Part shown: positions 1-64,000 of the stretch, in pieces | Layout of the letters: each line of letters begins with the position of its first letter | How positions within the stretch are numbered: the first letter of the stretch is position 1 | Assembly (NCBI RefSeq): GCF_001590835.1 | Contig: NZ_LTAQ01000045.1 | Span: 229,006 to 293,005 of the forward strand | Direction of reading: 5' to 3' | DNA from: Bacillus gaemokensis | GTDB taxonomy: Bacteria; Bacillota; Bacilli; Bacillales; Bacillaceae_G | DNA length: 64,000 nt | Notes under the pieces: model-generated | Databases searched by the model: none | What the model was told of the DNA's origin: nothing | Seen by the model: the letters and a program-made list of their open reading frames with translations, nothing else | Program-made: the position numbers and the translations under genes

Positions 1-213
1 TTGCTTCGCAAGTTGTTTCATTTCTTCCATTGCAATATCACGCGCTTCTTTTAATTTACTTTCATATGCACCAGCACGGCCACCTACAACATCACGAACG
101 GAAGCAAATAAATCGCGGACAATATTTGCACCCATAATCGCTTCACCATTTACAATATCAACATATTCAATAATTTCTTTTCCTTGAATTCCAGAAGTCG
201 TTGTTACAATCAT
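1..213 (-). CDS. YbjQ/UPF0145 family protein (partial, cut by window edge)
   Basis: The reading frame begins at an ATG with a clear AGGAGAG ribosome binding site and runs leftward off the window, so only the first 71 residues are seen. It opens [14 protein letters not shown] and continues with GANIVRD and [11 protein letters not shown], the typical N-terminal pattern of the YbjQ/UPF0145 family (putative heavy-metal-binding domain, a small pentamer-forming cytosolic protein). The family has no settled function. The missing C-terminus lies outside the window. No partner gene is visible. Confidence 0.85.
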
Positions 214-350
214 TACTGACACTCTCCTATAATTTATTGGCGCTTCTTATACCTTTATTATTACATTGAAGCAATAAATAAACTATCTACTAACCTTACA
301 GAAAGATGACATCTTTGTAAGGATTCATAAATAAAAAGAACATTTTCCTA

Positions 351-1151
351 TTAAACACTCGCTCTATTTTTTCGAATCTCAATTGTGTATAAACTATAAA
401 GGAGCGCCCCTAAACCTAGAATTTTTTCATCCTTAGATGCATTGGAACCTAATGTAATAGTAGGCACATTTAATCCCATAAACCTTTCACTCCATTCTAT
501 GGGCATATATCCTTGCTTACCGATTACTAATGTACGTCCATCTATTGTACGAAGAGTTGTTTGAATAAAATCAAACTCTACTTCTACATCGGACAACTTC
601 GTTTCTTTATCTGCCATCAAAGAACCACGTATCATGGTAAATCCTTGTATCATCTTTTCCTTAAACATACCAATCTGGTTATAATTCGAATCATAGATTA
701 CCCAATCATACCCATCGACTTCCTTATGAAAATATGCAAGAATTTCCCCGCTGCTCGTTTCTAATCCATACACATCTTTATTGTTTAAAAAAGGTATCAT
801 TGAAGAAAGAATGTTAGATGAAATCATCTTTGTTCCTGCAGCATATCCACCATCAGGATGATATAAACCAAATTGTTTGTTCCGTTTAGGTAATTCTAAT
901 ATGACAAAAGTATCAATATCCCAAAACGTTGTATTACTTTTCACAGCATTCTTTTGTATCAAATTTCCTTTTCGTAACTGCCAAAATCCAATTCCGAAAA
1001 AGACAGAAGAAGCAATCACAATAAAGGTAACCTGTCCCCAATTAACATTTCCCCACTTCTCATACACAGCGCATAACGCAAGAATAAAAATACCGGTCCC
1101 AATTAAAAGTTTAAACTTCCCTTTTCGCTTATAATAATCAAATAATTCCAT
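351..1151 (-). CDS. Hypothetical membrane-anchored protein, two N-terminal TM segments
   Basis: A 266-residue protein that I do not recognise by name. Two hydrophobic segments (about residues 14-29 and 40-57) come first, followed by a soluble region of about 200 residues rich in beta-type sequence (GLYHPDGGYAAG, WVIYDSNYNQIG), which recalls LURP-one/scramblase-like folds but is not decisive. It probably sits in the membrane with a cytosolic C-terminal domain. It is monocistronic, and no terminator was identified between it and the YbjQ gene. The family guess is inference only. Confidence 0.7.
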   Translation of the reverse strand: MELFDYYKRKGKFKLLIGTGIFILALCAVYEKWGNVNWGQVTFIVIASSVFFGIGFWQLRKGNLIQKNAVKSNTTFWDIDTFVILELPKRNKQFGLYHPDGGYAAGTKMISSNILSSMIPFLNNKDVYGLETSSGEILAYFHKEVDGYDWVIYDSNYNQIGMFKEKMIQGFTMIRGSLMADKETKLSDVEVEFDFIQTTLRTIDGRTLVIGKQGYMPIEWSERFMGLNVPTITLGSNASKDEKILGLGALLYSLYTIEIRKNRASV

Positions 1152-1359
1152 TTCTACATCTCTACCCCTTATTTGTATTTCCCAATTATTAATGTATCAA
1201 AAATAAATCATATCCTCTACCCAAAAATGACTCTGCTGCAGTATCGAAAACATCTTTTCAGTATATAATTTTGAGGCCCTTTTTATAGTCCTACTTCAAC
1301 TCACGCACGTTCTATTGTCTAATTTGTGAAATTTCCTTGTAAAAGAACATAAAAAACAC

Positions 1360-1412
1360 TTACATCATGGAGAATTATTTTGTTATACTAACAAACAGAC
1401 CAGTTGGTATGT
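1360..1412 (+). promoter_or_regulatory. Sigma-A promoter with TetR-type operator for the TetR gene
   Basis: TTACAT (1360-1365), an 18-base spacer and TATACT (1384-1389) form a vegetative promoter. Immediately downstream is a near-perfect inverted repeat, ACAGACCA-GT-TGGTATGT (1395-1412), resembling the operators of LmrA/YxaF-type TetR repressors of Bacillus. Its place over the transcription start suggests autorepression. The RBS AAGGGAGGA follows at 1414-1422. Confidence 0.6.
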
Positions 1413-1432
1413 TAAGGGAGGATACATGAAAC

Positions 1433-2032
1433 ATGGATACAAAATCACTAATAATTGATACTGCTACAAATCTTTTTCAGCAGAAAGGCTATAAAAGTGT
1501 CGGACTCAATGAAATCTTAAAAGCTTGTAATGTTACAAAAGGAGCGCTCTATCATCATTTTCCAAATGGTAAAGAAGAACTATTAATTACTTGTTTACAA
1601 ATCTTAAACGAAGCAATCACTACAGATATTGAGGCTATTTTCAAAGAGCATCTATCAACTAAGGAAGCCACACAATCACTGATTGATACGTTGATTCACA
1701 TTTTAGAATCAGACGGTACGATTACCGGCTATACATTTAGTAGTATTGTCAGTGAAATGGCCACGGTGAATGAACCTGTCCGCAAAGCATGTAATGCGCT
1801 ATATGAAAACATTCAACACATTTACTGTGCGAAACTTGTAACGGAAGGATTTTCGGATGAAACAGCTTCCGCTATTGCATTGTTGATGACAGCTTCAATT
1901 GAAGGTGCGATGATGCTTTGTTTAACGCAAAAATCAACAGATCCTTTAAAAACTATAGCCAAACTATTACCAGATTCATTGGAAGCATTTAAAAAAAGTA
2001 AACAAAGAAATGAAAACAAAGTCCGATTATAA
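1433..2032 (+). CDS. TetR/AcrR family transcriptional regulator (YxaF/LmrA-like)
   Basis: 199 residues. The N-terminal helix-turn-helix (about 8-50) has the family pattern KGYKSVGLNEILKACNVTKGALYHHFPNGKEE, given here as motif KGYKSVGLNEIL and GALYHHF. The C-terminal ligand domain resembles the LmrA/YxaF group, whose members repress multidrug efflux or dioxygenase genes. An ATG seven bases upstream is out of frame, so 1433 is the start. The operator-like repeat in its own promoter fits autoregulation. Its probable target, a downstream transporter, survives only as debris, so the regulator may be orphaned. Confidence 0.88.
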   Translation: MDTKSLIIDTATNLFQQKGYKSVGLNEILKACNVTKGALYHHFPNGKEELLITCLQILNEAITTDIEAIFKEHLSTKEATQSLIDTLIHILESDGTITGYTFSSIVSEMATVNEPVRKACNALYENIQHIYCAKLVTEGFSDETASAIALLMTASIEGAMMLCLTQKSTDPLKTIAKLLPDSLEAFKKSKQRNENKVRL

Positions 2033-2033
2033 C

Positions 2034-2301
2034 GACTCTATTAGTTGCAGGAATTATCGAGTTGTTTATTGAAACAGCCTTAAATATTGCACTTGGAGAA
2101 ACGAAGCACCCTTTTTAGCATGCTTGTTACCACAATCTAGTGGTTAGTAACAGGTTATCTTTAACTTTAAGAATCGTAGTACCTGTAATGGGCATTTTGA
2201 CGTAGGAATTTACAACAAGCCAAACGTTTATGCCCTCCGTCACGTTATCAATTATTGACACAATTGTGACTGCATTTGCTCTGTATTTATCGTATTACTA
2301 A
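2034..2301 (+). pseudogene. Decayed MFS (DHA2-like) efflux transporter remnant
   Basis: Directly after the TetR gene, one frame reads TLLVAGIIELFIETALNIAL, close to the first membrane helix of DHA2-type multidrug transporters, then hits a stop near 2118. A second short open stretch ending at 2301 is hydrophobic (SIIDTIVTAFALYLSYY) and could be the last helix. The roughly 1.2 kb between them in an intact gene is missing. The position after a TetR repressor supports an efflux pump. Assignment of the second piece is tentative. Confidence 0.45.
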
Positions 2302-2334
2302 TGTCTAAAATAAGCTTTTGAAAGGAAGAAAACA

Positions 2335-2838
2335 ATGAAACAAGAAACAAGATTGCCAAGAAACCGAAAGGAGGGTGCCTTGTTCGGTGCAATCATTTGT
2401 ACACTAACAGTTCTGTTTATGACGTCATTAAATATCATTCTAGATGTCGGTGAATTAAATAAAAACACTGCCTTACTGATTCTTAAGGCGTTACCAATAA
2501 TTTGGATTATTGTCATGATTATTGAACCGGTTCTTATTGGTCGTATTGCAGAAAAATTAGTAGGAAAATTTACAGAACCAACGGATAGCTTTCATGCAAA
2601 AATTTTATTCCGCATCTTATTCACTGTATTCGGAATGTCAGTCTCTATGACGCTTATTGGTGATATTGTAGGAAACGGGCTTCATTCTGAAGTCTTTAGC
2701 AACTTCTTAACACATTGGCCTAGAAACTTCTTAATCGCCCTAATTGCTGAAAGCTTAGTAATTCAACCAATTGCACGATTTGCGATGGTACAACTACATG
2801 CTTCTCAGGACAAAAAAAATCAAACAGTAATGATGTAA
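2335..2838 (+). CDS. DUF2798 domain membrane protein
   Basis: 167 residues with four hydrophobic helices (about 17-38, 46-66, 90-110 and 130-150), in the two-repeat layout of DUF2798 proteins (each repeat about two helices). The start has the RBS GAAAGGAAG six bases upstream. The function is unknown. It may share the TetR promoter, since no terminator lies between them, although the decayed transporter does. A strong terminator follows. Confidence 0.75.
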   Translation: MKQETRLPRNRKEGALFGAIICTLTVLFMTSLNIILDVGELNKNTALLILKALPIIWIIVMIIEPVLIGRIAEKLVGKFTEPTDSFHAKILFRILFTVFGMSVSMTLIGDIVGNGLHSEVFSNFLTHWPRNFLIALIAESLVIQPIARFAMVQLHASQDKKNQTVMM

Positions 2839-2852
2839 CATACAATACAGCC

Positions 2853-2888
2853 AGCTCTCAGACGGATTGATTTGTCTGAGAGCTTTTA
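2853..2888 (+). terminator. Rho-independent terminator
   Basis: AGCTCTCAGAC (2853-2863) pairs perfectly with GTCTGAGAGCT (2874-2884) and is followed by a T-rich stretch. It closes the TetR/DUF2798 transcription unit. Confidence 0.85.
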
Positions 2889-3202
2889 TTTCATAATGGG
2901 TTAGCATTCATTTCCATCTCCTTCCCCGTTCGTTCAATAAAAAAATTAATTCTAAACCGTTGTTTTATCAAACTTTCATACAAAGCCACACCATGATGAG
3001 TTCTAATAAGACTAAAAGAATATAGTACGTAGTTTTCGTTAACAATAATTTTTTATCTCTATTCATAAGTCCTTCTTTATCAAAAAAAATCGTTAATGTA
3101 TAGAAAAGAAGCAACGTTTATTGAACATTGCTTCTTTCTTATTTTTCTTTTATTCATCTATACAATTTGCACTTTCCAATATTTAAAAACACCGCACTGT
3201 CA
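2889..3202. other. Intergenic stretch between convergent genes
   Basis: No convincing gene was seen. The right end holds a hairpin AAAGAAGCAA (3105-3114)/TTGCTTCTTT (3128-3137) flanked by T-rich sequence on both strands, probably the terminator of the leftward dihydroxyacetone kinase gene. Confidence 0.6.
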
Positions 3203-4951
3203 TTATTTTAAACTGCTAGAAAGCTCCGTAAAAATAACTCCTAGCGCAAAGGCACCAGCATCAGGATAACCTAGGCTTCTTTCCCCAACCGTACCAGCGC
3301 GTCCCATTCTAGCAACAATTTCTTTTGTATATTCAGCTCCTCTAACGGCAGCCGCTGCTCCTTTTTCAAAAGCAGTCTTAAAATCTGTACCAGCTGTAGC
3401 ACTTTCTAACCAAGAATTTACACAAGGTACAAGCGCATCCACAAGCGTTTTATCGCCTACCTCTGCTCCTCTTCCGAAAGAGCGCTCACCAATAGACTGT
3501 ATACCTTCCAGTGAAGCATGCAACATTTCAGCAAACTCTCCGACTGTTAATTCCATTTTTCCTTCCATAGCCTTACCTGCTGCTCGGAAAGCTCCGCCCC
3601 AAATCGGACCAGAAGCTCCGCCGCAATGTTCCATAATAACCATAGAGCACGCATCTAGAAATGTTCCTATATTTAAATGTTCTTGATCCAAAATCGATCT
3701 CCATTCTCGCTTTAATTGCTTGAATCCCTTAGCGACGCTCATCCCAAAATCGCCATCACCTGCATGCGTATCCAATTCGCAGAATGGTACTTCGTTCTTA
3801 ATAATCACTTCGCTCATTTTATCTACAAGATAAATCATATTATTTAATGTGATTACCTCATTCTTGATTACAGCGTGTTCTTCCGCCGTTTCCGTCTCAA
3901 AGAAAACAGGCTTCTCTTCTTCGTGATTCTCAATATCAACGTATTCCACACTCTCAATTGGTCCATCTACCTTAAACGCAGGTGTATTACATTCTTTAGA
4001 TAACAATGTTTTCAGTTCATCGTCCAGCTTCATCACTGTTAGGGAAATTCCAGCCATATCGATACTAGTCATGTAATTGCCGACAAACGTTCTATTGATT
4101 CGTATATTTCTTTTATTTAACTCTCTTGTAACCGCATTGTTAAAAAGATAAAGCTCTTGAAGCGGTGTACCGCCAAAGCCGTTTACTAGAACAGTAATTT
4201 CATCACCATCTAGTTCTAAATCTTTCACAAGGTCATTTGTCATGCGTAAAGCCAATTCGTTTGCAGTCGCAATTTTTTCTCGTCTTATGCCTGGCTCTCC
4301 ATGAATACCGACGCCATATTCCATCTCATCCTCACCCAATTTGAAAGTAGGCGAACCACTAGCGGGAACCGTACAGGAAGTTAGTGCTAGACCAATCGTT
4401 CGAACATTTGCCGCTGCTTTTTCCGCTACAGCCTTGACCTGCATCAAATCCATACCTTCTTCCGCTGCTGCACCGGCTATTTTATGTACCAACACAACTC
4501 CTGCAACACCGCGACGTCCTACTGTATAGAGACTGTCTTCTACTGCAATATCATCATCTACGCGGACATATTCTACTTGAATGCCATCCTCAGTAGCTAA
4601 ATGCGCTCCATTTTTAAAGTTCATTATATCTCCACTGTAATTCTTAATAATCAGCAAAGTACCTTTTTTGCTAGCTGTTTCTTTAATCGCTTGATATACC
4701 TGTATTTGCGAGGGAGAAGCAAATACGTCTCCGCATACTGCGGCATCCAGCATTCCTTTTCCTACTAACCCCGCATGTGCCGGTTCATGCCCACTACCGC
4801 CACCGCTAATTAAAGTTACCTTATTTTCGTTCATTTCTTTTTTCTTTATGACCTTATACTTTTTCAAAAACTCGAGCTCCGGATGAGCCATAACCATCCC
4901 ATTACACATCTCCATAACGAGAGTTTCAGGTGTATTCATAATTTTTTTCAC
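3203..4951 (-). CDS. dhaK: ATP-dependent dihydroxyacetone kinase, fused DhaK-DhaL
   Basis: 582 residues that phosphorylate dihydroxyacetone (or glyceraldehyde) with ATP. The DhaK domain (1-330) has GGGSGHEP with His55, Asp108 in NYSGDIMNF, and the substrate-binding His217 in GIHGEPG. The DhaL domain (about 375-578) has DTHAGDGDFG (Asp394, 399, 401; Mg-ADP ligands), GGASGPIWGG and SFGRGAEVGDKT. The one-chain layout is that of the ATP-dependent enzymes of Citrobacter and yeast, not the PTS-dependent DhaK/DhaL/DhaM set, and no dhaM is nearby. The start is GTG with AGGAGG eight bases upstream. It is divergent from dhaS-dhaQ, which probably control it. Confidence 0.93.
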   Translation of the reverse strand: MKKIMNTPETLVMEMCNGMVMAHPELEFLKKYKVIKKKEMNENKVTLISGGGSGHEPAHAGLVGKGMLDAAVCGDVFASPSQIQVYQAIKETASKKGTLLIIKNYSGDIMNFKNGAHLATEDGIQVEYVRVDDDIAVEDSLYTVGRRGVAGVVLVHKIAGAAAEEGMDLMQVKAVAEKAAANVRTIGLALTSCTVPASGSPTFKLGEDEMEYGVGIHGEPGIRREKIATANELALRMTNDLVKDLELDGDEITVLVNGFGGTPLQELYLFNNAVTRELNKRNIRINRTFVGNYMTSIDMAGISLTVMKLDDELKTLLSKECNTPAFKVDGPIESVEYVDIENHEEEKPVFFETETAEEHAVIKNEVITLNNMIYLVDKMSEVIIKNEVPFCELDTHAGDGDFGMSVAKGFKQLKREWRSILDQEHLNIGTFLDACSMVIMEHCGGASGPIWGGAFRAAGKAMEGKMELTVGEFAEMLHASLEGIQSIGERSFGRGAEVGDKTLVDALVPCVNSWLESATAGTDFKTAFEKGAAAAVRGAEYTKEIVARMGRAGTVGERSLGYPDAGAFALGVIFTELSSSLK

Positions 4952-5089
4952 TTGTTATTCCTCCTCTATACGTTTTGTTATTTTCCTAAATCATTCTTCA
5001 CAAACCTATCCATATACACACTTCCATCATTTGATTGATTCATAGGGGACTCCTGCCACGATACATTCCCACCTGAAGTGTGATATATT

Positions 5090-5133
5090 TGAAAGCGTAT
5101 TATTACTAACTATAGTAAAATGAAAGCGTTTTA
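5090..5133. promoter_or_regulatory. Direct repeats in the dhaK/dhaS divergent region (cre-like or DhaS operator)
   Basis: TGAAAGCGTATTA (5090-5102) and TGAAAGCGTTTTA (5121-5133) lie 31 bases apart, about three helical turns, between the divergent dhaK and dhaS genes. The core resembles the left part of CcpA cre sites (TGNAANCG) but lacks the terminal C, so either a weak cre or a DhaS site is possible. Confidence 0.4.
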
Positions 5134-5194
5134 CAGTAAACGGACAAAATCAACGATTTGTCTAAAAACGAATAAAGTTGTAGGGATGATTACA

Positions 5195-5767
5195 ATGACC
5201 TCTTCTATCATTTCAAAAAAAATCATAGCGAACTCATTAAAAAAATTAATGGAAACAGAGCCTTTTCATAAAATATCCGTGAGTGATATTATGTTAGATT
5301 GTCAGATGCGCAGGCAAACTTTTTATTATCATTTTAAAGATAAATTTGAATTACTAAGTTGGATTTATAAAGAAGAAACGAAGGAAAATATTATAGACTT
5401 TCTTGAGTATGAGAAATGGGAAAATATTTTCGACCTATTATTTGATTACTTTCACCAAAATCAAGGGTTTTACCGAAATGCATTTAAAGTAATCGAGCAA
5501 AATTCATTTAATCACTATCTATTTGAACATACGAAAAACTTATACATCAAGATTATCGATGAACTATTAATTGGCTGTAACTTAGCAATTTCTGAGGTAA
5601 AAAAAGATACACTAGCCTCTTTTTATAGTCACGGATTTGTTGGGACGATAAAAGATTGGATTGAGAATCATTGCGCAGTAGACCCATCCATTATGTCTTC
5701 TATGATCAAAAATATGATAAACAATCAATTAGTACTTTTACTAAAGCAATCAGCAAACAAATCGTAA
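5195..5767 (+). CDS. dhaS: DhaS-like TetR-family activator of dihydroxyacetone kinase
   Basis: 190 residues from the ATG at 5195, preferred because AGGG sits just upstream. An in-frame ATG at 5120 would add 25 residues but has no RBS. The N-terminal TetR helix-turn-helix contains KISVSDIMLDCQMRRQTFYY, where the recognition helix motif MRRQTFYYHF is typical of DhaS. In Lactococcus DhaS activates dha genes only when bound by DhaQ carrying dihydroxyacetone. Here dhaQ follows 12 bases after the stop, and the kinase gene is divergent. The assignment rests on sequence and context. Confidence 0.85.
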   Translation: MTSSIISKKIIANSLKKLMETEPFHKISVSDIMLDCQMRRQTFYYHFKDKFELLSWIYKEETKENIIDFLEYEKWENIFDLLFDYFHQNQGFYRNAFKVIEQNSFNHYLFEHTKNLYIKIIDELLIGCNLAISEVKKDTLASFYSHGFVGTIKDWIENHCAVDPSIMSSMIKNMINNQLVLLLKQSANKS

Positions 5768-5779
5768 GGTGGAAAAACA

Positions 5780-6778
5780 ATGAAAAAAATTATAAATGAT
5801 GTTCAAAATATTGTTCAGGATATGTTACATGGATTTTATTTTGAACATAGCGATAGAGTATCTTATAACAGAGAACACAACATCATCCATCGGAAAGACC
5901 TTGCTGAAATTGGGCAAGATGTTGTTATGATAAGCGGCGGAGGTAGTGGGCATGAACCAGCTGATATCGGTTATGTAGGAAAAGGGATGCTTTCAGTCGC
6001 AGTCAATGGGGAAATCTTCACTCCCCCTACACCAGAACAAGTATTAGCGGCAATTCGCTTAGTGCCCAAGGAAAAGAGTGTCCTACTCATTATTAAAAAC
6101 TTTAAAGCTGACGTAGAAAGCTTTTTAAATGCTGAATCTTTGGCAAAAGAGGAAGGCAGACTTGTTGATCATGTCATTGTGAATGATGATGTTTCCATCG
6201 AAGATGATGCCTCCTTTAACAAAAGAAGACGAGGAGTAGCTGGTACGATTTTCGTTCATAAAATACTTGGAGCAGCAGCTCTTGAAGGCTATTCATTACA
6301 ACAATTAACGGACATTGGTCGTTCTGCCATTCGTAATCTCCATACATTAGGAGTTGCGCTTTCTCCAGCAATAGACCCTATCCAGGGCAAGGTTTCTTTT
6401 ACCTTACAAGACAATGAAGTTTTTTATGGAGTCGGCATCCACGGAGAGAAAGGATATCGTAAAGAGGCATTATTTTCTTCTGAAAAATTGGCCATTGAAC
6501 TTATGAATAAACTCAAAAGTATTTACCGCTGGAAAAAAGGTGATAAGTTTGCCATCCTAATTAATGGATTAGGCGCTACTCCATTAATGGAACAGTATAT
6601 CTTCGCAAATGACATTCGCCGTTTATGTGAACTTGAAGGATTAGATATTCGATTTGTAAAAGTCGGAACTCACCTAACCTCCTTAGATATGAAAGGTACG
6701 TCATTAAGCTTCCTTAAAATAGAAGATCCACTTTGGGAAAAATGGTTAAAAGCAGATGTTGAGGTGGGTAATTGGTAG
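5780..6778 (+). CDS. dhaQ: DhaQ, DhaK-like coactivator
   Basis: 332 residues, a DhaK domain only. The substrate-binding histidine is kept (His221 in GIHGEKG) as are His58 in GGGSGHEPAD and Asp111 (in KADVESF, where kinases usually have TGD or SGD). It lacks a DhaL domain, so it cannot act as a kinase alone. In Lactococcus such a paralogue binds dihydroxyacetone covalently and forms the activating complex with DhaS. It has a good RBS (GGTGG) and is cotranscribed with dhaS. A degenerate or regulatory DhaK copy is the only alternative reading. Confidence 0.86.
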   Translation: MKKIINDVQNIVQDMLHGFYFEHSDRVSYNREHNIIHRKDLAEIGQDVVMISGGGSGHEPADIGYVGKGMLSVAVNGEIFTPPTPEQVLAAIRLVPKEKSVLLIIKNFKADVESFLNAESLAKEEGRLVDHVIVNDDVSIEDDASFNKRRRGVAGTIFVHKILGAAALEGYSLQQLTDIGRSAIRNLHTLGVALSPAIDPIQGKVSFTLQDNEVFYGVGIHGEKGYRKEALFSSEKLAIELMNKLKSIYRWKKGDKFAILINGLGATPLMEQYIFANDIRRLCELEGLDIRFVKVGTHLTSLDMKGTSLSFLKIEDPLWEKWLKADVEVGNW

Positions 6779-6835
6779 TTAGGATTAGCTTGGGTATAAA
6801 AAGCTGGCGCTTGACTCAATCTTCAATCTAATATC

Positions 6836-6865
6836 AGCCTCGGGTGAAACACATCCGGGGCTTTG
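6836..6865 (+). terminator. Terminator after dhaQ
   Basis: AGCCTCGGGTG pairs with CAC(AT)CCGGGGCT around a three-base loop, with a small bulge and a short T-run. Confidence 0.55.
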
Positions 6866-6986
6866 TGGTGACAAAATAACATTTGTACTAACTTCAATTT
6901 TCTTTTTAATACTCTGTAATTATTATGAAGATAGAAACCGGGGGCTTCAAAATGAACCCTAGTTTCACCATTTTATAAAATATAAC

Positions 6987-7012
6987 AAGAGAGCCAATCG
7001 GCTCTCTTTATT
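6987..7012 (-). terminator. Bidirectional terminator at the end of the exosporium pseudogene
   Basis: AAGAGAGCC (6987-6995), loop AATC, GGCTCTCTT (7000-7008). T-rich sequence lies on both sides. It sits just beyond the stop of the leftward collagen-like pseudogene. Confidence 0.7.
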
Positions 7013-7023
7013 TGTTAAAAGTG

Positions 7024-7361
7024 CTAACCAACCTTTACAACAACAACAAATGACGCATTAACAATTGATATAAATGCAGAAGCACTTCTAGCATTTATTC
7101 GGAGAACATCCCCTTGGTTTAAAGAAAGTAAATCTGTTCTTGATGCCGTAACTATATCATCTAGACCAATAACAACTCGTATTTCTGATAAAAAGTTAAC
7201 ATTCCAAATACTAGAATTAGACCTCCTCCAGTTGCTCCCGTTGAACCTGTTTCTCCTATTAGTCCTGTGGGTCCAGTTTCTTCTGTTGGACCGACTGAAC
7301 TCGGATCTAATGCGGCGCCATGCAAAATTCCATGTGAGTTAAGTTCATTTTCTTTTGATAT
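7024..7361 (-). pseudogene. BclA-like exosporium collagen-like protein remnant
   Basis: Read leftward, the frame gives SKENELNSHGILHG, an exosporium-targeting-like ALDPSSVGPT, and a short collagen run (GPTGLIGETGSTGATG). In another frame comes the end of a BclA-type C-terminal beta domain (GDVLRINARSASAFISIVNA, ending VVVKVG and TAG at 7024). The start codon is ATA at 7359-7361, where the sister copy near 10.3 kb has ATG, and the RBS is also altered. So the start is lost, most of the collagen region is deleted and the frame is broken. Intact relatives make spore-surface glycoproteins. Confidence 0.75.
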
Positions 7362-7428
7362 ATGTCATCACCGCGAAACATTTATCATACCTAATTAAAT
7401 GCTTTGCGGTGACAAAATGACATTAGTT

Positions 7429-7455
7429 AGAGCTTTGGCTCTCTTTTTTTATTTT
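7429..7455 (+). terminator. Short terminator-like hairpin
   Basis: AGAGC-TTTG-GCTCT (7429-7442) is followed by a long T-run. No intact gene on the plus strand reads into it now. Confidence 0.55.
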
Positions 7456-7534
7456 TCTTCGACAAAATAGGTGTAACCTTTTCTGTTATGATGGTTCAGG
7501 AAATCTTACATTTTACATAATTGGAGGAAACAAA

Positions 7535-8058
7535 ATGTATAAAAAATTGGGTACATTAGCTCTAAGTGGAGCTCTAGCTTTAAGCTTAGCTGCATGCGGA
7601 GAAACTGAAGTAAAGGAAGTAAGCAAGTAAGATACCCTAAGCAGGAAGAAAAGAAAAAAGATACTGCTGAAAACAAAGTGTACAAAGTAGGCGACACAGT
7701 TGAAATTAATGGACTACAAGTCACTTTTAATTCATCTAAGTTTGTTGAACCTGCTGAATATATCAAAGCTGAAAAAGGTAAAGTTCTAGAAATCACTTTC
7801 AATGCTAAAAACAATGGTAAAAAAGATATCTACTTCGCAACTTCTGAATTAAAGATTGCTGATGCTAATGGCAACCAATTCAAAGAATACTTCGGTGGAG
7901 ATAATCCATTCATTAACGAAAACATTGCTCCTGGTAACCAAATCCAAGGAAAAATGCTATTCGACGTAGCGGAGTCAGATAAATATACAGGTACATATAA
8001 ACCTACTTTCACATTAGACAATAAATCTGTGAAATTTGAATTCACAGCGGCAAAATAA
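7535..8058 (+). pseudogene. Frameshifted DUF4352-type lipoprotein
   Basis: An ATG at 7535 with TTGGAGG upstream starts a lipoprotein signal ending LSLAAC (lipobox, residues about 18-21), but the frame stops at TAA 7628-7630. The rest of the protein is open in another frame from about 7631 (KQEEKKKDTAENKVYKVGD, then 126 residues to 8058) and has the look of a DUF4352/immunoprotective extracellular domain (ITFNAKNNGKKDIYF). A single indel near 7625 explains both. The tail could still start at GTG 7678 but would lack a signal. It is placed just before a DUF4064 gene. Confidence 0.72.
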
Positions 8059-8073
8059 AGGAGAATTTACAAC

Positions 8074-8418
8074 ATGAAACGAACAACTGAATTTGTATTA
8101 GGATTAATTGGTGGTATTTTTGGTATTCTATGTGCATTCATTGCGCTATTTATCGGTGGTGTAAGCGCTGCTATGGACGCTGATAGTGCAAACAGTGTAA
8201 TTGGATTAGGTTGGGGAGCTGTTGCTCTATCAATCTTAGGGATCGTCGGCTCTGTAATGGTTAAAAGTAAAGCTAAAGTTGGCGGCATTATGATGACTGT
8301 TGCAGCTATCAGTGGATTCATCTGTATCTCATTCATTTACATCTTACCAGCAGTTTTATTATTAATCGGTGGATTAATGGGAATCTTCCGCAAAGGTAAT
8401 GCTTCTGTATCTACATAA
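8074..8418 (+). CDS. DUF4064 membrane protein
   Basis: 114 residues with four hydrophobic helices (about 7-30, 42-62, 70-90 and 92-108), the size and GLIGGIFGI opening of DUF4064 proteins. AAAGGAG lies upstream. It follows the broken lipoprotein by 15 bases, a pairing common in this group, and is probably in one transcript with it. Function unknown. Confidence 0.8.
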   Translation: MKRTTEFVLGLIGGIFGILCAFIALFIGGVSAAMDADSANSVIGLGWGAVALSILGIVGSVMVKSKAKVGGIMMTVAAISGFICISFIYILPAVLLLIGGLMGIFRKGNASVST

Positions 8419-8423
8419 GTATG

Positions 8424-8450
8424 AGCACTCGAAAGAGTGCTTTTTTATTT
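8424..8450 (+). terminator. Rho-independent terminator after the DUF4064 gene
   Basis: AGCACTC-GAAA-GAGTGCT (8424-8441... stem inner ends 8430/8435) with TTTTTT following. Confidence 0.85.
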
Positions 8451-8528
8451 TCTCAACAACCAATATATTTAAATATGGTAAAATATTCTTGAGATGGGAT
8501 TGACGATACATTTGTGAAGAAAACATGT

Positions 8529-8587
8529 TGTTAAAAGTAAAATGGTTTATGGTGGAAGGCACTCATAAGGGTGTCTTTTCTTTATGT
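8529..8587 (+). repeat. Dispersed hairpin repeat, copy A
   Basis: TTAAAAGTAAAATGG, then GGCACTC-ATAA-GGGTGTC and TTTTCTTTATG. The same block occurs at 10033-10092 and a shorter version at 9181-9217. The core folds as a hairpin with a T-rich tail, so each copy could end transcription, but the homology extends beyond the hairpin. Confidence 0.65.
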
Positions 8588-8742
8588 AAAAGTGTAACTA
8601 ATAATTATTACACTTGATTTTTTATAAAAAAATCATATGGATTGCACCTAGTAATTTCATAAAAAACTACTAGATGCAATGGATAAACTGCTAGAGTATT
8701 ATGAAAATGGTTCTATTAATACTCTATTAAAATCTAATAGAA

Positions 8743-8877
8743 TTACGAACAAAGAGGTATTACTCCTAATCCAATTAAAAGAGCTGCAGCAATTGCAGGA
8801 ATTGGCACTGGAATCTTAATGCCTTCAACGTATAAAAAATATTGTCCACTTTCTACTTTAAAACAAACTAATCCCAT
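8743..8877 (-). CDS. Small hydrophobic protein, 44 residues
   Basis: The ATG at 8877 has a strong RBS (AGGAGG, seven bases upstream). It encodes MGLVCFKVESGQYFLYVEG followed by a proline-bracketed hydrophobic segment (PVPIPAIAAALLIGLGVIPL), then TAA. About 20 bases upstream of the RBS is CATATTATA, which fits the CATANNNTA -10 of sporulation sigma factors E/K, so a spore-coat or mother-cell peptide is possible. I do not recognise the family. The RBS and composition are the support. Confidence 0.5.
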   Translation of the reverse strand: MGLVCFKVESGQYFLYVEGIKIPVPIPAIAAALLIGLGVIPLCS

Positions 8878-9439
8878 TACTATTCCTCCTTTCTATTAAA
8901 CTCTTTATATAATATGCAACAATCATATTATTGATATAAATAAATGTCTATTTTGATAGATTTGTATTTTATAACTATATGTAGTCTAGGAAAAAGACAA
9001 AAAACCCCCACACAATGTGTAGGGATCAGGAGTAAACACTTTATTAGTTCTACCCATATATGTAAAATTGCATATAAACTACAGCTAACATAATGTTATT
9101 ATCTTATAGAACTGCTCTATATTTTCTTTCATTAGATCAGAAACCTAGAATCCTATAAAAAATGTGTAAACTTAAGAACTAGAGAAAGGCACTCGTGAGG
9201 GTGTCTTTTCTCTGTTTATACCCTTCATATAACGCTTGTCCAAACTTTTCTCGTCCCCAATGCATATATTGTCCTTGTATTTACAAAATTCAACAGTACC
9301 CTTTTAGTATTTCGAGGAAAATCACTAAATAAGCACATTTTTTTCTTCTTATGACAGACACATTGTAACAAAATTAATAGAACCCATTTGTTATTCTAAT
9401 TTGGTGACTAATTGGATACTGAATGGAGTGGATTATTTT
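8878..9439. other. 562-base stretch without a recognised gene
   Basis: It holds a leftward terminator-like hairpin (CCCCCACACAATGTGTAGGG at 9005-9024, T-run on the minus strand) with no obvious gene feeding it, and hairpin repeat copy B (9181-9217). Nothing else was supported. Confidence 0.55.
9181..9217 (+). repeat. Dispersed hairpin repeat, copy B (partial)
   Basis: AAAGGCACTC-GTGA-GGGTGTCTTTTCT matches the cores of copies A and C. The flanks differ. Confidence 0.55.
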
Positions 9440-9820
9440 ATGTTTAAAAAGATTTCTTTGCTTGTTATTTCTGGATCATTGTTTATGTCCTTAACAGCTT
9501 GTAAACCAACTTATCAAAAAGCCTCAGCAAAGAATGAAACTTCAGCTTCCCTGTACACCACCAAAGAATTACAAAATACATTCCCTATTGGGATGCCGAT
9601 TGACGAATATATTGCTAAGAAAAATAAGATGAATATTAAGCACTCTACTAGCATTCCGCTCCCAGATGGAGCTGTCGGAAGAGTATTACAAACAACTGAT
9701 GGATTTGTTGTGATTTGTGGTAATGAAAAAGAAATTTTTGATGTATTAGTGTTTAGAACGATGGATGAAGTAATAGATTATGAAAAAAGTTTTAAAAAAG
9801 AAACTCTTATTAACGAATAA
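9440..9820 (+). CDS. Small lipoprotein of unknown function
   Basis: 126 residues from ATG 9440. An upstream in-frame start at 9401 would add 13 residues before the signal and lacks a good RBS, while GGAG precedes 9440. The signal MFKKISLLVISGSLFMSLTAC ends in lipobox LTAC, so the mature protein is lipid-anchored at Cys21 outside the membrane. The rest is a compact 100-residue domain (FPIGMPIDEYI, VGRVLQTTDGFVVICG) that I do not recognise. Confidence 0.72.
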   Translation: MFKKISLLVISGSLFMSLTACKPTYQKASAKNETSASLYTTKELQNTFPIGMPIDEYIAKKNKMNIKHSTSIPLPDGAVGRVLQTTDGFVVICGNEKEIFDVLVFRTMDEVIDYEKSFKKETLINE

Positions 9821-10032
9821 ATATTCCTCAACTAGCAAATAAAGTCTTATCCCCTATAGTCATAGTGGTAAGTATCTATACTAAACATTAACAATATTCT
9901 ATATAAATATTCTCAATTTACTGTATATTAAATCAATGTTACTCTATTCGTGTAGTAACAATTTGTCAGAACCAGGTCCCCAAAACATGGTTTTTGAATA
10001 TTCATCTCATTACGCGAGAAGAAAGAGCTATT

Positions 10033-10092
10033 ATTAAAAGTAAAGTGGTTCAAGTCGGAGAAAGGCACTCATAAGGGTGCCTTTTCTTTATG
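10033..10092 (+). repeat. Dispersed hairpin repeat, copy C
   Basis: TTAAAAGTAAAGTGG, then GGCACTC-ATAA-GGGTGCC and TTTTCTTTATGG. It is closest to copy A at 8529-8587. Confidence 0.65.
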
Positions 10093-10261
10093 GGGTAGCA
10101 CGCGCATTTCAACGTTTTTATATGCTAAGAGGCTGTCAAAATCCAATAGCATGATTTCAATGATATTTTGATTTAAAGATAAGCTTTTGAACACTATTTA
10201 AACTGTTTTTAATTCATTTTACATTGACGTACATTTTTCTCAAATACCTACGTTTTTGTGA

Positions 10262-10327
10262 TTAAATAATTCGCTTAGGGTAATCAACGTATTCGCATGT
10301 CGCATTTAATTCATTCTCTTTTGACAT
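10262..10327 (-). pseudogene. Exosporium collagen-like gene, leader-only remnant
   Basis: ATG with GGAGGTGAC upstream encodes MSKENELNATCEYVDYPKRI and stops after 21 codons. The first seven residues are those of the collagen-like pseudogene at 7.0-7.4 kb, and the upstream sequence is also shared, so this is the start of a second copy cut off after its leader. Confidence 0.6.
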
Positions 10328-10498
10328 ATGTCACCTCCGCAAAATACTTATCATACCTAATAAATGCATTTGGATGACAAAATAACATTATTAAGATTGT
10401 AAAGGTACTTACTTAAATGAACGGAGCAGTTTAGTGTAAGTAGGAGATTATAAGAGAGATATAGAATATTAACAAAATATTTTATAGGGGGGATATAA

Positions 10499-11029
10499 TT
10501 GCCAGTTTCAAAAGATACTGCTAGCTACATTATTCGTACTGGAAAAATAGAAGACTCCGAGGCAATTTTAGACATACAGAAATCAGTTGTTTCCGAAGGC
10601 AAGTTTCTCATTTCGTTATCCGAAGAATTTAATAAAACGTCGTCTCAGCAAAAAGAATGGGTACAGGGCATATTAGAAAATGAAAGAGAAACATTAATTG
10701 TAGCTGAAAAAGATGGCGAAGTTGTTGGATGGATCGTATTTCTTACCGAAAATAAAAAACGATTGTCTCATACAGGTTCCTTTGGAATAATGATCAGTAA
10801 AAATTACAGAGGACTAGGAATTGGAAAAATGTTACTACAAGCTTTATTAGACTGGGCAAAGAAGCATCCTTTCATTGAAAAAATAAGTTTAGGAGTTTTC
10901 TCAACAAATCATAGTGCAATATCTTTGTACAAAAAAATGGGGTTCATTGAAGAAGGTCGTAAAATGAAAGAATTTAAAATGAATGATAATGAATACGTAG
11001 ATGATATTCTTATGTATAAATTCGTTTAA
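10499..11029 (+). CDS. GNAT family N-acetyltransferase
   Basis: 176 residues, TTG start with GGGGGG seven bases upstream. It has the full GNAT core: the acetyl-CoA binding motif A around RGLGIGKMLLQALLDWA (residues about 103-119), then ISLGVFSTNHSAISLYKKMGF, the motif B region that ends the fold. The substrate is unknown; relatives acetylate amino acids, polyamines or antibiotics. A fragment of a very similar gene lies at 15659-15729. Confidence 0.88.
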   Translation: MPVSKDTASYIIRTGKIEDSEAILDIQKSVVSEGKFLISLSEEFNKTSSQQKEWVQGILENERETLIVAEKDGEVVGWIVFLTENKKRLSHTGSFGIMISKNYRGLGIGKMLLQALLDWAKKHPFIEKISLGVFSTNHSAISLYKKMGFIEEGRKMKEFKMNDNEYVDDILMYKFV

Positions 11030-11069
11030 GGAAATTTTAATCACAAGACAATTGCAGGTACCACGCAAT

Positions 11070-11107
11070 AAAAGCCGTTCTCCTATCAACTATGGAAATC
11101 GGCTTTT
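11070..11107 (+). terminator. Terminator after the GNAT gene
   Basis: AAAAGCCG (11070-11077) pairs with CGGCTTTT (11100-11107) across a 22-base loop. Confidence 0.6.
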
Positions 11108-11155
11108 ACCACTTATATTGAACACTTTATTCATGTAAAAAAGATTAAGATTTAT

Positions 11156-11226
11156 TAGCTATTATCATAAAACGTTTTGAATTTGTACGGATTCCTTTTT
11201 CAGTTTTGTTTGCTATGATGAATTTT
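11156..11226. repeat. Direct repeat, copy 1 (flanks the LPNAG protein gene)
   Basis: Contains TAGCTATTAT, TGTACGGATTCCTTTTTC and TATGATGAATTTT. The same order of blocks recurs at 12801-12862 with about nine bases missing and a few substitutions. Confidence 0.65.
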
Positions 11227-12319
11227 ATTGAAATATATTTTTAATTCTATTTCGCACTATTAATATAATTCCACCTAAAATTGATAACATCCCTAGAGGC
11301 ATTGTATTGGATCCTATACCTCCGGCGTTAGGAAGTTCTCTGTTATCGTTTTTCATTTTAAGAGGGGTGTTAGTTTGTTTCGTCTGTGATAATTCAGTTA
11401 CTTTCTTTTCTACATTTTGCTTTGTCTGTGTTAATTCAGCTATTTCCTCTTCTACAGTTTGCTTGGTACGTGTTAATTCCGTTAATTTATTTTCTATCGT
11501 TTGCTTCGTCTGTTTCAATTCTGATACTTTCTCTTCTGCTACGGTTTGCTTGGTACGTGTTAATTCCGTTAATTTATTTTCTATCGTTTGCTTGATCTGT
11601 TTTAATTCAGCTACTTTCTCTTCTATCCTTTGCTTCGTCTGTTTTAATTCAAATAATTTCTCTTCTATATTTTGCTTCGTCTGTTTTAATTCTGATACTT
11701 TCTCTTCTGCATTTTGCTTTGTCTGTTTTAATTTTGATATTTTCTCTTCTGCATTTTTCCTAATCTGCTTTAATTCCGCTATTTTCTCTTCTGCATTTTG
11801 TTTTGTTTGTTTTAATTCAGTTAATTTCTCTTCTGCATTTTTCCTAATCTGCTTTAATTCCGCTATTTTCTCTTCTGCATTTTGTTTCGTCTGTTTTAAT
11901 TCTGATACTTTCTCTTCTACATTTTGCTTCGTCTGCTTTAATTCTGATACTTTCTCTTCTACATTTTGTTTCGTCTGTTTTAATTCTGATGCTCTCTCTT
12001 CTGCATGTTGCTTCGCTTCAGATACTTTCTCTTCTACATTTTGTTTCGTCTGTTTTAATTCTGATACTCTCTCTTCTGCATGTTGCTTCGCTTCAGATAC
12101 TTTCTCTTCTACATTTTGCTTCACCTGTTTTAATTCTGATACTCTCTCTTCTGCATGTTGTTTCGCCTGATTTAGTTCGGATAACTTCTCTTCTGCATGT
12201 TGTTTGATAGAATCATGTATTTTGACGGTATCAGGAACTTCAGCATTAATGGTGTCAGCTCCCGCTATCATCGCTAAAGCTAGTGTAGATATTGCTACTG
12301 TTTTTTTAGCACTCATCAT
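11225..12319 (-). CDS. Cell-wall-anchored coiled-coil repeat protein with LPNAG sorting signal
   Basis: 364 residues from the ATG at 12319, chosen because GAGG lies six bases before it; an in-frame ATG at 12340 has no RBS. A signal peptide (about 1-26) is followed by some 19 repeats of 14 residues (consensus ELKQTKQNVEEKVS), two heptads each, forming a long charged coiled coil; two units are 11 residues (EAKQHAEERVS). At about residue 329 comes LPNAG, then a hydrophobic segment and RNRIKN tail, a complete sorting signal. LPNAG is among the signals accepted by Bacillus anthracis sortase A. It is probably a surface stalk protein; its ligand is unknown. Confidence 0.87.
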   Translation of the reverse strand: MMSAKKTVAISTLALAMIAGADTINAEVPDTVKIHDSIKQHAEEKLSELNQAKQHAEERVSELKQVKQNVEEKVSEAKQHAEERVSELKQTKQNVEEKVSEAKQHAEERASELKQTKQNVEEKVSELKQTKQNVEEKVSELKQTKQNAEEKIAELKQIRKNAEEKLTELKQTKQNAEEKIAELKQIRKNAEEKISKLKQTKQNAEEKVSELKQTKQNIEEKLFELKQTKQRIEEKVAELKQIKQTIENKLTELTRTKQTVAEEKVSELKQTKQTIENKLTELTRTKQTVEEEIAELTQTKQNVEKKVTELSQTKQTNTPLKMKNDNRELPNAGGIGSNTMPLGMLSILGGIILIVRNRIKNIFQ

Positions 12320-12439
12320 TTTGTACCTCTTTTCTTTCATGAGTAATAAGTTATTACGTTCAAATCTTAATATATAAAAATTTATAATATCACTATAATT
12401 ATACCAAATGTTTATAAACGAAACTAGAATAGTAGGGTT

Positions 12440-12748
12440 ATGTGTAGAAACGGAAACATGGATGTGTACCTACATTCCTTGATGCAAGGATATAATCGTG
12501 AAACAGGCACTGTTGCACAATCAGGACATTTACTACCCGTTCGCGTCACAGTTATCCAAAATGGAAATGAATTCACATTAGAAGATTATAGAGAGCCAGG
12601 TGACGGTGCGGAATATGAATCTTCTTTACGTAAGGTGTTCCCGAGAGAATATGCAAATCAGGCATTATCCATTTCTAATAAAAATATTCAAGCTTTAGAG
12701 GGTCGTATGAATGAGTCTGTTACGATGTGGATCAATGAAGCTAAGTAA
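12440..12748 (+). CDS. Hypothetical protein, perhaps a 5-prime-truncated fragment
   Basis: 102 codons beginning at ATG 12440 without a usable RBS (TAGGG lies too close) and with a second ATG at 12461, also poor. The residues from MDVYLHSLMQGYNRETG on look like a genuine folded segment (VRVTVIQNGNEFTLEDY, VFPREYANQAL), so I suspect the C-terminal part of a larger protein whose start was lost. I do not recognise the family. It lies between the two copies of a direct repeat. Confidence 0.45.
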   Translation: MCRNGNMDVYLHSLMQGYNRETGTVAQSGHLLPVRVTVIQNGNEFTLEDYREPGDGAEYESSLRKVFPREYANQALSISNKNIQALEGRMNESVTMWINEAK

Positions 12749-12800
12749 GGATAGAATTAATCCATTTGGAAAATTTGAGAGTATACAAATAAAAATCGCA

Positions 12801-12862
12801 TAGCTATTATCTTTGAATGTGTACGGATTCCTTTTTCCGTTTTGCTTGTTATGATGAATTTT
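12801..12862. repeat. Direct repeat, copy 2
   Basis: Matches 11156-11226 (TAGCTATTAT, GTACGGATTCCTTTTTC, ATGATGAATTTTT). Together the copies bracket the coiled-coil wall protein gene and the 12440 fragment. Confidence 0.65.
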
Positions 12863-13043
12863 TCAAAATGGCAAAGTCTTCTTTCTCTTCACCAGACAGA
12901 TTTATCCACTTGGATGGTGCAAGGTACTAGAAAAAGCTGGTAAATGATAAAACTTTTTTCTATAATAAAACGTGAAGGGGATATAATCAATTATTTGATT
13001 GTGTAGATTAAAAGTTTAATAGGAAAAAACAGGGGGAAGAGGA

Positions 13044-14315
13044 ATGTCTAAAAAAATACTTTCTTTATTTTCTGTCGTAATGATTGCAGCCCTTATGGTG
13101 ACTGGCTGTGGTCAAAGTGATACAGCAAATAAAGAGCAAAAAGAGAATGTGACAAAAGAAAATAAGGAAGAGAAAACAGATACAGCAAAAGACAAAAAAT
13201 CTGAAGATAAAAACACTAAAAATACAGCAGTAAACTCAAACGATTATTCAAAGCTTATCTCATATATGGAGAAAGAAACACAAGGAAAAACAAAAGTCGT
13301 TTATGAAAACAAAGAAGCGCAAGTACATAAATTAGATGATGTTTCCGTATCGCTTGATAGCTATACATTAGTTGAACTGAATGATTTTCATACCGATTTT
13401 AATATCCCTTTTAACAATCAAACAAATGGCGGGGTTATTCTTGCGCACTATAGTGTAAAGAATAGTGCAAATAAAGATGTTTATTATATGCCAGCCTTAG
13501 ACATGTCATTTACAGGTGCTCAGAAGGTTTACAGTAACTATAGAGATTTAATTCCAAAAGAAGATCAATTACCTACAAAGTTGTCGCCAGGAAATGATTA
13601 TATAGTAAAAGCAGGAGAAACTGTTTCTGGTTATGTTGCTTATCCATTCGGTAAAGATGATTTAGCAAAAATTTTAGAGCTATCAACAGTAGCAGTTAAA
13701 ATTCCTTCAGCGCAAGCTAATAAAGGAAAATTTGACGCTCCAATCGGAAGTCCGGTGAATTTTGCATTAAGTTTAAATAAACAAGGTGCTGAAAAGGTTG
13801 CAGCAGATAAAACGTTTTATCAAGATAAAGCAACCACTGATAACATGGGCGAGAAAACAATGCTAAAAGAGAAATCAAACATTAATCAAAGTCAAGAATT
13901 AGGTGCTGTCCATGCTACATTAGATGGATACCAATTCACCAAATTCACACCAAATTCCGTTGAAGCTCCCCGATTTGGGAATTTCAAAAATGGCACTGTT
14001 TTATTAACTGTCAAATTTAAACTAGATAACAAAGAAGCTGAAGATATTGCATTGTCTTCATTAACTTCTAAACTAACACTTAATGATGGTGGGCAGTATA
14101 CGCTTAGTGAAGGTATGTTGCTGAATTACGCCTATAATGATTCGATTAAAACCGGAACATCTGGCGAGTTATTACAGGTCTACACATTAGATCAAGAGCA
14201 GTATGAAAAGATTTGGAAAGACAAAAACTTTGAGATCGAATTAGGACCGATGCGAAATAAAGAGGCAAAAGACATCTCAAAAGGCAAAAAAGTGACATTC
14301 ACATTACCGAAATAA
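13044..14315 (+). CDS. DUF5068-type lipoprotein
   Basis: 423 residues. A lipoprotein signal ends VTGC (lipobox, Cys22), then a Lys/Glu/Asp-rich linker (about 23-65), then two similar halves each with a beta-type domain (VSVSLDSYTLVELNDF and VHATLDGYQFTKFTP), as in DUF5068 proteins of Bacillus. It is probably anchored on the outer face of the membrane. AGGGGG and AAGAGGA precede the ATG. The function is unknown. It is monocistronic, closed by a strong terminator. Confidence 0.82.
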   Translation: MSKKILSLFSVVMIAALMVTGCGQSDTANKEQKENVTKENKEEKTDTAKDKKSEDKNTKNTAVNSNDYSKLISYMEKETQGKTKVVYENKEAQVHKLDDVSVSLDSYTLVELNDFHTDFNIPFNNQTNGGVILAHYSVKNSANKDVYYMPALDMSFTGAQKVYSNYRDLIPKEDQLPTKLSPGNDYIVKAGETVSGYVAYPFGKDDLAKILELSTVAVKIPSAQANKGKFDAPIGSPVNFALSLNKQGAEKVAADKTFYQDKATTDNMGEKTMLKEKSNINQSQELGAVHATLDGYQFTKFTPNSVEAPRFGNFKNGTVLLTVKFKLDNKEAEDIALSSLTSKLTLNDGGQYTLSEGMLLNYAYNDSIKTGTSGELLQVYTLDQEQYEKIWKDKNFEIELGPMRNKEAKDISKGKKVTFTLPK

Positions 14316-14326
14316 AAAAACATGAG

Positions 14327-14358
14327 GGGCCAGGGAAGATTGTTTTCTTCCTTGGCCC
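14327..14358 (+). terminator. Strong terminator after the DUF5068 gene
   Basis: GGGCCAGGGAAGA (14327-14339) pairs with TCTTCCTTGGCCC (14346-14358), one mismatch, and T-rich sequence follows. Confidence 0.85.
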
Positions 14359-14495
14359 ATTCTGTTTTTTATCGATGGCTGTTTTCTAAAAGATTGTTGC
14401 TTTTTAAATAATTATTTGTAAATATTATACCTTCTAATAAAATGGTAATATAAGGTATTTTCATTATTCTAAAGTCACAGGAAAGAAGGTAAAAT

Positions 14496-14600
14496 ATGAA
14501 AAATACAAAAGACAAAACCAAGAAAACAAAAAAGGATTTCACCCCAAAAGACGCTGTTTTAGTATTCTCTTCTTTTACATTAATTAAAGGAGGATTATAA
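14496..14600 (+). CDS. Short lysine-rich ORF (34 codons) preceding the YcaC-like gene
   Basis: ATG 14496 with GAAAGAAGG upstream opens a frame MKNTKDKTKKTKKDF ... FSSFTLIKGGL that stops one base before the next ATG (TAAAATG). Its last codons contain the AAAGGAGG ribosome binding site of the following gene, so its translation would run through that site. It may be a translated leader that couples expression, or chance. The basic N-terminus has no family I know. Confidence 0.4.
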   Translation: MKNTKDKTKKTKKDFTPKDAVLVFSSFTLIKGGL

Positions 14601-14601
14601 A

Positions 14602-15237
14602 ATGTCTGATCTCTATTCTCGTCTTTCCAAAAATGATGCCGCTGTTCTTCTAGTTGATCATCAAACTGGTCTTATTTCCAGTCTAGTACGTGACTATGGT
14701 GTTGATGAATTCAAGAACAATGTTTTGGCTCTTGCTAACACTGCTAAGTTTTTTGATTTACCAGTTATTTTAACAACAAGCTTTGAAAACGGACCTAATG
14801 GCCCACTTATGCAAGAATTGGTTGAGCTTTTTCCTGGTGCGCCAAAGATAGCTCGTCCTGGACAAATTAACGCATGGGACAATGAAGAATTTGTTAAAGC
14901 CATTGAAACAACAGGTAAAAAACAACTAATTATCGCAGGAGTTGTTACTGATGTTTGTGTTGCGTTCCCAGCACTATCTGCTGTAAACGCAGGGTATGAA
15001 GTGTTTGTTGTAACCGATGCATCAGGAACTTTTAGTAAACAAGTTGCAGATGCTGCCCTTATGCGTATGGCTCATAGAGGAGTCCAACTAATGAACTGCT
15101 TTAGCGTTGCAGCAGAATTGCAGCGTGATTGGCGAAATGACGTTGAAGGCTTTGGGGCCTTACTTGCTAAACATCTTCCTAGTTATCAAAACATCATCGG
15201 AAGCTATATGGGAGCCCAAAGAGAACTTAGCAAGTAA
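14602..15237 (+). CDS. YcaC-like isochorismatase-family hydrolase
   Basis: 211 residues of the cysteine-hydrolase superfamily. The triad is visible: Asp19 in LLVDHQTGL, Lys82 in PKIARPG and Cys119 in VVTDVCVAFPAL, with the cis-peptide VVTD just before the cysteine. The C-terminal extension of about 30 residues and the FPGAPKIARPGQINAWD segment match YcaC proteins, octameric enzymes of unknown substrate, rather than true isochorismatases. AAAGGAGG lies upstream inside the short leader ORF. It is followed by a long hairpin. Confidence 0.88.
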   Translation: MSDLYSRLSKNDAAVLLVDHQTGLISSLVRDYGVDEFKNNVLALANTAKFFDLPVILTTSFENGPNGPLMQELVELFPGAPKIARPGQINAWDNEEFVKAIETTGKKQLIIAGVVTDVCVAFPALSAVNAGYEVFVVTDASGTFSKQVADAALMRMAHRGVQLMNCFSVAAELQRDWRNDVEGFGALLAKHLPSYQNIIGSYMGAQRELSK

Positions 15238-15309
15238 AGTAAAATAACTTAAATTAATAATGGTTAACCTTAATTCATAATTAACTATCTTCATCAATAA
15301 ACAAAGAAT

Positions 15310-15354
15310 TTCTTAGATTGATAGGGTAACACCTCATCCCTATCAATCTAAGAA
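15310..15354. other. Perfect 17-bp inverted repeat after the YcaC-like gene
   Basis: TTCTTAGATTGATAGGG (15310-15326) and its exact complement (15338-15354) flank an 11-base loop. There is no T-run on the plus side; the minus side likewise lacks one. It may cap the 3-prime end of the mRNA or be a mobile-repeat remnant. Confidence 0.6.
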
Positions 15355-15474
15355 AATAAGTTACCTCAAAACGAAAATTTCACTTCATTACAGCGATCTA
15401 TGAAAACTATATAAAAGTAATGAAACTCTTTTACTAATTGTTAAATTCAAAAAATAATCTCTCAATATAAAAAA

Positions 15475-15498
15475 GACACTCGATGGAGTGTCTTTTTT
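15475..15498 (+). terminator. Terminator-like hairpin
   Basis: GACACTC-GATG-GAGTGTC (15475-15492) bracketed by A-run and T-run, active in either direction. Confidence 0.75.
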
Positions 15499-15611
15499 AT
15501 ATTCCTAATAATTACATTCCCTACTGCTTGAAGAAATTTTTGATTAGCAACTTCTTAATCTTATCCGAGCTGTCTGAAGAAAAAATTAAGACCATTTTAC
15601 TAGTCTGTTTC

Positions 15612-15655
15612 TAGCCCTACTCCTCCACCAACCTCCCAACTCCTTCAAAAACCGC
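15612..15655 (-). pseudogene. Fragment of the 3-prime end of a dnaB-type helicase gene
   Basis: CTCCACCAACCTCCCAACTC and the adjoining TTCAAAAACCG closely match 18088-18128, the C-terminal codons of the dnaB paralogue (FLKEYGRFVGE), with a one-base loss that breaks the frame. It abuts a GNAT fragment at about 15658. Confidence 0.5.
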
Positions 15656-15658
15656 ATA

Positions 15659-15729
15659 AGGACTAGGAATCAGAAAGATACTACTACAATCTTTATTAGA
15701 TTGGGCAGAGAAACATCCTTTTATTGAGA
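15659..15729 (+). pseudogene. Fragment of a GNAT acetyltransferase gene
   Basis: Reads GLGIRKILLQSLLDWAEKHP and FIEN, closely matching residues from the acetyl-CoA motif of the intact GNAT gene at 10499-11029 (GLGIGKMLLQALLDWAKKHP). Neither end of the gene is present. Confidence 0.7.
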
Positions 15730-16272
15730 ATGCCCATGACTGCGCGTTCTAATTTGGTAGGACAAAGCTGCCAGACTAATCGTCACTCCCCATATGAAAA
15801 ATCCTCCATAAACCGGGATTATCACCCCTGGCTCGAAATCCTGGGTGTCAGATAGCCTTATGGAACCCACGATTAATTTATAAAATGTCACGATGCAGAT
15901 ACTGGTAAAGGTTAACCCTCCGATCCAAGCAGGAATGAGTAGCAACCAGCCAGGAACCTTCCGTCCACCAATGCCCGGTAATCCTTTTGGGATGATCAAC
16001 CCCCATGGCCGAACCAGCGCGAGTGCAAGTAATGAAGCGATGATAGCTAAAATGACGGTTAGGTCAACCCCATAGGAATACAGAAAACGACTAACCGGAT
16101 CAGCGTTGGTTCTCATAGATGCATGCAATGCCTCGATGCCATGCTCAGAAACCAATAGGGGAACTCCAAACACCCAAAGCGTCTTTAAAATGGCGTAGGG
16201 AATGAGAGCGACCGATGCTACATATCCCCATTTCTTAGACAGCCACCATTCACCAGATGTTTTTCGTGTCAT
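15721..16272 (-). CDS. Hypothetical integral membrane protein
   Basis: 183 residues with four to five hydrophobic helices (VASVALIPYAILKTLWVFG; VILAIIASLLALALV; LLLIPAWIGGLTFTSICIV; GGFFIWGVTISLAAL). The ATG at 16272 has AGGAGG eight bases upstream; an ATG at 16278 is too close to the RBS. Function not recognised. Its last two codons and stop lie inside the GNAT fragment (CAATAA read from TTTATTGAG), so the original C-terminus was probably replaced by recombination. Confidence 0.7.
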   Translation of the reverse strand: MTRKTSGEWWLSKKWGYVASVALIPYAILKTLWVFGVPLLVSEHGIEALHASMRTNADPVSRFLYSYGVDLTVILAIIASLLALALVRPWGLIIPKGLPGIGGRKVPGWLLLIPAWIGGLTFTSICIVTFYKLIVGSIRLSDTQDFEPGVIIPVYGGFFIWGVTISLAALSYQIRTRSHGHSQ

Positions 16273-16278
16273 GTTCAT

Positions 16279-16934
16279 AACCTCCTAATATCCTGATTCT
16301 ATTAAAAGGCCCACAGCACCGATTCTTTCCTTTTTGGGCCATTAATAAAAAACCATGCTCTAAAAGTTAACTGAAGTCTATTTCTGTCAATAAAAAAAGC
16401 CACCTCCTTATTAAAGAATATGTAGAAAAACATAACCATTACACCATTTAATAATAGTACAGAATAATTACTTTGATATGCGTCCGTAGACCTGTTTATA
16501 CACACAACCAGAGGTCTGTTTATAAAGTGAAACTTTAATCAGTGGGGGGCTTCCTCCCCCACTGATTATTAGCCCTGACCAATCGGGCTGTTACGGGCAG
16601 CCCTCCCCCCACCTACCTTCTTTGCCTTTGCTGAACTTTGAGTAGAAACATGCTGGCAATACCCTGAATTGATAAAGTGCTATGTACTGAGAAGTCACCT
16701 TATCTGTACGATTGTCATCCTCATCTAAAAACGCCAAAATAAAAAAATAAACCGAATTATTTCACCTCAATAAAGATGGATTTCCGGTTATTCTTAGTTA
16801 GCAAACGGACCATATTCTTGAATAATAGCAGGGGATTTCTTGATGATATAGAAACTAAATTCATATGCTATGTTCTTCAACTATGCGGATCGTATAATCA
16901 TAGTTAATCGAATTATATAAGGGTGGGAGTTAAA
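16279..16934. other. About 650 bases without a supported gene
   Basis: It contains the hairpin repeat at 16521-16651 and little else. A 67-codon minus frame (16302-16505) has no RBS and was not called. Confidence 0.5.
16521..16651. repeat. Dispersed repeat with long GC hairpin, copy 1
   Basis: AAAGTGAAACTTTAATCAG leads into TAATCAGTGGGGG (16536-16548) paired with CCCCCACTGATTA (16556-16568), then TTAGCCCTGACC and an ACCTACCTTCTTTG block. Parts recur at 57457-57526 and a shorter hairpin version at 17970-18012. Confidence 0.6.
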
Positions 16935-17966
16935 GTGTTAATAAAACCAAAGAGATTACAACCGGGAGATCGTATTGCAACAGTAAGTCCTTCATGGGGA
17001 GGCGCAGGCGATCCGGAACTAAGGTGGCGTTATGAACAAGGGGTAAAAAGATTAGAAGAAGTTTTTGGTCTTGTGGTTGTACCTATGCCCAATAGTTTGA
17101 AAGGTTCAGAGTATATTTACGAGAATCCACAAGCCCGTGCGATAGATTTAATGACAGCATTTCAAGATAAAAACATTAAAGGGATTTTTGCAAATATTGG
17201 CGGAGAAGATAGCATTCGCTTACTTCCTTATATTGATTTTGACGTTATACGTGAAAATCCAAAAATTTTTATGGGCTATTCAGATGTGACCATTCCACAT
17301 TTATTTTGTCATAAAGCGGGCATTTCTTCTTTTTATGGTCCAGCCATTTTAACCGATTTTGCTGAAAACGTTGAGATGGATCCATATACAATTGAAATGG
17401 TAAATCGAACACTCTTTTCAAATGAAATGATTGGTGAAATTCAACCGGCTACAGAATGGACGAGTGAGCATTTAGAATGGATCGAATCGAACAAAAGTAA
17501 ACGGCGTACAATGCAGCAGAACACTGGATATGAACTACTTCAAGGCTCAGGTATCGTACAAGGTCGTTTGATTGGAGGTTGTATAGAAGTACTGGAGTTC
17601 GCAAAAGGAACAGAACTTTGGCCTGAGAAAAAATATTGGGAAAACAGCATTCTGTTCTTTGAAACATCTGAAGAAAAGCCAGATCCAACTTATATAAGAT
17701 ATTGGTTACGAAATTATGCAGCGCAAGGGATTTTACAAAACACAAATGGAATCATTTTCGGCAAACCAAAAGACGAAAAGTATTATGAAGAATATAAACA
17801 AGAAATTTTAACGGTTATGAAAGAATATGGTTTAGAAGATGTACCGATTCTTTATAATTTAAATTTTGGTCATACCGAACCTAAGTGTATTTTACCTTAC
17901 GGTGTAATGGCAGAAATAAATTGTGAGAAGAAGACATTCTCGATTTTAGAAAGCGACGTACAATAG
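16935..17966 (+). CDS. S66 family peptidase (LD-carboxypeptidase/MccF-like)
   Basis: 343 residues from GTG 16935, preferred because GGGTGGGAG lies four bases upstream; a GTG at 16923 is inside that RBS. The nucleophile is Ser116 in FMGYSDVT, with the IGGEDSIRLLPYID segment before it, the catalytic Glu in LIGGCIEVLEF and the His in NFGHTEPK, in the family order. S66 enzymes cleave the L,D bond of the cell-wall tetrapeptide or, in MccF, the aspartyl-AMP bond of microcin C. The acidic insert and WPEKKYWENSILFFETSEE resemble MccF-type Bacillus members. Cytosolic, no signal. Confidence 0.88.
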   Translation: MLIKPKRLQPGDRIATVSPSWGGAGDPELRWRYEQGVKRLEEVFGLVVVPMPNSLKGSEYIYENPQARAIDLMTAFQDKNIKGIFANIGGEDSIRLLPYIDFDVIRENPKIFMGYSDVTIPHLFCHKAGISSFYGPAILTDFAENVEMDPYTIEMVNRTLFSNEMIGEIQPATEWTSEHLEWIESNKSKRRTMQQNTGYELLQGSGIVQGRLIGGCIEVLEFAKGTELWPEKKYWENSILFFETSEEKPDPTYIRYWLRNYAAQGILQNTNGIIFGKPKDEKYYEEYKQEILTVMKEYGLEDVPILYNLNFGHTEPKCILPYGVMAEINCEKKTFSILESDVQ

Positions 17967-17976
17967 AATGAAACTT

Positions 17977-18012
17977 CCATCAGTGAGGGTGTTCTTCATT
18001 CCTCACTGATGG
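17977..18012 (+). terminator. Terminator after the S66 peptidase
   Basis: CCATCAGTGAGG (17977-17988) and CCTCACTGATGG (18001-18012) pair perfectly. It is related to the hairpin of the dispersed repeat at 16521-16651. It lies between convergent genes. Confidence 0.7.
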
Positions 18013-18070
18013 CCCACAGTTCATGTAGGATACAATATATCTATTAGATTTCTCAGCCATTTTACGTAAA

Positions 18071-19378
18071 TCACGAAGTCTGCTTCTTCTCCCCCACAAA
18101 CCTCCCGTACTCCTTCAAAAACCGTAACTTCATCATCCCAACAGGCCCATTCCGATGCTTCGCCACATGAATCTCTGTAACATCTTTGTTCTCCGTATCT
18201 TTATCATAATAATCCTCCCGATACATCAGCATAATTACATCAGCATCTTGCTCAATTTGCCCTGTTTCCCGCAGGTCAGACAAAAGCGGACGCTTATCAT
18301 GTCGCGACTCCACGGCACGGGATAGTTGCGACAGCGCTACTACGCACACATTTAAATCACGCGCCATTAGCTTTAGCTTACGGGAGATTTCACTCATTTC
18401 CTGAAACCTGTTTCCCCTATATTTCGAATCGCCTGTAATCAGTTGCAAATAATCAATAATGACGAGCAGTTTTTTATCCGCATGCTTTCGTTTCAGCTTT
18501 CGTACTTGCACCCAAATTTCTTGCGTTGTGACGCCTGCCTTATCATAAATCTCCAGGGGTAGATCTCCAATTTCTGCAAATGCCTGGCTTGTTTTTCCCC
18601 AGTCTTCTATCGTAAAACGATGCTTTGGATTTTTCAGCCTTTTCCCCGATACTTCACCGACGCAGGAAACCATTCGTTTCAGCAGTTGCTTGTCGCTCAT
18701 CTCCAAGGAGAACAGCCCCACTGCCGCACCCGATTTTGCCGCATGAAGCGCACTATTTAAAGCGAACGCCGTTTTTCCTATAGAAGGCCGGGCACCAATC
18801 ACAACGAAGTCACCTTCCTGCAAACCGCACGTCATCTTGTTTAAAGCCGAAAAGCCGGTCTCAATACCTGTGAGCTCTTCTGTATCTTGATGAAGCTCTT
18901 CATACAAGCCAACTAAAGTATCCTTCAAATCAAAATCAAGTGTACAATCCCCCTCTTCCAGTTCGCAAAGCGCTGTAATCGTCTCACCGATTACTTTCTC
19001 ATCCTTTTCCGCAAGAAGCTGTTCACACATGCTGTGCGCCACGCTTCCCGCACGATTCATTTTCCACGCACTCCGAACAAGCCCCTCATAATAGGAGAAA
19101 TTCGCAGTAGTAGGAACACTCTCGATCATATTTACAAAGTATTCAATACCGCCAACTTGTTCCAAAAAAGCAGGTTCCATTCTAGAAACAAGCGTAACAA
19201 GATCAAGCGGCTGTCCGTCTCCCTCTATTTTCCGTATCAACTTAAATATGGCTTGATGCACAGTCGTAGAAAAGTGCTGCTCGGTCAGTCGGCATTCCTT
19301 AATCAGTTCGCCATCAAAAAGCAAAGATCCTAATACCATCTGTTCCGCCTGGGCGTTTTGAATGCTCACGGACGCCAC
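18071..19378 (-). CDS. DnaB-family replicative helicase paralogue
   Basis: 435 residues. The N-terminal DnaB domain (about 8-110, EQMVLGSLLFDGELI) binds primase and loader; the RecA-like motor (about 170-430) has Walker A GARPSIGKTAF, Walker B LLVIIDYLQLI, and the QLSRAVESR and DLRETGQIEQDADVIM motifs. It is shorter and more divergent than a housekeeping DnaB/DnaC would be, and it follows a DnaD gene with a 13-base overlap, the layout of phage or plasmid replication modules. It is probably a relic of such a module. Confidence 0.88.
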   Translation of the reverse strand: MASVSIQNAQAEQMVLGSLLFDGELIKECRLTEQHFSTTVHQAIFKLIRKIEGDGQPLDLVTLVSRMEPAFLEQVGGIEYFVNMIESVPTTANFSYYEGLVRSAWKMNRAGSVAHSMCEQLLAEKDEKVIGETITALCELEEGDCTLDFDLKDTLVGLYEELHQDTEELTGIETGFSALNKMTCGLQEGDFVVIGARPSIGKTAFALNSALHAAKSGAAVGLFSLEMSDKQLLKRMVSCVGEVSGKRLKNPKHRFTIEDWGKTSQAFAEIGDLPLEIYDKAGVTTQEIWVQVRKLKRKHADKKLLVIIDYLQLITGDSKYRGNRFQEMSEISRKLKLMARDLNVCVVALSQLSRAVESRHDKRPLLSDLRETGQIEQDADVIMLMYREDYYDKDTENKDVTEIHVAKHRNGPVGMMKLRFLKEYGRFVGEKKQTS

Positions 19379-20226
19379 CCCTTTTCCTGTAAGAACTTCT
19401 GCAACTCTTCTTCAGACGGTACGTTTTTCTCCCACTCTTCACACTCCTCCAAAAATTTCTCAGTCTCGCGAGCGACAAACGCTTCCTTCTTCCGAAACTT
19501 CACTGCCGCTTCCTCTACTTCAATGAGTGTTGTATATCCCTTTCCGTGCCAATCTCGTAAAATGCCCTTCACGTAAGCAATTGTCCGCTTGTTATTTTCA
19601 TGCGCAATCTGGAGTGCTTTCAGTACAAGCTCCTCCGACAAATCTGCGATCCATTCACTTAATTCATTCGCAGTATAAGGCGACAAACTACCGAAGTTTT
19701 GTTCATAAAACATGAATACACTGCTTCCCGGCTCCACTTCTTCAACTTCCCCATCCGTTTCACCGCTTTCAAAAATCTCTTGAGGAATAATCTCAGACAC
19801 TTCAACAGGCATACCGAAATGCTCTAGTAATAGCGGAATATTCAGCTCTTCCTCCAAGCATTTTTGAAGAAACATATATACAAACTCTTTGCTTTTCACA
19901 GCCTTTAACTCACGTAACACGCATTTCTCCACGTTCGTGTTCGTAACTGGGTTATAACGCAACCAATTTTGGATATATAACTCCTTCGTCTCCGCATCAT
20001 ATAATATCTTTCCATACTCGATGAACCGCTGCAGTAGCTTCTCAACAGTCTCTCTGTTGTAACCTGTTTCCATCTCCGCCAAACGTTTTGGCAGTGGATA
20101 AATACCACATTGAGTCGTTTTCGAACACGTCAGCAAGTATATATAAAAATATCGCTCCTCCGGCGTTAAATCCAACACAAAATCATCCTGCCAAAAATTC
20201 ACCTGTACATTACGGTACACTGCCAT
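19366..20226 (-). CDS. DnaD-domain replication protein
   Basis: 286 residues from ATG 20226 with GGAGGG upstream; an ATG at 20277 lacks an RBS. The N-terminal winged helix (about 1-115; WQDDFVLDLTPEERYFYIYLL) and the C-terminal DnaB_2/DnaD domain (about 190-260; FYEQNFGSLSPYTANELSEW and YVKGILRDW) match phage-type DnaD proteins, which remodel the origin and help load helicase. The helicase gene overlaps its end. No other phage genes are present nearby. Confidence 0.86.
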   Translation of the reverse strand: MAVYRNVQVNFWQDDFVLDLTPEERYFYIYLLTCSKTTQCGIYPLPKRLAEMETGYNRETVEKLLQRFIEYGKILYDAETKELYIQNWLRYNPVTNTNVEKCVLRELKAVKSKEFVYMFLQKCLEEELNIPLLLEHFGMPVEVSEIIPQEIFESGETDGEVEEVEPGSSVFMFYEQNFGSLSPYTANELSEWIADLSEELVLKALQIAHENNKRTIAYVKGILRDWHGKGYTTLIEVEEAAVKFRKKEAFVARETEKFLEECEEWEKNVPSEEELQKFLQEKGWRP

Positions 20227-20329
20227 GTTTATTCCCTCCACTCTTAATGGTAAATAGGAAATTGTCGCTTCCTTCATATATATAAAGAGGAGAGAGGAAA
20301 ATTGGTAATTTAATTTTATATTTTAAAAA

Positions 20330-20380
20330 AACTACTACGACATTCATTCTTTTGGAGTAATGCTTGTAGTAGTTTTTTTG
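20330..20380. terminator. Bidirectional terminator-like hairpin
   Basis: AACTACTAC (20330-20338) and GTAGTAGTT (20366-20374), flanked by A-run and T-run, with a 27-base loop. It lies upstream of dnaD and downstream of the gntP-type gene. Confidence 0.6.
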
Positions 20381-20512
20381 TTTTTTATTTTGTTTCTTTT
20401 TAGTAATTTATTTATTGGTAGGGAGTTGGGAAGGGATTGTAAGGGGCTTAGGAGGGGTTCTTTTCATAGGTACATGGTCGCATATTTCTAAAAGATGGCA
20501 TTGAAAACATAC

Positions 20513-20548
20513 AAACAAGCCATCGTTTCATAAAATGATGGCTTGTTT
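20513..20548 (-). terminator. Terminator of the sigma-54 operon
   Basis: AAACAAGCCATC (20513-20524) pairs exactly with GATGGCTTGTTT (20537-20548) just past the stop of the permease gene. Confidence 0.8.
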
Positions 20549-20564
20549 GCAATTATATATACGC

Positions 20565-22001
20565 TTATACAATAGAAAACATCAAATACACGCCAACAAC
20601 GAAGAAAACAGCAGCCGTCTTAATTAAAGTAATACCAAAAATCTCTTTATAAGCTTCCCGGTGCGTTAATCCTGTAACTGCAAGTAAAGTGATAACTGCT
20701 CCGTTATGAGGAAGAGTATCCATGCCTCCCGCTGCCATTGCAATTACACGATGCAGCACATCTAATGGAATACCAAAGTTCGCTGCTGCTTCAATATATT
20801 GTTCTGCCATTAAACCTAATGTAATACTCATTCCGCCTGATCCTGATCCCGTTAGCCCACATAATATATTCGTCATGACTGCTCCGCTGATTAAAGGATT
20901 TGAAAATGTCCCAGTCAAATAATTTTGAATCATAACAAAGCCAGGTAGAGCCGCTATAACAGCACCAAATCCATACTCCGCCGCAGTGTTCATCGCAGCT
21001 AAGATTGAACCACTTACGCCCACGCTTGTAATAGATTGAAAATGTTCTTTTACCGCTTGGAAGTTTAATAATATACCGCTCAATATACCGATAAGAAGTG
21101 CCAGTTCTACTGACCAAATACCCACGACTTGTCCCATATCAATTGCTCCGTACTCCTTCAAACCGATGGATGCAAAATCAAATCCCTTTGTATACCAAAC
21201 GGGAATAAATTCTGTAAAGACTTTATTCATTACTCCAACTAGTACAAGTGGAAGAAAAGCCATCCAGTAACTAGCTGGAATGACATCGCTTGAAACCATC
21301 GGCGTCGGTGCCGCTTGCGCGCTAGTTGTAGCGGCCATTTCAGAAGTGGCACCGCCTTTTCCAAAATACCCCTCCCCTTTAGCCGCTGCCTTCTTTCTAC
21401 ACCTTTCCAAATACAGCATGCCGCATGTAAAAATAAACAATGCTCCGATGATTCCTAATGTGGGAGCTGCATAAATATCTGTTTTAAAGAAAGTAGTTGG
21501 AATAACATTTTGGATTTGAGGCGATCCGGGAAGAGAATCCATAGAAAACGTGAATGCACTGAATGCAATTGTCGCGGGAATGAGACGTTTCGGAATATCC
21601 GCTTCGCGAAATAATTGCGCCGCAAATGGATAAATCGCAAATACTGCGACAAATAAACTTACACCGCTGTATGTAAGAATCGCTCCCATCAACACGATGG
21701 AAAGAATCGCTCTTTTCACGCCTATAAAACGGACGATGATTTTTGCGATTTTCTCTGCTACACCAGTGATTTCAACCACTTTACCGAATATCGCTCCAAG
21801 CAAGAATACAGGAAAATATAATTTTATGAATCCGACCATCTTCGCCATGAAAACATTGGAAAAGAACGGCAAAACGTGTTCCGGCTCAGTCAAAAACACA
21901 GCCAGTAAAGCACATAACGGAGCGAATAAAATGACCGAGAACCCCCGGTAAGCCACAAATATAAGCAAGCCGAGCGATAACAACACAATCAATAAATCCA
22001 T
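20565..22001 (-). CDS. GntP family permease
   Basis: 478 residues with 12 or more hydrophobic helices. GAGGGGG precedes the ATG at 22001; an upstream TTG at 22019 overlaps that RBS. SGVSLFVAVFAIYPFA, FSMDSLPGSPQIQN and the glycine-rich LTGSGSGGMSITLGL are typical of GntP transporters, proton symporters for gluconate and other hydroxy acids, including hydroxybutyrate-type members. As the last gene of a unit with a crotonase and an acyl-CoA ligase, it probably imports the carboxylate that the ligase activates. The exact substrate is not readable. Confidence 0.88.
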   Translation of the reverse strand: MDLLIVLLSLGLLIFVAYRGFSVILFAPLCALLAVFLTEPEHVLPFFSNVFMAKMVGFIKLYFPVFLLGAIFGKVVEITGVAEKIAKIIVRFIGVKRAILSIVLMGAILTYSGVSLFVAVFAIYPFAAQLFREADIPKRLIPATIAFSAFTFSMDSLPGSPQIQNVIPTTFFKTDIYAAPTLGIIGALFIFTCGMLYLERCRKKAAAKGEGYFGKGGATSEMAATTSAQAAPTPMVSSDVIPASYWMAFLPLVLVGVMNKVFTEFIPVWYTKGFDFASIGLKEYGAIDMGQVVGIWSVELALLIGILSGILLNFQAVKEHFQSITSVGVSGSILAAMNTAAEYGFGAVIAALPGFVMIQNYLTGTFSNPLISGAVMTNILCGLTGSGSGGMSITLGLMAEQYIEAAANFGIPLDVLHRVIAMAAGGMDTLPHNGAVITLLAVTGLTHREAYKEIFGITLIKTAAVFFVVGVYLMFSIV

Positions 22002-22073
22002 AACCGCAATCCCCCTCAATAAAATGGATTCTCTTAAATTCGCTTTATATTCTTCTATGCTTGCATATATTGT

Positions 22074-22102
22074 TAGGATGCCTGCCAGAGGCAGACATCC
22101 TA
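22074..22102 (-). other. Intercistronic hairpin between crotonase and permease genes
   Basis: TAGGATGCCTGCC (22074-22086) and GGCAGACATCCTA (22090-22102) pair with one mismatch around AGA. No T-run follows on the minus strand, so it may stabilise or process the mRNA, or attenuate the permease gene. Confidence 0.55.
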
Positions 22103-22141
22103 TTATGTAGTTCCTTGTTACTGATTTATAGTCACGCCTTT

Positions 22142-22933
22142 TTATTTATGATGAAAAAGCGGGCTTCTCTTTTCTATAAAAGCCTCCACCCCCTCTTTTA
22201 CATCACTCGTTTGAAATACACGGCCAAAATTTTGAGCTTCTACTTTCAGCCCTTCCTCAAGAGAAAGAGATAACCCCTTATTAATAGATTGCTTCATCAA
22301 AGATAAAGCAGGAAGGGAAAATCGAGCCATCTTCCCAGCCAGTTCCTTTGCCTTATTCAGTGCTTCACCACGCGGAACAACATGATTCACCAAACCAACT
22401 CGCCAAGCTTCTTCGGCAGTGAGCGGTTCACCAGTGAACATCATTTCTTTTGCTCTTGCAGTTCCTATTAAGCGAGGCAAACGCTGCGTTCCTCCCGCGC
22501 CTGGGAACAAGCCTAGCTTTACTTCTGGAAGCCCGATTTTGGTATGTTCTTCTATAATCCGTAAATCACATGATAAGGCTAACTCACACCCGCCCCCAAG
22601 CGCTAATCCGTTAATCGCAGCGATTACAGGCTTTGGCAGTCTTTCTATTTTATTTAATGGCTTCTGAAGCCACAATGATTTTTCCTCTGCATATTCACTT
22701 CCTTTTCCAATCCATTCCGGAAATGACTTGATGTCCCCTCCTGCAACGAAAGCTTTTTCTCCAGCGCCTGTTAGGAGGACAACAATTACTTCATCATCTC
22801 GTTCAATTTCATCGACCACCGCCGTCAGCTCTTCAATCACAGCATAACTCAGTACATTCACAGGAGGATTATCAATGATAATAGTCGCGATTCCTTTTTC
22901 TTTAGACCATGAAACAACTCGCTTATTTTCCAA
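22142..22933 (-). CDS. Enoyl-CoA hydratase (crotonase family)
   Basis: 263 residues from TTG 22933 (AGAAGGG upstream). An in-frame ATG at 23011 would add 26 residues atypical of the family. The oxyanion-hole segments KAFVAGGDIKSF and NGLALGGGCELALSCDLRI are present, and both catalytic glutamates are kept (GGGCELA and GLPEVKLGLFPG), so hydratase activity on an enoyl-CoA is expected. It lies about 100 bases downstream of the acyl-CoA ligase in the sigma-54 unit, consistent with a ligation then hydration route. Confidence 0.87.
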   Translation of the reverse strand: MENKRVVSWSKEKGIATIIIDNPPVNVLSYAVIEELTAVVDEIERDDEVIVVLLTGAGEKAFVAGGDIKSFPEWIGKGSEYAEEKSLWLQKPLNKIERLPKPVIAAINGLALGGGCELALSCDLRIIEEHTKIGLPEVKLGLFPGAGGTQRLPRLIGTARAKEMMFTGEPLTAEEAWRVGLVNHVVPRGEALNKAKELAGKMARFSLPALSLMKQSINKGLSLSLEEGLKVEAQNFGRVFQTSDVKEGVEAFIEKRSPLFHHK

Positions 22934-23029
22934 TGCAATCCCTTCTTTCCAACATGTAATGAGACAAACATTTCCTAGTACAGCAAAAAACATCTTACTA
23001 CCCATTAGCACAGGATCAAATCATCGTCT

Positions 23030-24634
23030 TCAACTCATTCTTTTAATTACATACCCGGCCTGCTCGCGATCCCAAGCAGTACCGATTCCTTCCTCCTTCA
23101 GCTTGAACTTCTGAATCCGTTCCGTGGCGGTTTTTGGGAAAGATTCGCTGAACTGAATGTATCGCGGTACCATAAAGTAAGCCATACGTTCTTGACACCA
23201 ATCTATAATCTCTTCATGGGACATAATTTCACTTTGCTTCAAAATCACATATAATTTGACATCCTCTTCTCCTACTTCTGACGGGACGCCAATAGCAGCT
23301 GATTCAAGCACCTTCGGATGATTATTCACGACCTTTTCGATTTCCCAAGAAGAGATGTTTTCTCCACGTCTCCTAATACACTGTTTAATTCGATCGCAAA
23401 AGTATAAGTAGCCTTCCTCATCTTGATAACCGCGATCTCCCGTATGGAACCATCCCCCCTCCATCGCTTCTTCTGTTTTATCCGGCATTTTATAGTAGCC
23501 TTCCATGAATGTTTGCGCCTGTAAGGAACGAATGAAAATCTCTCCGATTTCACCAGTCCGTACTTCATTTCCTTCCTCATTCACAATCTTCGTCTCGACG
23601 TAGGAATATGGTTTTCCGATAGAAGGTGGCTTATTAGCGTTTAATGGATTCGTTACACAAAACCCCGTCGTTTCCGTTAATCCGTAACCTTCCACAATCC
23701 GAACGCCAAACCTCTCCTCAAACGGCTTCCAAAATTCCTTAGGCGTAGCGGCACAAACCGTCACCCTTGCAGGATTTTCATAATCGGTTTCCTTCTCCGG
23801 CTGCTTACAGAGAATCGGAATCATAGACCCTAATGAGTTGAAAATGGTTGCGCCATGCCCTCGAATCTCATCCCAAAAATGAGAAGCACTAAACCTCTTT
23901 CCAAGAGCAATCGTCGCATTGGAAGAAATAGCCCCGAGTACTGTATGAGCTTGAGCATTAATATGAAATAACGGCAGCGCTGTAAATAAAATATCTTGCG
24001 AATTCGCGCCGACCATATAAGTAGCGAATGACTGGGCAGAATTTACATAGGCAGAATGACTTAACATGACCCCTTTAGGCAATCCTGTCGTTCCAGAGGT
24101 GTAAAGGATACTGTTAATAGAAGAAGAGGAAACAACTTCAGTTGGAAGGTGATGATCATTTGTATTCAATACATCTTTCAATCCGATTACCGGCCGTTCT
24201 TTACCATCATCCATAATGATTACGCTTTTATTATTGCCGTAGACAACAATCCCAATTTCCCTTTTTATAAATGGTAAACAAGAAGCAATTTGAGAAACAA
24301 ATTCCTTATCAACGATCATTAGCTTACAATCGGAGTGGGATAAAATATACTGCAGACCTTCTCCCTTTAAATGCACATTAAGAGGCACTGCAATTGCTCC
24401 CATAAAAGATAAAGCAAACCATACATCCAGATATTCAGGGGTGTTATGAAGCATAATACAAACCTTGTCACCTTTTTGGATACCGAGTTCACAAAATCCC
24501 GCTGCAGCCTTTGTAATCCGATGATAGAGCTCCTCATACGTAACCCTTTGTTCTTCAAATTGTAAATACACCTTATCAGGCGACTTTTCAATACTTTGCA
24601 TAATAAAATACGGCAAACTATGATTCTCCAGCAC
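23030..24634 (-). CDS. ATP-dependent acyl-CoA ligase (crotonobetaine/carnitine-CoA ligase-like)
   Basis: 534 residues of the ANL superfamily. It shows the AMP-binding P-loop ILYTSGTTGLPKGVMLSH, EGYGLTETTG, the TGDRGYQDEEGYLYF hinge and the A8 motif around IRRRGENISSWEIE; the final lysine region ERIQKFKLKEEG is present. The RRGENIS form is common in CaiC-like ligases, so short branched or betaine-type acids are candidates. It is the first gene after a -24/-12 promoter and has GGAGGGGG upstream. It converts an acid taken up by the permease into a CoA ester for the crotonase. Confidence 0.88.
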   Translation of the reverse strand: MLENHSLPYFIMQSIEKSPDKVYLQFEEQRVTYEELYHRITKAAAGFCELGIQKGDKVCIMLHNTPEYLDVWFALSFMGAIAVPLNVHLKGEGLQYILSHSDCKLMIVDKEFVSQIASCLPFIKREIGIVVYGNNKSVIIMDDGKERPVIGLKDVLNTNDHHLPTEVVSSSSINSILYTSGTTGLPKGVMLSHSAYVNSAQSFATYMVGANSQDILFTALPLFHINAQAHTVLGAISSNATIALGKRFSASHFWDEIRGHGATIFNSLGSMIPILCKQPEKETDYENPARVTVCAATPKEFWKPFEERFGVRIVEGYGLTETTGFCVTNPLNANKPPSIGKPYSYVETKIVNEEGNEVRTGEIGEIFIRSLQAQTFMEGYYKMPDKTEEAMEGGWFHTGDRGYQDEEGYLYFCDRIKQCIRRRGENISSWEIEKVVNNHPKVLESAAIGVPSEVGEEDVKLYVILKQSEIMSHEEIIDWCQERMAYFMVPRYIQFSESFPKTATERIQKFKLKEEGIGTAWDREQAGYVIKRMS

Positions 24635-24676
24635 TAGATTCCATCCCCCTCCTGCTAAAACCCTTTTTATTTATAT

Positions 24677-24693
24677 AGCAAGAAACATGCCAA
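24677..24693 (-). promoter_or_regulatory. Sigma-54 (-24/-12) promoter
   Basis: On the minus strand TTGGCATGTTTCTTGCT matches TGGCAC-N5-TTGCA: invariant GG and GC are correctly spaced. It lies 43 bases upstream of the ligase start and faces it. The neighbouring gene encodes an AAA+ sigma-54 activator. Confidence 0.88.
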
Positions 24694-24766
24694 CGCTTGA
24701 CTCATTCCCTATTCCCTTATTCCTTCAGGGACATGCCCCGAGTCTCCCTTACATGTACACCCTCAC

Positions 24767-24836
24767 ATGTCGCATTTGTGCTACAAATGATAGCGATCAT
24801 GTCGCATATATAAGAAAGTGTCGCAAAAACGCGACA
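24767..24836. promoter_or_regulatory. Upstream activating sites for the sigma-54 activator
   Basis: TGTCGC-AAAAAC-GCGACA (24819-24836) is a perfect inverted repeat about 130 bases upstream of the -24 element. ATGTCGCAT occurs twice more, at 24767-24775 and 24799-24807, 32 bases apart. Repeated half-sites at this distance are typical enhancer positions for bacterial enhancer-binding proteins. Confidence 0.7.
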
Positions 24837-24863
24837 GCATGTATTACTGCAAACCAAACAAAA

Positions 24864-24883
24864 AAAGGGCCTATTTGCCCTTT
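24864..24883 (-). terminator. Terminator of the sigma-54 activator gene
   Basis: AAAGGGC and GCCCTTT (24864-24883) form a stem followed by a seven-base T-run on the minus strand. Confidence 0.75.
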
Positions 24884-24894
24884 ACATGCCTTCA

Positions 24895-26631
24895 TCATAT
24901 TCCGTATCTTTCTATTTTTCGATATAAGCTGGCCCGGTGAATCCCCAAAAGCTCGGCTGCCTCTTTTATATTTCCAGCTGTTTTTTCCAAAGCTCTCATA
25001 ATCGCCCGTTTTTCAGCGGATTTCACTTCCATCTGCAGTGAATAACTCATCTCATTCTCCTCTTGACCCACCGCAAATATTTCATGATCTAACTCTTCTT
25101 CCAAATCTTTTTTCCGCAAATAGACAGGAAGGTGATGCACTTGAATGATTGTTCCTTCCACAACATTCATCGCCCGTTCCAGCACATTCTCCAGTTCCCT
25201 AATATTCCCCGGCCAATCATGCTCCATGAATATATCACTTACTCTCTCATCCAATGAAAGAACGCTACTACCAAGCTCCCCATTCAATTTCTGAATTAAA
25301 AATTCCGTTATATGTATCATATCTTCCTTTCTCTCTCGTAACGGAGGAATATCAATCGCAAACACATTCAACCTATAATATAAATCCTCTCTAAATTCCC
25401 CTCTTTGTACCATTTCACGGAGGTTTCGATGTGTCGCCGCAATGAAACGGACATCAATCTTTTGAATTTTCGTACCACCAATTCTTTCAATCTCTTTCTC
25501 TTGCAGCACACGAAGCAACTTCACCTGCATGTCCAAAGACATATCACCGATCTCATCTAAAAACAACGTTCCCTTATGGGCCAACTCAATCTTCCCAGGC
25601 TTACCGCCTTTTTTCGCTCCTGTAAAAGCCCCCTCTTCGTATCCGAACAATTCAGCCTCCAAAAGATCCCTCGGAATCGCAGCACAATTCAAACGAATAA
25701 ATGAACCCCTAGCACGCGGACTCGCACGATGAACCGCATGCGCAAAGAGCTCCTTCCCTGTACCGCTCTCTCCTCTTATCAAAACGGTAGACCGACTTTT
25801 AGAAACCTTCAAGGCCATCGTTTTCACTTCTTTCATTTTCGCACTCTCTCCTATAATACTTTGAAAGGACAACCTACCTTCTTGCAACCGCTGTAATTCA
25901 GTTTGATAGTAAGATAACTTTGATTCCATTGCACAAATCTGATCTCCCAAAGCTTTAAACTGCTGGATATCATGAAACATGATTTTACCGATGGCACCAA
26001 CAATCTTACCTTCCTTAACAATAGGTATGCGAGTTGCAATAATATTCTGATTATTTATATGCTGAATATGTCCAATTTCCACCTGCCCCGTCTTCACGAT
26101 AATATGCATCCTCGTATTCTCGACAACCTCCGTACAATGCTTCCCAATCGCTTCCTTCGGATCATCAATTCCTAAAAACCGCGCATAAGCACCACTTAAA
26201 AAATTGACAATCCCTTGCTCATTTACCCCTAGAATACACTCCGACAGTAAATTCAAAGCATTTTCATACCGACTAATGATCGTTTCCAAAGACTGCACAC
26301 TCTTTTCATTGCTTTCTAGAATGACAATCAATCCGTCTTCTTTCTCGCCCTGATATACAGAGAATTCATTCACAGTGAATACTTGGTTACCAATCTTACA
26401 CTCGTACTTATGCAAACTATCATTTTGATTCACTACTAGCTTTTTATGATTAGGAATAATCATCGATATGTGCTTACCTATTATTTCGTTTTCTGTTTTG
26501 TTTAACATGCTGCAGAATGATTGATTGCTGAACGTGATCGTTCCATCATGACTTGTAAAAGCAATTCCATTATTCATTACCTGAAGAGCCTGGCTCGTTA
26601 ACTGCAAATTTCCCACTTCATCCATATGCAT
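24895..26631 (-). CDS. Sigma-54-dependent transcriptional activator with PAS domains
   Basis: 578 residues. Two PAS-type sensor regions (about 10-105 and 120-225), a short coiled coil, then the AAA+ domain (about 255-490): Walker A GESGTGKE (287-294), the sigma-54 contact loop GAFTGA (334-339) and Walker B LFLDEIGD (356-363), with arginine-finger region FREDLYYRLNVF. The C-terminal Fis-type helix-turn-helix is IKEAAELLGIHRASLYRKI. GGGAGG precedes the ATG. No receiver domain, so it probably senses a small ligand directly, as the PAS-linked activators of catabolic operons do. It should bind the TGTCGC sites just downstream of its own gene. Confidence 0.93.
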   Translation of the reverse strand: MHMDEVGNLQLTSQALQVMNNGIAFTSHDGTITFSNQSFCSMLNKTENEIIGKHISMIIPNHKKLVVNQNDSLHKYECKIGNQVFTVNEFSVYQGEKEDGLIVILESNEKSVQSLETIISRYENALNLLSECILGVNEQGIVNFLSGAYARFLGIDDPKEAIGKHCTEVVENTRMHIIVKTGQVEIGHIQHINNQNIIATRIPIVKEGKIVGAIGKIMFHDIQQFKALGDQICAMESKLSYYQTELQRLQEGRLSFQSIIGESAKMKEVKTMALKVSKSRSTVLIRGESGTGKELFAHAVHRASPRARGSFIRLNCAAIPRDLLEAELFGYEEGAFTGAKKGGKPGKIELAHKGTLFLDEIGDMSLDMQVKLLRVLQEKEIERIGGTKIQKIDVRFIAATHRNLREMVQRGEFREDLYYRLNVFAIDIPPLRERKEDMIHITEFLIQKLNGELGSSVLSLDERVSDIFMEHDWPGNIRELENVLERAMNVVEGTIIQVHHLPVYLRKKDLEEELDHEIFAVGQEENEMSYSLQMEVKSAEKRAIMRALEKTAGNIKEAAELLGIHRASLYRKIERYGI

Positions 26632-26762
26632 TTGGAAGCCTCCCTATCAAATCGTGCTCTTTCTCGCATGTAATTTATATCCATTTTACAACACCTTGTG
26701 AAATACTTGAAACTTCTAAAACTATTTAAAGCCAATATATGCTTTCAAGGTTAAGCTGACCT

Positions 26763-27089
26763 TTAGTCATCATGTACCTCAACTAAAAAGATTCGCTCCT
26801 GAAAACCACCACGCTTTTCCGCTTTTTGTTTCCGTACTTTTTCCACATTCTCTAACGTTACACCTTCATACTGTGCTAGTGCGTTTACAAGTTCTAATAA
26901 ATCAGCTAGTTCCTCAATCTTATGTTCTTTACTTTCTGCTTCTACATACTCCGTTAGTTCTTCTCCTATTTTCTTGCCTATTTCTTCTATGTATTCTTGT
27001 TCATCTAGTATTCTTGTTATTGGTGTTTTTCCGTTATGCTCGATTATTTCTGGGATGTGGTCGCGTACTAGTTTGTTGTAGGTTGGCAT
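26763..27089 (-). CDS. MazG-like/phosphoribosyl-ATP pyrophosphohydrolase-like protein
   Basis: 108 residues from ATG 27089 with GGAGG seven bases upstream; a more upstream start at 27122 has no RBS. It opens MPTYNKLVRDHIPEII, and the all-alpha NTP pyrophosphatase motifs GEELTEYVE and EELADLLELVNAL supply the acidic Mg-binding residues. Such small stand-alone proteins probably clear unusual nucleotides; a true HisE role is unlikely away from his genes. A paralogue lies at 59844-60170. Confidence 0.85.
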   Translation of the reverse strand: MPTYNKLVRDHIPEIIEHNGKTPITRILDEQEYIEEIGKKIGEELTEYVEAESKEHKIEELADLLELVNALAQYEGVTLENVEKVRKQKAEKRGGFQERIFLVEVHDD

Positions 27090-27362
27090 CGTGATTCCTC
27101 CAGTATTTTGGTTTCCCTTCAATTATAATATCTATATGCACATTCTCAAAAACTATAAAGGCACCTTATCAAATTTATGTGGTGTAGCTTTGAAATAATG
27201 CTATTAACCTCGATAAATGAACAAAAGAAAAGAGCGCGTTTCGAAAAAGATTAATCAAAACATGCTCTTCTTGTTTTAAATTGAATGACTTATTAATAAA
27301 AGAGTTTGATAGTTTTGCGATTCCTTATTCAAGCACCAATTAGTTAAAGAAGATTTGTAAGT

Positions 27363-27914
27363 TTATTCTTGCCATTCGTTTTCCAAAATACTGTATAGCA
27401 AGGAATCCCTCCAACCACCTTTTATTAACAAGTTCTCACGAATCCTTCCTTCTTTAGTCATTCCGACCTTTTCTAATACTTTTGATGAACCTATATTTCT
27501 AGGATCACAAGTAGCATATATCCTATGAAGTTTAAGTTCGGAAAAGCCAAAATCAATCAATAGATTAGCAACATCTGTAGCTAATCCCTTTCCCCAATAA
27601 TCCGGATTAACAATATAGCCAATTTCTCCATTTTTATTTGTAAAATCTCTAATATTTAACTCCCCAGCTCCAACCACACTCTCCATATCCTTGTGAACAA
27701 TTGCAAATACATATCTTGTTCTTGGTTCTTGAGAAGCATCTTTAATCACTTGCTTAACAAAGTCCTTTGAATCCTCTACTTTATTAGGTCCCCAAGGTTG
27801 ATATTCACAAACTTTATCTTGTGAAGCATATTTATGAACATCAATCCAATCATTATTTGTGAGTTCTCTTAATAACAGTCTTTCGTTTAATAGAATAAAT
27901 TTAGTGTGTTCGAT
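27363..27914 (-). CDS. GNAT family acetyltransferase, probable non-canonical ATC start
   Basis: The frame is open and GNAT-like throughout 183 codons: FILLNERLLLRELTNNDW at the N-terminus, then GAGELNIRDF, the acetyl-CoA site around YWGKGLATDVANLL and NIGSSKVLEKVGM of RimJ/RimL-type enzymes. No ATG, GTG or TTG starts the full domain; the only place with a good RBS (AGGGAGGGG, six bases) has ATC at 27912-27914. Either ATC is used, the start was lost by mutation, or translation starts at an inner codon (ATG 27749) with a broken fold. Confidence 0.7.
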   Translation of the reverse strand: MEHTKFILLNERLLLRELTNNDWIDVHKYASQDKVCEYQPWGPNKVEDSKDFVKQVIKDASQEPRTRYVFAIVHKDMESVVGAGELNIRDFTNKNGEIGYIVNPDYWGKGLATDVANLLIDFGFSELKLHRIYATCDPRNIGSSKVLEKVGMTKEGRIRENLLIKGGWRDSLLYSILENEWQE

Positions 27915-27973
27915 TGTAGTCCCCTCCCTTTTGATTTTTCAATATTATATCCTAACTCAACTATAGAAAAAAA

Positions 27974-27995
27974 CGAAAATCACCACTAGTTTTCG
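27974..27995 (-). terminator. Terminator downstream of the DUF6366 gene
   Basis: CGAAAA and TTTTCG (27974-27995) with a seven-base T-run on the minus strand. Confidence 0.6.
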
Positions 27996-28132
27996 GCTCA
28001 TCTTTTTATAAATGTAGTGTAGTGCTTTCCAAGAGGAAAATAAAAAATCCCTCTGTATGTCAGTGCTCCAAAATCCTTTTAAGAGTTACTGTCCAAGGAC
28101 ACACCCGCATTATGTTAAGGAGCCTTTCACCT

Positions 28133-28345
28133 CTAACTGAAAATGTAATTGTATATAATATAGCCTAAAATTAACACTAAAATTAATATACCTGTACCTT
28201 TCCAACCCATACCACCTACTAAATCAACTAAATTACCATTTTCGGATCTCTTTAATCCATCATTCAGAGAACCTGTAGGGTTATTTTTTAATTCATTTTG
28301 TCTTAAGCGTTCTCTTTTTTCTTCTGGTGTTTCTTTTGAACCCAT
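28133..28345 (-). CDS. Small membrane protein, DUF6366-like
   Basis: 70 residues: a charged N-terminal half (PEEKRERLRQNELKNNPTG), the conserved LVDLVGGMGWKGTG block, then one C-terminal membrane helix (ILILVLILGYIIYNYIF). TTGGAGG lies upstream of the ATG. The layout matches DUF6366 proteins of Bacillus, function unknown. Confidence 0.75.
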   Translation of the reverse strand: MGSKETPEEKRERLRQNELKNNPTGSLNDGLKRSENGNLVDLVGGMGWKGTGILILVLILGYIIYNYIFS

Positions 28346-28715
28346 GTAATTACCTCCAAAACCAACTCACCTTTTACTTAATTATACAAATTTAGGGTTT
28401 ATTTCATATCCCCTTAATGATCAAACTTTTTTACAAAGCTACATTTGTCTAGATAGCTGATTATTTTTATTTAATTTATAATCGCTTGTTTAGTTAATTA
28501 TTCTTATTCTCTAAGGTTCTCGATGCTTCGCATCTGCGGATACGCCTCCCGCTATGGGCTTCGTCCTCCTCCAAAACCAATCAAATCCTTGTACATAATT
28601 CCCCTGTTTATATTCTTTCACGTATAGTATGTAGTCTTTTATTTTTAACTAATTTATTGTTAAAAGATTATAGAAACATCGTGACTCTATTTTAAAATTA
28701 CATATGGCTTGTTAA
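28346..28715. other. 370-base gap
   Basis: AT-rich with one GC-rich island at about 28520-28565. I see no gene, clear promoter or terminator. Confidence 0.4.
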
Positions 28716-29438
28716 CTACATATTCTTCATCGCTTCCTTCAAATACTGCTCTTCTTCCCTCGTCAAAAGAGCAGGAAATTCGGTTAATGGAATATCATCT
28801 TGTTTCACAACATTTTTAAAATCATCTTGCGGTACACCAGTACTTTGAATGATTTCTTCTATTAATTTAGAAAGCTGTTTGGTAACAACTTGAACCTCTG
28901 GGTGCTTTGGATCCTTCTTTTCTTTCTTATATCTCTTTAACTGCTTGATTAAGCGCATGAACTGTTGATTTGATTTCAATTTCAGCTCTTGATCATCGAT
29001 ATCTTGTATCCCTCGTTCTTCTAACCACTCTCTGTTTTCCTTCTCCCATATGAATGTTTGTAAGAAAGAACAAAATAAAGGTACATCTACCGTTTCTTCT
29101 TTCTGCAATACCGCTGCCATTTCATCCATATGTGTGAGTACCTTCGTAATTCTTTCTTGTTCCGCCAATAACAACTCTTTTTGAAAATGGATCCGCTCCA
29201 TAAAATTCTCCTTAGGGATATCATTCTGTAAAATGATGTTTTGAACTTCCCCTAGTGAAAATCCAAGATGCTTCAACGCTTGGATTTGTTGCAATACATA
29301 TAAATCATCCTTCGTATATAAACGGTGCCCACCCTCTGTATAATCGCTTGGTTTTAATAGATTAATTTTGTCATAATAACGAAGTGTTCGTACTGTCACA
29401 TCACCTATACTCGCGAACTCGCTAATTGTCCAGGACAT
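28716..29438 (-). CDS. MerR family transcriptional regulator
   Basis: 240 residues. The N-terminal MerR winged helix (WTISEFASIGDVTVRTLRYY, residues 3-22, and GGHRLYTKDDL) is followed by a coiled coil and a charged effector region of about 130 residues with no cysteine cluster, so a small-molecule rather than metal sensor is likely. AGGTG precedes the ATG. The two small membrane genes upstream (29559-30104) are candidates for its targets by position only. Confidence 0.87.
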   Translation of the reverse strand: MSWTISEFASIGDVTVRTLRYYDKINLLKPSDYTEGGHRLYTKDDLYVLQQIQALKHLGFSLGEVQNIILQNDIPKENFMERIHFQKELLLAEQERITKVLTHMDEMAAVLQKEETVDVPLFCSFLQTFIWEKENREWLEERGIQDIDDQELKLKSNQQFMRLIKQLKRYKKEKKDPKHPEVQVVTKQLSKLIEEIIQSTGVPQDDFKNVVKQDDIPLTEFPALLTREEEQYLKEAMKNM

Positions 29439-29558
29439 GTTTTCACCTGCTTTTCATTTTTTCGTTTATAATTCAAATCTTTACATAACATTTCTTTTCG
29501 TAATTGTGTACTGAAGCATATCAGAAACAATCGCCGATATCCCTTTCTTTCCCTTCAT

Positions 29559-29765
29559 TTACATACCTAACTGGAATAGACATACTACAAGCAATAAAGA
29601 ATTGAATTTTTTTCGAGTTGAGTTTTCGTAGCTATCGTATTCCTCAAAATAATAATCTAAATTATTTTGTTTTCTTTTCTTGATCCAAAAATAAATACCT
29701 ATAAGTAAAGCTAACATGCCAATGACAATTTTATTCCGCATTGTCTCCATTTCTTTATTCATCAC
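29559..29765 (-). CDS. Small membrane protein
   Basis: About 68 residues with one clear helix (KIVIGMLALLIGIYFWIKK) and a second short hydrophobic tail (LLLVVCLFQLGM). It starts at GTG/ATG directly after the stop of the preceding gene, and its RBS GGGAGGAG lies inside that gene's last codons, so the two are translationally coupled. Function not recognised. Confidence 0.65.
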   Translation of the reverse strand: MMNKEMETMRNKIVIGMLALLIGIYFWIKKRKQNNLDYYFEEYDSYENSTRKKFNSLLLVVCLFQLGM

Positions 29766-30104
29766 CTATTCTCCTCCCACAGCATATTTGTCTTCTTTAA
29801 ATAACGGAATGCGAATGAAGTAACGGTATGGGTGATTACAAATGACTTTCCATGCAATGCTGACAACTTGAATCACTTCAAAGGCAAATACAATCCAGAA
29901 CAAAACTCTACTGATACGTGAACTAACATTAAATAGAAGAAATATCAGCAAATGAAAATTAAATACTTTTCGGCAATGGTATTTGTACGCTTCATTTTTA
30001 CGTGCCACCGTTATGTACATAAACAATGGTGAAAAAATCCCTAAAACAGCTGATAGCAACAACATGATGACGATATTTCTTTTTTCTCTTGCAGTGTTTT
30101 TCAT
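29766..30104 (-). CDS. DUF4870-like membrane protein
   Basis: 112 residues with about three helices (IVIMLLLSAVLGIFSPLFMYI; FNFHLLIFLLF; VLFWIVFAFEVIQVV) and the loop KVFNFHL between them, similar in layout to DUF4870 proteins. AAGGGGAG precedes the ATG. It forms a two-gene unit with the gene at 29559-29765. Family assignment is tentative. Confidence 0.65.
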   Translation of the reverse strand: MKNTAREKRNIVIMLLLSAVLGIFSPLFMYITVARKNEAYKYHCRKVFNFHLLIFLLFNVSSRISRVLFWIVFAFEVIQVVSIAWKVICNHPYRYFIRIPLFKEDKYAVGGE

Positions 30105-30253
30105 TGGAACTCCCCTTTCGGTTTGTCTTCTTTTTTATCGTAGGGGGTGACGTTGGGGGAAGTTCAAGGGGGATTGTTAAATTTCTTTTGGATAAATGAA
30201 AGTTGTGACTTTTGAAACATATACTGTTTAAAAGCAAAAAGGAAGTGATCCCT

Positions 30254-30601
30254 ATGTATTATGGATCAAAGGGATGGTATGTAGCGGAGCTTAAAAAATC
30301 TGGAATTCGTTATCATGAAGGACGGAAGTTAGAGAGTTATCGGGGGCATAGTTTGAGGGGTTTGTTGTGGGAGAAGCTGGGGGGAGAGAAAAAGAAGTAT
30401 GTCTCTTACGTTGGCAACATAAAAGACAGCAATCCAAATATTCCAATCTCCTATGTACCAAAAAATTCAATACTCCCAACAGTCGCCAAATTCTTGTTGG
30501 ACTATTTTTATAATGAATTAATATTTTATCTAAAACATGATGAACTGACTATTCCCTCATTTAATTACGAGAGATATCTTTTATATAAGTACACTCTTTA
30601 A
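30254..30601 (+). CDS. DUF2639 (YflJ-like) protein with foreign C-terminal extension
   Basis: From ATG 30254 (AGGAAGTGA upstream) the first 45 residues, MYYGSKGWYVAELKKSGIRY then EGRKLESYRGH, are a DUF2639 protein, normally 45-50 residues in all. Here the frame continues for about 70 residues unlike the family (from about residue 46), probably after a frameshift near the normal stop. The conserved upstream block with CATATACTG (30218-30226) suggests the sporulation-type promoter seen before the other two copies. Whether the long form is made is unknown. Confidence 0.65.
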   Translation: MYYGSKGWYVAELKKSGIRYHEGRKLESYRGHSLRGLLWEKLGGEKKKYVSYVGNIKDSNPNIPISYVPKNSILPTVAKFLLDYFYNELIFYLKHDELTIPSFNYERYLLYKYTL

Positions 30602-30830
30602 GCATTTAAGATATCGAACCTCTAATATTGCAAAATACTACATAATATTGTTTGAAGATATTGAGATACTATATAGTTGATGTTAATAGATAAAAATTAC
30701 CTGTATTTCTCACAGTTCTAGTTTATTCAAGAATGAAACACATGAAAATTATTACAATAATGGTTATGTAAAAACTTATCAAGTATCGTATTATTATTTT
30801 CTTTTTCTACTAATATCGTATTTAAATTCT
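30602..30830. other. Intergenic, nothing recognised
   Basis: Very AT-rich sequence between the extended DUF2639 gene and IS3 debris. No signals that I can support. Confidence 0.35.
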
Positions 30831-31430
30831 CTATATTGTCGTACACCTCTGTTTAAATCGGTATCCATAACGTAGTTTATGACATAGATGCACTTTCTTA
30901 ATTTTCTTCTCAATTTCGTTTCCAAGAACTTTCGCTTTTGGTAACCAACAATAAAACGTTGAACGTGGAAATTCTAACACTACGCATAGTTCCTTTACTG
31001 TCATTTCAGTTCTTAATTCCTTCCATAACTTAGCGATAATACTTGGTTTTAACCCCTTTCGATTTCCAGGTACTTTCCCAAAACAAGTAGTTTAGCCTTC
31101 AAGTGTTTATTCTCTAATCGTAGCTGTTCTATTTCACTCAGCTCTTTAGGCCCTTCCCCATAGGGATATTGTTTTCCCGCAGGCTGTTGGAAACGATATA
31201 TTTGATCCATGCGATACCATTTCATCACCCTTTTAATTTGACTTACATTTTTAACACTTAATTTCTCCATAATCGTTCGATTGGAATAACCTTCTTTCTT
31301 CATTTCGATTACTTTCCAATTTACTTCTTCTGGATAATGTAATGAAAAACACCTCTTTAATTCACAGTTTTATTATGCGAATTAAAGAGGTATTTTGTTC
31401 AAGTTCCACTAATTGGGTTCACTTTAATAG
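30831..31430 (-). mobile_element. Truncated IS3-family element (orfA plus start of orfB)
   Basis: orfA (31049-31303 and an open but start-less lead to about 31350) encodes a helix-turn-helix transposase subunit (YSNRTIMEKLSVKNVSQIKR, then a leucine-zipper LRLENKHLKAKLL). In the -1 frame, orfB begins (GLKPSIIAKLWKEL, VKELCVVLEFPRSTFYCWL, HKLRYGYRF) and stops at 30831 before the catalytic domain. The outer end near 31395-31430 carries a hairpin ACCTCTTTAATTC/GAATTAAAGAGGT and AAGTTCCACTAATTGGG. The catalytic half may be the fragment at 32676-33090, now in the opposite orientation. Confidence 0.75.
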
Positions 31431-31532
31431 TCAAGGAGCTTTCTTAATGAAATGGAGTAAGAAATTCCTTTTTATCATACAAGTTTATCATTATTTATGA
31501 TGTGGCTCACCTCGTTGTATTTAAGTGAGGTT

Positions 31533-32144
31533 TTAAGATTTTACTAAGTAGTAAAAGTAACTCTTCCAAGTATGATTAATAGAAAGATTCCTACTTAAAG
31601 ATCCGTCTTTTCCGTTTTCACCAAGTACAATATTACCTTTAACGTAATCGAACCTTTCATATTCAACATTATAATTTGGAATACCACAAGGCAGAAATGT
31701 TTCAATTTTTAAAGCTTCACCATTCTTTAAAACACCGTATTCGTTTACCAATTTTCCATTTTTGTCTTTTTCAAAATCATATTCATAAAACTTAATTTTT
31801 CTAATCGGCTCAGAAGATACAAAATAAATTGATTCTTCGAGGTTATCACCTAACTCTAACGTATCTATTATTCTATACTTTTCAATATCACTTTTATAAG
31901 AAACTTCCACAACTTCTTTTAAAGTAAATTCCGTCTTTTTAATTGCAAACAACTTACCAATAATATAAGCAATGAAAACAACTATGGTAGTTATCGATGA
32001 CATAAAACCTATTATTGCTACTAAATTTAATTCTTTAAATTCATTTTTAAGTTTATCTACTATGGATTCCAAGCCTATATTACCAAGTAAGTAACCTAGC
32101 AAAAATACTGATAAAATTATTAGTACATTTATAATACTTTTCAT
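31533..32144 (-). CDS. Hypothetical membrane protein
   Basis: 203 residues, not recognised. Two N-terminal helices (INVLIILSVFLLGYLLG, about 5-21, and VAIIGFMSSITTIVVFIAYIIG, about 42-63) precede a cytosolic or external domain of 135 residues. AGGGGG precedes the ATG. Isolated between IS fragments, with no neighbour suggesting a role. Confidence 0.65.
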   Translation of the reverse strand: MKSIINVLIILSVFLLGYLLGNIGLESIVDKLKNEFKELNLVAIIGFMSSITTIVVFIAYIIGKLFAIKKTEFTLKEVVEVSYKSDIEKYRIIDTLELGDNLEESIYFVSSEPIRKIKFYEYDFEKDKNGKLVNEYGVLKNGEALKIETFLPCGIPNYNVEYERFDYVKGNIVLGENGKDGSLSRNLSINHTWKSYFYYLVKS

Positions 32145-32529
32145 GTAATCATCCCCCTAAAAATACACCTCTCATATAATATAGTTTAACTATACAACAT
32201 AAAAGGTGCTTTTGCCTCGTCCCATCTTAATGGTTCTTTTCATAATAGACAATCAAGTGCTTTGAGTTAGTAATTGTTTAGTTTTATAAGTATCTTTAAG
32301 TTTTTTCAATAGGAATGTCTTATGACGATGGTATGATAGCCTACACGCATATTAACAAGCATAACACTTAAACCAACCAACTTGTGCAATCTCTTAAGTT
32401 TATTCTTCCTGCTATGTTTATACTCTCTACCCTGTAAAATATCATTGTGACACTTTTTCATACTTTTGTATAAGAATTCATGTTTCTTTTTTCTTACAAC
32501 ATCATTGATATAGTTTTACTAAAAAATAA
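32145..32529. other. Gap with an unassigned open stretch
   Basis: On the minus strand about 69 codons (roughly 32300-32510) are open and basic (NDVVRKKKHEFLYKSMKK) but without a credible start or RBS. They may be debris. Nothing else was seen. Confidence 0.3.
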
Positions 32530-32675
32530 AGTCTGACCCTTTACAAAGAATCAGACCTCCCAAAATATTTATTTCTAAAGATTTTCTAATCGAGATTTAA
32601 TACTCTTCCAGTGATTTTTCACTTGAGTTTCCATAAGGTTAATTGAATTTGATTCTTCATCAAAAACAACTGTAA
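32530..32675 (-). pseudogene. 3-prime end of an unidentified gene with its terminator
   Basis: Up to the junction near 32675 a minus frame reads VVFDEESNSINLMETQVK and KNHWKSIKSRLENL, ending TAG at 32575-32577. Seventeen bases on is a terminator (GGTCTGA/TCAGAC, 32534-32557, with a T-run). The upstream part is replaced by a transposase fragment. The parent family is not recognised. Confidence 0.45.
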
Positions 32676-33090
32676 AAGAGCGTACAAATCTACTAGAACG
32701 GGACTTTTCTACAATGACAATTAATAAAAAATGGGTATCAGATATCACCTATATTCACACGCAAAAAGATGGCTGGTGTTACCTGGCATCTTTGATGGAT
32801 TTGTATTCTAAGAAAATTATTGGATATTCATTTTCACGAAATATGGCAACGAGTCTAGTAGTAAAAGTACTAAAAAACGCTTACTATGTTCAAAAAACAT
32901 CAGAATGTCCCATTCTTGCTGGCTTAGGAACACAATATACAAGTCAAGAATTCCAAACCTTACTCGCGAGTTATAAAATCAAGCACTATTTCAATACATT
33001 GAAGGATGGTATAATTCCAAGAAGATTCATAGTAGTATTGATTACACAACTTCCCAAGCAATAGAAGATCTGGCTAACAAAGTAGCTTAG
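32676..33090 (+). pseudogene. IS3-family orfB catalytic-domain fragment
   Basis: Reads LLERDFSTMTINKKWVSDIT then YIHTQKDGWCYLASLMDLYSK, the first DDE aspartate region of an rve integrase core, and GLGTQYTSQEF, where the second aspartate is Gly. After KHYFNTLKDG the frame breaks, and an out-of-frame YNSKKIHSSIDY ends at TAG 33088-33090, so the glutamate region is deleted. No start or terminal repeats. Inactive. Confidence 0.75.
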
Positions 33091-33271
33091 ATTTAACTTT
33101 CCTGTACCCAAAATATTGACTCAATTCCATGAATGCTACTGACGATAATGAAAATAATTACGTTAAATATAGAATATATTGTTTTATTTCTTTTTAAAAC
33201 CTTTACAATATTGCTTTTTATAATCTAAAAAACTTTCGAAAGACGACTATAAAGACTATAAATATATTAAA

Positions 33272-33290
33272 GGACGAAATTTATTCGTCC
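33272..33290 (-). terminator. Terminator overlapping the end of the first McrC-like gene
   Basis: GGACGAA (33272-33278) pairs with TTCGTCC (33284-33290); the stop codon lies in the loop. Confidence 0.55.
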
Positions 33291-34546
33291 CTTTTTCTAT
33301 CATCTAAATAATCTAGTAATTCCTGTTTAACGTTACCTTTTTCATTCTGTACATACCAATACATTGCATAGAATGCATTTAAATTAAATGAATAAATTTC
33401 ACCAAATTCACTCTCTTTCCTGTTTACAGAAGATGTACCATGTTTTAGAAGATTTGTTTTCCTATCCCCATCTGGTGACGGGAACACGAAAACATTGTAT
33501 ATTTTTTTAAATTTAGAATCATCTATAGACTTAGCATAAAACAATTGTTTTACAATATCCTTCCATCCCGGCAAATTGTTTATGCCATCATAGGATCGAT
33601 AATACTTAGCATCTATAATATATAGATTATTTAAATTATCTTCTGTTAATATATCTGGTATCTGTTCTGTCTCATGAATTTCACTATTAACCTTCCAATA
33701 TGGTTTAGGGAGTAAATATTTAAGGTTTGCATTATCCTCAAACAATTGTTTACATATAACTTCCCAAATGTATTGATAATATTTTGTATATAGTAATTGA
33801 AAATCACTCTTCCCTGTTGCTTTTAATTTATTATTAATATAATTTAACAGCATTTTATATAGATTTATTTCTTTTTGATTGAAAGTAACTCTTAAAGCAT
33901 TATTAAGAATAAATCTCATTCGTTCATAAGTATATTGATTATCTAGAAGATTAGAGGAATGTTTAATTTTAAAATTTAATAGCCATCCATACTCTTCTTC
34001 AATATCTTTTAAAATAAGATATTGAACAGTAGTTATTTCATTATTTAGGCTTCTCAAAGATTTTATACTTATTGTATCTAAGTATAAAACCTTACCATTA
34101 ATAATATAAGGAGTAGTTTCTTTGATAGTTTTACTCCAATTTATTTTCGCATCACCATTAAATTCCTTCTTTTTGAATTCTCTTTTAATTAATCCATACT
34201 TTTTATAATCTTCAACTATCCAATTAATTAATGATAGGAAGCTATTATCTTCATTATTTTCTCCAAAATTAATATGGAATTTTTGTATAGATTTTTTATT
34301 ATACTTTAATAGAGCTTTAAACAGTATTTGTGCAACGAAATAATTTTGACTAGTATCATTACTTTTAAATATACCTTTAGGGAAAATTACAAAAACATTT
34401 TGTTGACTAACTAAAAACCCTGTAATTTTAAACTTTATATAATCATTTTCTTCCTCGCATAATCCTTGCTTAAAAAAATAATTTGGAATTTTCACAGATA
34501 CTTTTTCTGGTTTTAATTCTGTGAAAAAATATACTTTATTCTCCAT
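33281..34546 (-). CDS. McrC-like restriction subunit 1 (LlaJI R2 type)
   Basis: 421 residues. An N-terminal region with McrC-like DTISIKSL and NYIN segments is followed by a PD-(D/E)XK nuclease core near the C-terminus: Asp298 in QIPDIL, Asp312 and Lys314 in LYIIDAKYY, and Gln334 in DIVKQLFYA. This is the nuclease partner of the McrB-like GTPase encoded 18 bases upstream, as in LlaJI and BsuMI systems, where the pair cleaves DNA not protected by the cognate cytosine methylases. It is a diverged paralogue of the protein at 42271-43536 of the same length. Confidence 0.88.
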   Translation of the reverse strand: MENKVYFFTELKPEKVSVKIPNYFFKQGLCEEENDYIKFKITGFLVSQQNVFVIFPKGIFKSNDTSQNYFVAQILFKALLKYNKKSIQKFHINFGENNEDNSFLSLINWIVEDYKKYGLIKREFKKKEFNGDAKINWSKTIKETTPYIINGKVLYLDTISIKSLRSLNNEITTVQYLILKDIEEEYGWLLNFKIKHSSNLLDNQYTYERMRFILNNALRVTFNQKEINLYKMLLNYINNKLKATGKSDFQLLYTKYYQYIWEVICKQLFEDNANLKYLLPKPYWKVNSEIHETEQIPDILTEDNLNNLYIIDAKYYRSYDGINNLPGWKDIVKQLFYAKSIDDSKFKKIYNVFVFPSPDGDRKTNLLKHGTSSVNRKESEFGEIYSFNLNAFYAMYWYVQNEKGNVKQELLDYLDDRKRDE

Positions 34547-34564
34547 TATTAAGAGTGCCTTTCC

Positions 34565-36364
34565 TTACAAATTATCCGGTGGACTTGATTGATTATCTTG
34601 TTCAGAATTATTTTGATTTACACTTGTATCAGTATGTGTATCATCTTCATCATTTGCTGCTTGTACTTGTTGTAACTCCCCATTATCTTCATCTGTACTA
34701 TTTAGATCTGCTTCACTATTCGTATCCTGTTCAGGCTCAGTTTCTGTATCAACTTCAGTACCGTTATTATTCCTATTTAGATCGTCAACTAATTGTGTAG
34801 TTAATGTTTCGTGTAAGGCCTCTACAAATATTGCTTCTCCATCTTCAAAAGCTTTACATAATAGAGAGAACTGTCGATAATCTTTTTTAAATAAAGAATT
34901 TCTGTCTATTCTCGCAATATCATCCCATAGATATATAAATAACTTTTTGTAATAATCATATTGTTCTTCTTTGTCAAACCATCTCTCTGCTTCTTCCCTT
35001 CTTAGAAAGTACGGACCAATCAGTCTATCTTCATTGACTTGTAAATACTGATTTTCAGATAAATATGTATTTAAAGTTGTAATAAAGTTTTTAGCAGAAA
35101 TAAACTTATTATTATATTTAAAATATATAGAATCATGCCATTCATCAAATTCAATTGGTACGTATTGAATATTCCATCTCCTTTTAAAAGCTGTATCCAT
35201 CTGGAATACTCCTTGATCTGCACTGTTCATTGTTGCAATTAAATTTAGGTTAGGCGGTAGCTTTATCTCTTCTAATTGAATGTGTAATAGACTTTCATTA
35301 ATATAATTAAGTATTTCTTCATTTTCGATTCCATAATCGCTAAAGCCTTCTATATTCCTGTCTAATATTTGAAATACATCACCAAATACAGCTGCTGTAT
35401 TTGCACGGTTTATTTCTTCAATTATTAACGTGTATATTTTAGAAGGATTTGAATACGCTAACTGAAGAATTTTTGTAAAAGGTCCGGGTGTAAACGTATA
35501 TTTAACTCCATCTGTAGGATCATTTACAGGTCTTAAACTACCAATAAATTCATTGTAAGTATATTCTGGATGGAATGTTACACGTTTTGATTCTGTTGAA
35601 CCTTCAAAATTTTCCTTTATCCAATTACTTTTACCAGTTCCTGGGGAACCTAAAACTATTAGATTCTTTGCTCCTGTGCTTTGAAAATATGTAGAAGGAA
35701 CAGGTGTATTAGATGAAATATTATATAATCCCCTACCTAGATTTTTAGCATCACCCAAAGGTTGAGGTATAAATAATAATAAGTATCTAAATGATGATTT
35801 GTATTTCAGTAAAATCATATAATCATTTTCAAATTGTGTGGATTTTAATTCCATAAAAAATTGTCTTTGACTAAGGTCATGAATAAATTCTTTACTAGCA
35901 AACATTAAACGAGATCCTGATGTTTCTTTTGCAGATAACTGTAATACCATTGATCCACCTAATGAGTATTCATTTTTTAAGACATCAACTTTTGATGTAT
36001 CATAATATCCAGTCGGAATATTTTTTAACATTAGATGGATAGTTATGAAAGGTATTGTAACAGGAATAGTTAAAGCATAATTCATATTTTCAATATTACT
36101 TAGTAAAGGTGGTAAAATTCCAAATGTTGATTTAGGTAAAAAGAAATGCGTAACCCCATTACCGTTTGTTAAAGTAGGATCAACTCTTGAACACAATGAA
36201 TTATTTAATACCCCTGTATGATCATCATGTGAGTTTCTTCTTAATACTTCAGTTTTCGCTATTTTTTTTACTACAATAGCATCGTAATCACTTACTTTTA
36301 AATCTAACGAGAAACCTTCGTCTCTATAAATCGTATTAACTTCGTCTAAGATATTTTTTAACAT
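34565..36364 (-). CDS. McrB-like AAA+ GTPase 1 (LlaJI R1 type)
   Basis: 599 residues from ATG 36364 (AGAGGTG upstream; the frame's ATG at 36385 lacks an RBS). An N-terminal target-recognition region (about 1-225) precedes the motor: Walker A GSPGTGKSN (239-247), RVTFHPEYTYNEF, Walker B TLIIEEINRAN (about 312-322), the McrB-type signature ATMNSADQGV (about 377-386) and FKRRW. The last 70 residues are an acidic Asp/Glu/Asn/Gln tail absent from the second copy. An IS3-family element ends 32 bases upstream of the start, so the native promoter is probably displaced. Confidence 0.88.
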   Translation of the reverse strand: MLKNILDEVNTIYRDEGFSLDLKVSDYDAIVVKKIAKTEVLRRNSHDDHTGVLNNSLCSRVDPTLTNGNGVTHFFLPKSTFGILPPLLSNIENMNYALTIPVTIPFITIHLMLKNIPTGYYDTSKVDVLKNEYSLGGSMVLQLSAKETSGSRLMFASKEFIHDLSQRQFFMELKSTQFENDYMILLKYKSSFRYLLLFIPQPLGDAKNLGRGLYNISSNTPVPSTYFQSTGAKNLIVLGSPGTGKSNWIKENFEGSTESKRVTFHPEYTYNEFIGSLRPVNDPTDGVKYTFTPGPFTKILQLAYSNPSKIYTLIIEEINRANTAAVFGDVFQILDRNIEGFSDYGIENEEILNYINESLLHIQLEEIKLPPNLNLIATMNSADQGVFQMDTAFKRRWNIQYVPIEFDEWHDSIYFKYNNKFISAKNFITTLNTYLSENQYLQVNEDRLIGPYFLRREEAERWFDKEEQYDYYKKLFIYLWDDIARIDRNSLFKKDYRQFSLLCKAFEDGEAIFVEALHETLTTQLVDDLNRNNNGTEVDTETEPEQDTNSEADLNSTDEDNGELQQVQAANDEDDTHTDTSVNQNNSEQDNQSSPPDNL

Positions 36365-36405
36365 TATTTCACCTCTAATAGTCATTTTGGTATGTCAACA
36401 CGAAA

Positions 36406-37229
36406 CTAGACAATTTTTTTAAGGTGTTCCTGCCTGTACTGAACAGGGCTCAAATAGCCTAGTGTTCCATGGATTCTAATATTGTTAAACCAGTTTACGT
36501 AGTCGTTCAATTCTAAGGTCAATTCTTCTAAACTTGCGAAATGACGACCGCGAACGAATTCTGTTTTAAATATTTTGTAAGTTGCTTCCGCTACTGCATT
36601 ATCGTATGGACAGCCTTTTGCACTTAATGAACGCTTGATTTGGAAGGTCTCTAACGTGTCATGAATCAGCTTGTTTTTGAATTCATTTCCTCGGTCTGTA
36701 TGAAATAAGGTAATCTGATTCAAATTTGTTTTCACCGTTGCGAAACAAGCTCGGCATCTTTCTTTTGGCCTGCACTATGTCCTATGATTTCTCGATTAAA
36801 GAGATCAACTAATAAACATACGTAATTCCACTTTTTGTTCACACGGACGTATGTTAAATCACTTACGACTACAGCCAGTTCTTCTTTCTGGTTGAACTGA
36901 CGATCGAGTTCGTTTGAAATTTTTTCTTCATTACAGCTAACTCTCTTCGGCTTAAATTGTGCAATCGTATAGTTAGATACTAAACCTTGGTTCTGCATGA
37001 TTCGTCCAATAAGGCGACGTGAAATCACATATCCTAACTTCTTTAATTCCACTTTTATCTTTCGTGTTCCATAGTTCTGACGGCTCTCGCGGAAGATTTC
37101 TTTTACGAGTGGTGACAATTCATCTACTGTATCTTGTGCTTGTTTTTCCTCATAATAATACGTTGCTCTTGATAATTGTAGGACATTGCACATTGCTGAT
37201 ATCGAGTATTTATGTAGGTTATTCTTCAC
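36406..37229 (-). pseudogene. IS3-family transposase OrfB, frameshifted
   Basis: Two frames join near 36732: the upstream part has RRLIGRIMQNQGL and the first DDE Asp in VVSDLTYVRV, ending at DAELVSQR; the downstream part resumes at MKTNLNQIT with the second Asp in HTDRGNEFKN and the Glu in NAVAEATYKIFK. All three catalytic residues survive, but a small deletion at about 36735 (in sequence matching LVSQ-FATV) puts them in different frames, so no full OrfB is made. Confidence 0.85.
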
Positions 37230-37234
37230 TACTT

Positions 37235-37498
37235 TTACTTTCGTCCTAGTATCAGCGCCGCTTGCTTTAAAATATCAATTTCCATAAGAAGCTGTTTGTT
37301 TTGTTTTCTCAACGCTTCCAATTCTAGCTGTTCAGCGGTCTTATTATCTTTCTCTTTAACGAGCCAGACGTATGATTTTGATTGATCCACCGATCCAATG
37401 ATGATGTCTTTCCTTGGTTTACCATTTTGATACAGTTGAACCATTTGGTGCTTTAATTCCGCTGTAAAGGTTCTTCGTTCTCTTTTCTTTTTCGTCAT
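37235..37498 (-). CDS. IS3-family transposase OrfA
   Basis: 87 residues: helix-turn-helix (FTAELKHQMVQLYQNGKPRK, about 10-29) and a leucine zipper (LELEALRKQNKQLLMEIDIL) ending QAALILGRK, the usual place where IS3 elements slip -1 into orfB. OrfA alone cannot transpose the element. Confidence 0.85.
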   Translation of the reverse strand: MTKKKRERRTFTAELKHQMVQLYQNGKPRKDIIIGSVDQSKSYVWLVKEKDNKTAEQLELEALRKQNKQLLMEIDILKQAALILGRK

Positions 37499-37566
37499 AG
37501 TAGATTCTCCTCAAGTATATTGGTTGTAGTCTACTTGACCTTAATTTTTTGTCTAGTTCAGTGTAA

Positions 37567-37980
37567 CCTATCCATTTTCCAGATTGGGTCTGCAGAAATT
37601 GTATAGTAAAATTTTCCTTATGTCTATAAAAATGACTATAAAATTAAACATGTGAAACCATCGATCTATCAACATCTATCCTAAATTAAACTAATTAAAA
37701 ATTGACAGTATACAGACTCGACAAATTAGAGGGCGCTTGTTTGATCCCAGTTAGGACTATTAGTACAAGAATTGTGTCAAATCAATGGTCGATAATAAAA
37801 AATTCTAGAATTAAACGAATAACAGGGACTAATTTTATTAATTGTAACACCAAGAAATCTCGTCCTCATCTTTTCAGTAGTAATATTAGAATTTTTATGT
37901 AGGGAAACACTTTGTTTGGGTGTACAAAAAAGCAGCAAATTAAATTGCTGCTTTTTCATATTATACTTATAAAATTTATA
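37567..37980. other. Gap between IS element and methyltransferase gene
   Basis: No gene supported. A terminator lies at 37931-37952 (AGCAGCAA-ATTAAA-TTGCTGCT with A/T runs on both sides), ending the leftward methyltransferase operon before the IS. The rest may be the former promoter region of the first McrB-like gene. Confidence 0.55.
37931..37952 (-). terminator. Terminator of the methyltransferase operon
   Basis: Perfect eight-base stem AGCAGCAA/TTGCTGCT with six A and five T residues at its edges, 29 bases past the methyltransferase stop. Confidence 0.8.
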
Positions 37981-39447
37981 TTAATTTTCATGTATATATT
38001 TTAATAAAGCATTGGCAATTCCTCTACTCATAAGTGGTGGAACTGAATTACCAATCTGCATATAAGTTTTTGTAAAAGAGCCCTTAAAAAAATAATCATC
38101 CGGAAAAGATTGAACTCTAGCAGCTTCCCTAGGTGTTAATCCCCTAGCTTGCGTCGGATGAATATACATATTGCAATCAAATTTCATATGTGCTGTAATC
38201 GTTTTACACAATTCTTTATACACCAATTTAAAATACTTATCTTTAAAAATATGATTCCTATTTTTATAAGGCATAATATCAGCTATTTTAGGATCATCAG
38301 ATTTATCTCCTTGATGCATACGTCCAAAAATTTCAATATCCCTATCATTATTATAACGGGCTTTATGATTAAAAATTATATTGCTGTCTTTCTCATTAAT
38401 CAAAGATAAGTATTCATTTTTTTGATAATTAGGATGTACAGCAACTTTCATACCACTTTCCTCTGTATCTAAATCCGTTGCATTTTTAATTCGCAAAGCT
38501 TCTAGTTTAGGAAGATCACTTATCGCATCTTCAAGAACAAATCTTTTTGATGAGAAATTATTTTCAATGTTAATTTCATCAAAAATAGAAGCATTATGAA
38601 CTCCTAACCTATTCCCAATAAAAATCAACCTTTTTCTATTTTGAGGAACTCCAAAGTCAGCAGAATTTAGTATTTTATAATGCACATCATAACCAATAGA
38701 AGCAAAATCTTCTACAACTTGTGCTGCTACTGAAAGCATTCCAGTTACATTTTCCATTACGAAAAATTTTGGTTGTATATTCCCTACAACTTTTACAAAG
38801 CTTTTATATAATTTATTACGCGGATCATCAATTAGTCTTTGGCGGTTGGCAGTACTAAACCCTTGACAAGGTGGTCCACCTATTACTACATCTACTTCCT
38901 TAAATCTCAATTTACATTGTATCTCATCAATAATATTATTGATATCATCCTCATAAATAAACTCGTTTGGAATTTCTGGATGATTAAAGGAATATGTCTC
39001 TATGCAAGCTGGTTCAATGTCATTTGCAAACGCAATTTTAAACCCCACCTGCTTAAACCCTAAAGACATTCCTCCTGCACCACAAAATAAATCAACTAGT
39101 ATAGGTTTTTCAGCTATTTCTTCCTCTTTCATCAAATTTGATCTACAATATTCACAATACTTATATACTGAGCATTGCTGATCTTTATTATGGTTAATTT
39201 TGCTTATCAATGAAAAGAATTCATTAGAACTAACATTCAAACTATCTTCAACAAAAACCAACAATGGATTAAATTCACTTCTATTTTCAATTATTCCTAA
39301 TTCCAACAGGATATTAATAACTTCTGCTTCCCTCAAGTTACTTGGATTGGATTTTGTTTTTTCCAAAACACCGATCAATTCTTTTAATTCAGTAATAAAC
39401 GCTTTTTTTAATTTATTATTGGTAATTTCCATGAACTTGTAATTCAT
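37981..39447 (-). CDS. DNA (cytosine-5) methyltransferase 2
   Basis: 488 residues from ATG 39447 (AGGTGA six bases upstream; GTG at 39456 is inside the RBS). A 115-residue N-terminal extension with a cysteine cluster (Cys92, 98, 101) comes before the catalytic domain: motif I LFCGAGGMSLGF, motif IV GGPPCQGFS with the catalytic Cys, motif VI MENVTGM, VIII QNRKRLIFIG, IX RGLTPREAARVQSFP and X QIGNSVPP. The variable target-recognition region lies between VIII and IX. Its gene overlaps the first methyltransferase gene by 32 bases. It resembles M2 of LlaJI-type systems. Confidence 0.92.
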   Translation of the reverse strand: MNYKFMEITNNKLKKAFITELKELIGVLEKTKSNPSNLREAEVINILLELGIIENRSEFNPLLVFVEDSLNVSSNEFFSLISKINHNKDQQCSVYKYCEYCRSNLMKEEEIAEKPILVDLFCGAGGMSLGFKQVGFKIAFANDIEPACIETYSFNHPEIPNEFIYEDDINNIIDEIQCKLRFKEVDVVIGGPPCQGFSTANRQRLIDDPRNKLYKSFVKVVGNIQPKFFVMENVTGMLSVAAQVVEDFASIGYDVHYKILNSADFGVPQNRKRLIFIGNRLGVHNASIFDEINIENNFSSKRFVLEDAISDLPKLEALRIKNATDLDTEESGMKVAVHPNYQKNEYLSLINEKDSNIIFNHKARYNNDRDIEIFGRMHQGDKSDDPKIADIMPYKNRNHIFKDKYFKLVYKELCKTITAHMKFDCNMYIHPTQARGLTPREAARVQSFPDDYFFKGSFTKTYMQIGNSVPPLMSRGIANALLKYIHEN

Positions 39448-40396
39448 TAATATCACCTACTTGTCCATTAATTGTGTTCAATATTTGCATTGCGAGGTGA
39501 TATCCTACATTAACAGTTACAGCATTTCCAAACTGTTTATAAGCTTGACTATCAGAAACCACTATTTCATAGCTTGGATTTTCTGGGAAACCTTGTAAGC
39601 GAGCACATTCCCTCGGAGTAAGCCGTCTAATTTTCGTTTTCCCAGCCTCTTCTGCTAGTTGACTAGGCTGTGTCACATAATTATCTTGACTAGCTCTATG
39701 CATTTTTGCCATAGTTGCACATAAAGGACGAGCAACACTTAAATCAATTTCAGCTTTTGCTTTATAAGTCTTTGTTCCTTCTGCAAGTATAGTTGGCAAT
39801 ATCTTATGAGATAAATAATATTTACTTGGTACATTTTGTTCTAGAACATCTTGTAATGTTTTAACTAGAGGAATTGGTTGAGGAAATTCAAATTGTACAT
39901 TTAAATCTTCTCTAAAACAGACAATAAAAATACGATTACGCGTTTGAGGAACCCCATAATCAGCACTATTTAATACTTGAGCATGAATATTATAGCCAGC
40001 TTCTTGTAACCTTTCTGTTATTACCGCATAAGTTCTGCCATTATCATGTGTCGTTAAAGTTCTAACGTTTTCTAAAACAACAATTTTCGGTCTGTGATGT
40101 AAAATAATTTGTTCAATATTAAAAAACAAAGTTCCCCTTGTATCATTAAATCCTTGTTGTTGTCCCATCATGCTAAATGGTTGGCAAGGAAACCCACCTA
40201 TTAGCAGATCATGACTAGGTATCTCTGTTACCTCTATGTCATTTAAATCCCCATGAACAATATGTCTTCCAATGTTATGTTCATATGATTGAACAGCAAA
40301 TTTATCAAAATCATTAGCCCAAATTACATTAAATCCCGCTTGTATAAAGCCTAAATCTAATCCTCCACAACCACTAAATAAAGACACCACATTCAT
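39416..40396 (-). CDS. DNA (cytosine-5) methyltransferase 1
   Basis: 326 residues. All C5 motifs in order: I VSLFSGCGGLDLGF, IV GGFPCQPFSMMG (catalytic Cys), VI LENVRTL, VIII PQTRNRIFIV, IX RRLTPRECARLQGFP, X YKQFGNAVTV. The short target domain (about 185-240) differs from that of methyltransferase 2, so the two probably modify different sequences or the two strands of one asymmetric site. Its ATG overlaps the stop of the upstream ribbon-helix-helix gene (ATGA), showing translational coupling. Confidence 0.93.
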   Translation of the reverse strand: MNVVSLFSGCGGLDLGFIQAGFNVIWANDFDKFAVQSYEHNIGRHIVHGDLNDIEVTEIPSHDLLIGGFPCQPFSMMGQQQGFNDTRGTLFFNIEQIILHHRPKIVVLENVRTLTTHDNGRTYAVITERLQEAGYNIHAQVLNSADYGVPQTRNRIFIVCFREDLNVQFEFPQPIPLVKTLQDVLEQNVPSKYYLSHKILPTILAEGTKTYKAKAEIDLSVARPLCATMAKMHRASQDNYVTQPSQLAEEAGKTKIRRLTPRECARLQGFPENPSYEIVVSDSQAYKQFGNAVTVNVGYHLAMQILNTINGQVGDINELQVHGNYQ

Positions 40397-40575
40397 TCGA
40401 TTTCACCTCTCCTATGAATATAATCAATTATCCAATCCCTAATTACAATCGATGCATACTCATTATTGTTATGAAGCATATTCATAAATTCTTCTTTTAA
40501 TTGAGGTTCAATCGTTACTTCTATCTTTGCAGTTTTCTTTTTCCCTTTCGGTCTTCCTACAGATTTATCACTCAA
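40393..40575 (-). CDS. Small ribbon-helix-helix-type regulator
   Basis: 60 residues: a basic arm (GRPKGKKKTAK), one beta strand (KIEVTIEPQ) and two helices (LKEEFMNMLHNN and ASIVIRDWIIDYIHRR), the size and order of a CopG/Arc-type DNA-binding dimer. It is the first gene of the methyltransferase operon and is coupled to it by a four-base overlap. It probably controls its own promoter, where an inverted repeat lies, and may time methylase against nuclease expression, taking the place of a C protein. Function is inferred. Confidence 0.75.
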   Translation of the reverse strand: MSDKSVGRPKGKKKTAKIEVTIEPQLKEEFMNMLHNNNEYASIVIRDWIIDYIHRRGEIE

Positions 40576-40611
40576 ATTGATTACTCCCCTAAAAATCGAA
40601 AATACGTTCTT

Positions 40612-40640
40612 ATATTAACACATTTACATCAGGGTGTAAA
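40612..40640 (-). promoter_or_regulatory. Methyltransferase operon promoter with overlapping inverted-repeat operator
   Basis: Read leftward: TTTACA (-35, 40640-40635), 17-base spacer, TAATAT (-10, 40617-40612). ATTTACA-TCAGGG-TGTAAAT (40622-40641) is an exact inverted repeat covering the -35 and part of the spacer, in the region divergent to the second McrB-like gene. A bound dimer would block the methyltransferase operon and might also affect the rightward genes. Confidence 0.65.
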
Positions 40641-40745
40641 TTTATAAAAACATAAAAAAATTGTAGAAATATCACAAAAAATGCAGCCTATTATGATATT
40701 TTATTTATAGTGACTTTACAAATTCCGATACAATTGGAGGAAAAC

Positions 40746-42284
40746 ATGAGTATTACATTTAACGAAGGACTACAACATTTAGAAGGATTCATACAACAAA
40801 CGATTCCAGCCTTATCTCATAGAATCAAATTATCAGAGGATATATACGAAGGAATTTTCATAAAGAAATTAGCCAAAAGCAATACTTTAACAGGAAATAG
40901 CGGAAAACAAAAACACATTGCTCTAAGTAACGAAAAAGAAATCAATTTTTTCCCTTATCTTGATAATTATGTACAAATGATTGTTCAAAATGAATATCCA
41001 ACAGAAGCATTTAAAAGAAGATATGGCGTTAAAATTAACATCCGATTGTTTAAAGAGAATTTAGAATATATTGACGGGAAAGAACATAAAGATTCTCATT
41101 GCTTTACTACTCACTATCTAAGTCGTGGAGGCAATCAATCCGAGTTAGGATCAATGAGTACTGATTCTGAAGAATTTACAAATTTCAGACATTTATTAGC
41201 TGAAGGTGATACTTTGGTATTCCTTAAACATAAAGAAAGCTTTAGTTATGACACTTTACTCATCAAAGATTCAGACTCCTCTAGTTTAATATCAATATTT
41301 GATAAGATTTTTATTGAATACTCTGCTTTTAGGGCAACGAGAAACCGTTCTAGCCTCGTCGAATCCTCTATGATAGTTATAGAGGACAGCGAAACAAAAT
41401 CCTACGGTAAAGCGATTAATTTAATTGTATACGGTGCTCCAGGGACTGGAAAAAGCCACTACTTAAAAACAAAGTATGGAGAGGGTTGTCCACGTGTCAC
41501 ATTTCATCCAGAATACACTTATCAGGATTTTGTAGGATGTCTAAAACCCAAAAATGAGAATGATAAAGTAACTTATAAGTTCTCACCTGGTCCTTTTGCA
41601 AAAATTTTAAAAGAAGCATATCAAGATTTAGGTAATGGCTCAAAAACTTTAATCATTGAGGAAATTAACAGAGCTAACACTGCTGCAGTATTTGGAGACC
41701 TATTCCAATTGTTAGACAGAAATGGCGAGGGAATCAGTGAATACAGTATTGAAAATGATGACTTACTTACATATTTGAATGAAGATACCAATTTAGACCT
41801 AAAAAACATCAAGATTCCTAATAACTTAAATATCGTTGCTACTATGAATAGTGCAGACCAAGGGGTCTTTTTAATGGACTCCGCTTTCAAACGCAGATGG
41901 AAATTCAAATATATTCCTATTATATTTGATGAAAATGATGATATTTGCACAACAGAACTTAGCTATGCAGGAAAAACATTTACTTGGAAACAGTTTATTG
42001 AACCAATAAACCTACAACTGGCTAAATTAAAAGTAAATGAAGATAAACATATTGGCCCCTATTTTATGAAAAAAGAAGAAATTGAAGATAGAGAAGTATT
42101 TGCATCAAAATTGCTAATGTATCTTTGGGATGATGTACTGAGGCACCAAAGAGATAAAATATTTAGACAGGACCAATACCTTATATTTTCTCAGCTACTG
42201 ACAGGTTTCATAAATAACGAAAATGTTTTCAAAAAAGAAATCTTTAACCTAACTACAGAACCGACGACTGATGCAGATGAGTGA
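40746..42284 (+). CDS. McrB-like AAA+ GTPase 2 (LlaJI R1 type)
   Basis: 512 residues from ATG 40746, which has GGAGG five bases upstream (an ATG/TTG frame opening at 40710 has none). Target-recognition-like N-terminus (1-220), then Walker A GAPGTGKSH (230-238), RVTFHPEYTYQDF, Walker B TLIIEEINRAN (301-311), ATMNSADQGV (365-374) and FKRRWKF (381-387). The motor is very close to GTPase 1, but the N-terminal halves differ strongly, suggesting different DNA targets, and the acidic tail is absent. It overlaps the McrC-like gene that follows by 14 bases. Confidence 0.9.
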   Translation: MSITFNEGLQHLEGFIQQTIPALSHRIKLSEDIYEGIFIKKLAKSNTLTGNSGKQKHIALSNEKEINFFPYLDNYVQMIVQNEYPTEAFKRRYGVKINIRLFKENLEYIDGKEHKDSHCFTTHYLSRGGNQSELGSMSTDSEEFTNFRHLLAEGDTLVFLKHKESFSYDTLLIKDSDSSSLISIFDKIFIEYSAFRATRNRSSLVESSMIVIEDSETKSYGKAINLIVYGAPGTGKSHYLKTKYGEGCPRVTFHPEYTYQDFVGCLKPKNENDKVTYKFSPGPFAKILKEAYQDLGNGSKTLIIEEINRANTAAVFGDLFQLLDRNGEGISEYSIENDDLLTYLNEDTNLDLKNIKIPNNLNIVATMNSADQGVFLMDSAFKRRWKFKYIPIIFDENDDICTTELSYAGKTFTWKQFIEPINLQLAKLKVNEDKHIGPYFMKKEEIEDREVFASKLLMYLWDDVLRHQRDKIFRQDQYLIFSQLLTGFINNENVFKKEIFNLTTEPTTDADE

Positions 42285-43536
42285 GCCTAAATTTTTTGTA
42301 GAATATGAATGGAGTAACCTATGTACACAAATCCCCAAAAAATTCTATGAGCTAGGCCTATGCGAAAAACTTAAAAATCAAATAAGGTTTAAATTTGTTG
42401 GTTTTGGCACTGATAAAGACAACCTCTTTATAGTATTCCCTAAAGGTTTTCAACTATCTAAAGATATTAATGTTAATAAGCAAAAAGCTAAATTATTATT
42501 AAAGACTTTAATTAAATATGAAAAATCCACACTTGAAAATCACCTTCTTGGTGACGGTAATGATGTGATAGCAGAAGCTTTCTCTAGCATAGCTCGGCTT
42601 GTCGAAGATTACCAAAACTTCGGAATTATTAAATTTCAAAAGAAAAAACAAGAAATTAACGGCAAAGGGCGCATAAATTGGGGAAAGACAATGAAACAGA
42701 CTCAACCTTACATACAAGGAGACTTTCCCCTATACTTAGATTTGATAACTAGCAGAACTCAAATTTTTTCTGAACATGAAATTTCTTATATTCATGAATA
42801 TGTGCTTCATCAGATTTCCTTACAATTCGGATGGTTATTTGATTTTAAATTCTATCCAAATAACATGGAAGAGTTATTTAACATAGAACATATGATTCAC
42901 ATATTGACAAATGCACTTAGTCAAACTTTTGTAGAAAGAGAAATTCAGCTTTTTCAAGAATTAATCAGCTACTTAAAAAAAATCAGCCAAGAAGATTCAA
43001 GTGCACTTTCAATATATGCCACACCATATTTCCATAACATTTGGGAACTAATGTGTGCTCAAATATTCGAAGATGATGCGTCGCTTCATAGGCTTGTACC
43101 TAATCCATACTGGATAGTAGATAATAGGGAATATGAAACAAAACAAATACCTGATATACTTTTCAAAAAAAATCATGAACTATATGTATTAGACGCAAAA
43201 TACTACAGAATTAAAGAGGGCTTAGGTAAATTACCAGGATGGAAAGATATTGTTAAACAATTATTTTATGCTCAATCATTTAAAAATAATGGATTTGCAG
43301 AAAATAGTAATACCTTCCAAGATATCCATAACATATTTTTATTTCCTTCCACCTGTGCAGAAACAATTAGACATTTCGGTTTCTCCGCTGTAAAAGGATT
43401 AGAAGATAAACATACAGGTTTTGGAAAGATATTCGCTTTTGAAATAGATGTCGAGTTTGCTTTAAACACTTATGTATATGAAAATGAAACTGGTCTGCAA
43501 GATAAGCTAATAAATAACATAGTCAAGCTCAGCTAA
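42271..43536 (+). CDS. McrC-like restriction subunit 2 (LlaJI R2 type)
   Basis: 421 residues. The PD-(D/E)XK nuclease residues are Asp295 in QIPDIL, Asp308 and Lys310 in LYVLDAKYY, and Gln330 in DIVKQLFYA, so the active site is complete. Segments VFPKGF, INWGKTMKQTQPYI and PYWIVDN are shared with the first McrC-like protein in the same order. The start overlaps the GTPase gene, with no separate RBS, so translation is probably coupled. A strong terminator follows. It cuts DNA together with GTPase 2. Confidence 0.9.
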   Translation: MQMSEPKFFVEYEWSNLCTQIPKKFYELGLCEKLKNQIRFKFVGFGTDKDNLFIVFPKGFQLSKDINVNKQKAKLLLKTLIKYEKSTLENHLLGDGNDVIAEAFSSIARLVEDYQNFGIIKFQKKKQEINGKGRINWGKTMKQTQPYIQGDFPLYLDLITSRTQIFSEHEISYIHEYVLHQISLQFGWLFDFKFYPNNMEELFNIEHMIHILTNALSQTFVEREIQLFQELISYLKKISQEDSSALSIYATPYFHNIWELMCAQIFEDDASLHRLVPNPYWIVDNREYETKQIPDILFKKNHELYVLDAKYYRIKEGLGKLPGWKDIVKQLFYAQSFKNNGFAENSNTFQDIHNIFLFPSTCAETIRHFGFSAVKGLEDKHTGFGKIFAFEIDVEFALNTYVYENETGLQDKLINNIVKLS

Positions 43537-43551
43537 AGTTCTCAGTAGAAT

Positions 43552-43590
43552 ACATTAAGGGGTAGCATTCTTAATGCCATCCCTTAATGT
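43552..43590 (+). terminator. Terminator after the second McrBC-like pair
   Basis: ACATTAAGGG (43552-43561) and CCCTTAATGT (43581-43590), with inner GC pairing. Confidence 0.75.
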
Positions 43591-43649
43591 TTAAAAATCA
43601 TTTATAGGTTTCTCCTCATCATTTTATAAATTCAAACTATCACAAAAGA

Positions 43650-43679
43650 AAAAATCATACGCTTACTGTATGATTTTTT
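43650..43679 (-). terminator. Terminator of the TerD/TerA-like gene
   Basis: AAAAATCATAC and GTATGATTTTT (43650-43678), loop GCTTACT. T-run in both directions. Confidence 0.75.
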
Positions 43680-43690
43680 CTTCTTGCACT

Positions 43691-44896
43691 TTATCCTTTA
43701 TAGTACTTCTCATACCCCTCTTCACTCTTAAACTCAACCGGCCCAACATCCATAAGAAATCCCCCATCCTCATATAACAGTGGTGAAGCCTCAGAATGAT
43801 CTTGAGAATAACTTTCCACGTGAGAGATTTTCATTTCGTTTTGATTTGTAAAGTCAATATGGGCAATACATACCCAGTAAGCATTGTCGTTTATTTCCAA
43901 TAAAGGAGCTGTTATGACATTTCCCATGTGGTTATCTACAACCGCTTTTGCCCTCATAGAATAGAAGCTACCTATTCCGTTTTCGACGGCACTATATGCA
44001 GCAAATAAAACATACTTTAGCGCTTCTGGTCGATAAATACGAATCGTTTCTTTACCTGGCTCTTGTGCATCTCCATCAATTACAATATACGGCGACGCAT
44101 TAGATGAACCTAAATTTCTATAATAAATCTTCCCTATTTCTCCAGCCTTTGTCACATAGAAACAATATAGATCGAGATCCTTATTTGTTTCCCATTCAAG
44201 AGTCGCTGTCACCATCTTAGATTTTTGTATATTAATAGATTGTTTTTTCTTTAATTCAACCTTCATAGGTGCTTGTATCGGTGTTGGAGTAGGAATTGTT
44301 TTTTTCTCTATAGGAGGAGGTACTTGCTCTTCATCATCAGTAACCTCTATCCCGAAATTTTCACATAGCGCTGCTAATCCGCCAAAGTATCCCGATCCAA
44401 TCGGATTGAATTTCCATTCTCCTGCATGTCGATACAATTCTCCTACAATAATGGCACTTTCATCTGTGAAGGAGGAGATAATAGGAAAATTTGCGATTTC
44501 TACTTTCGTTTGTTCATTTTTAATTCCCAATTGAAAGTGAGTAACATCTCGGAAGAAATGTTTCTTTTCCTCTGCGTGATGAATTGTAATTGAAAACACA
44601 ATTTTTTGGACTTCATTTTTCATACGAGTAAGATCTAGCAAAAACTCTTGTTTATTCCCACCTGAAGCATCTTCATTTAATTTGATTGATTGGCAGCTAG
44701 AATATGGTTGTCCATAGAATACAAAGTCTTCTTCTTTTGTAATTTTCCCATTCATCCCTACTAGGAAAGCAGACGCATCTACTTCCATATTCACCGGAGC
44801 ATTCCAATCTAATCCGACTAGTAAATTACCCACTCCCGGATGAGCCTTTGTAATATCTGTCTTTTGTCCCCTTACTAAAGTATGTGTCATCATCAT
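43691..44896 (-). CDS. TerD/TerA-family stress protein
   Basis: 401 residues. The N-terminal TerD domain (about 1-190) has LVRGQKTDITKAHPGVGNLLV, shown by motif GQKTDI, NEDASGGNKQEFLLDL and the calcium-binding-type IVVGELYRHAGEWKF region. A Pro/Thr-rich linker (about 205-225) leads to a second domain resembling the TerA C-terminus (LDLYCFYVTKAGEIGKIYY, VIDGDAQEPG). Such proteins occur in tellurite/chemical-stress clusters and often in defence islands. Here it stands alone next to the restriction genes, so its role is open. Confidence 0.82.
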   Translation of the reverse strand: MMMTHTLVRGQKTDITKAHPGVGNLLVGLDWNAPVNMEVDASAFLVGMNGKITKEEDFVFYGQPYSSCQSIKLNEDASGGNKQEFLLDLTRMKNEVQKIVFSITIHHAEEKKHFFRDVTHFQLGIKNEQTKVEIANFPIISSFTDESAIIVGELYRHAGEWKFNPIGSGYFGGLAALCENFGIEVTDDEEQVPPPIEKKTIPTPTPIQAPMKVELKKKQSINIQKSKMVTATLEWETNKDLDLYCFYVTKAGEIGKIYYRNLGSSNASPYIVIDGDAQEPGKETIRIYRPEALKYVLFAAYSAVENGIGSFYSMRAKAVVDNHMGNVITAPLLEINDNAYWVCIAHIDFTNQNEMKISHVESYSQDHSEASPLLYEDGGFLMDVGPVEFKSEEGYEKYYKG

Positions 44897-45087
44897 TCTC
44901 CCTTCTTACAAATTTCATATTTTTCTACACAATTTGATTATACCCTTGTTTTTCCAATTTCAGAGTATAAATATCAAGGTAATAATTTTTTAAAAAATCT
45001 ATATGACCTCATAAATTCTTTCCACAAAAATGAAATTTATAATTTTCACAACATATACTGTTTAAAAGCAAAAAAGGAAGTGATTCC

Positions 45088-45231
45088 ATGTATTACGGAA
45101 CAAAGGGATAGTATGTAGCGGAATTAAAAAAATTAGGTAGTCGTTATTATGAAGAGCGGAAGTTGGAGAGCTATCGAGGGCATGTTTTGAGGAGTTTGTT
45201 ATGGGAGAAACAAAGAAAGAAGGAGAAATAA
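45088..45231 (+). pseudogene. DUF2639 (YflJ-like) gene with nonsense mutation
   Basis: ATG 45088 with GGAAGTGA upstream starts MYYGTKG, then TAG at 45109-45111 replaces the conserved Trp8 codon (TGG to TAG). The frame continues intact for 40 codons (YVAELKKLGSRYYEERKLES) to TAA at 45231, so it is one substitution from a full gene. CATATACTG at 45052-45060 matches the promoter block of the other copies. Confidence 0.85.
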
Positions 45232-45234
45232 TAA

Positions 45235-45261
45235 GATCTCTATGCTTGCAGCGTAGAGATC
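45235..45261. other. Hairpin after the DUF2639 pseudogene
   Basis: GATCTCTATGC (45235-45245) and GCGTAGAGATC (45251-45261) pair with one mismatch; no T-run. Confidence 0.45.
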
Positions 45262-45385
45262 AGGGGGACGAGCCCCTATGCTCCATCAACAAATTAAACT
45301 GTCAAAAACACCTTGTGATCACGAAGGGAAATTGTTACCGCTCTTTACCTCTGGATGTAGAATATTTTACTCATCTAAAACTAGA

Positions 45386-46249
45386 CTATCTAAGTGCCTT
45401 AACATCTATCTTTCCTAAAACAACATCACTGTCTCTGTTAGAGGGGAAACCTGTAAATCCTGGTCTAGTTAAATAATTTCTCGTTGGATCATAATATACA
45501 CTTAATAGTCCCGTCAACAAATACTGGAATCCCAAATGCTGCTCACCCTCTTTATGCTTAAAATAAATATATTCGGCTACATCTCCCTTCTTAGGACGTC
45601 TTTTAAATATACTCCACTGATTAAAAGAGCCGATATACCCTATTAAATCATCAAACCAGTCGTCTTTATTTGAATATACTTCTTTTAATTTATCAAAAAT
45701 CCAGTTTTCTGTTTTTTTCTCTTTTTTCTCAAAGGAATCCATCGAAACTAATGCCAAAAAAGGTCCCCTAACTGCATGTCCATGATTATCAACACATCTA
45801 CATAACTTTGACGCCTCTTTTAGAGCCTTTACCTCATGTTTAATATCTGTATCATACAGATTTTTCTTAACAGAAATTATACCTACTACTCCTTCCGGTG
45901 GAGCAATTACATTATCACCGAACCTCTGAAAAATTGGATAATTAAAACTATCATACACAATAATATCTAGTTGAGTTGAATGTGCATCCACTTCATTTTT
46001 CCTGTTTTTGCATTTTAATTCAGTTTTCACGGCAGGTCGTAAAATAAATCCGGTCATGACTTCCAAGTTTCTTGGTAAATATTTTTTCAAGTATTCTCTA
46101 ATAAGATTTTCAACATATCTACCATCTTCTCCGTTATGTGCTGCTCCTTGTCTATCAATGGCTGGAATTAAAATTTGAAACTGTTTATAGGTTTCTAACA
46201 TGGCTTGCATTTCATTAGACCAATACTGTTGAATTCTTTTTCCGTCCAT
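45386..46249 (-). CDS. DUF6602-like protein, possible PD-(D/E)XK nuclease
   Basis: 287 residues from ATG 46249 (AAAGGA seven bases upstream; ATG at 46273 has none). After an N-terminal helical region comes GEDGRYVENLIREYLKKYLP, STQLDIIVYDSFNYP and PPEGVVGIISVKK, the Glu...Asp...(S)xK layout of DUF6602 proteins and related nuclease folds, although the usual Glu before xK is Ser here, so catalysis is uncertain. It sits among restriction and nuclease genes. A defence role is inference from context. Confidence 0.72.
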   Translation of the reverse strand: MDGKRIQQYWSNEMQAMLETYKQFQILIPAIDRQGAAHNGEDGRYVENLIREYLKKYLPRNLEVMTGFILRPAVKTELKCKNRKNEVDAHSTQLDIIVYDSFNYPIFQRFGDNVIAPPEGVVGIISVKKNLYDTDIKHEVKALKEASKLCRCVDNHGHAVRGPFLALVSMDSFEKKEKKTENWIFDKLKEVYSNKDDWFDDLIGYIGSFNQWSIFKRRPKKGDVAEYIYFKHKEGEQHLGFQYLLTGLLSVYYDPTRNYLTRPGFTGFPSNRDSDVVLGKIDVKALR

Positions 46250-46639
46250 ATTTAATTCCTTTCTATAAAGCAAATCTACTATTCACAAACAATCAAAACT
46301 CTTGCTTTGAAATCGATCTTATCTATACATAAAATCGGATTAGTTTTTCCAAATATCCACACCGTTAATCCAATCATTATAACCAGCTAATTCTTTCTCT
46401 CCTCTTCAAAAAAAGATTGCTAATACTTTCAATAATAAAGACGATTTACGATTAACTGTTTATAATTGAGATTTCAGGAAATAACATGAAACAACTATTT
46501 AATTATACAATAGCCCTTATTTCTTTTAAATCTATTTAAGTGATAATTCAACACTCACCTCTACTTACTAGCAATTAAACTAATGAGAAAAAGTAACATA
46601 ACCATCACACCAATAGTTAACGAAAGGGCTCGTATACTA
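46250..46639. other. About 390-base gap in the defence island
   Basis: AT-rich. A hydrophobic 14-codon stretch (VMVMLLFLISLIA, near 46565-46610, minus) has no RBS and is not called. No terminator was identified after the nuclease gene. Confidence 0.35.
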
Positions 46640-48526
46640 CTACATGTAAAGCTCTTTTTCTCTTACTTCCCCAAACTTCTTACTTCCCGCTATCTCGATT
46701 AGTAGCTTTATAACACCCTGACATTCTTCATGACTAAACAACTTATTCATCACACTCAATACTTCCTCCTTATTTGACCAATCGGAAATATTGCATGTGC
46801 TCGTATAAATCCGTGTATAAGCTGCTTCCGGCTTTTTAGCCCTTTCACTTATTTTTATCCCTTTATCTTCTAGCCTTGTTAGCAAGGCTATTCTTTTATG
46901 AGATTCAAGTGGCCCAATTTCTATGGTGAATTTCAACCTATTATCTTTCAAACGCTCAAACCACATAATTACGCAGTTGTTTAACCACCAATTCCATTTT
47001 GGTACACCAAATTGTTCTTCAAGTAATCGGAACTCTGGCATAATGAGTGATGGAAGTCTATGATGAATGTTGTAAAAGTCTCCTTGAAATCTATGTTGAT
47101 TAACGAATAATTGAAATGCATTCGCTAAAGTATCCTTTTCAGTCTGATTACTTTTCGCTTCAGCATTGTTAGAGAAAGAATCGTCTTCATTCTCTTGTTC
47201 ATATATGATGCCTTTTATCGTTTCGGATACCGCTGCGATCGCTTCATTGAAGCCATTACTATTGTACATTGTATTCATTGTACGAAGAATTTCATCTTTA
47301 TCTGCCCAATTGTTTATCCTTTCATTCGCTGCATAAATTCTTGTATACATTGCACCAGCTTCCTTAGATCTTGCTTTAATATTAATCCCATTCTCTTCTA
47401 ACTTACATAATAGCTGTAATCTCTTTTCATATTCTAATGGTCCAACTTCAATAATAAGTTTCATTCGATCGTCTGCTTTTCTCTCAAACCATATAATTAG
47501 AGCATTATTTAGCCACCACTCTTCATTTGGTACTCCTAACACCTCATCAAGCTGTTTCCATTCTGGGAAAATGAAAGAAGGGATTCGGATATGTTCGCGG
47601 TAGCAATCACTCGGAATCTTATTTTGGTGAACAAATTGTAAAAACGACTCTCTCATTACACTATTTCCTGCCTCATGTATAAAGTTGAGAGTTTCTGCAT
47701 AAGCCGTGTAAATTTTACGAAGAGCCTCTTTTTCTTCTAAACTTAAACGTCTAACAATATCTAGTAGCTCACTATGAACAAATTTTCCAGTTGCTTTTCC
47801 ATTACTATTCACACACAATAAATCAACTGCATATTTATGTTTTTTATATACAGTTAGCGCCAACTCAATATCTTCCTCATCCCGAACGAGTTCGCCTTCC
47901 AATACATCCATGTAATAGGAAAGAAAATCTTTAATCACACTATAGGTATATTCACTGCTAATTTCTATGTATCCTTTCAATATGTTCAATATATCTCCAT
48001 AATCTAAAATAAAATAGTCTGGATGACTTGGAACACTACCATCTAAACTTAAAAATATCGGAATGATGGTATATCCTTTATATGTATCACGAACAAAATT
48101 TAAATAGTCTTGTAATTGCCCGTCTGATTCTGAAGATTTATATTTATTTTCAATAAGGATAACAATTTTTTGTGATTCTGATATTGCTAAAATATCGATT
48201 CTCTTATTATGAGTTGTCTGCACTTCACGAAAAACTTCCAAATCTTGAAGAGACTGCTTATGTAATTTAATAAAATTATACTTACTAATTAAATCTTCAT
48301 TTTCTGTTTTTACAAACGTTTTAGAAAGCAACTTATTTACAAAGAACGAACTTAAATGATGATTTCCTTCCGGATCCAGTAACCAAGAAATCATGTTAGA
48401 ATGCCTAATCTCAAACTTATCTACCTTTAATATTTTAAAAGGATTAAAACGATTAAACTTACTATGCAACTTCTCAAACTCAATTGAGTTATCTAAAAGC
48501 GATAAAATCTCAAAATTGTAATCCAT
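46640..48526 (-). CDS. PD-(D/E)XK nuclease-family protein with duplicated C-terminal domain
   Basis: 633 codons from 48541, or 628 from ATG 48526, which I prefer for its GGTGG; numbering here is from 48541. The N-terminal part fits PDDEXK_4-type nucleases: RHSNMISWLLDP (46-57), Asp116 in RIDILAI, Glu131 and Lys133 in IENKYKSSESDGQL. A helical middle follows. Then two copies of a 138-residue domain, about 299-436 and 475-612, share IPSFIFPEW/LPSLIMPEF, GVP-(E/K)W-WWLNN, WFER and IGPLE blocks, joined by a Glu/Asn-rich linker. I know no named system with this layout. It is probably a single-gene defence or DNA-targeting factor. Confidence 0.78.
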   Translation of the reverse strand: MDYNFEILSLLDNSIEFEKLHSKFNRFNPFKILKVDKFEIRHSNMISWLLDPEGNHHLSSFFVNKLLSKTFVKTENEDLISKYNFIKLHKQSLQDLEVFREVQTTHNKRIDILAISESQKIVILIENKYKSSESDGQLQDYLNFVRDTYKGYTIIPIFLSLDGSVPSHPDYFILDYGDILNILKGYIEISSEYTYSVIKDFLSYYMDVLEGELVRDEEDIELALTVYKKHKYAVDLLCVNSNGKATGKFVHSELLDIVRRLSLEEKEALRKIYTAYAETLNFIHEAGNSVMRESFLQFVHQNKIPSDCYREHIRIPSFIFPEWKQLDEVLGVPNEEWWLNNALIIWFERKADDRMKLIIEVGPLEYEKRLQLLCKLEENGINIKARSKEAGAMYTRIYAANERINNWADKDEILRTMNTMYNSNGFNEAIAAVSETIKGIIYEQENEDDSFSNNAEAKSNQTEKDTLANAFQLFVNQHRFQGDFYNIHHRLPSLIMPEFRLLEEQFGVPKWNWWLNNCVIMWFERLKDNRLKFTIEIGPLESHKRIALLTRLEDKGIKISERAKKPEAAYTRIYTSTCNISDWSNKEEVLSVMNKLFSHEECQGVIKLLIEIAGSKKFGEVREKELYM

Positions 48527-48722
48527 TTCTAACACCACCATTTATAAGATTATAAAACAAAAAGTTGTTATAACTGAATTATAACTTAAAATGTGGCACT
48601 ATTTACGTCGTATATCTCGCCTTTTATATCACTCTTCAAATATATTGGCAATTCAATATAAAATAGCAACCACCCAACAAATTCCACAACTCCAGTACAC
48701 CCCCAAACAAAAAAAGACCACC

Positions 48723-49010
48723 TCAAAAGGTAGCTTCCGAAACGCTCATCCGATTCACCACCATATCCGGCACCTTCCTCGCAATCTCCTCCCCGATTTT
48801 TAAGCTGTCTGTTACAACTGGAGATGGGGCATTGCATATGTGCATGGAATTGATTCCGAGGATGATGCAAAAATCGTCTACCATGTGTCCATTCGATAGA
48901 ATGGCTTGAGCTCTTACGCCAGCGTGCGTTGGGACAATGTCTTTTTTTGTAAGTTCTAGGACTAGGCTCTGCAGGATTTATTCCAAACGCTTTGCTTACT
49001 CGTAAAATAG
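48723..49010 (-). pseudogene. 3-prime fragment of an L-2-hydroxyglutarate oxidase gene
   Basis: Reads LVLELTKKDIVPTHAGVRAQ, SNGHMVDDFCI, INSMHICNAPSPVVTDSLKI, down to EATF and TGA at 48723. It matches the C-terminal 75 residues of the lhgO gene at 54.4 kb closely. A frame change lies near 48975. The first 300 codons are missing. The FAD-domain residues needed for activity are absent. Confidence 0.8.
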
Positions 49011-49253
49011 AGTTAATTTTCATTATATTGAGATTTGTTAGATAAAATAATATAATCTATTTATATTTAATACGCTTTCATACTTAGCTCATGATGATGT
49101 TTTTCAAATCATTTCAATCAGATGGAGGTTGATAGATTAGCAGAGGAACAATGCTAGTGTTAAACAGAAGTGTACAATACACAATGGTTTTCAAATGTAA
49201 AAAAACGCTTGTACTGAATGTGAATCTGTATTGTTCAACAGGAGGTTTTAATA

Positions 49254-50600
49254 ATGTCTCAATCCACCCAGCGCGCAAAGACGCGACGCATCACAGGAAA
49301 CATCTTCAAAGGTTCAATTGGAAATCTGATTGAGTGGTACGACTGGTACGTCTATTCTGCTTTCGCCGTATATTTCTCAGCAGAGTTCTTCCCTAAGGGA
49401 GATCCGACCAGTCAATTGCTCAACACGGCAGCAATTTTTGCCGTTGGCTTCTTGATGCGCCCGCTTGGAAGCCTGTTGATGGGGCGTTATGCCGATCGTC
49501 ACGGCCGCCGTGCCGCACTGACGCTTTCTATCACCATCATGGCCAGTGGTTCTCTCATTATCGCCTGTACCCCAAGTTATAGCACGATTGGTATACTGGC
49601 TCCTATTATTCTCGTTCTCGCACGTCTGCTTCAAGGGTTGTCGTTAGGTGGAGAGTATGGAACTTCAGCTACATACCTATCCGAGATGGCCAGCAGCGGC
49701 CGCCGCGGTTTCTACTCGAGCTTTCAGTATGTAACACTTGTTGCTGGACAGCTGGTCGCACTTGGTGTTCAGATCGTCCTCCAGCAAATACTTAGCGAAC
49801 CGGATATGAAATCGTGGGGTTGGCGTATTCCTTTTATCATCGGAGCAATGGGAGCAGTAGCTGTATTGTGGCTGCGCCGTACGATGGATGAATCGGAGCA
49901 ATTCTCAAAAATGGATTCTAAAAGCCGCGAGAGCGCTGGAACTATTCGGGCTTTACTGAAACATCCTAAAGCAGTATTAACAGTAGTCGGGTTAACGCTT
50001 GGTGGAACCGTTGCCTTCTATACGTACACAACGTATTTACAAAAGTTCATGGTGAATACTGTCGGTCTTCCTAAAGAAGTCGTTAGCTGGATTAACTTTA
50101 TCGCCCTATTAGTATTCGTCGTACTTCAACCTATTGCTGGTATGTTATCCGATCGAATTGGACGACGTCCGCTATTGATTGGTTTCGGCATCCTCGGAAC
50201 TTTACTGACAGTGCCACTGTTCCTAATCATGGAGCAAACGACATACCCTATTGTTGCTTTCTTGCTTATGATGGTAGGTCTCATTATTGTCACCGGTTAT
50301 ACTTCTATCAATGCAATCGTGAAAGCCGAGCTCTTCCCGACTGAAATCCGCGCTCTTGGTGTGGGATTCCCCTACGCAATCACCGTTGCAGTGTTCGGCG
50401 GGACGGCGGAGTTCATCGCATTATGGCTGAAAAGCATTGGACACGAGTCGCTTTTCTACTTCTATGTAGCTGGTTGTATTGCCATAAGCTTTATCACTTA
50501 TTGGCGTATGGGTGAGTCTTCGAAAACCTCTCACATCGAAGCCGAGCTGGCCGATGAAAATACGCAAGCCGGCCGCAAATCTGGTTCTAGGCGCTCTTAA
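49254..50600 (+). CDS. MHS-family MFS transporter (alpha-ketoglutarate permease-like)
   Basis: 448 residues, about 12 membrane helices, with AGGAGG before the ATG. Metabolite:H+ symporter motifs are clear: NLIEWYDWYVYSAFAVYF at helix 1, RPLGSLLMGRYADRHGRR in loop 2-3, LQGLSLGGEYGTSATYL at helix 5 and SDRIGRRPLL. The closest named group is KgtP-type dicarboxylate carriers. Local GC is higher than in neighbours, hinting at transfer. It lies next to a fragment of the hydroxyglutarate oxidase gene, whose product is 2-oxoglutarate, which suits a dicarboxylate substrate. Confidence 0.87.
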   Translation: MSQSTQRAKTRRITGNIFKGSIGNLIEWYDWYVYSAFAVYFSAEFFPKGDPTSQLLNTAAIFAVGFLMRPLGSLLMGRYADRHGRRAALTLSITIMASGSLIIACTPSYSTIGILAPIILVLARLLQGLSLGGEYGTSATYLSEMASSGRRGFYSSFQYVTLVAGQLVALGVQIVLQQILSEPDMKSWGWRIPFIIGAMGAVAVLWLRRTMDESEQFSKMDSKSRESAGTIRALLKHPKAVLTVVGLTLGGTVAFYTYTTYLQKFMVNTVGLPKEVVSWINFIALLVFVVLQPIAGMLSDRIGRRPLLIGFGILGTLLTVPLFLIMEQTTYPIVAFLLMMVGLIIVTGYTSINAIVKAELFPTEIRALGVGFPYAITVAVFGGTAEFIALWLKSIGHESLFYFYVAGCIAISFITYWRMGESSKTSHIEAELADENTQAGRKSGSRRS

Positions 50601-50631
50601 GTATCTATTTTAAAACGATACTTCATCCTAA

Positions 50632-50660
50632 AAATCCCTTGCTTATCAAGGGATTTTTTA
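50632..50660 (+). terminator. Terminator after the MHS transporter
   Basis: AAATCCCTTG (50632-50641), loop CTTAT, CAAGGGATTT (50647-50656), then a T-run. Confidence 0.85.
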
Positions 50661-50890
50661 CATCTTCTAGCGTATTCACCTCACCAAACTTCGTAGTTCC
50701 CTCTATTAATAAAGATCCCTCCCCCTCACATTTGAATTATTCCACAAAAATAAAATAATCAGAATAATAAATATATTGTTACTCAATCTCATTATAAACC
50801 AATATTAAGAAGCATTATTTCATACTGAATTTGATTCTACGATATTTTTTGCATATACTTTTCTTATAACTAGAAAAGGAAGTGCATTAC

Positions 50891-52324
50891 ATGATCGATA
50901 TCTTTAGTAGATTCCTTGAGATAACGAATAACATTCTATGGTCATATATTCTTATTGCAATGTTAATCGGCCTCGGGCTTTATTTTTCTTTTAAATTAAA
51001 ATTTGTACAAATTAGCCATTTTGGTGACATGATGCGCTTAATCAGTAGTGGGTTTAACCGAAAGACAAAGAAAAAGGATAGCATATCCCCATTCCAAGCA
51101 TTTTGTTTGAGTGCAGCAGCTCGCATTGGAATCGGAAACCTAGCTGGTGTAGCGCTAGCCATCTCAATGGGCGGACCTGGTGCAGTATTTTGGATGTGGT
51201 TCATCGCTATTATTGGAGCAGCTACAAGTTTTGTAGAATGTACACTTGCACAAATTTATAAGGTTAAAGACGGACGTGGATTTCGCGGGGGTCCTGCTTA
51301 TTATATGGAAAAGGGCTTAAATAAACGCTGGATGGGCGTTTGGTTCTCACTCCTGATTACAATTACTTACGGATTAATTTTCAACTCTGTACAAGCAAAT
51401 ACAGTAACATTAGCATTTGAAAACGCATTTGGTTTGGAACGGTACATCGTAGGAATTGTAATGGCTGCATTAGTTGCGATTATTATTTTTGGTGGTATTA
51501 AAAGTATTGCACGTATTACAGAAACGATTGTTCCGCCAATGGCTATTGTTTATATCGCCGTAGCTGTTTTTGTTGTAATTAAAAACTTTTATATTTTACC
51601 AGATGTTTTTCTAGAAATATTTAGAGGTGCATTTGGTTTAGATCAAGCGATAGCTGGTGGCATTGGGGCAGCAATGAAGTTTGGAATTCAGCGTGGTTTA
51701 TTTGCGACTGAAGCTGGTATGGGTAGTTCACCAAACGCTGCCGCTACATCGGATGTCACACATCCTGTAAAACAAGGACTTGTTCAAGCGCTCGGCGTTT
51801 TCGTTGATACGTTTTTAGTATGTACATCAACGGCATTTATCGTATTATGCTCTGGAGCATATAAGCAAGCGAATTTAGAAGGAATTGAGTTAACACAAAT
51901 CGCATTAAGTTCTCAAATTGGCTCATGGGCAAGTAGTTTCTTAGCCATTATTATTTTCTTATTTGCGTTTAGTTCATTACTAGGAAACTACTATTATGGT
52001 GAAACAAATATTGCATTCATTAAGGAAAGTAAAGCATGGTTAATGATTTATCGTGTTGCGGTAGTTGCGATGGTTTTATTCGGCTCCGTTGCGACGCTTC
52101 AAACGGTTTGGAATATGGCGGATTTATTTATGGGTCTCATGGTATTTACAAATTTAATTGCCATTACCCTTCTTGGTAAGTTTGCATACGCCACTTTAGA
52201 AGACTATATGAAGCAAAAGAAAGCTGGAAAGACACCTGTCTTCCATGCAAGTGATATCCCTGACTTAAAGAATACAGAGTGTTGGGAAAAACGCGATTTA
52301 GAGGAAGAGAAGCAAGCTTTATAG
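50891..52324 (+). CDS. Alanine/glycine:cation symporter (AGCS) family protein
   Basis: 477 residues from ATG 50891 with AAAAGGAAGTG upstream; GTG at 50882 is inside the RBS. About 11 helices, with the AGCS signatures RIGIGNLAGVALAISMGGPG, GAVFWMWFIAIIGAATSFVE, GGPAYYMEKG and FATEAGMGSSPNAAATSDV. These import alanine or glycine with Na+ or H+. A single-gene unit with its own strong terminator. The exact amino acid cannot be read from the sequence. Confidence 0.93.
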   Translation: MIDIFSRFLEITNNILWSYILIAMLIGLGLYFSFKLKFVQISHFGDMMRLISSGFNRKTKKKDSISPFQAFCLSAAARIGIGNLAGVALAISMGGPGAVFWMWFIAIIGAATSFVECTLAQIYKVKDGRGFRGGPAYYMEKGLNKRWMGVWFSLLITITYGLIFNSVQANTVTLAFENAFGLERYIVGIVMAALVAIIIFGGIKSIARITETIVPPMAIVYIAVAVFVVIKNFYILPDVFLEIFRGAFGLDQAIAGGIGAAMKFGIQRGLFATEAGMGSSPNAAATSDVTHPVKQGLVQALGVFVDTFLVCTSTAFIVLCSGAYKQANLEGIELTQIALSSQIGSWASSFLAIIIFLFAFSSLLGNYYYGETNIAFIKESKAWLMIYRVAVVAMVLFGSVATLQTVWNMADLFMGLMVFTNLIAITLLGKFAYATLEDYMKQKKAGKTPVFHASDIPDLKNTECWEKRDLEEEKQAL

Positions 52325-52410
52325 TAAAAGTTGACTACAGCACACCACTTATGTTATAAATTATGTTGGTATATAAGCGAAAAAGAAATCAAATCCGATT
52401 TCTTATCATG

Positions 52411-52456
52411 AAAAATCCCCCTTATTACAATTCAATTTGTAATAAGGGGGATTTTT
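52411..52456 (+). terminator. Long terminator after the AGCS symporter
   Basis: Twenty-base perfect arms (52411-52430 and 52437-52456; core ATCCCCCTTATTACA) around TTCAAT, then T-rich. Confidence 0.9.
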
Positions 52457-52579
52457 GTTTTTTATGCTTTTCATTTGAATTTGAAATAGAGTCACGATGT
52501 TTTTAAGAAAGGTGCGATGATTTACCTCTTCAATCAAAGAATTTTAAAAATTACGAAAATTCATGTTACTTTCCATGAG

Positions 52580-54031
52580 TTATAATTGTTTCACTTCTTC
52601 AATTTCTAAAGATTCTTCATGCCACCAAAGTGTTTCTTCAGGGTCTTGCTTAGCTATTTGATGTGCCTCTTTTTTCGTTTCTACGGTAGGATAAGAACCT
52701 TTTAATGCACGCCCTGATGTTGTAACAAATAGTAAACTAAATACAACTAACCCAATTAAGCTTATACCTGTTAAATAAAATGCTGGTGCTAGAGCATTAC
52801 CAGTAGCATGAACTAAGTATGAACATACAAGTGGTGTTGTACCACCGAATATGGATACAGAAATATTAAAAGATATAGAAAGTGCACGATAACGTACATC
52901 TGTGAAAAAGAGAGCCGGTAATAACGAAGGCAGTGTTCCTTCATAAACACTTAGGAAAAAACCTAAAACAAGAATACCCGCAAAAACGGCTGCAATATGT
53001 CCATTACCTATTAATAAAAATGCTGGAATTGAACATAATGTTAAACCAAGTAAACCAAATTGTACTACACGTTTATTACCAACTTTATCACTTAATTTAC
53101 CAAAATAAAGCGCCAGTGGAATCATAAGTGCCATCGTAATTGAAATGATGATTAAACCAGTTGTTTCTTTGATTTTTAATATTTGCGTTAGATAAGAAGG
53201 AATAAAAGAAAGGATCATATAGTTAGTAATATTAAAGAAGGCAACAATTACTGTGCTTAGCAGGAAGTCTTTTTTATGATATTTTAAAATATCGATAAAT
53301 GGAATTTGTTCATTGTCTTCAGATTCCTCTTGTGCTTTTTCCATCTCTTGAAAGATTGGAGATTCATCTAAATGGCGGCGTAAATATAAACCGACCAAAC
53401 CAATTGGTGCAGCAATTAAGAAAGGAATACGCCATCCCCAACTAAGCATTTGTTCATCTGTTAACAATAACGTCAAAATGGTAACGATTACCGAAGCAGC
53501 AATGTAACCTGAGAGTGTTCCAATTTCAAGACCACTACCGAGTATACCACGCTTTTTATCTGGAGAAGATTCTGCGATATAAACCATTGCACCTGAATAT
53601 TCGCCTCCTGTAGAAAAACCTTGAATCATTCGAGCAACTAATAATAGTATCGGTGCCCAAATACCAATTTGTTCATAAGTTGGCAGTAGTGCGATGAATA
53701 ATGTAGAAAGCGCCATTAAAATAATAGTCGTACTTAAAACAATCTTCCGACCATATTTATCACCAATTCTACCAAAGAAAATACCTCCAATTGGTCGAAC
53801 TAGAAAGGCGGCAGCAAATGTACCAAATGTAAGTACAAGTTGGAGACCACTATTGTGAACACCCGAGAAGAATAATTGACTTAAAATAACCGCTAAATAC
53901 GCATATAAGCCAAAGTCAAACCACTCCATTGCATTCCCAATACCAGTGGCAACAACAGCTTTCCTCGCTTGTTTAGGATTAACAATATTAACATCTTGAG
54001 GTCCAAAATCTAAATTATTTTTTTGTTGCAT
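52580..54031 (-). CDS. MHS-family MFS transporter (ProP-like)
   Basis: 483 residues, about 12 helices, with AAGGAGC before the ATG. GNAMEWFDFGLYAYLAVIL, RPIGGIFFGRIGDKYGRK, IQGFSTGGEYSGAMVYIAE and FGKLSDKVGNKR are MHS motifs, closest to the ProP osmolyte/H+ group. The C-terminal tail (LWWHEESLEIEEVKQL) is acidic but not the long coiled coil of E. coli ProP. It lies upstream of the hydroxyglutarate oxidase gene on the same strand order, so osmolyte or carboxylate uptake are both possible. Confidence 0.88.
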   Translation of the reverse strand: MQQKNNLDFGPQDVNIVNPKQARKAVVATGIGNAMEWFDFGLYAYLAVILSQLFFSGVHNSGLQLVLTFGTFAAAFLVRPIGGIFFGRIGDKYGRKIVLSTTIILMALSTLFIALLPTYEQIGIWAPILLLVARMIQGFSTGGEYSGAMVYIAESSPDKKRGILGSGLEIGTLSGYIAASVIVTILTLLLTDEQMLSWGWRIPFLIAAPIGLVGLYLRRHLDESPIFQEMEKAQEESEDNEQIPFIDILKYHKKDFLLSTVIVAFFNITNYMILSFIPSYLTQILKIKETTGLIIISITMALMIPLALYFGKLSDKVGNKRVVQFGLLGLTLCSIPAFLLIGNGHIAAVFAGILVLGFFLSVYEGTLPSLLPALFFTDVRYRALSISFNISVSIFGGTTPLVCSYLVHATGNALAPAFYLTGISLIGLVVFSLLFVTTSGRALKGSYPTVETKKEAHQIAKQDPEETLWWHEESLEIEEVKQL

Positions 54032-54197
54032 ATAATAAAAACAGCTCCTTATTTAATTTAAAATCATTAAGCACACCTTCTCTTATAGAATAAATTCAAT
54101 ACGAAGCACTTAAGGAAAAGCACCCTCTCCTTACCTGTTACTATTGTTTCATAAAATCAATTCCTTGTCTAACGATATGGATTGTATGTTAAATAAT

Positions 54198-54209
54198 AAA
54201 GCGCTTTCA
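54198..54209 (-). promoter_or_regulatory. cre-like palindrome upstream of the ProP-like gene
   Basis: TGAAAGCGCTTT on the minus strand is the symmetric core of a CcpA site, about 170 bases before the gene. The last conserved position deviates. The surrounding 54032-54387 gap holds no gene. Confidence 0.45.
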
Positions 54210-54375
54210 CAGAAGAGAATACACCACATAAATATTTCGAAAATATCCGTATACATCATATTTCATACAGAAATATTAAGTATTCCCCTCCTATATTAGT
54301 TATTTTTCAAAGATATCGCTTGTTTCTCAATATATATCCGTAATTCAACAAATTTTGTTATTTACCAAAAAAAAT

Positions 54376-54402
54376 TAAAAAGCTACCTCAAAAAGTAGCT
54401 TT
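54376..54402 (-). terminator. Terminator overlapping the lhgO stop
   Basis: AAAGCTACTT and GGTAGCTTTTT pair on the minus strand, with an eight-base T-run beyond. The stop codon lies in the loop. Confidence 0.75.
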
Positions 54403-55613
54403 TGACAAGGAAATTCGGTCCAAAATCACATCCGGCACCTTCCCTGCAATCTCCTCCCCAATCTTCAAACTCGCCGTTGCCGCTGGAGACGGTGCATTAC
54501 AAATATGCATAGAGTTAATGCCTGGGATAATACAAAAGTCATCTACCATGTTTCCATTCGATAAAATGGCCTGCGCTCTTACACCAGCATGAGTTGGAAC
54601 GATGTCTTTCTCTGTGAGCTCTGGGATTAAGCGCTGCAAACTTTTAAGAAAGGATTGTTTACTGAAAGAGCGGACCATTTCTTTTATGCCTTTTTTCATG
54701 TTTGGCATTGCCATTTTCCAAAAGCCGGTGTATGTCATGGTTTCTATGAAGTCTTTTATGTCAAAGTCTTTTTTTGTATAGCCTTCTCGCTTAAAGCTTA
54801 AGACTGCGTTTGGCCCAGCATGTACGTCCCCGTTTATCATTCTTGTAAAGTGAACGCCTAGAAACGGAAAGTCTGGGTTTGGAACAGGGTAAATTAAGTG
54901 TTTTACTAGGTGGCGCTTTTCTGGAACAAGTTCATAATACTCACTTCGGAACGGGACGATTTTCATGTCTGTTAGTATTTCTGCTTTTTTGGCGATTCGA
55001 CCACTATGTAATCCAGCGCAGTTAATAAGAAATTTCGTTTCAAAGACGCCTTTGTTTGTTTCGATTGTAACGAAATCTTTGTGTTCAAAAATTTGTTCTG
55101 CTTTTGTACCTAAATGTACTTCTCCTCCATTTTTTTCTATGAAGCACGCAAATGTATGACTGCCCCCTTTATAATCAGCAATGCCGCAAGACGGAACGCG
55201 AATAGCTCCTAATCTTTTTACGTGAGGCTCGATCTCGGCTAATTCCCCTTGATCGATTTTAGATATATCCAGACCATTTTGCAGACCTCTCTCATACAGA
55301 TTATGAAAAAGAGGAAGTCCTTCTTTTTCTGTAGCTACAATCACTTTTTCCGCACATGTCATAGGCAATGCCTATTTTCTTTACAGAACTGAACCATGGC
55401 TACATTACCTTCTTTAGCAAATCTAGCTTTATAGCTACCTGTTTTATAGTAAATGCCGGAATGAATTACACCGCTATTATGTCCAGTTTGGTGATGAGCA
55501 AGTGCACTCTCTTTTTCAATTACTGCTATTTTGGCATGAGGAAATTTTTTCGTTAAGGCCATCCCAGTTGAAAGGCCGACACCCCCTTCACCGATAATGA
55601 TAAAATTGCACAT
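54388..55613 (-). pseudogene. lhgO: L-2-hydroxyglutarate oxidase gene, frameshifted
   Basis: The N-terminal frame (55613 to 55359) has the FAD-binding MCNFIIIGEGGVGLSTGMAL and HNSGVIHSGIYY segments, ending early at KENRHCL. The rest (to 54388) is open in another frame, with IVATEKEGLPL, INCAGLHSGRIAK, GVHFTRMINGDVHAGPNAVL and GVRAQAI typical of LhgO. The frames change within about 25 bases near 55360, where two one-base insertions (before GGCATTGCC, and in an A-run) would explain it. Intact enzymes oxidise L-2-hydroxyglutarate to 2-oxoglutarate. A sequencing error in the A-run is possible. Confidence 0.85.
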
Positions 55614-55805
55614 ACAACTTCCCCCTTACATCTTATCTTTACGTATACCGATATATTATGAAAGGCAGGTCTTATTTCAAGACCCTCCATTTATATTTGG
55701 AAAAACAACCGCGCTGGCGCATTAGCTCTCTATATAAATCTTTATTATTCTCAAAAGGAAATCCTAAATAGTTATGCCGTACGCCAAGAAAAAACATTGC
55801 TATCT

Positions 55806-55857
55806 ATAAATTCTCTCCACAAAAAACGAAAGTTCTAAATCCTCAAAACATATACTG
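55806..55857 (+). promoter_or_regulatory. Conserved promoter block of the DUF2639 genes
   Basis: ATAAATTCTCTCCACAAAAA and CATATACTG (55849-55857), followed by a conserved AAAAGCAAAAAAGG, recur before the pseudogene (45011-45060) and in part before 30254. CATATACTG is close to the CATANNNT(A) -10 of sigma E/K, 28-29 bases before each ATG. Confidence 0.6.
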
Positions 55858-55885
55858 TTCAAAAGCAAAAAAGGAAGTGACCCCC

Positions 55886-56032
55886 ATGTACTACGGAACA
55901 AAAGGATGGTATGTAGCGGAGCTTAAAAAATTAGGAGTTCGTTATCTCGAAGGACGAAAGTTAGAGTCTTACCGTGCACATGTTTTACGTAATTTATTAG
56001 CTGAACAACAGGAAAAAACGAAAGATAAATAA
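55886..56032 (+). CDS. DUF2639 (YflJ-like) protein, intact copy
   Basis: 48 residues: MYYGTKGWYVAELKKLGVRY, LEGRKLESYRAHVLRNLLAE, then a basic tail. AGGAAGTGA is the RBS. This is the full length usual for DUF2639 and the only undamaged of three copies in the window. Function unknown; the shared promoter block suggests expression during sporulation. It ends the region, with tandem repeats just downstream. Confidence 0.82.
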   Translation: MYYGTKGWYVAELKKLGVRYLEGRKLESYRAHVLRNLLAEQQEKTKDK

Positions 56033-56056
56033 TCCATCACGATCAATTAATAAAAC

Positions 56057-56161
56057 GATATCAACCGTTCTTTCCAATATATCAGCGCTTTTCAAAATAT
56101 ATCGACCGCTTCTCGCCATATATCGGCGATTCGACATGAGATATCGACCTTCCGACAAAAT
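56057..56161. repeat. Five tandem units of about 21 bases, each starting ATATC
   Basis: Units begin at about 56058, 56079, 56099, 56120 and 56141, sharing ATATCGACCG-like starts and otherwise degenerate. Read on the minus strand, the period of seven codons gives ADIWREAVDIF-like phrases without a start, so it is probably non-coding now. Confidence 0.65.
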
Positions 56162-56205
56162 TCGCCACGCAAAAAGAGGTCACCCCAATCCAAGGAAACA
56201 ACAAA

Positions 56206-56235
56206 AAAGCGATTGGCACATACACCAATCGCTTT
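56206..56235 (-). terminator. Terminator of the TRM11-like gene
   Basis: AAAGCGATTGG (56206-56216) and CCAATCGCTTT (56225-56235), T-run on the minus strand. Confidence 0.85.
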
Positions 56236-56238
56236 CCT

Positions 56239-57246
56239 TTATTCACAAACAAGTATTTCCCTAGAAAATGTTCCTTTTTTCGCTACACAGCGGTCTATAA
56301 TTTCAAATCCAGCTTCTTGGATCATGTGGTCCATTGTTTCGATGGTTACAACGACTACTTTTTTTGTGAAGCTGCGCGCATGTTTGAGAATGGAGAGTTG
56401 GTCTTCTGGTGTTGCATGCGTAAATAGGTTGTACGGCATGTCAATAATTGCTACATCGTAGTTTGTTGTGACATCCGCAATCGGCCCTACTGTTACGTCT
56501 CCTTCGAATCCAAAATGCGCAATGTTCTCTCTTGATCCAATTACAACAAGAGGGTTTATATCACGGCCTACGATGTCAATTCCCATAGACAGTGCTTCTA
56601 CTAATACCGTTCCAATACCGCAGCACGGGTCAATTGCTTTGACTCCATCTGGGTTTGGCACAGCGATATTCGCAACAGCTCTCGCAACGCGTGTGCTCAG
56701 TGATGTAGAGTAGCTGCGCGGTTTTTTCACGTGATGATACCAAACCGCTTCACTTTCCATATACTCGCCAAAATACCAACGACCACCAAGAGGAACAATT
56801 CCAAATACACGCTCTGGATGATGTACGTCTGCTTCTCCTTCAATCACCATGCCGATGTCTCTTTCAATTACACGTCGCTGTCCATATTCTATCTTATTCG
56901 AATCATCGAGATCGTTAATTTTAACAAAAATGACTTTGAATGTAGCGCCTGCCAAATCAATTTGTCCTACTTGTTCTAAAATATCTGCCAGGTTATCTCC
57001 TTCATGCATTACTTCGATTCGTTCTTTAATAAACGGACTTCGGCTCGGATCAATTTTGATGTTGCTTTTCAAAATATTAACATGAGACTCTACTCCAAAA
57101 AGGGAGCGCATCTCCATGTAACATAAAGATCGTTCATCCTCACGGAATGCATACGTATATATAAATGCCGGTGTTGTGCTGTGATTATTCAATCTGTTCG
57201 CATCCTTTATCATTTTAAATTGTTCTTCCTCTCGAACTATATCCAT
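56239..57246 (-). CDS. TRM11-family SAM-dependent methyltransferase
   Basis: 335 residues. The C-terminal Rossmann methyltransferase (about 185-335) has KAIDPCCGIGTVLVEAL (motif I) and AIIDMPYNLF, the DPPY-type motif IV of N2-guanine tRNA methylases, in the form DMPY. The N-terminal half resembles the THUMP-linked region of TRM11/Trm14 proteins without an obvious THUMP fold. It probably methylates tRNA or another nucleic acid. An inner ATG at 57213 is a possible start. Single-gene unit. Confidence 0.83.
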   Translation of the reverse strand: MDIVREEEQFKMIKDANRLNNHSTTPAFIYTYAFREDERSLCYMEMRSLFGVESHVNILKSNIKIDPSRSPFIKERIEVMHEGDNLADILEQVGQIDLAGATFKVIFVKINDLDDSNKIEYGQRRVIERDIGMVIEGEADVHHPERVFGIVPLGGRWYFGEYMESEAVWYHHVKKPRSYSTSLSTRVARAVANIAVPNPDGVKAIDPCCGIGTVLVEALSMGIDIVGRDINPLVVIGSRENIAHFGFEGDVTVGPIADVTTNYDVAIIDMPYNLFTHATPEDQLSILKHARSFTKKVVVVTIETMDHMIQEAGFEIIDRCVAKKGTFSREILVCE

Positions 57247-57553
57247 ATCATTCGCTCAGTCGCGTCATATAACATGAAATGTATGAAAAAGGGACGAATA
57301 AGCCGAGGCAAGATTGTCTCATTTTATTAGTCCTTTTCATAGGATTCTTTTACTTATTTAAAGAACGCTTTATTTCTAGGAATTAGCTATCATTCCTAAC
57401 TCCTTATAATCGTTCACATACGCTTTTAATAAAGTTAAATGATATCACATGATTCAAATAAAGTGAAACTTTTATCAGCCCTACCTACCGTCTTTGATTT
57501 TGCTAAATTTCGAGGCGGGAGTATCACTGCCCAAAAATAGCAGGATTAAAAAA
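57247..57553. other. About 300-base gap with repeat debris
   Basis: Contains the partial dispersed repeat at 57457-57526 and no gene. Confidence 0.45.
57457..57526. repeat. Dispersed repeat, copy 2 (partial)
   Basis: AAAGTGAAACTTTTATCAG then ACCTACCGTCTTTGATTTTG align with blocks of 16521-16651; the GC hairpin between them is missing. Confidence 0.55.
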
Positions 57554-57581
57554 AGTGATTGGTATACAAATATCAATCACT
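57554..57581 (-). terminator. Terminator of the M42 peptidase gene
   Basis: AGTGATTG (57554-57561) and CAATCACT (57574-57581), T-run on the minus strand. Confidence 0.8.
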
Positions 57582-57603
57582 CCTTCAGAAAACCATTTCC
57601 CTT

Positions 57604-58653
57604 CTATTCTTCTATTAAATCAGATAACACGTAAGCAAACACTAATGCTTCTGTGTGCGCAATTGAAGTTTCGTGCGTACGTTCAAATGCGTGGGAAGAA
57701 TCAATGCCCGCTCCAATTAGTGCGTGTTTTACGTCAAAGCCTGCACGAATTGCTGCGGATGCATCTGATCCGTAGTATGGATAAATGTCTACTTTATATT
57801 CGATGTTGTTCTCTTTCGCAAGGTTAGTTAAGTGTTTACGTAATGCGTAATGATATGGACCGCTAGAGTCTTTCGCACAGATGGATACTGTGTATTCGTC
57901 TGATGTTTGTCCGTCTCCTAGTGCTCCCATGTCTACTGCTAAGTATTCTACCGTTTCTTCTGGAATGTTTGAGTTACCACCGTATCCAATTTCTTCATTA
58001 TTAGAGATTAAGAAATGCGTTGTGTATGGAAGTGTAATGTTTTCATCTTGTAATCTTTTAATTAATTTTAGTAAGATTGCCACACTTACTTTGTCGTCTA
58101 AATGACGTGATTTTATGTAGCCACTCTCTGTAATTTGAACGCGCGGGTCGAATGAGACGAAATCGCCTACTTCAATACCTAGTTCACGAACTTCATCCGC
58201 TGAAGATACACGCTCGTCGATACGAACTTCAATATTCTTTTCGTCACGTTTCGCTTCGCCAGCATCTTTGTATACGTGGACAGATGTTTGATGCATTACG
58301 ATTGTCCCTGTATATGTTTTTCCGCTCGCTGTTTCGATTTCGCAATACTCTCCTTCAACAGAGTTCCAGCGAAATCCGCCGATCATAGATAAGCGAAGAC
58401 GTCCATCAGATTTAATTTCTTTTACCATTGCACCTAATGTATCCACGTGAGCAGTTAAGAGGCGGTGCTGCGCATCATTCTTTCCTTTGACCGTTAAAAT
58501 AAGAGCACCTTTATTGTTACGCTTCGTTTCTACATTCCATTCTTTTACATATTTTTCGATGAAGTGAATGATTTTGCCTGTGTTCCCAGATGGACTTGGA
58601 ATGGAAACAAGCTGTTTAATCAGTTCCATTGTTTCTTTTGCATGATGTGCCAA
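57604..58653 (-). CDS. M42 family metallo-aminopeptidase
   Basis: 349 residues. The co-catalytic metal ligands are in place: His69 in LLTAHVDTLG, Asp186 in SRHLDDKVS, Glu220/221 in SNNEEIGYGG, Asp241 in AVDMGAL and His327 in FERTHETS. A dodecameric cytosolic aminopeptidase of the glutamyl/deblocking type is expected, trimming small peptides. GGGGGAAC precedes the ATG. Older names for the family (endoglucanase M) are misleading. Single-gene unit with its own terminator. Confidence 0.93.
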   Translation of the reverse strand: MAHHAKETMELIKQLVSIPSPSGNTGKIIHFIEKYVKEWNVETKRNNKGALILTVKGKNDAQHRLLTAHVDTLGAMVKEIKSDGRLRLSMIGGFRWNSVEGEYCEIETASGKTYTGTIVMHQTSVHVYKDAGEAKRDEKNIEVRIDERVSSADEVRELGIEVGDFVSFDPRVQITESGYIKSRHLDDKVSVAILLKLIKRLQDENITLPYTTHFLISNNEEIGYGGNSNIPEETVEYLAVDMGALGDGQTSDEYTVSICAKDSSGPYHYALRKHLTNLAKENNIEYKVDIYPYYGSDASAAIRAGFDVKHALIGAGIDSSHAFERTHETSIAHTEALVFAYVLSDLIEE

Positions 58654-58824
58654 TGTAGTTCCCCCTTGCTTTTTTCTAATATTCAGTGTAACGAAATTAT
58701 CGAAAAACCTCTACTCATAGTTAACACTTTTAAAAGTAGCGCCAATTTGAAAATCTAAATGTTGATTTTAAGTAGCAATCTATCCATAAGAGAACGGGTT
58801 AAAATTCAACATAATTGTATCAAT

Positions 58825-59403
58825 TTAATTAAAATTACGCATGTAGTCCTCTTTAATGATGCCGTATATTTCTAAATCGACAATTCCTTTTCCAGACCAT
58901 AAGGAAGCTTGTCTTAACAATCCTTCTTTTATAAAACCGTTTTTTAAGAGGACTTTCTTTGAAACCTCGTTTGCAGGCATGACCTCTGCTTGAATTCTGT
59001 TTACATGAACTTCTTCGAATAAAAATTTTACTAACATATGAACGGATTCAGTTGCAATGCCCTTACCCCAATAGTCCTCTGCCAAAAAGTAACCGATAGA
59101 TACCATGTTTATTTTTTTGTTAAAATCCATAGATTCAATAATCCCAACCAATTTATCACTTTGATTCTTCTGAAAGATTCCCCACTTCACTCTGTTTTTT
59201 TTATGGTAATCCCTATCAAAATGACCGATCATCTTACTTACTGTTTGTATGTTATGTTTAGGAATGATCCCACAATACTTAAATACATTTTCGTTGTCGT
59301 AGATCGTATATACTTCCTGTAAGTGTTTCTCTTCAATTTTTCTTAAAACTAGATTCGCAGATTCCAATACTGGAAAATTCCCAAAAATAATTTCAATATT
59401 CAT
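58825..59403 (-). CDS. GNAT family acetyltransferase (RimJ/RimL type)
   Basis: 192 residues from ATG 59403, nearest the AGAGGTGTTTAGGG leader; ATG at 59427 has no RBS. The RimJ/L pattern is clear: LESANLVLRKIEEKHLQEV, YFLAEDYWGKGIATESV (acetyl-CoA site, about 110-126) and NRIQAEVMPANEVSKKVLLKNGF. The substrate, a protein N-terminus or a small amine, is unknown. It differs from the other GNAT genes in the window. Confidence 0.86.
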   Translation of the reverse strand: MNIEIIFGNFPVLESANLVLRKIEEKHLQEVYTIYDNENVFKYCGIIPKHNIQTVSKMIGHFDRDYHKKNRVKWGIFQKNQSDKLVGIIESMDFNKKINMVSIGYFLAEDYWGKGIATESVHMLVKFLFEEVHVNRIQAEVMPANEVSKKVLLKNGFIKEGLLRQASLWSGKGIVDLEIYGIIKEDYMRNFN

Positions 59404-59613
59404 CCCTAAACACCTCTTTATATTCATATTTTATAGTTCAAACAAAATATTTTTTGATAATTCTACATTTATATTATAACCTACACTGTTTTCATCTTTA
59501 TGAAATTTAAGTGTATTAAAAAAGAAGTTCTTCCTGTAACGCAAGGAAAGCCTTCTTTTTCACTTCATAATTATGGTAAAATATTCTTTAGAATAACAAA
59601 GGGGACAGTTGAA

Positions 59614-59796
59614 ATGAAATTGACGAAAAAACATGTAGAAATTGCACTAATCTGGTTTTTAGCATCTCTCATTTGTTTACAGGTTGCTTATGCAATTCAA
59701 ACACCTGTTGCAATTACAAGTGGCTGGATATTAACAGGGGTATTCTTTATCATTAGTCTTTTTGTAGCTAAGGTTAATCTTGCTAAAGTAAAATAA
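59614..59796 (+). CDS. Small two-helix membrane protein
   Basis: 60 residues from ATG 59614, with AAAGGGGA upstream; an ATG at 59500 would prepend 38 residues unlike a protein start. Two helices (EIALIWFLASLICLQVAYAI, 9-28, and ITSGWILTGVFFIISLFVA) and a basic C-terminus. Not recognised. Single gene with a terminator. Confidence 0.7.
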   Translation: MKLTKKHVEIALIWFLASLICLQVAYAIQTPVAITSGWILTGVFFIISLFVAKVNLAKVK

Positions 59797-59802
59797 CGAA
59801 AG

Positions 59803-59833
59803 AATCTCAGCCTTTCCTATAAAGGCTAAGATT
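59803..59833. terminator. Bidirectional terminator
   Basis: AATCTCAGCCTTT (59803-59815) and AAAGGCTAAGATT (59821-59833), one mismatch, between convergent genes. Confidence 0.8.
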
Positions 59834-59843
59834 TTCTATTAAA

Positions 59844-60170
59844 CTACTCCTCCAAAACATCCAGCAAATACATTCCTCTTTGAAATCCACCAAGCTCTTC
59901 TTCTTTCTGTTTACGGATGCGTTCGATATCCTCTAATGTTGCACCTTCTTCACGCGCTAATGAGATGATTACTTCTAAGGCATCCGCCAGTGAATCCAAT
60001 GCGTGTTCTCGTTCTTTCATAGAAGCAAATTCACGGATTTCTTCTGTTCCGATTTTCGCTAAGGCTTGTATGTATGCTTGACCTGTTAATTTCTTTGAAG
60101 TATATGTTTTTCCAGACATTAAAATTTTCTCTGGAACACGATCCCTGACTAACTTATTATAAGCTGACAT
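59844..60170 (-). CDS. MazG-like/phosphoribosyl-ATP pyrophosphohydrolase-like protein, second copy
   Basis: 108 residues, same plan as 26763-27089: YNKLVRDRVPEKI opening, then GTEEIREFASM and DSLADALEVIISLA with the acidic metal-binding residues, and an ending GGFQRGMYLL. GGAGG precedes the ATG. It is probably a housekeeping nucleotide pyrophosphatase of unknown substrate. Confidence 0.83.
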   Translation of the reverse strand: MSAYNKLVRDRVPEKILMSGKTYTSKKLTGQAYIQALAKIGTEEIREFASMKEREHALDSLADALEVIISLAREEGATLEDIERIRKQKEEELGGFQRGMYLLDVLEE

Positions 60171-60226
60171 ATTTCAACCTCCACCAAGATATCATACTTA
60201 TACTATAGCATATCTTCTTTCTATGT

Positions 60227-60559
60227 TTAGTAGCATCCTAGCTCCGCTTGATACAAAAACCACTGTTTCCTCACACATGCACTTATCATATCAATTCCTG
60301 ATCCGTGAGCCCGTACCTCCGGAAAGAAATAGTGATCCGGTTCGTTATTCTCTTTTCCATATAAGGTTTGATAAGCAGCCGGTGTCGCCTCTTTCTGTAT
60401 ATTTCTTTCCTTTGCAATCTCTCCTGTCATCGCAACAATTGGATGCCCCTCAAGAAATAGTCCTGTACGAACTGCAAGAGTCGGCGTGCTATGCAGAGCA
60501 AAATAAGTAAGCACAAGTAAACTCATAATCAAGAGAATTTTTCTATTCCTTGTTTTCAT
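60227..60559 (-). CDS. Small exported protein of unknown function
   Basis: 110 residues from ATG 60559, with GAGG six bases upstream. A hydrophobic N-terminus (ILLIMSLLVLTYFALHS, about 7-23) is a signal or anchor; the 85-residue rest (AKERNIQKEATPAAYQTL, VRAHGSGIDMIS) is not recognised. No partner visible. Confidence 0.65.
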   Translation of the reverse strand: MKTRNRKILLIMSLLVLTYFALHSTPTLAVRTGLFLEGHPIVAMTGEIAKERNIQKEATPAAYQTLYGKENNEPDHYFFPEVRAHGSGIDMISACVRKQWFLYQAELGCY

Positions 60560-60580
60560 CTTTTCCCTCATTACCTTAAA

Positions 60581-60620
60581 AAAGTGCTAACACAATTATC
60601 CTAAAATGTGTTAGCACTTT
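60581..60620 (-). terminator. Terminator after the second crotonase-like gene
   Basis: AAAGTGCTAACAC (60581-60593) and GTGTTAGCACTTT (60608-60620) pair perfectly, T-run on the minus strand. Confidence 0.88.
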
Positions 60621-60627
60621 CTTCCTT

Positions 60628-61416
60628 TTATTCTCCTTTAAACACCGGTGGACGCTTTTCTAAAAATGCAGCAATCCCCTCTTTGTGATCAACTGTTTTT
60701 CTCATTGCGTATTGTCCGCGTTTTTCAAGCTGAAGCGTTTGTTCTAGACTTGAGCGATTCACTTCGCATAAGATTTGTTTTGTTTGAATCATCGATTGAA
60801 TTGGTTTTTGTAACCATTCATTGATTTTTTGTTTTACAGCACCTTGGAAGTTTTCTCCGACCACTTCATCAATTAAACCAATGTCTAGTGCTTCTGTTGC
60901 AGGTAACTTCTTTCCTTCCCAAATGATTTGTTTCGCTACATTTTCACCGAGACGTTTCTGTAAGAAGAAATGTCCGCCACCGTCTGGAATTAAACCAATT
61001 CCGATGAAATTCATCGCAATGATGGATGAAATATCAGCTAATACATAATCAGCTGTTAAAGCGATACTCAATCCAAGTCCTGCTGTCGGACCATGAATGG
61101 CACTAATGACAAGCTTTGGCATTGTATATAACGTTACAACAATTTCAGAAATGGTATTCATTATACTTTCAAATCGGCTTTCATCGTTACTTGAAAGCAT
61201 GGATTTAATATCTCCACCCGCAGAAAAACCACGACCATTCCCGCATAATACGACAATATGAACTGAACTTTCGGCTACTTCTTTCAGTTTTGCTAACAAT
61301 TCTTTCAAGGTAGGTTCATCTAGCGCATTTAATACCTCTGGGCGATTTACCATGACCGTTGCTACGCGTCCTTCATATTGTACAACTACAGACTCTGCTT
61401 TACTTTTTACTTCCAT
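60628..61416 (-). CDS. Crotonase-family protein (enoyl-CoA hydratase/isomerase-like)
   Basis: 262 residues, AGAGGG before the ATG. The crotonase fold is plain (RPEVLNALDEPTL, GFSAGGDIKSML, AIHGPTAGLGLSIALTADYVL, GIGLIPDGGGHFFL). At the places of the two hydratase glutamates it has Leu/Ser (AGLGLSIAL) and a non-acidic MNFIGIG, so plain hydration is unlikely. The Asp in PDGGG is kept, as in isomerases of the PaaG group. Monocistronic. Substrate unknown. Confidence 0.85.
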   Translation of the reverse strand: MEVKSKAESVVVQYEGRVATVMVNRPEVLNALDEPTLKELLAKLKEVAESSVHIVVLCGNGRGFSAGGDIKSMLSSNDESRFESIMNTISEIVVTLYTMPKLVISAIHGPTAGLGLSIALTADYVLADISSIIAMNFIGIGLIPDGGGHFFLQKRLGENVAKQIIWEGKKLPATEALDIGLIDEVVGENFQGAVKQKINEWLQKPIQSMIQTKQILCEVNRSSLEQTLQLEKRGQYAMRKTVDHKEGIAAFLEKRPPVFKGE

Positions 61417-61773
61417 TATATATCCCTCTTTCTTACTTAAAGATTATACTTATATAATTATAGAAAGGGCTTACAAAATCCTTCTTTTTTCTTAATTTTC
61501 TGTCTAATAATTTCAAACTATGTATATATTTCCGTATAAAGCATATGGTAACAAAGAAGAATAACGGAATTTAAACATATTCGTCGCCTCCCCTTCATCT
61601 ATTTACCATTAGAATGAAATGTTGTATTCTTAGGTTTAATATATCAAAATAAATGTAGAAATTCATTCACCTTATCCTATAATAAAGACTTTTCTGAACG
61701 GTCTATTCCCCTTATCTTCTAATCCTTAAGGGAAATATTACTGCGATAAAAGAATGAAGAAATGGAGGAAAAT
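61417..61773. other. About 360-base gap upstream of the O-antigen ligase-like gene
   Basis: No gene. TATAAT at 61680-61685 is a plausible -10, without a good -35. Confidence 0.4.
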
Positions 61774-63126
61774 ATGGTTAACAAGTTGAAACAAACGGAT
61801 AACTACTTCCCACATTTCCTGTTACTATTCATTGTGTTACAACCAATTTTAGATTTACTAACATCTTTTTCAATCTACATATTACACATGAGTGCGACAG
61901 TCGGAATTGTAATACGTTTTGCCTTTATGCTTCTCGCACTAGGGTATCTTCTTTTCAATTGGAAAAAGCCCGGTAACAAGAAATATGTTCTCTACCTAAG
62001 CTTGCTTGGTATCGTGCTTACAGCTGGTCTTGCAAACAATCTAATGGTCAAGTCTCCCGTCTCTTTTGGGGAAGAAATTAAGTTTATTTTAAAAAGCGTA
62101 TATCCAATCGTTTTATTGTTTGGATATATCATTGTCTTTAAAGCGTTAAAAGATAAACAGTATGCTTATCAAAAAATCATTACCTATTTCTTATATACAA
62201 CGTTACTTTTAAGTGTTGTTATGATTGCTGCAATTGCGTCTGGTACAGATTTTCCAAGCTATCCAAATGCAAAAGTCGGTTCAAGAGGATGGTTCTTTGC
62301 AGGGAATGATTTAAGTGCCATTTTTGCAATTATGTTCCCAATTGTTGTACTTTACTCTATAAATAAAACAACCTCTTTTTCAAAAGCATACTACTGGATT
62401 CCAACAATTTTAGCAATGTATGCAAGTATTATGGTTGGAACAAAAGTTGGATACGGAGCTATCGTTCTTACGCTCGGTATCGCATTACTTTTTTCTTTCA
62501 TCCAATATATTGTGCAACGAAAAAAAGAAGGAAAAGGTGTTACTCATCTTATCAACACGATTATTTCACTTGTTGTTCTTAGCAGCTTAATTGCGATAAC
62601 ACCTCTGACTCCTATTGCGAAAAACATGGGAATTCACTTACAAATATACAAAGACAGAAAGGCAGTAAATGAAGAACAAGCAAGAAAAGAAGGAAAAGTT
62701 GCTACAGAAGATTCCGAGGTAAAAAGCTTAATTTATAGTGACCGTGATAAATTTTTAAAAGTATATCAAGAGTCTTATAAAGAAGCTCCTGTATCACAAA
62801 AACTACTCGGTATGGGGTATGGTGGAAATTATAAAGAGAAGATCAAGCTAATCGAAATGGATTTTCACGATTTATTCTTCGCATTTGGAATCATCGGCTT
62901 TCTTATTTATATGCTACCGTTTGTTTATTTTGGAATTCGCCTGTTCATTCATATCATGAAACATTTCAAATCGATGATGACCGTGAAATACACACTTCTC
63001 CTTAGTACACTGGTACTCTCGCTTGGTATTAGCTTTACAGCTGGACATGTACTAACTGCACCGGCCGTAAGCATTTTCTTTGTTTTAATATTAGCCTATT
63101 TAATTGTTGATTTGAAAGTAGACTAA
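61774..63126 (+). CDS. O-antigen ligase-like membrane protein
   Basis: 450 residues from ATG 61774, with TGGAGG five bases upstream. About ten helices with a large extracellular loop (about 290-350, YKDRKAVNEEQARKEGK) before GMGYGGNYKEKIKLIEMDFHD, whose late ...E-x-D-x-H-D pattern is the Wzy_C/O-antigen ligase signature. In Gram-positives these transfer or polymerise sugar chains on the membrane. It precedes secA2, so it may serve the S-layer or wall-polysaccharide locus; this is inference. Confidence 0.84.
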   Translation: MVNKLKQTDNYFPHFLLLFIVLQPILDLLTSFSIYILHMSATVGIVIRFAFMLLALGYLLFNWKKPGNKKYVLYLSLLGIVLTAGLANNLMVKSPVSFGEEIKFILKSVYPIVLLFGYIIVFKALKDKQYAYQKIITYFLYTTLLLSVVMIAAIASGTDFPSYPNAKVGSRGWFFAGNDLSAIFAIMFPIVVLYSINKTTSFSKAYYWIPTILAMYASIMVGTKVGYGAIVLTLGIALLFSFIQYIVQRKKEGKGVTHLINTIISLVVLSSLIAITPLTPIAKNMGIHLQIYKDRKAVNEEQARKEGKVATEDSEVKSLIYSDRDKFLKVYQESYKEAPVSQKLLGMGYGGNYKEKIKLIEMDFHDLFFAFGIIGFLIYMLPFVYFGIRLFIHIMKHFKSMMTVKYTLLLSTLVLSLGISFTAGHVLTAPAVSIFFVLILAYLIVDLKVD

Positions 63127-63161
63127 AAAAGCATCATCTATATAACTAGATGATGCTTTTT
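63126..63161 (+). terminator. Terminator between the ligase-like gene and secA2
   Basis: AAAAAGCATCATCTA (63126-63140) and TAGATGATGCTTTTT (63147-63161) pair exactly. Confidence 0.88.
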
Positions 63162-63328
63162 ATCATGACCCTATTCCCTTTAGAAAAGGCATAAAAAATC
63201 TAACATTTTCACTTAAAAATAGTATTATCCCTGTTTCCCTGCTAATCACTACTCCTAATAGTACGTCATAAACTTGTACAATCCTATGTTATAATAAAGT
63301 TATTGTCAGTAAGAGGAGTGTAAACAGC

Positions 63329-64000
63329 ATGCTGAATTCGTTCAAAAAAATATTAGGGGATTCACAAAAACGTAAGCTAAAAAAATATGAACTACTTGTT
63401 GATGAAATAAATACACTTGAACCACAAATAGAAGCGCTGTCTGATGAAGCATTGCGTCAAAAGACAGCTAGTTTCAAAGACATGCTTCAAAACGGGAAAA
63501 CAGTTGATGATATAAAAGTAGAAGCATTTGCTGTTGTTCGCGAAGCGGCTAAGCGTGTACTCGGATTACGTCACTATGATGTACAGCTAATTGGTGGACT
63601 CGTATTATTAGAAGGAAATATTGCTGAAATGCCGACGGGAGAGGGCAAAACGCTTGTTTCTTCTCTAGCAGCTTATGTACGTGCACTAGAAGGAAAAGGT
63701 GTGCACGTGATTACAATAAACGATTATCTAGCAACACGCGATAAAGAATTAATTGGTCAAGTCCACGAATTTCTTGACTTACAGGTTGGATTAAATACCT
63801 CCTCAGCTGAACCAATTGAAAAAAAGCGTGTATACGAAGCTGATATTACATACGGTACTCACGCAGAATTCGTGTTTGATTATCTTCGTGATAATTTAAA
63901 AACTTCATTATCAGGACAGGTGCAGCGACCTCATCATTTCGCAATTATCGATGAGATCGATAGTGTCTTAATGGATGAAGCGAAAACGCCTCTGATTATT
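63329..64000 (+). CDS. secA2: SecA2 accessory translocase ATPase (partial)
   Basis: The first 224 residues are present; the gene runs off the right edge. AGAGGAG lies upstream of ATG 63329. Walker [26 protein letters not shown] and Walker B-region [13 protein letters not shown] are SecA motifs. The short N-terminus and DEIDS, in place of the usual DEVDS, suggest the accessory SecA2 rather than SecA1. In this bacterial group SecA2 exports S-layer proteins. The SecA2 label, as against SecA1, rests on divergence and neighbourhood. Confidence 0.85.

Follow-up and report, generated by a model that had tools for sequence, protein, structure and literature searches.

Restriction systems are usually viewed as pairing one mark with one matching cutter. 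In BsuMI and LlaI, which are like the locus considered here by description, an McrB-like motor and further restriction genes lie beside methylases. LlaJI, according to the available part of its published description, combines two C5 methylases with a PD-(D/E)XK R2 and an AAA+ R1 protein; specificity is set by R1 alone, through an N-terminal half of its own (PMC1459862). The same partial text assigns three R ORFs with a motor subunit of 337-343 aa to BsuMI/LlaI cassettes, and presents McrBC as acting without an associated methylase and cleaving methylated DNA (PMC1459862). The CoCoNuT census reports, in the portions available, that McrB-like GTPases frequently occur together with predicted DNA methyltransferases; a common methylase pair with swappable effectors in a two-slot layout is not described in those portions, and LlaJI and BsuMI are absent from its main text (PMC11090510).

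The locus lies in a window of 64,000 nt from Bacillus gaemokensis (NZ_LTAQ01000045.1, 229,006-293,005, forward strand), the whole stretch analysed, whose positions serve as coordinates below. One pair of C5 methylases, M2 and M1, is flanked by two complete LlaJI-type motor/nuclease pairs on opposite strands, R1L-R2L at 33281-36385 (minus) and R1R-R2R at 40710-43536 (plus). All six main reading frames are uninterrupted over these spans, and matches to PF09563, AAA_5 and PF00145 bear out the arrangement given in the preliminary description. Its claim that the nuclease subunits are equal in length with complete active sites was also correct: R2L (33281-34546, minus; QIPDIL/IDAK) and R2R (42271-43536, plus; QIPDIL/LDAK) each have 421 aa and a PD...DAK motif, score 163 and 179 bits against PF09563 RE_LlaJI (Pfam cut-off 23.6), and are 39% identical over 406 aa. 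In the motor proteins R1L (34565-36364, minus; ORF extending to 36385; acidic C-terminal tail) and R1R (40746-42284, plus; ORF from 40710), AAA_5 is the sole domain above a Pfam cut-off. The GTPase motors had been called near-identical in motifs, and Walker A, Walker B, TMNSAD and AFKRRW are indeed present in both, but overall identity is only 46% over 383 aligned positions, chiefly in the motor half. Ribosome-binding-like sequences, judged by eye, make 36364 the likelier start of R1L, where AGAGGTG precedes the ATG, and 40746 that of R1R.

The island is best read as a LlaJI-like Type II R-M variant and not as a BsuMI-type one, which leaves standing only the first half of its earlier LlaJI/BsuMI-type label. 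Filing as BsuMI-type was rejected on the contrast between the three-ORF cassette, its motor of ~340 aa lacking a long N-terminus in the available description (PMC1459862), and the two-gene R units of the window with motor proteins of 524 and 606 aa. As in LlaJI of Lactococcus lactis pNP40 (NC_010901; L147), to the extent covered by the partial text of PMC1459862, two C5 methylases are encoded together (PF00145 twice, in overlapping genes), R2 is an RE_LlaJI protein with PD...D/EXK, here in both copies, and R1 joins a C-terminal McrB-like motor to a separate N-terminal half. Identities to LlaJI are 36-37% for the R1 motors, 24% for R2 and 24-28% for the methylases. LlaJI forms one co-oriented M-M-R1-R2 cluster with a single R pair, whereas the window carries a second, divergent R pair and a small gene resembling a regulator; the order M1-M2-[IS]-R1L-R2L fits LlaJI, but a hairpin and an insertion sequence (IS) interrupt it. 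McrBC shares the AAA+ motor architecture, and by sequence R1R finds its best PDB matches in solved McrB chains. Type IV McrBC systems, however, have a PF10117 McrC and no cognate methylase, whereas R2L and R2R do not belong to PF10117 and methylases adjoin them.

M2 (37981-39456, minus; PF00145 248 bits; N-terminal extension of ~115 aa) and M1 (39416-40396, minus; 321 bits) overlap by 41 nt, both carry C5-methylase motifs, and are 54-56% and 59-65% identical, respectively, to six orthologs. This pair was found at ten distinct loci, each with a neighbouring effector that has the same N-terminal recognition domain. Effectors beside the orthologous methylases are LlaJI-type (L061, L052a), McrBC-type (L052b, L058, L060, L144), HNH fusions (L059, L060) or, in L142, a putative PD-(D/E)XK fusion. 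A PF10117 McrC is thus coupled to orthologous M1-M2 in L052, L058 and L060, and the R2 of L144 is 48% identical to that of L052. Because relatives pair the same M1-M2 with different cutters, the cutting part behaves as an interchangeable module. The downstream slot, the place of the left pair, is occupied in L056, L058, L060, L061 and L143, and three loci (the window, L052 and L060) have two effectors with the recognition domain, those of L060 filling the same two slots as in the window. A search for the two-pair layout elsewhere, proposed in the preliminary description, was thus answered in part: double effectors recur in L052 and L060, differing there in nuclease type, but two LlaJI-type pairs at one locus were seen in none of 26 other genomes with an LlaJI-type R2 (E 1e-10 or better). 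Megablast of the double island matched 270 plasmid records, none with 80% of the query covered at one place; in the best 10 of these 270 the matches overlap the IS. The second place on an Acinetobacter plasmid (H4) showed no second pair in the stretch retrieved, and an R2 scan of viral contigs returned no relatives. The nearest genomes were sought via a flanking gene, and since its matches reached 75% identity at best, no close kin of the window was reached.

Directly before M1, and overlapping its start, lies an ORF for a 60-aa ribbon-helix-helix-like putative regulator (40393-40575, minus), 48-55% identical to ORFs immediately 5' of M1 in six other loci. L153 has, by eye, a further regulator-like ORF upstream of M1, and such an ORF is present in 8 of 11 loci, window included. 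The divergent promoter contains an operator-like motif (40622-40640, minus) with the core ACCCTGAT. The core ACCnTGAT stands 23-67 nt 5' of the regulator in all eight regulator-bearing loci, as ACCCTGAT in seven and as ACCATGAT in L153; it was missing from the 400 nt scanned 5' of M1 in L058, L142 and L143, the three loci that have different small ORFs at that place, and the longer form from 29 other LlaJI-type loci, each scanned in full, and from the viral-contig scan. Because these three M1-M2 loci lack it before M1, the motif was rejected as the methylation site, and an operator is the better reading. The 60-aa protein is probably an autoregulator, predicted to act by repression at the ACCCTGAT-centred motif. 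As a candidate R-M system with a dedicated controller protein, the locus offers a conserved small ORF and a matching upstream motif, but the DNA-binding fold match, to Pfam RHH_9, lies below the family cut-off. Neither this ORF nor the motif, nor the IS, figured in the preliminary description.

The N-terminal halves of the two motor proteins, previously said to differ, are diverged but not unrelated, as both fall into one domain family. On sequence grounds R1R is a clear member: its domain is 39% identical to that of L052 R1b over 155 aa. A structure model of the domain has a pTM of 0.80. With the R1R N-terminal region as single phmmer query against 31 entries, seven M1-M2-linked effectors rank first (E <=1.0e-6, except the L060 HNH fusion at 1.7e-5), followed by R1L at 2.8e-4 and L042 at 0.012, under the inclusion threshold. 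A nine-domain HMM built prior to the retrieval of L142, L143 and L144 finds their effectors (1.4e-19, 4.4e-65 and 9.6e-61) and R1L (3.8e-6), with no match in L038 or L039. A 12-row HMM excluding R1L, searched against 2768 ORFs from 118 loci, recovered its own 12 proteins (and duplicate contigs), then R1L at 1.4e-7 (best single stretch 0.0011), the next match being at 0.0048; against 2290 ORFs of later loci it gave seven matches, all from contigs already known. The R1L domain scores 30.6 bits with the family HMM, a value attained by none of 20,000 shuffles (best 13.6); of 35 N-terminal regions tested, 22 non-family ones reach 1.1 bits or less, and four gave no score. R1L is thus a significant yet diverged member, retaining 4 of 7 family-invariant residues in the HMM alignment (5 of 7 in one other alignment, with the His also kept), with a remodelled loop and with only 55 columns that hhalign aligns to the family (probability 77.5%). 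Against the PDB, all matches of the domain profile had E 1.3 or worse; left-domain searches of plasmids and viral sequences and a right-domain search of plasmids yielded no relatives, and a literature search found no recorded site for the Clostridium cellulovorans system. In the loci examined, the R1R-type domain occurs only adjoining this M1-M2 pair and was not found in LlaJI-type R1s beside other methylases. The right pair very probably shares its specificity with M1-M2; the left pair probably descends from the same specificity, which may have been altered, or the pair may be damped by the IS.

The explanation we consider probable on balance is a regulator-M1-M2 chassis with two effector slots that serves two restriction complexes. 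The ribbon-helix-helix-like protein would lead M1 and M2 and regulate itself, and the two methylases would jointly modify one site on both of its strands; by analogy with LlaJI, this site would be asymmetric. The R1R N-terminal domain would locate the unmethylated site, the AAA+ ring translocate and R2R cleave. From the downstream slot, R1L-R2L would add a second complete complex with a diverged specificity domain of the same family, most likely using the same or a relaxed or altered site and dependent on M1-M2. A methylase pair common to two complexes had been among the early suggestions, and the architecture, the confinement of the R1R domain, in the loci examined, to M1-M2 neighbourhoods and the double effectors of L052 and L060 agree with it; the link of the left pair, one of remote homology, is weaker. 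Two merged systems, in which M1-M2 serve the right pair alone and the left has its own site, protected by a methylase elsewhere or silent, seem unlikely. The divergence of the R1L domain and the third-position GC of the two pairs (left vs right, z -4.6) would suit such a merger, as would IS3-family sequence at both sides of the left pair (left side by eye), but the closest relatives of the R1L domain are the M1-M2-linked ones, the left pair sits in a slot used by relatives, and its third-position GC (17.0%) is like that of M1-M2 (18.9%; z -1.1). It is the right pair that differs from M1-M2 (z 3.3), pointing to separate histories of these two. Codon-usage distances of R1L (0.84-0.92 to M1-M2, 0.88-0.94 to the right pair) give no clean grouping. 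Very little credence is given to mixed R1L/R1R rings, that is, to one composite enzyme: the motors share signature motifs and nearly half of their aligned residues, but nuclease types differ between the paired effectors of L052 and L060, so mixing is not a general rule. Hardly more probable is a modification-dependent, Type IV-like left pair that would back up the right one by attacking phage DNA bearing other modifications; an McrB-like motor and an altered recognition domain are consistent with it, a LlaJI-type nuclease in place of a PF10117 McrC and a domain family seen only in methylase-linked systems speak against it.

The left pair might also be a relic, separated from its promoter by the IS and retained by chance only, which we regard as improbable. 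An IS3-family element (36394-37568, minus; 3-bp target repeat TAT at the best pair of ends; integrase/HTH_21 domains) lies between R1L and M2, leaving 29 nt to the likely R1L start downstream of it. A terminator-like hairpin (37923-37960, minus; fold z -4.4, 0 of 200 shuffles equally stable), missing from the list of a consensus terminator scan, follows M2 and separates M1-M2 from R1L-R2L, and a promoter-like match (10/12) stands at 37598-37626, on the far side of the IS from R1L. Such matches are, however, no commoner in the region than in shuffles (61 observed, 65.1 expected), the IS has the same orientation as the left pair, so read-through is possible, and the left ORFs are full length with all motifs searched for, though the transposase frame is already interrupted. 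Under the two-complex reading, the IS has possibly reduced left-pair expression.

With middling confidence, the loci can be taken to represent a class of Type II systems that combine a fixed chassis of regulator and methylase pair, and a dedicated recognition domain, with one or two interchangeable effectors, so that a cell could run two different cutting machines with a single methyl mark. The effectors of this class include LlaJI and McrBC motor-nucleases, HNH fusions and a putative PD-(D/E)XK fusion, the window having two motor-nuclease complexes. One methylase pair linked to two cutters at three separate loci, and three cutter types with a putative fourth sharing one recognition domain across the ten, amount to a natural experiment on the swapping of specificity domains between nuclease machines. 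It becomes a testable question whether phages able to block or escape one effector are better countered when another works under the same mark.

Regarding the origin of the two pairs, a careful R2 tree joins R2L and R2R with support of 64/83 only, FastTree instead places R2R with L030 (0.61), and a recent duplication is not borne out by these values; in the R1 tree, joining R1L and R1R is not rejected (AU p 0.496). A composite transposon carrying the left pair is likewise unsupported, as 31000-45000 contains no long direct repeat that would represent a second IS copy. Alternative IS ends at 36388-37574, with the repeat TTT, give a slightly worse terminal match, and comparable elements occur, among the megablast matches listed, on Peribacillus, Priestia and Enterococcus plasmids.

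The island contains, as the preliminary description proposed, two R1/R2 pairs on opposite strands flanking two C5-cytosine methyltransferases, with all genes there and the motifs searched for present. On the minus strand, the methylases M1 (39416-40396) and M2 (37981-39456) are preceded by a regulator-like ORF of 60 aa (40393-40575) that overlaps the M1 start, and followed by the left pair, the AAA+ motor subunit R1L (34565-36385) and the nuclease subunit R2L (33281-34546). The right pair, R1R (40710-42284) and R2R (42271-43536), lies on the plus strand, divergent from the regulator. Both motors carry Walker A, Walker B, TMNSAD and AFKRRW, and both nucleases RE_LlaJI with a PD...DAK centre. 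R2L and R2R share 39% identity over the 406 aa compared, and R1L and R1R 46% over 383 positions, for the most part in the motor. The preliminary description missed the 60-aa ORF and an IS3-family element (36394-37568, minus strand, best pair of ends) between M2 and R1L.

LlaJI of Lactococcus lactis pNP40 is, in contrast, a single co-oriented cluster, its motors 36-37% identical to those of the window and its remaining proteins 24-28%. LlaJI R1 is the sole specificity subunit and the site is GACGC/GCGTC (PMC1459862), C. cellulovorans has a related system, again of four genes (PMC11779793), and a census leaves methylase-associated McrBC branches as a topic for later work (PMC11090510). A literature search covering few subscription papers returned no account of two effectors on one methylase pair, which is weak evidence of absence.

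The methylase pair itself defines a group of loci. An M2 scan yielded six viral-contig loci with best-segment identities of 55-64%, the next of the 80 best relatives (out of 556) standing at 39%; L056 and L057 carry one and the same region. At E 1e-100 or better, M2 matched three of 398 genomes in one draw (G426, G908, G1104) and four of 397 in another (G426, G455, G598, G619); G598 and G619, with M2 at 45-50% identity, no recognition-domain match and no close M1, belong to another group. At least ten distinct loci hold both M1 and M2: the window, L052, L056, L058, L059, L060, L061, L142, L143 and L144. Among the matches listed in the M1 scan, L153 has a regulator-like ORF and M1, the contig ending right after; the loci with M1 are at least those named, and further ones may exist.

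The DNA-cutting units beside orthologous M1-M2 are of several kinds. LlaJI-type pairs occur at the window, left and right, at L061 and as L052a; McrBC-type pairs with a PF10117 McrC occur as L052b and at L058 and L060, L144 being filed with them through 48% identity to that of L052. At L059 (11495-12691) and L060 (1494-2627), HNH is fused to the recognition domain, the N-terminal domain family of R1R and other M1-M2-linked effectors, and these fusions, next to the same methylase pair, are apparently cutters without a motor. A 386-aa recognition-domain fusion at L142 (10707-11867) has a C-terminus that is PD-(D/E)XK-nuclease-like by eye, for which Pfam gave nothing above cut-off, and the contigs of L056 and L143 stop within or just past R1. 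Two domain-bearing effectors stand at three loci (the window, L052 and L060), that is, at three of the seven where 2.7 kb or more can be seen on either side of the regulator-M1-M2 core, the others being L058, whose contig ends in R2, L059, L142 and L144. The slots filled at L060 match those of the window (divergent from the regulator, and downstream of M2); at L052 the regulator has both R pairs on its upstream side. Effectors beside M1-M2 are swappable and at times double. As a side observation, proteins similar to the L060 HNH part occur on 1461 plasmid records, the best among the ten listed (H48-H57) being annotated DUF3578, a McrB-type recognition domain, which hints at wider HNH-for-motor swapping.

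In the loci examined, the recognition domain tracks the methylases rather than the nuclease. That of R1R shares 39% and 31% identity with those of the two L052 R1s, and as a single query against 31 entries it ranked the seven M1-M2-linked ones on top, then R1L (2.8e-4) and L042 (0.012, under the inclusion threshold). A nine-row HMM, made before L142, L143 and L144 were known, matched the effectors of these three (1.4e-19 to 4.4e-65) and R1L (3.8e-6), with no match in L038 and L039. A 12-row HMM that left R1L out, searched against 2768 ORFs of 118 loci, ranked its own 12 proteins and duplicate contigs on top, followed by R1L with 1.4e-7 (0.0011 for the best single stretch), the next standing at 0.0048; in 2290 ORFs of later loci, all seven matches fell on contigs already known. 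Whole-genome domain searches of four genomes gave no extra copy outside M1-M2 loci. The motor most similar to that of R1R stands at L030 (55%), where the methylases differ from those of the window (27-35%) and the recognition domain scores -1.3 bits; specificity parts and motor-nuclease parts therefore recombine. AlphaFold2 modelled the R1R domain with fair confidence (mean pLDDT 78, pTM 0.80); for the LlaJI R1 domain of H. pylori, a B3 fold is reported (PMC7680126).

With moderate confidence, the left pair goes back to the same specificity and probably relies for protection on the same methylases. It occupies the slot downstream of M2, and its third-position GC of 17.0% matches the 18.9% of M1-M2 (z -1.1); the right pair, at 25.4%, departs from both (left against right z -4.6; relative to M1-M2 z 3.3). 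Codon usage gives a less clear picture: the distance from R2L is 0.75 to M2 and 0.96 to the right pair, those of R1L being near-equal to all (0.84-0.96). The R1L domain reaches 30.6 bits, the best of 20,000 shuffles 13.6; among 35 N-terminal regions submitted, 22 non-family ones reached at most 1.1 bits and four gave no score. In the HMM alignment, it keeps F, D, L and K of seven family invariants, lacks Q, H and R, and has a remodelled loop; another alignment also keeps H, and hhalign aligns only the last part of the domain with the family. On whether left and right are sisters, R2 tree support is 64/83, the R1 AU p is 0.496, and FastTree gives a different result.

A search for the double layout in other genomes, suggested in the preliminary description, was run on draws outside the genus of the window. 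At E 1e-10 or better, R2 matched six of 398 genomes in the class draw, one of four in the family draw and 20 of 397 in the order draw, which again include that of the family draw (26 distinct genomes). None of the 26 has two LlaJI-type pairs at one locus, G560 carrying two on different contigs; among the genomes covered, the exact double-LlaJI layout was therefore seen in the window alone.

ORFs directly 5' of M1 at six other loci are 48-55% identical to the 60-aa ORF, and a further regulator-like one is seen by eye at L153. We only infer that it is ribbon-helix-helix-like, because its match to Pfam RHH_9 falls below the cut-off. A core ACCnTGAT lies 23-67 nt 5' of the regulator start in all eight loci with the regulator, as ACCCTGAT in seven and ACCATGAT in L153. 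Its flanks, TTTA-n and nn-AAA, are kept in most and incomplete in L056 and L060. At the three loci with another small ORF before M1 (L058, L142, L143), the core is absent from the 400 nt upstream of that ORF; 29 other LlaJI-type loci, searched over their full length, lack the longer form TTTAnACCnTGAT, and ACCCTGAT occurs once within the 64-kb window. The motif fits a putative operator that overlaps the promoter. It lies between divergent genes in the window, L052, L060 and L144, so that a single regulator could time both sides.

The IS3-family element ends 29 nt from the likely R1L start, on its upstream side; its transposase frame is broken, and a TAT target repeat stands at the best pair of ends. 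A strong terminator-like hairpin lies 3' of M2 (z -4.4; 0/200 shuffles), and, by eye, an intact ribosome-binding-like sequence precedes the R1L ATG at 36364. Fragments left of R2L (31049-33064) resemble an IS3-family element by eye; no long DNA repeat joining them to the internal IS was found. The C-terminal ~70 aa of R1L (34565-34777) form an acidic low-complexity tail, judged by eye and below the score cut used; such tails are listed for the R1s of L052 (R1a), L041 and L032, and R1R is without one. Near the Virgibacillus LlaJI-type pair, L001 (16311-19300) carries a second McrB-like motor, a distant one, with a partner gene; this motor is 24-28% identical to the window R1s and has no recognition-domain match. 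To the right of the island are a TerD gene and further defence candidates, including one for a NucC/PD-DExK-like product (45386-46273) and one whose product matches PADLOC candidate PDC-S26 (46640-48541).
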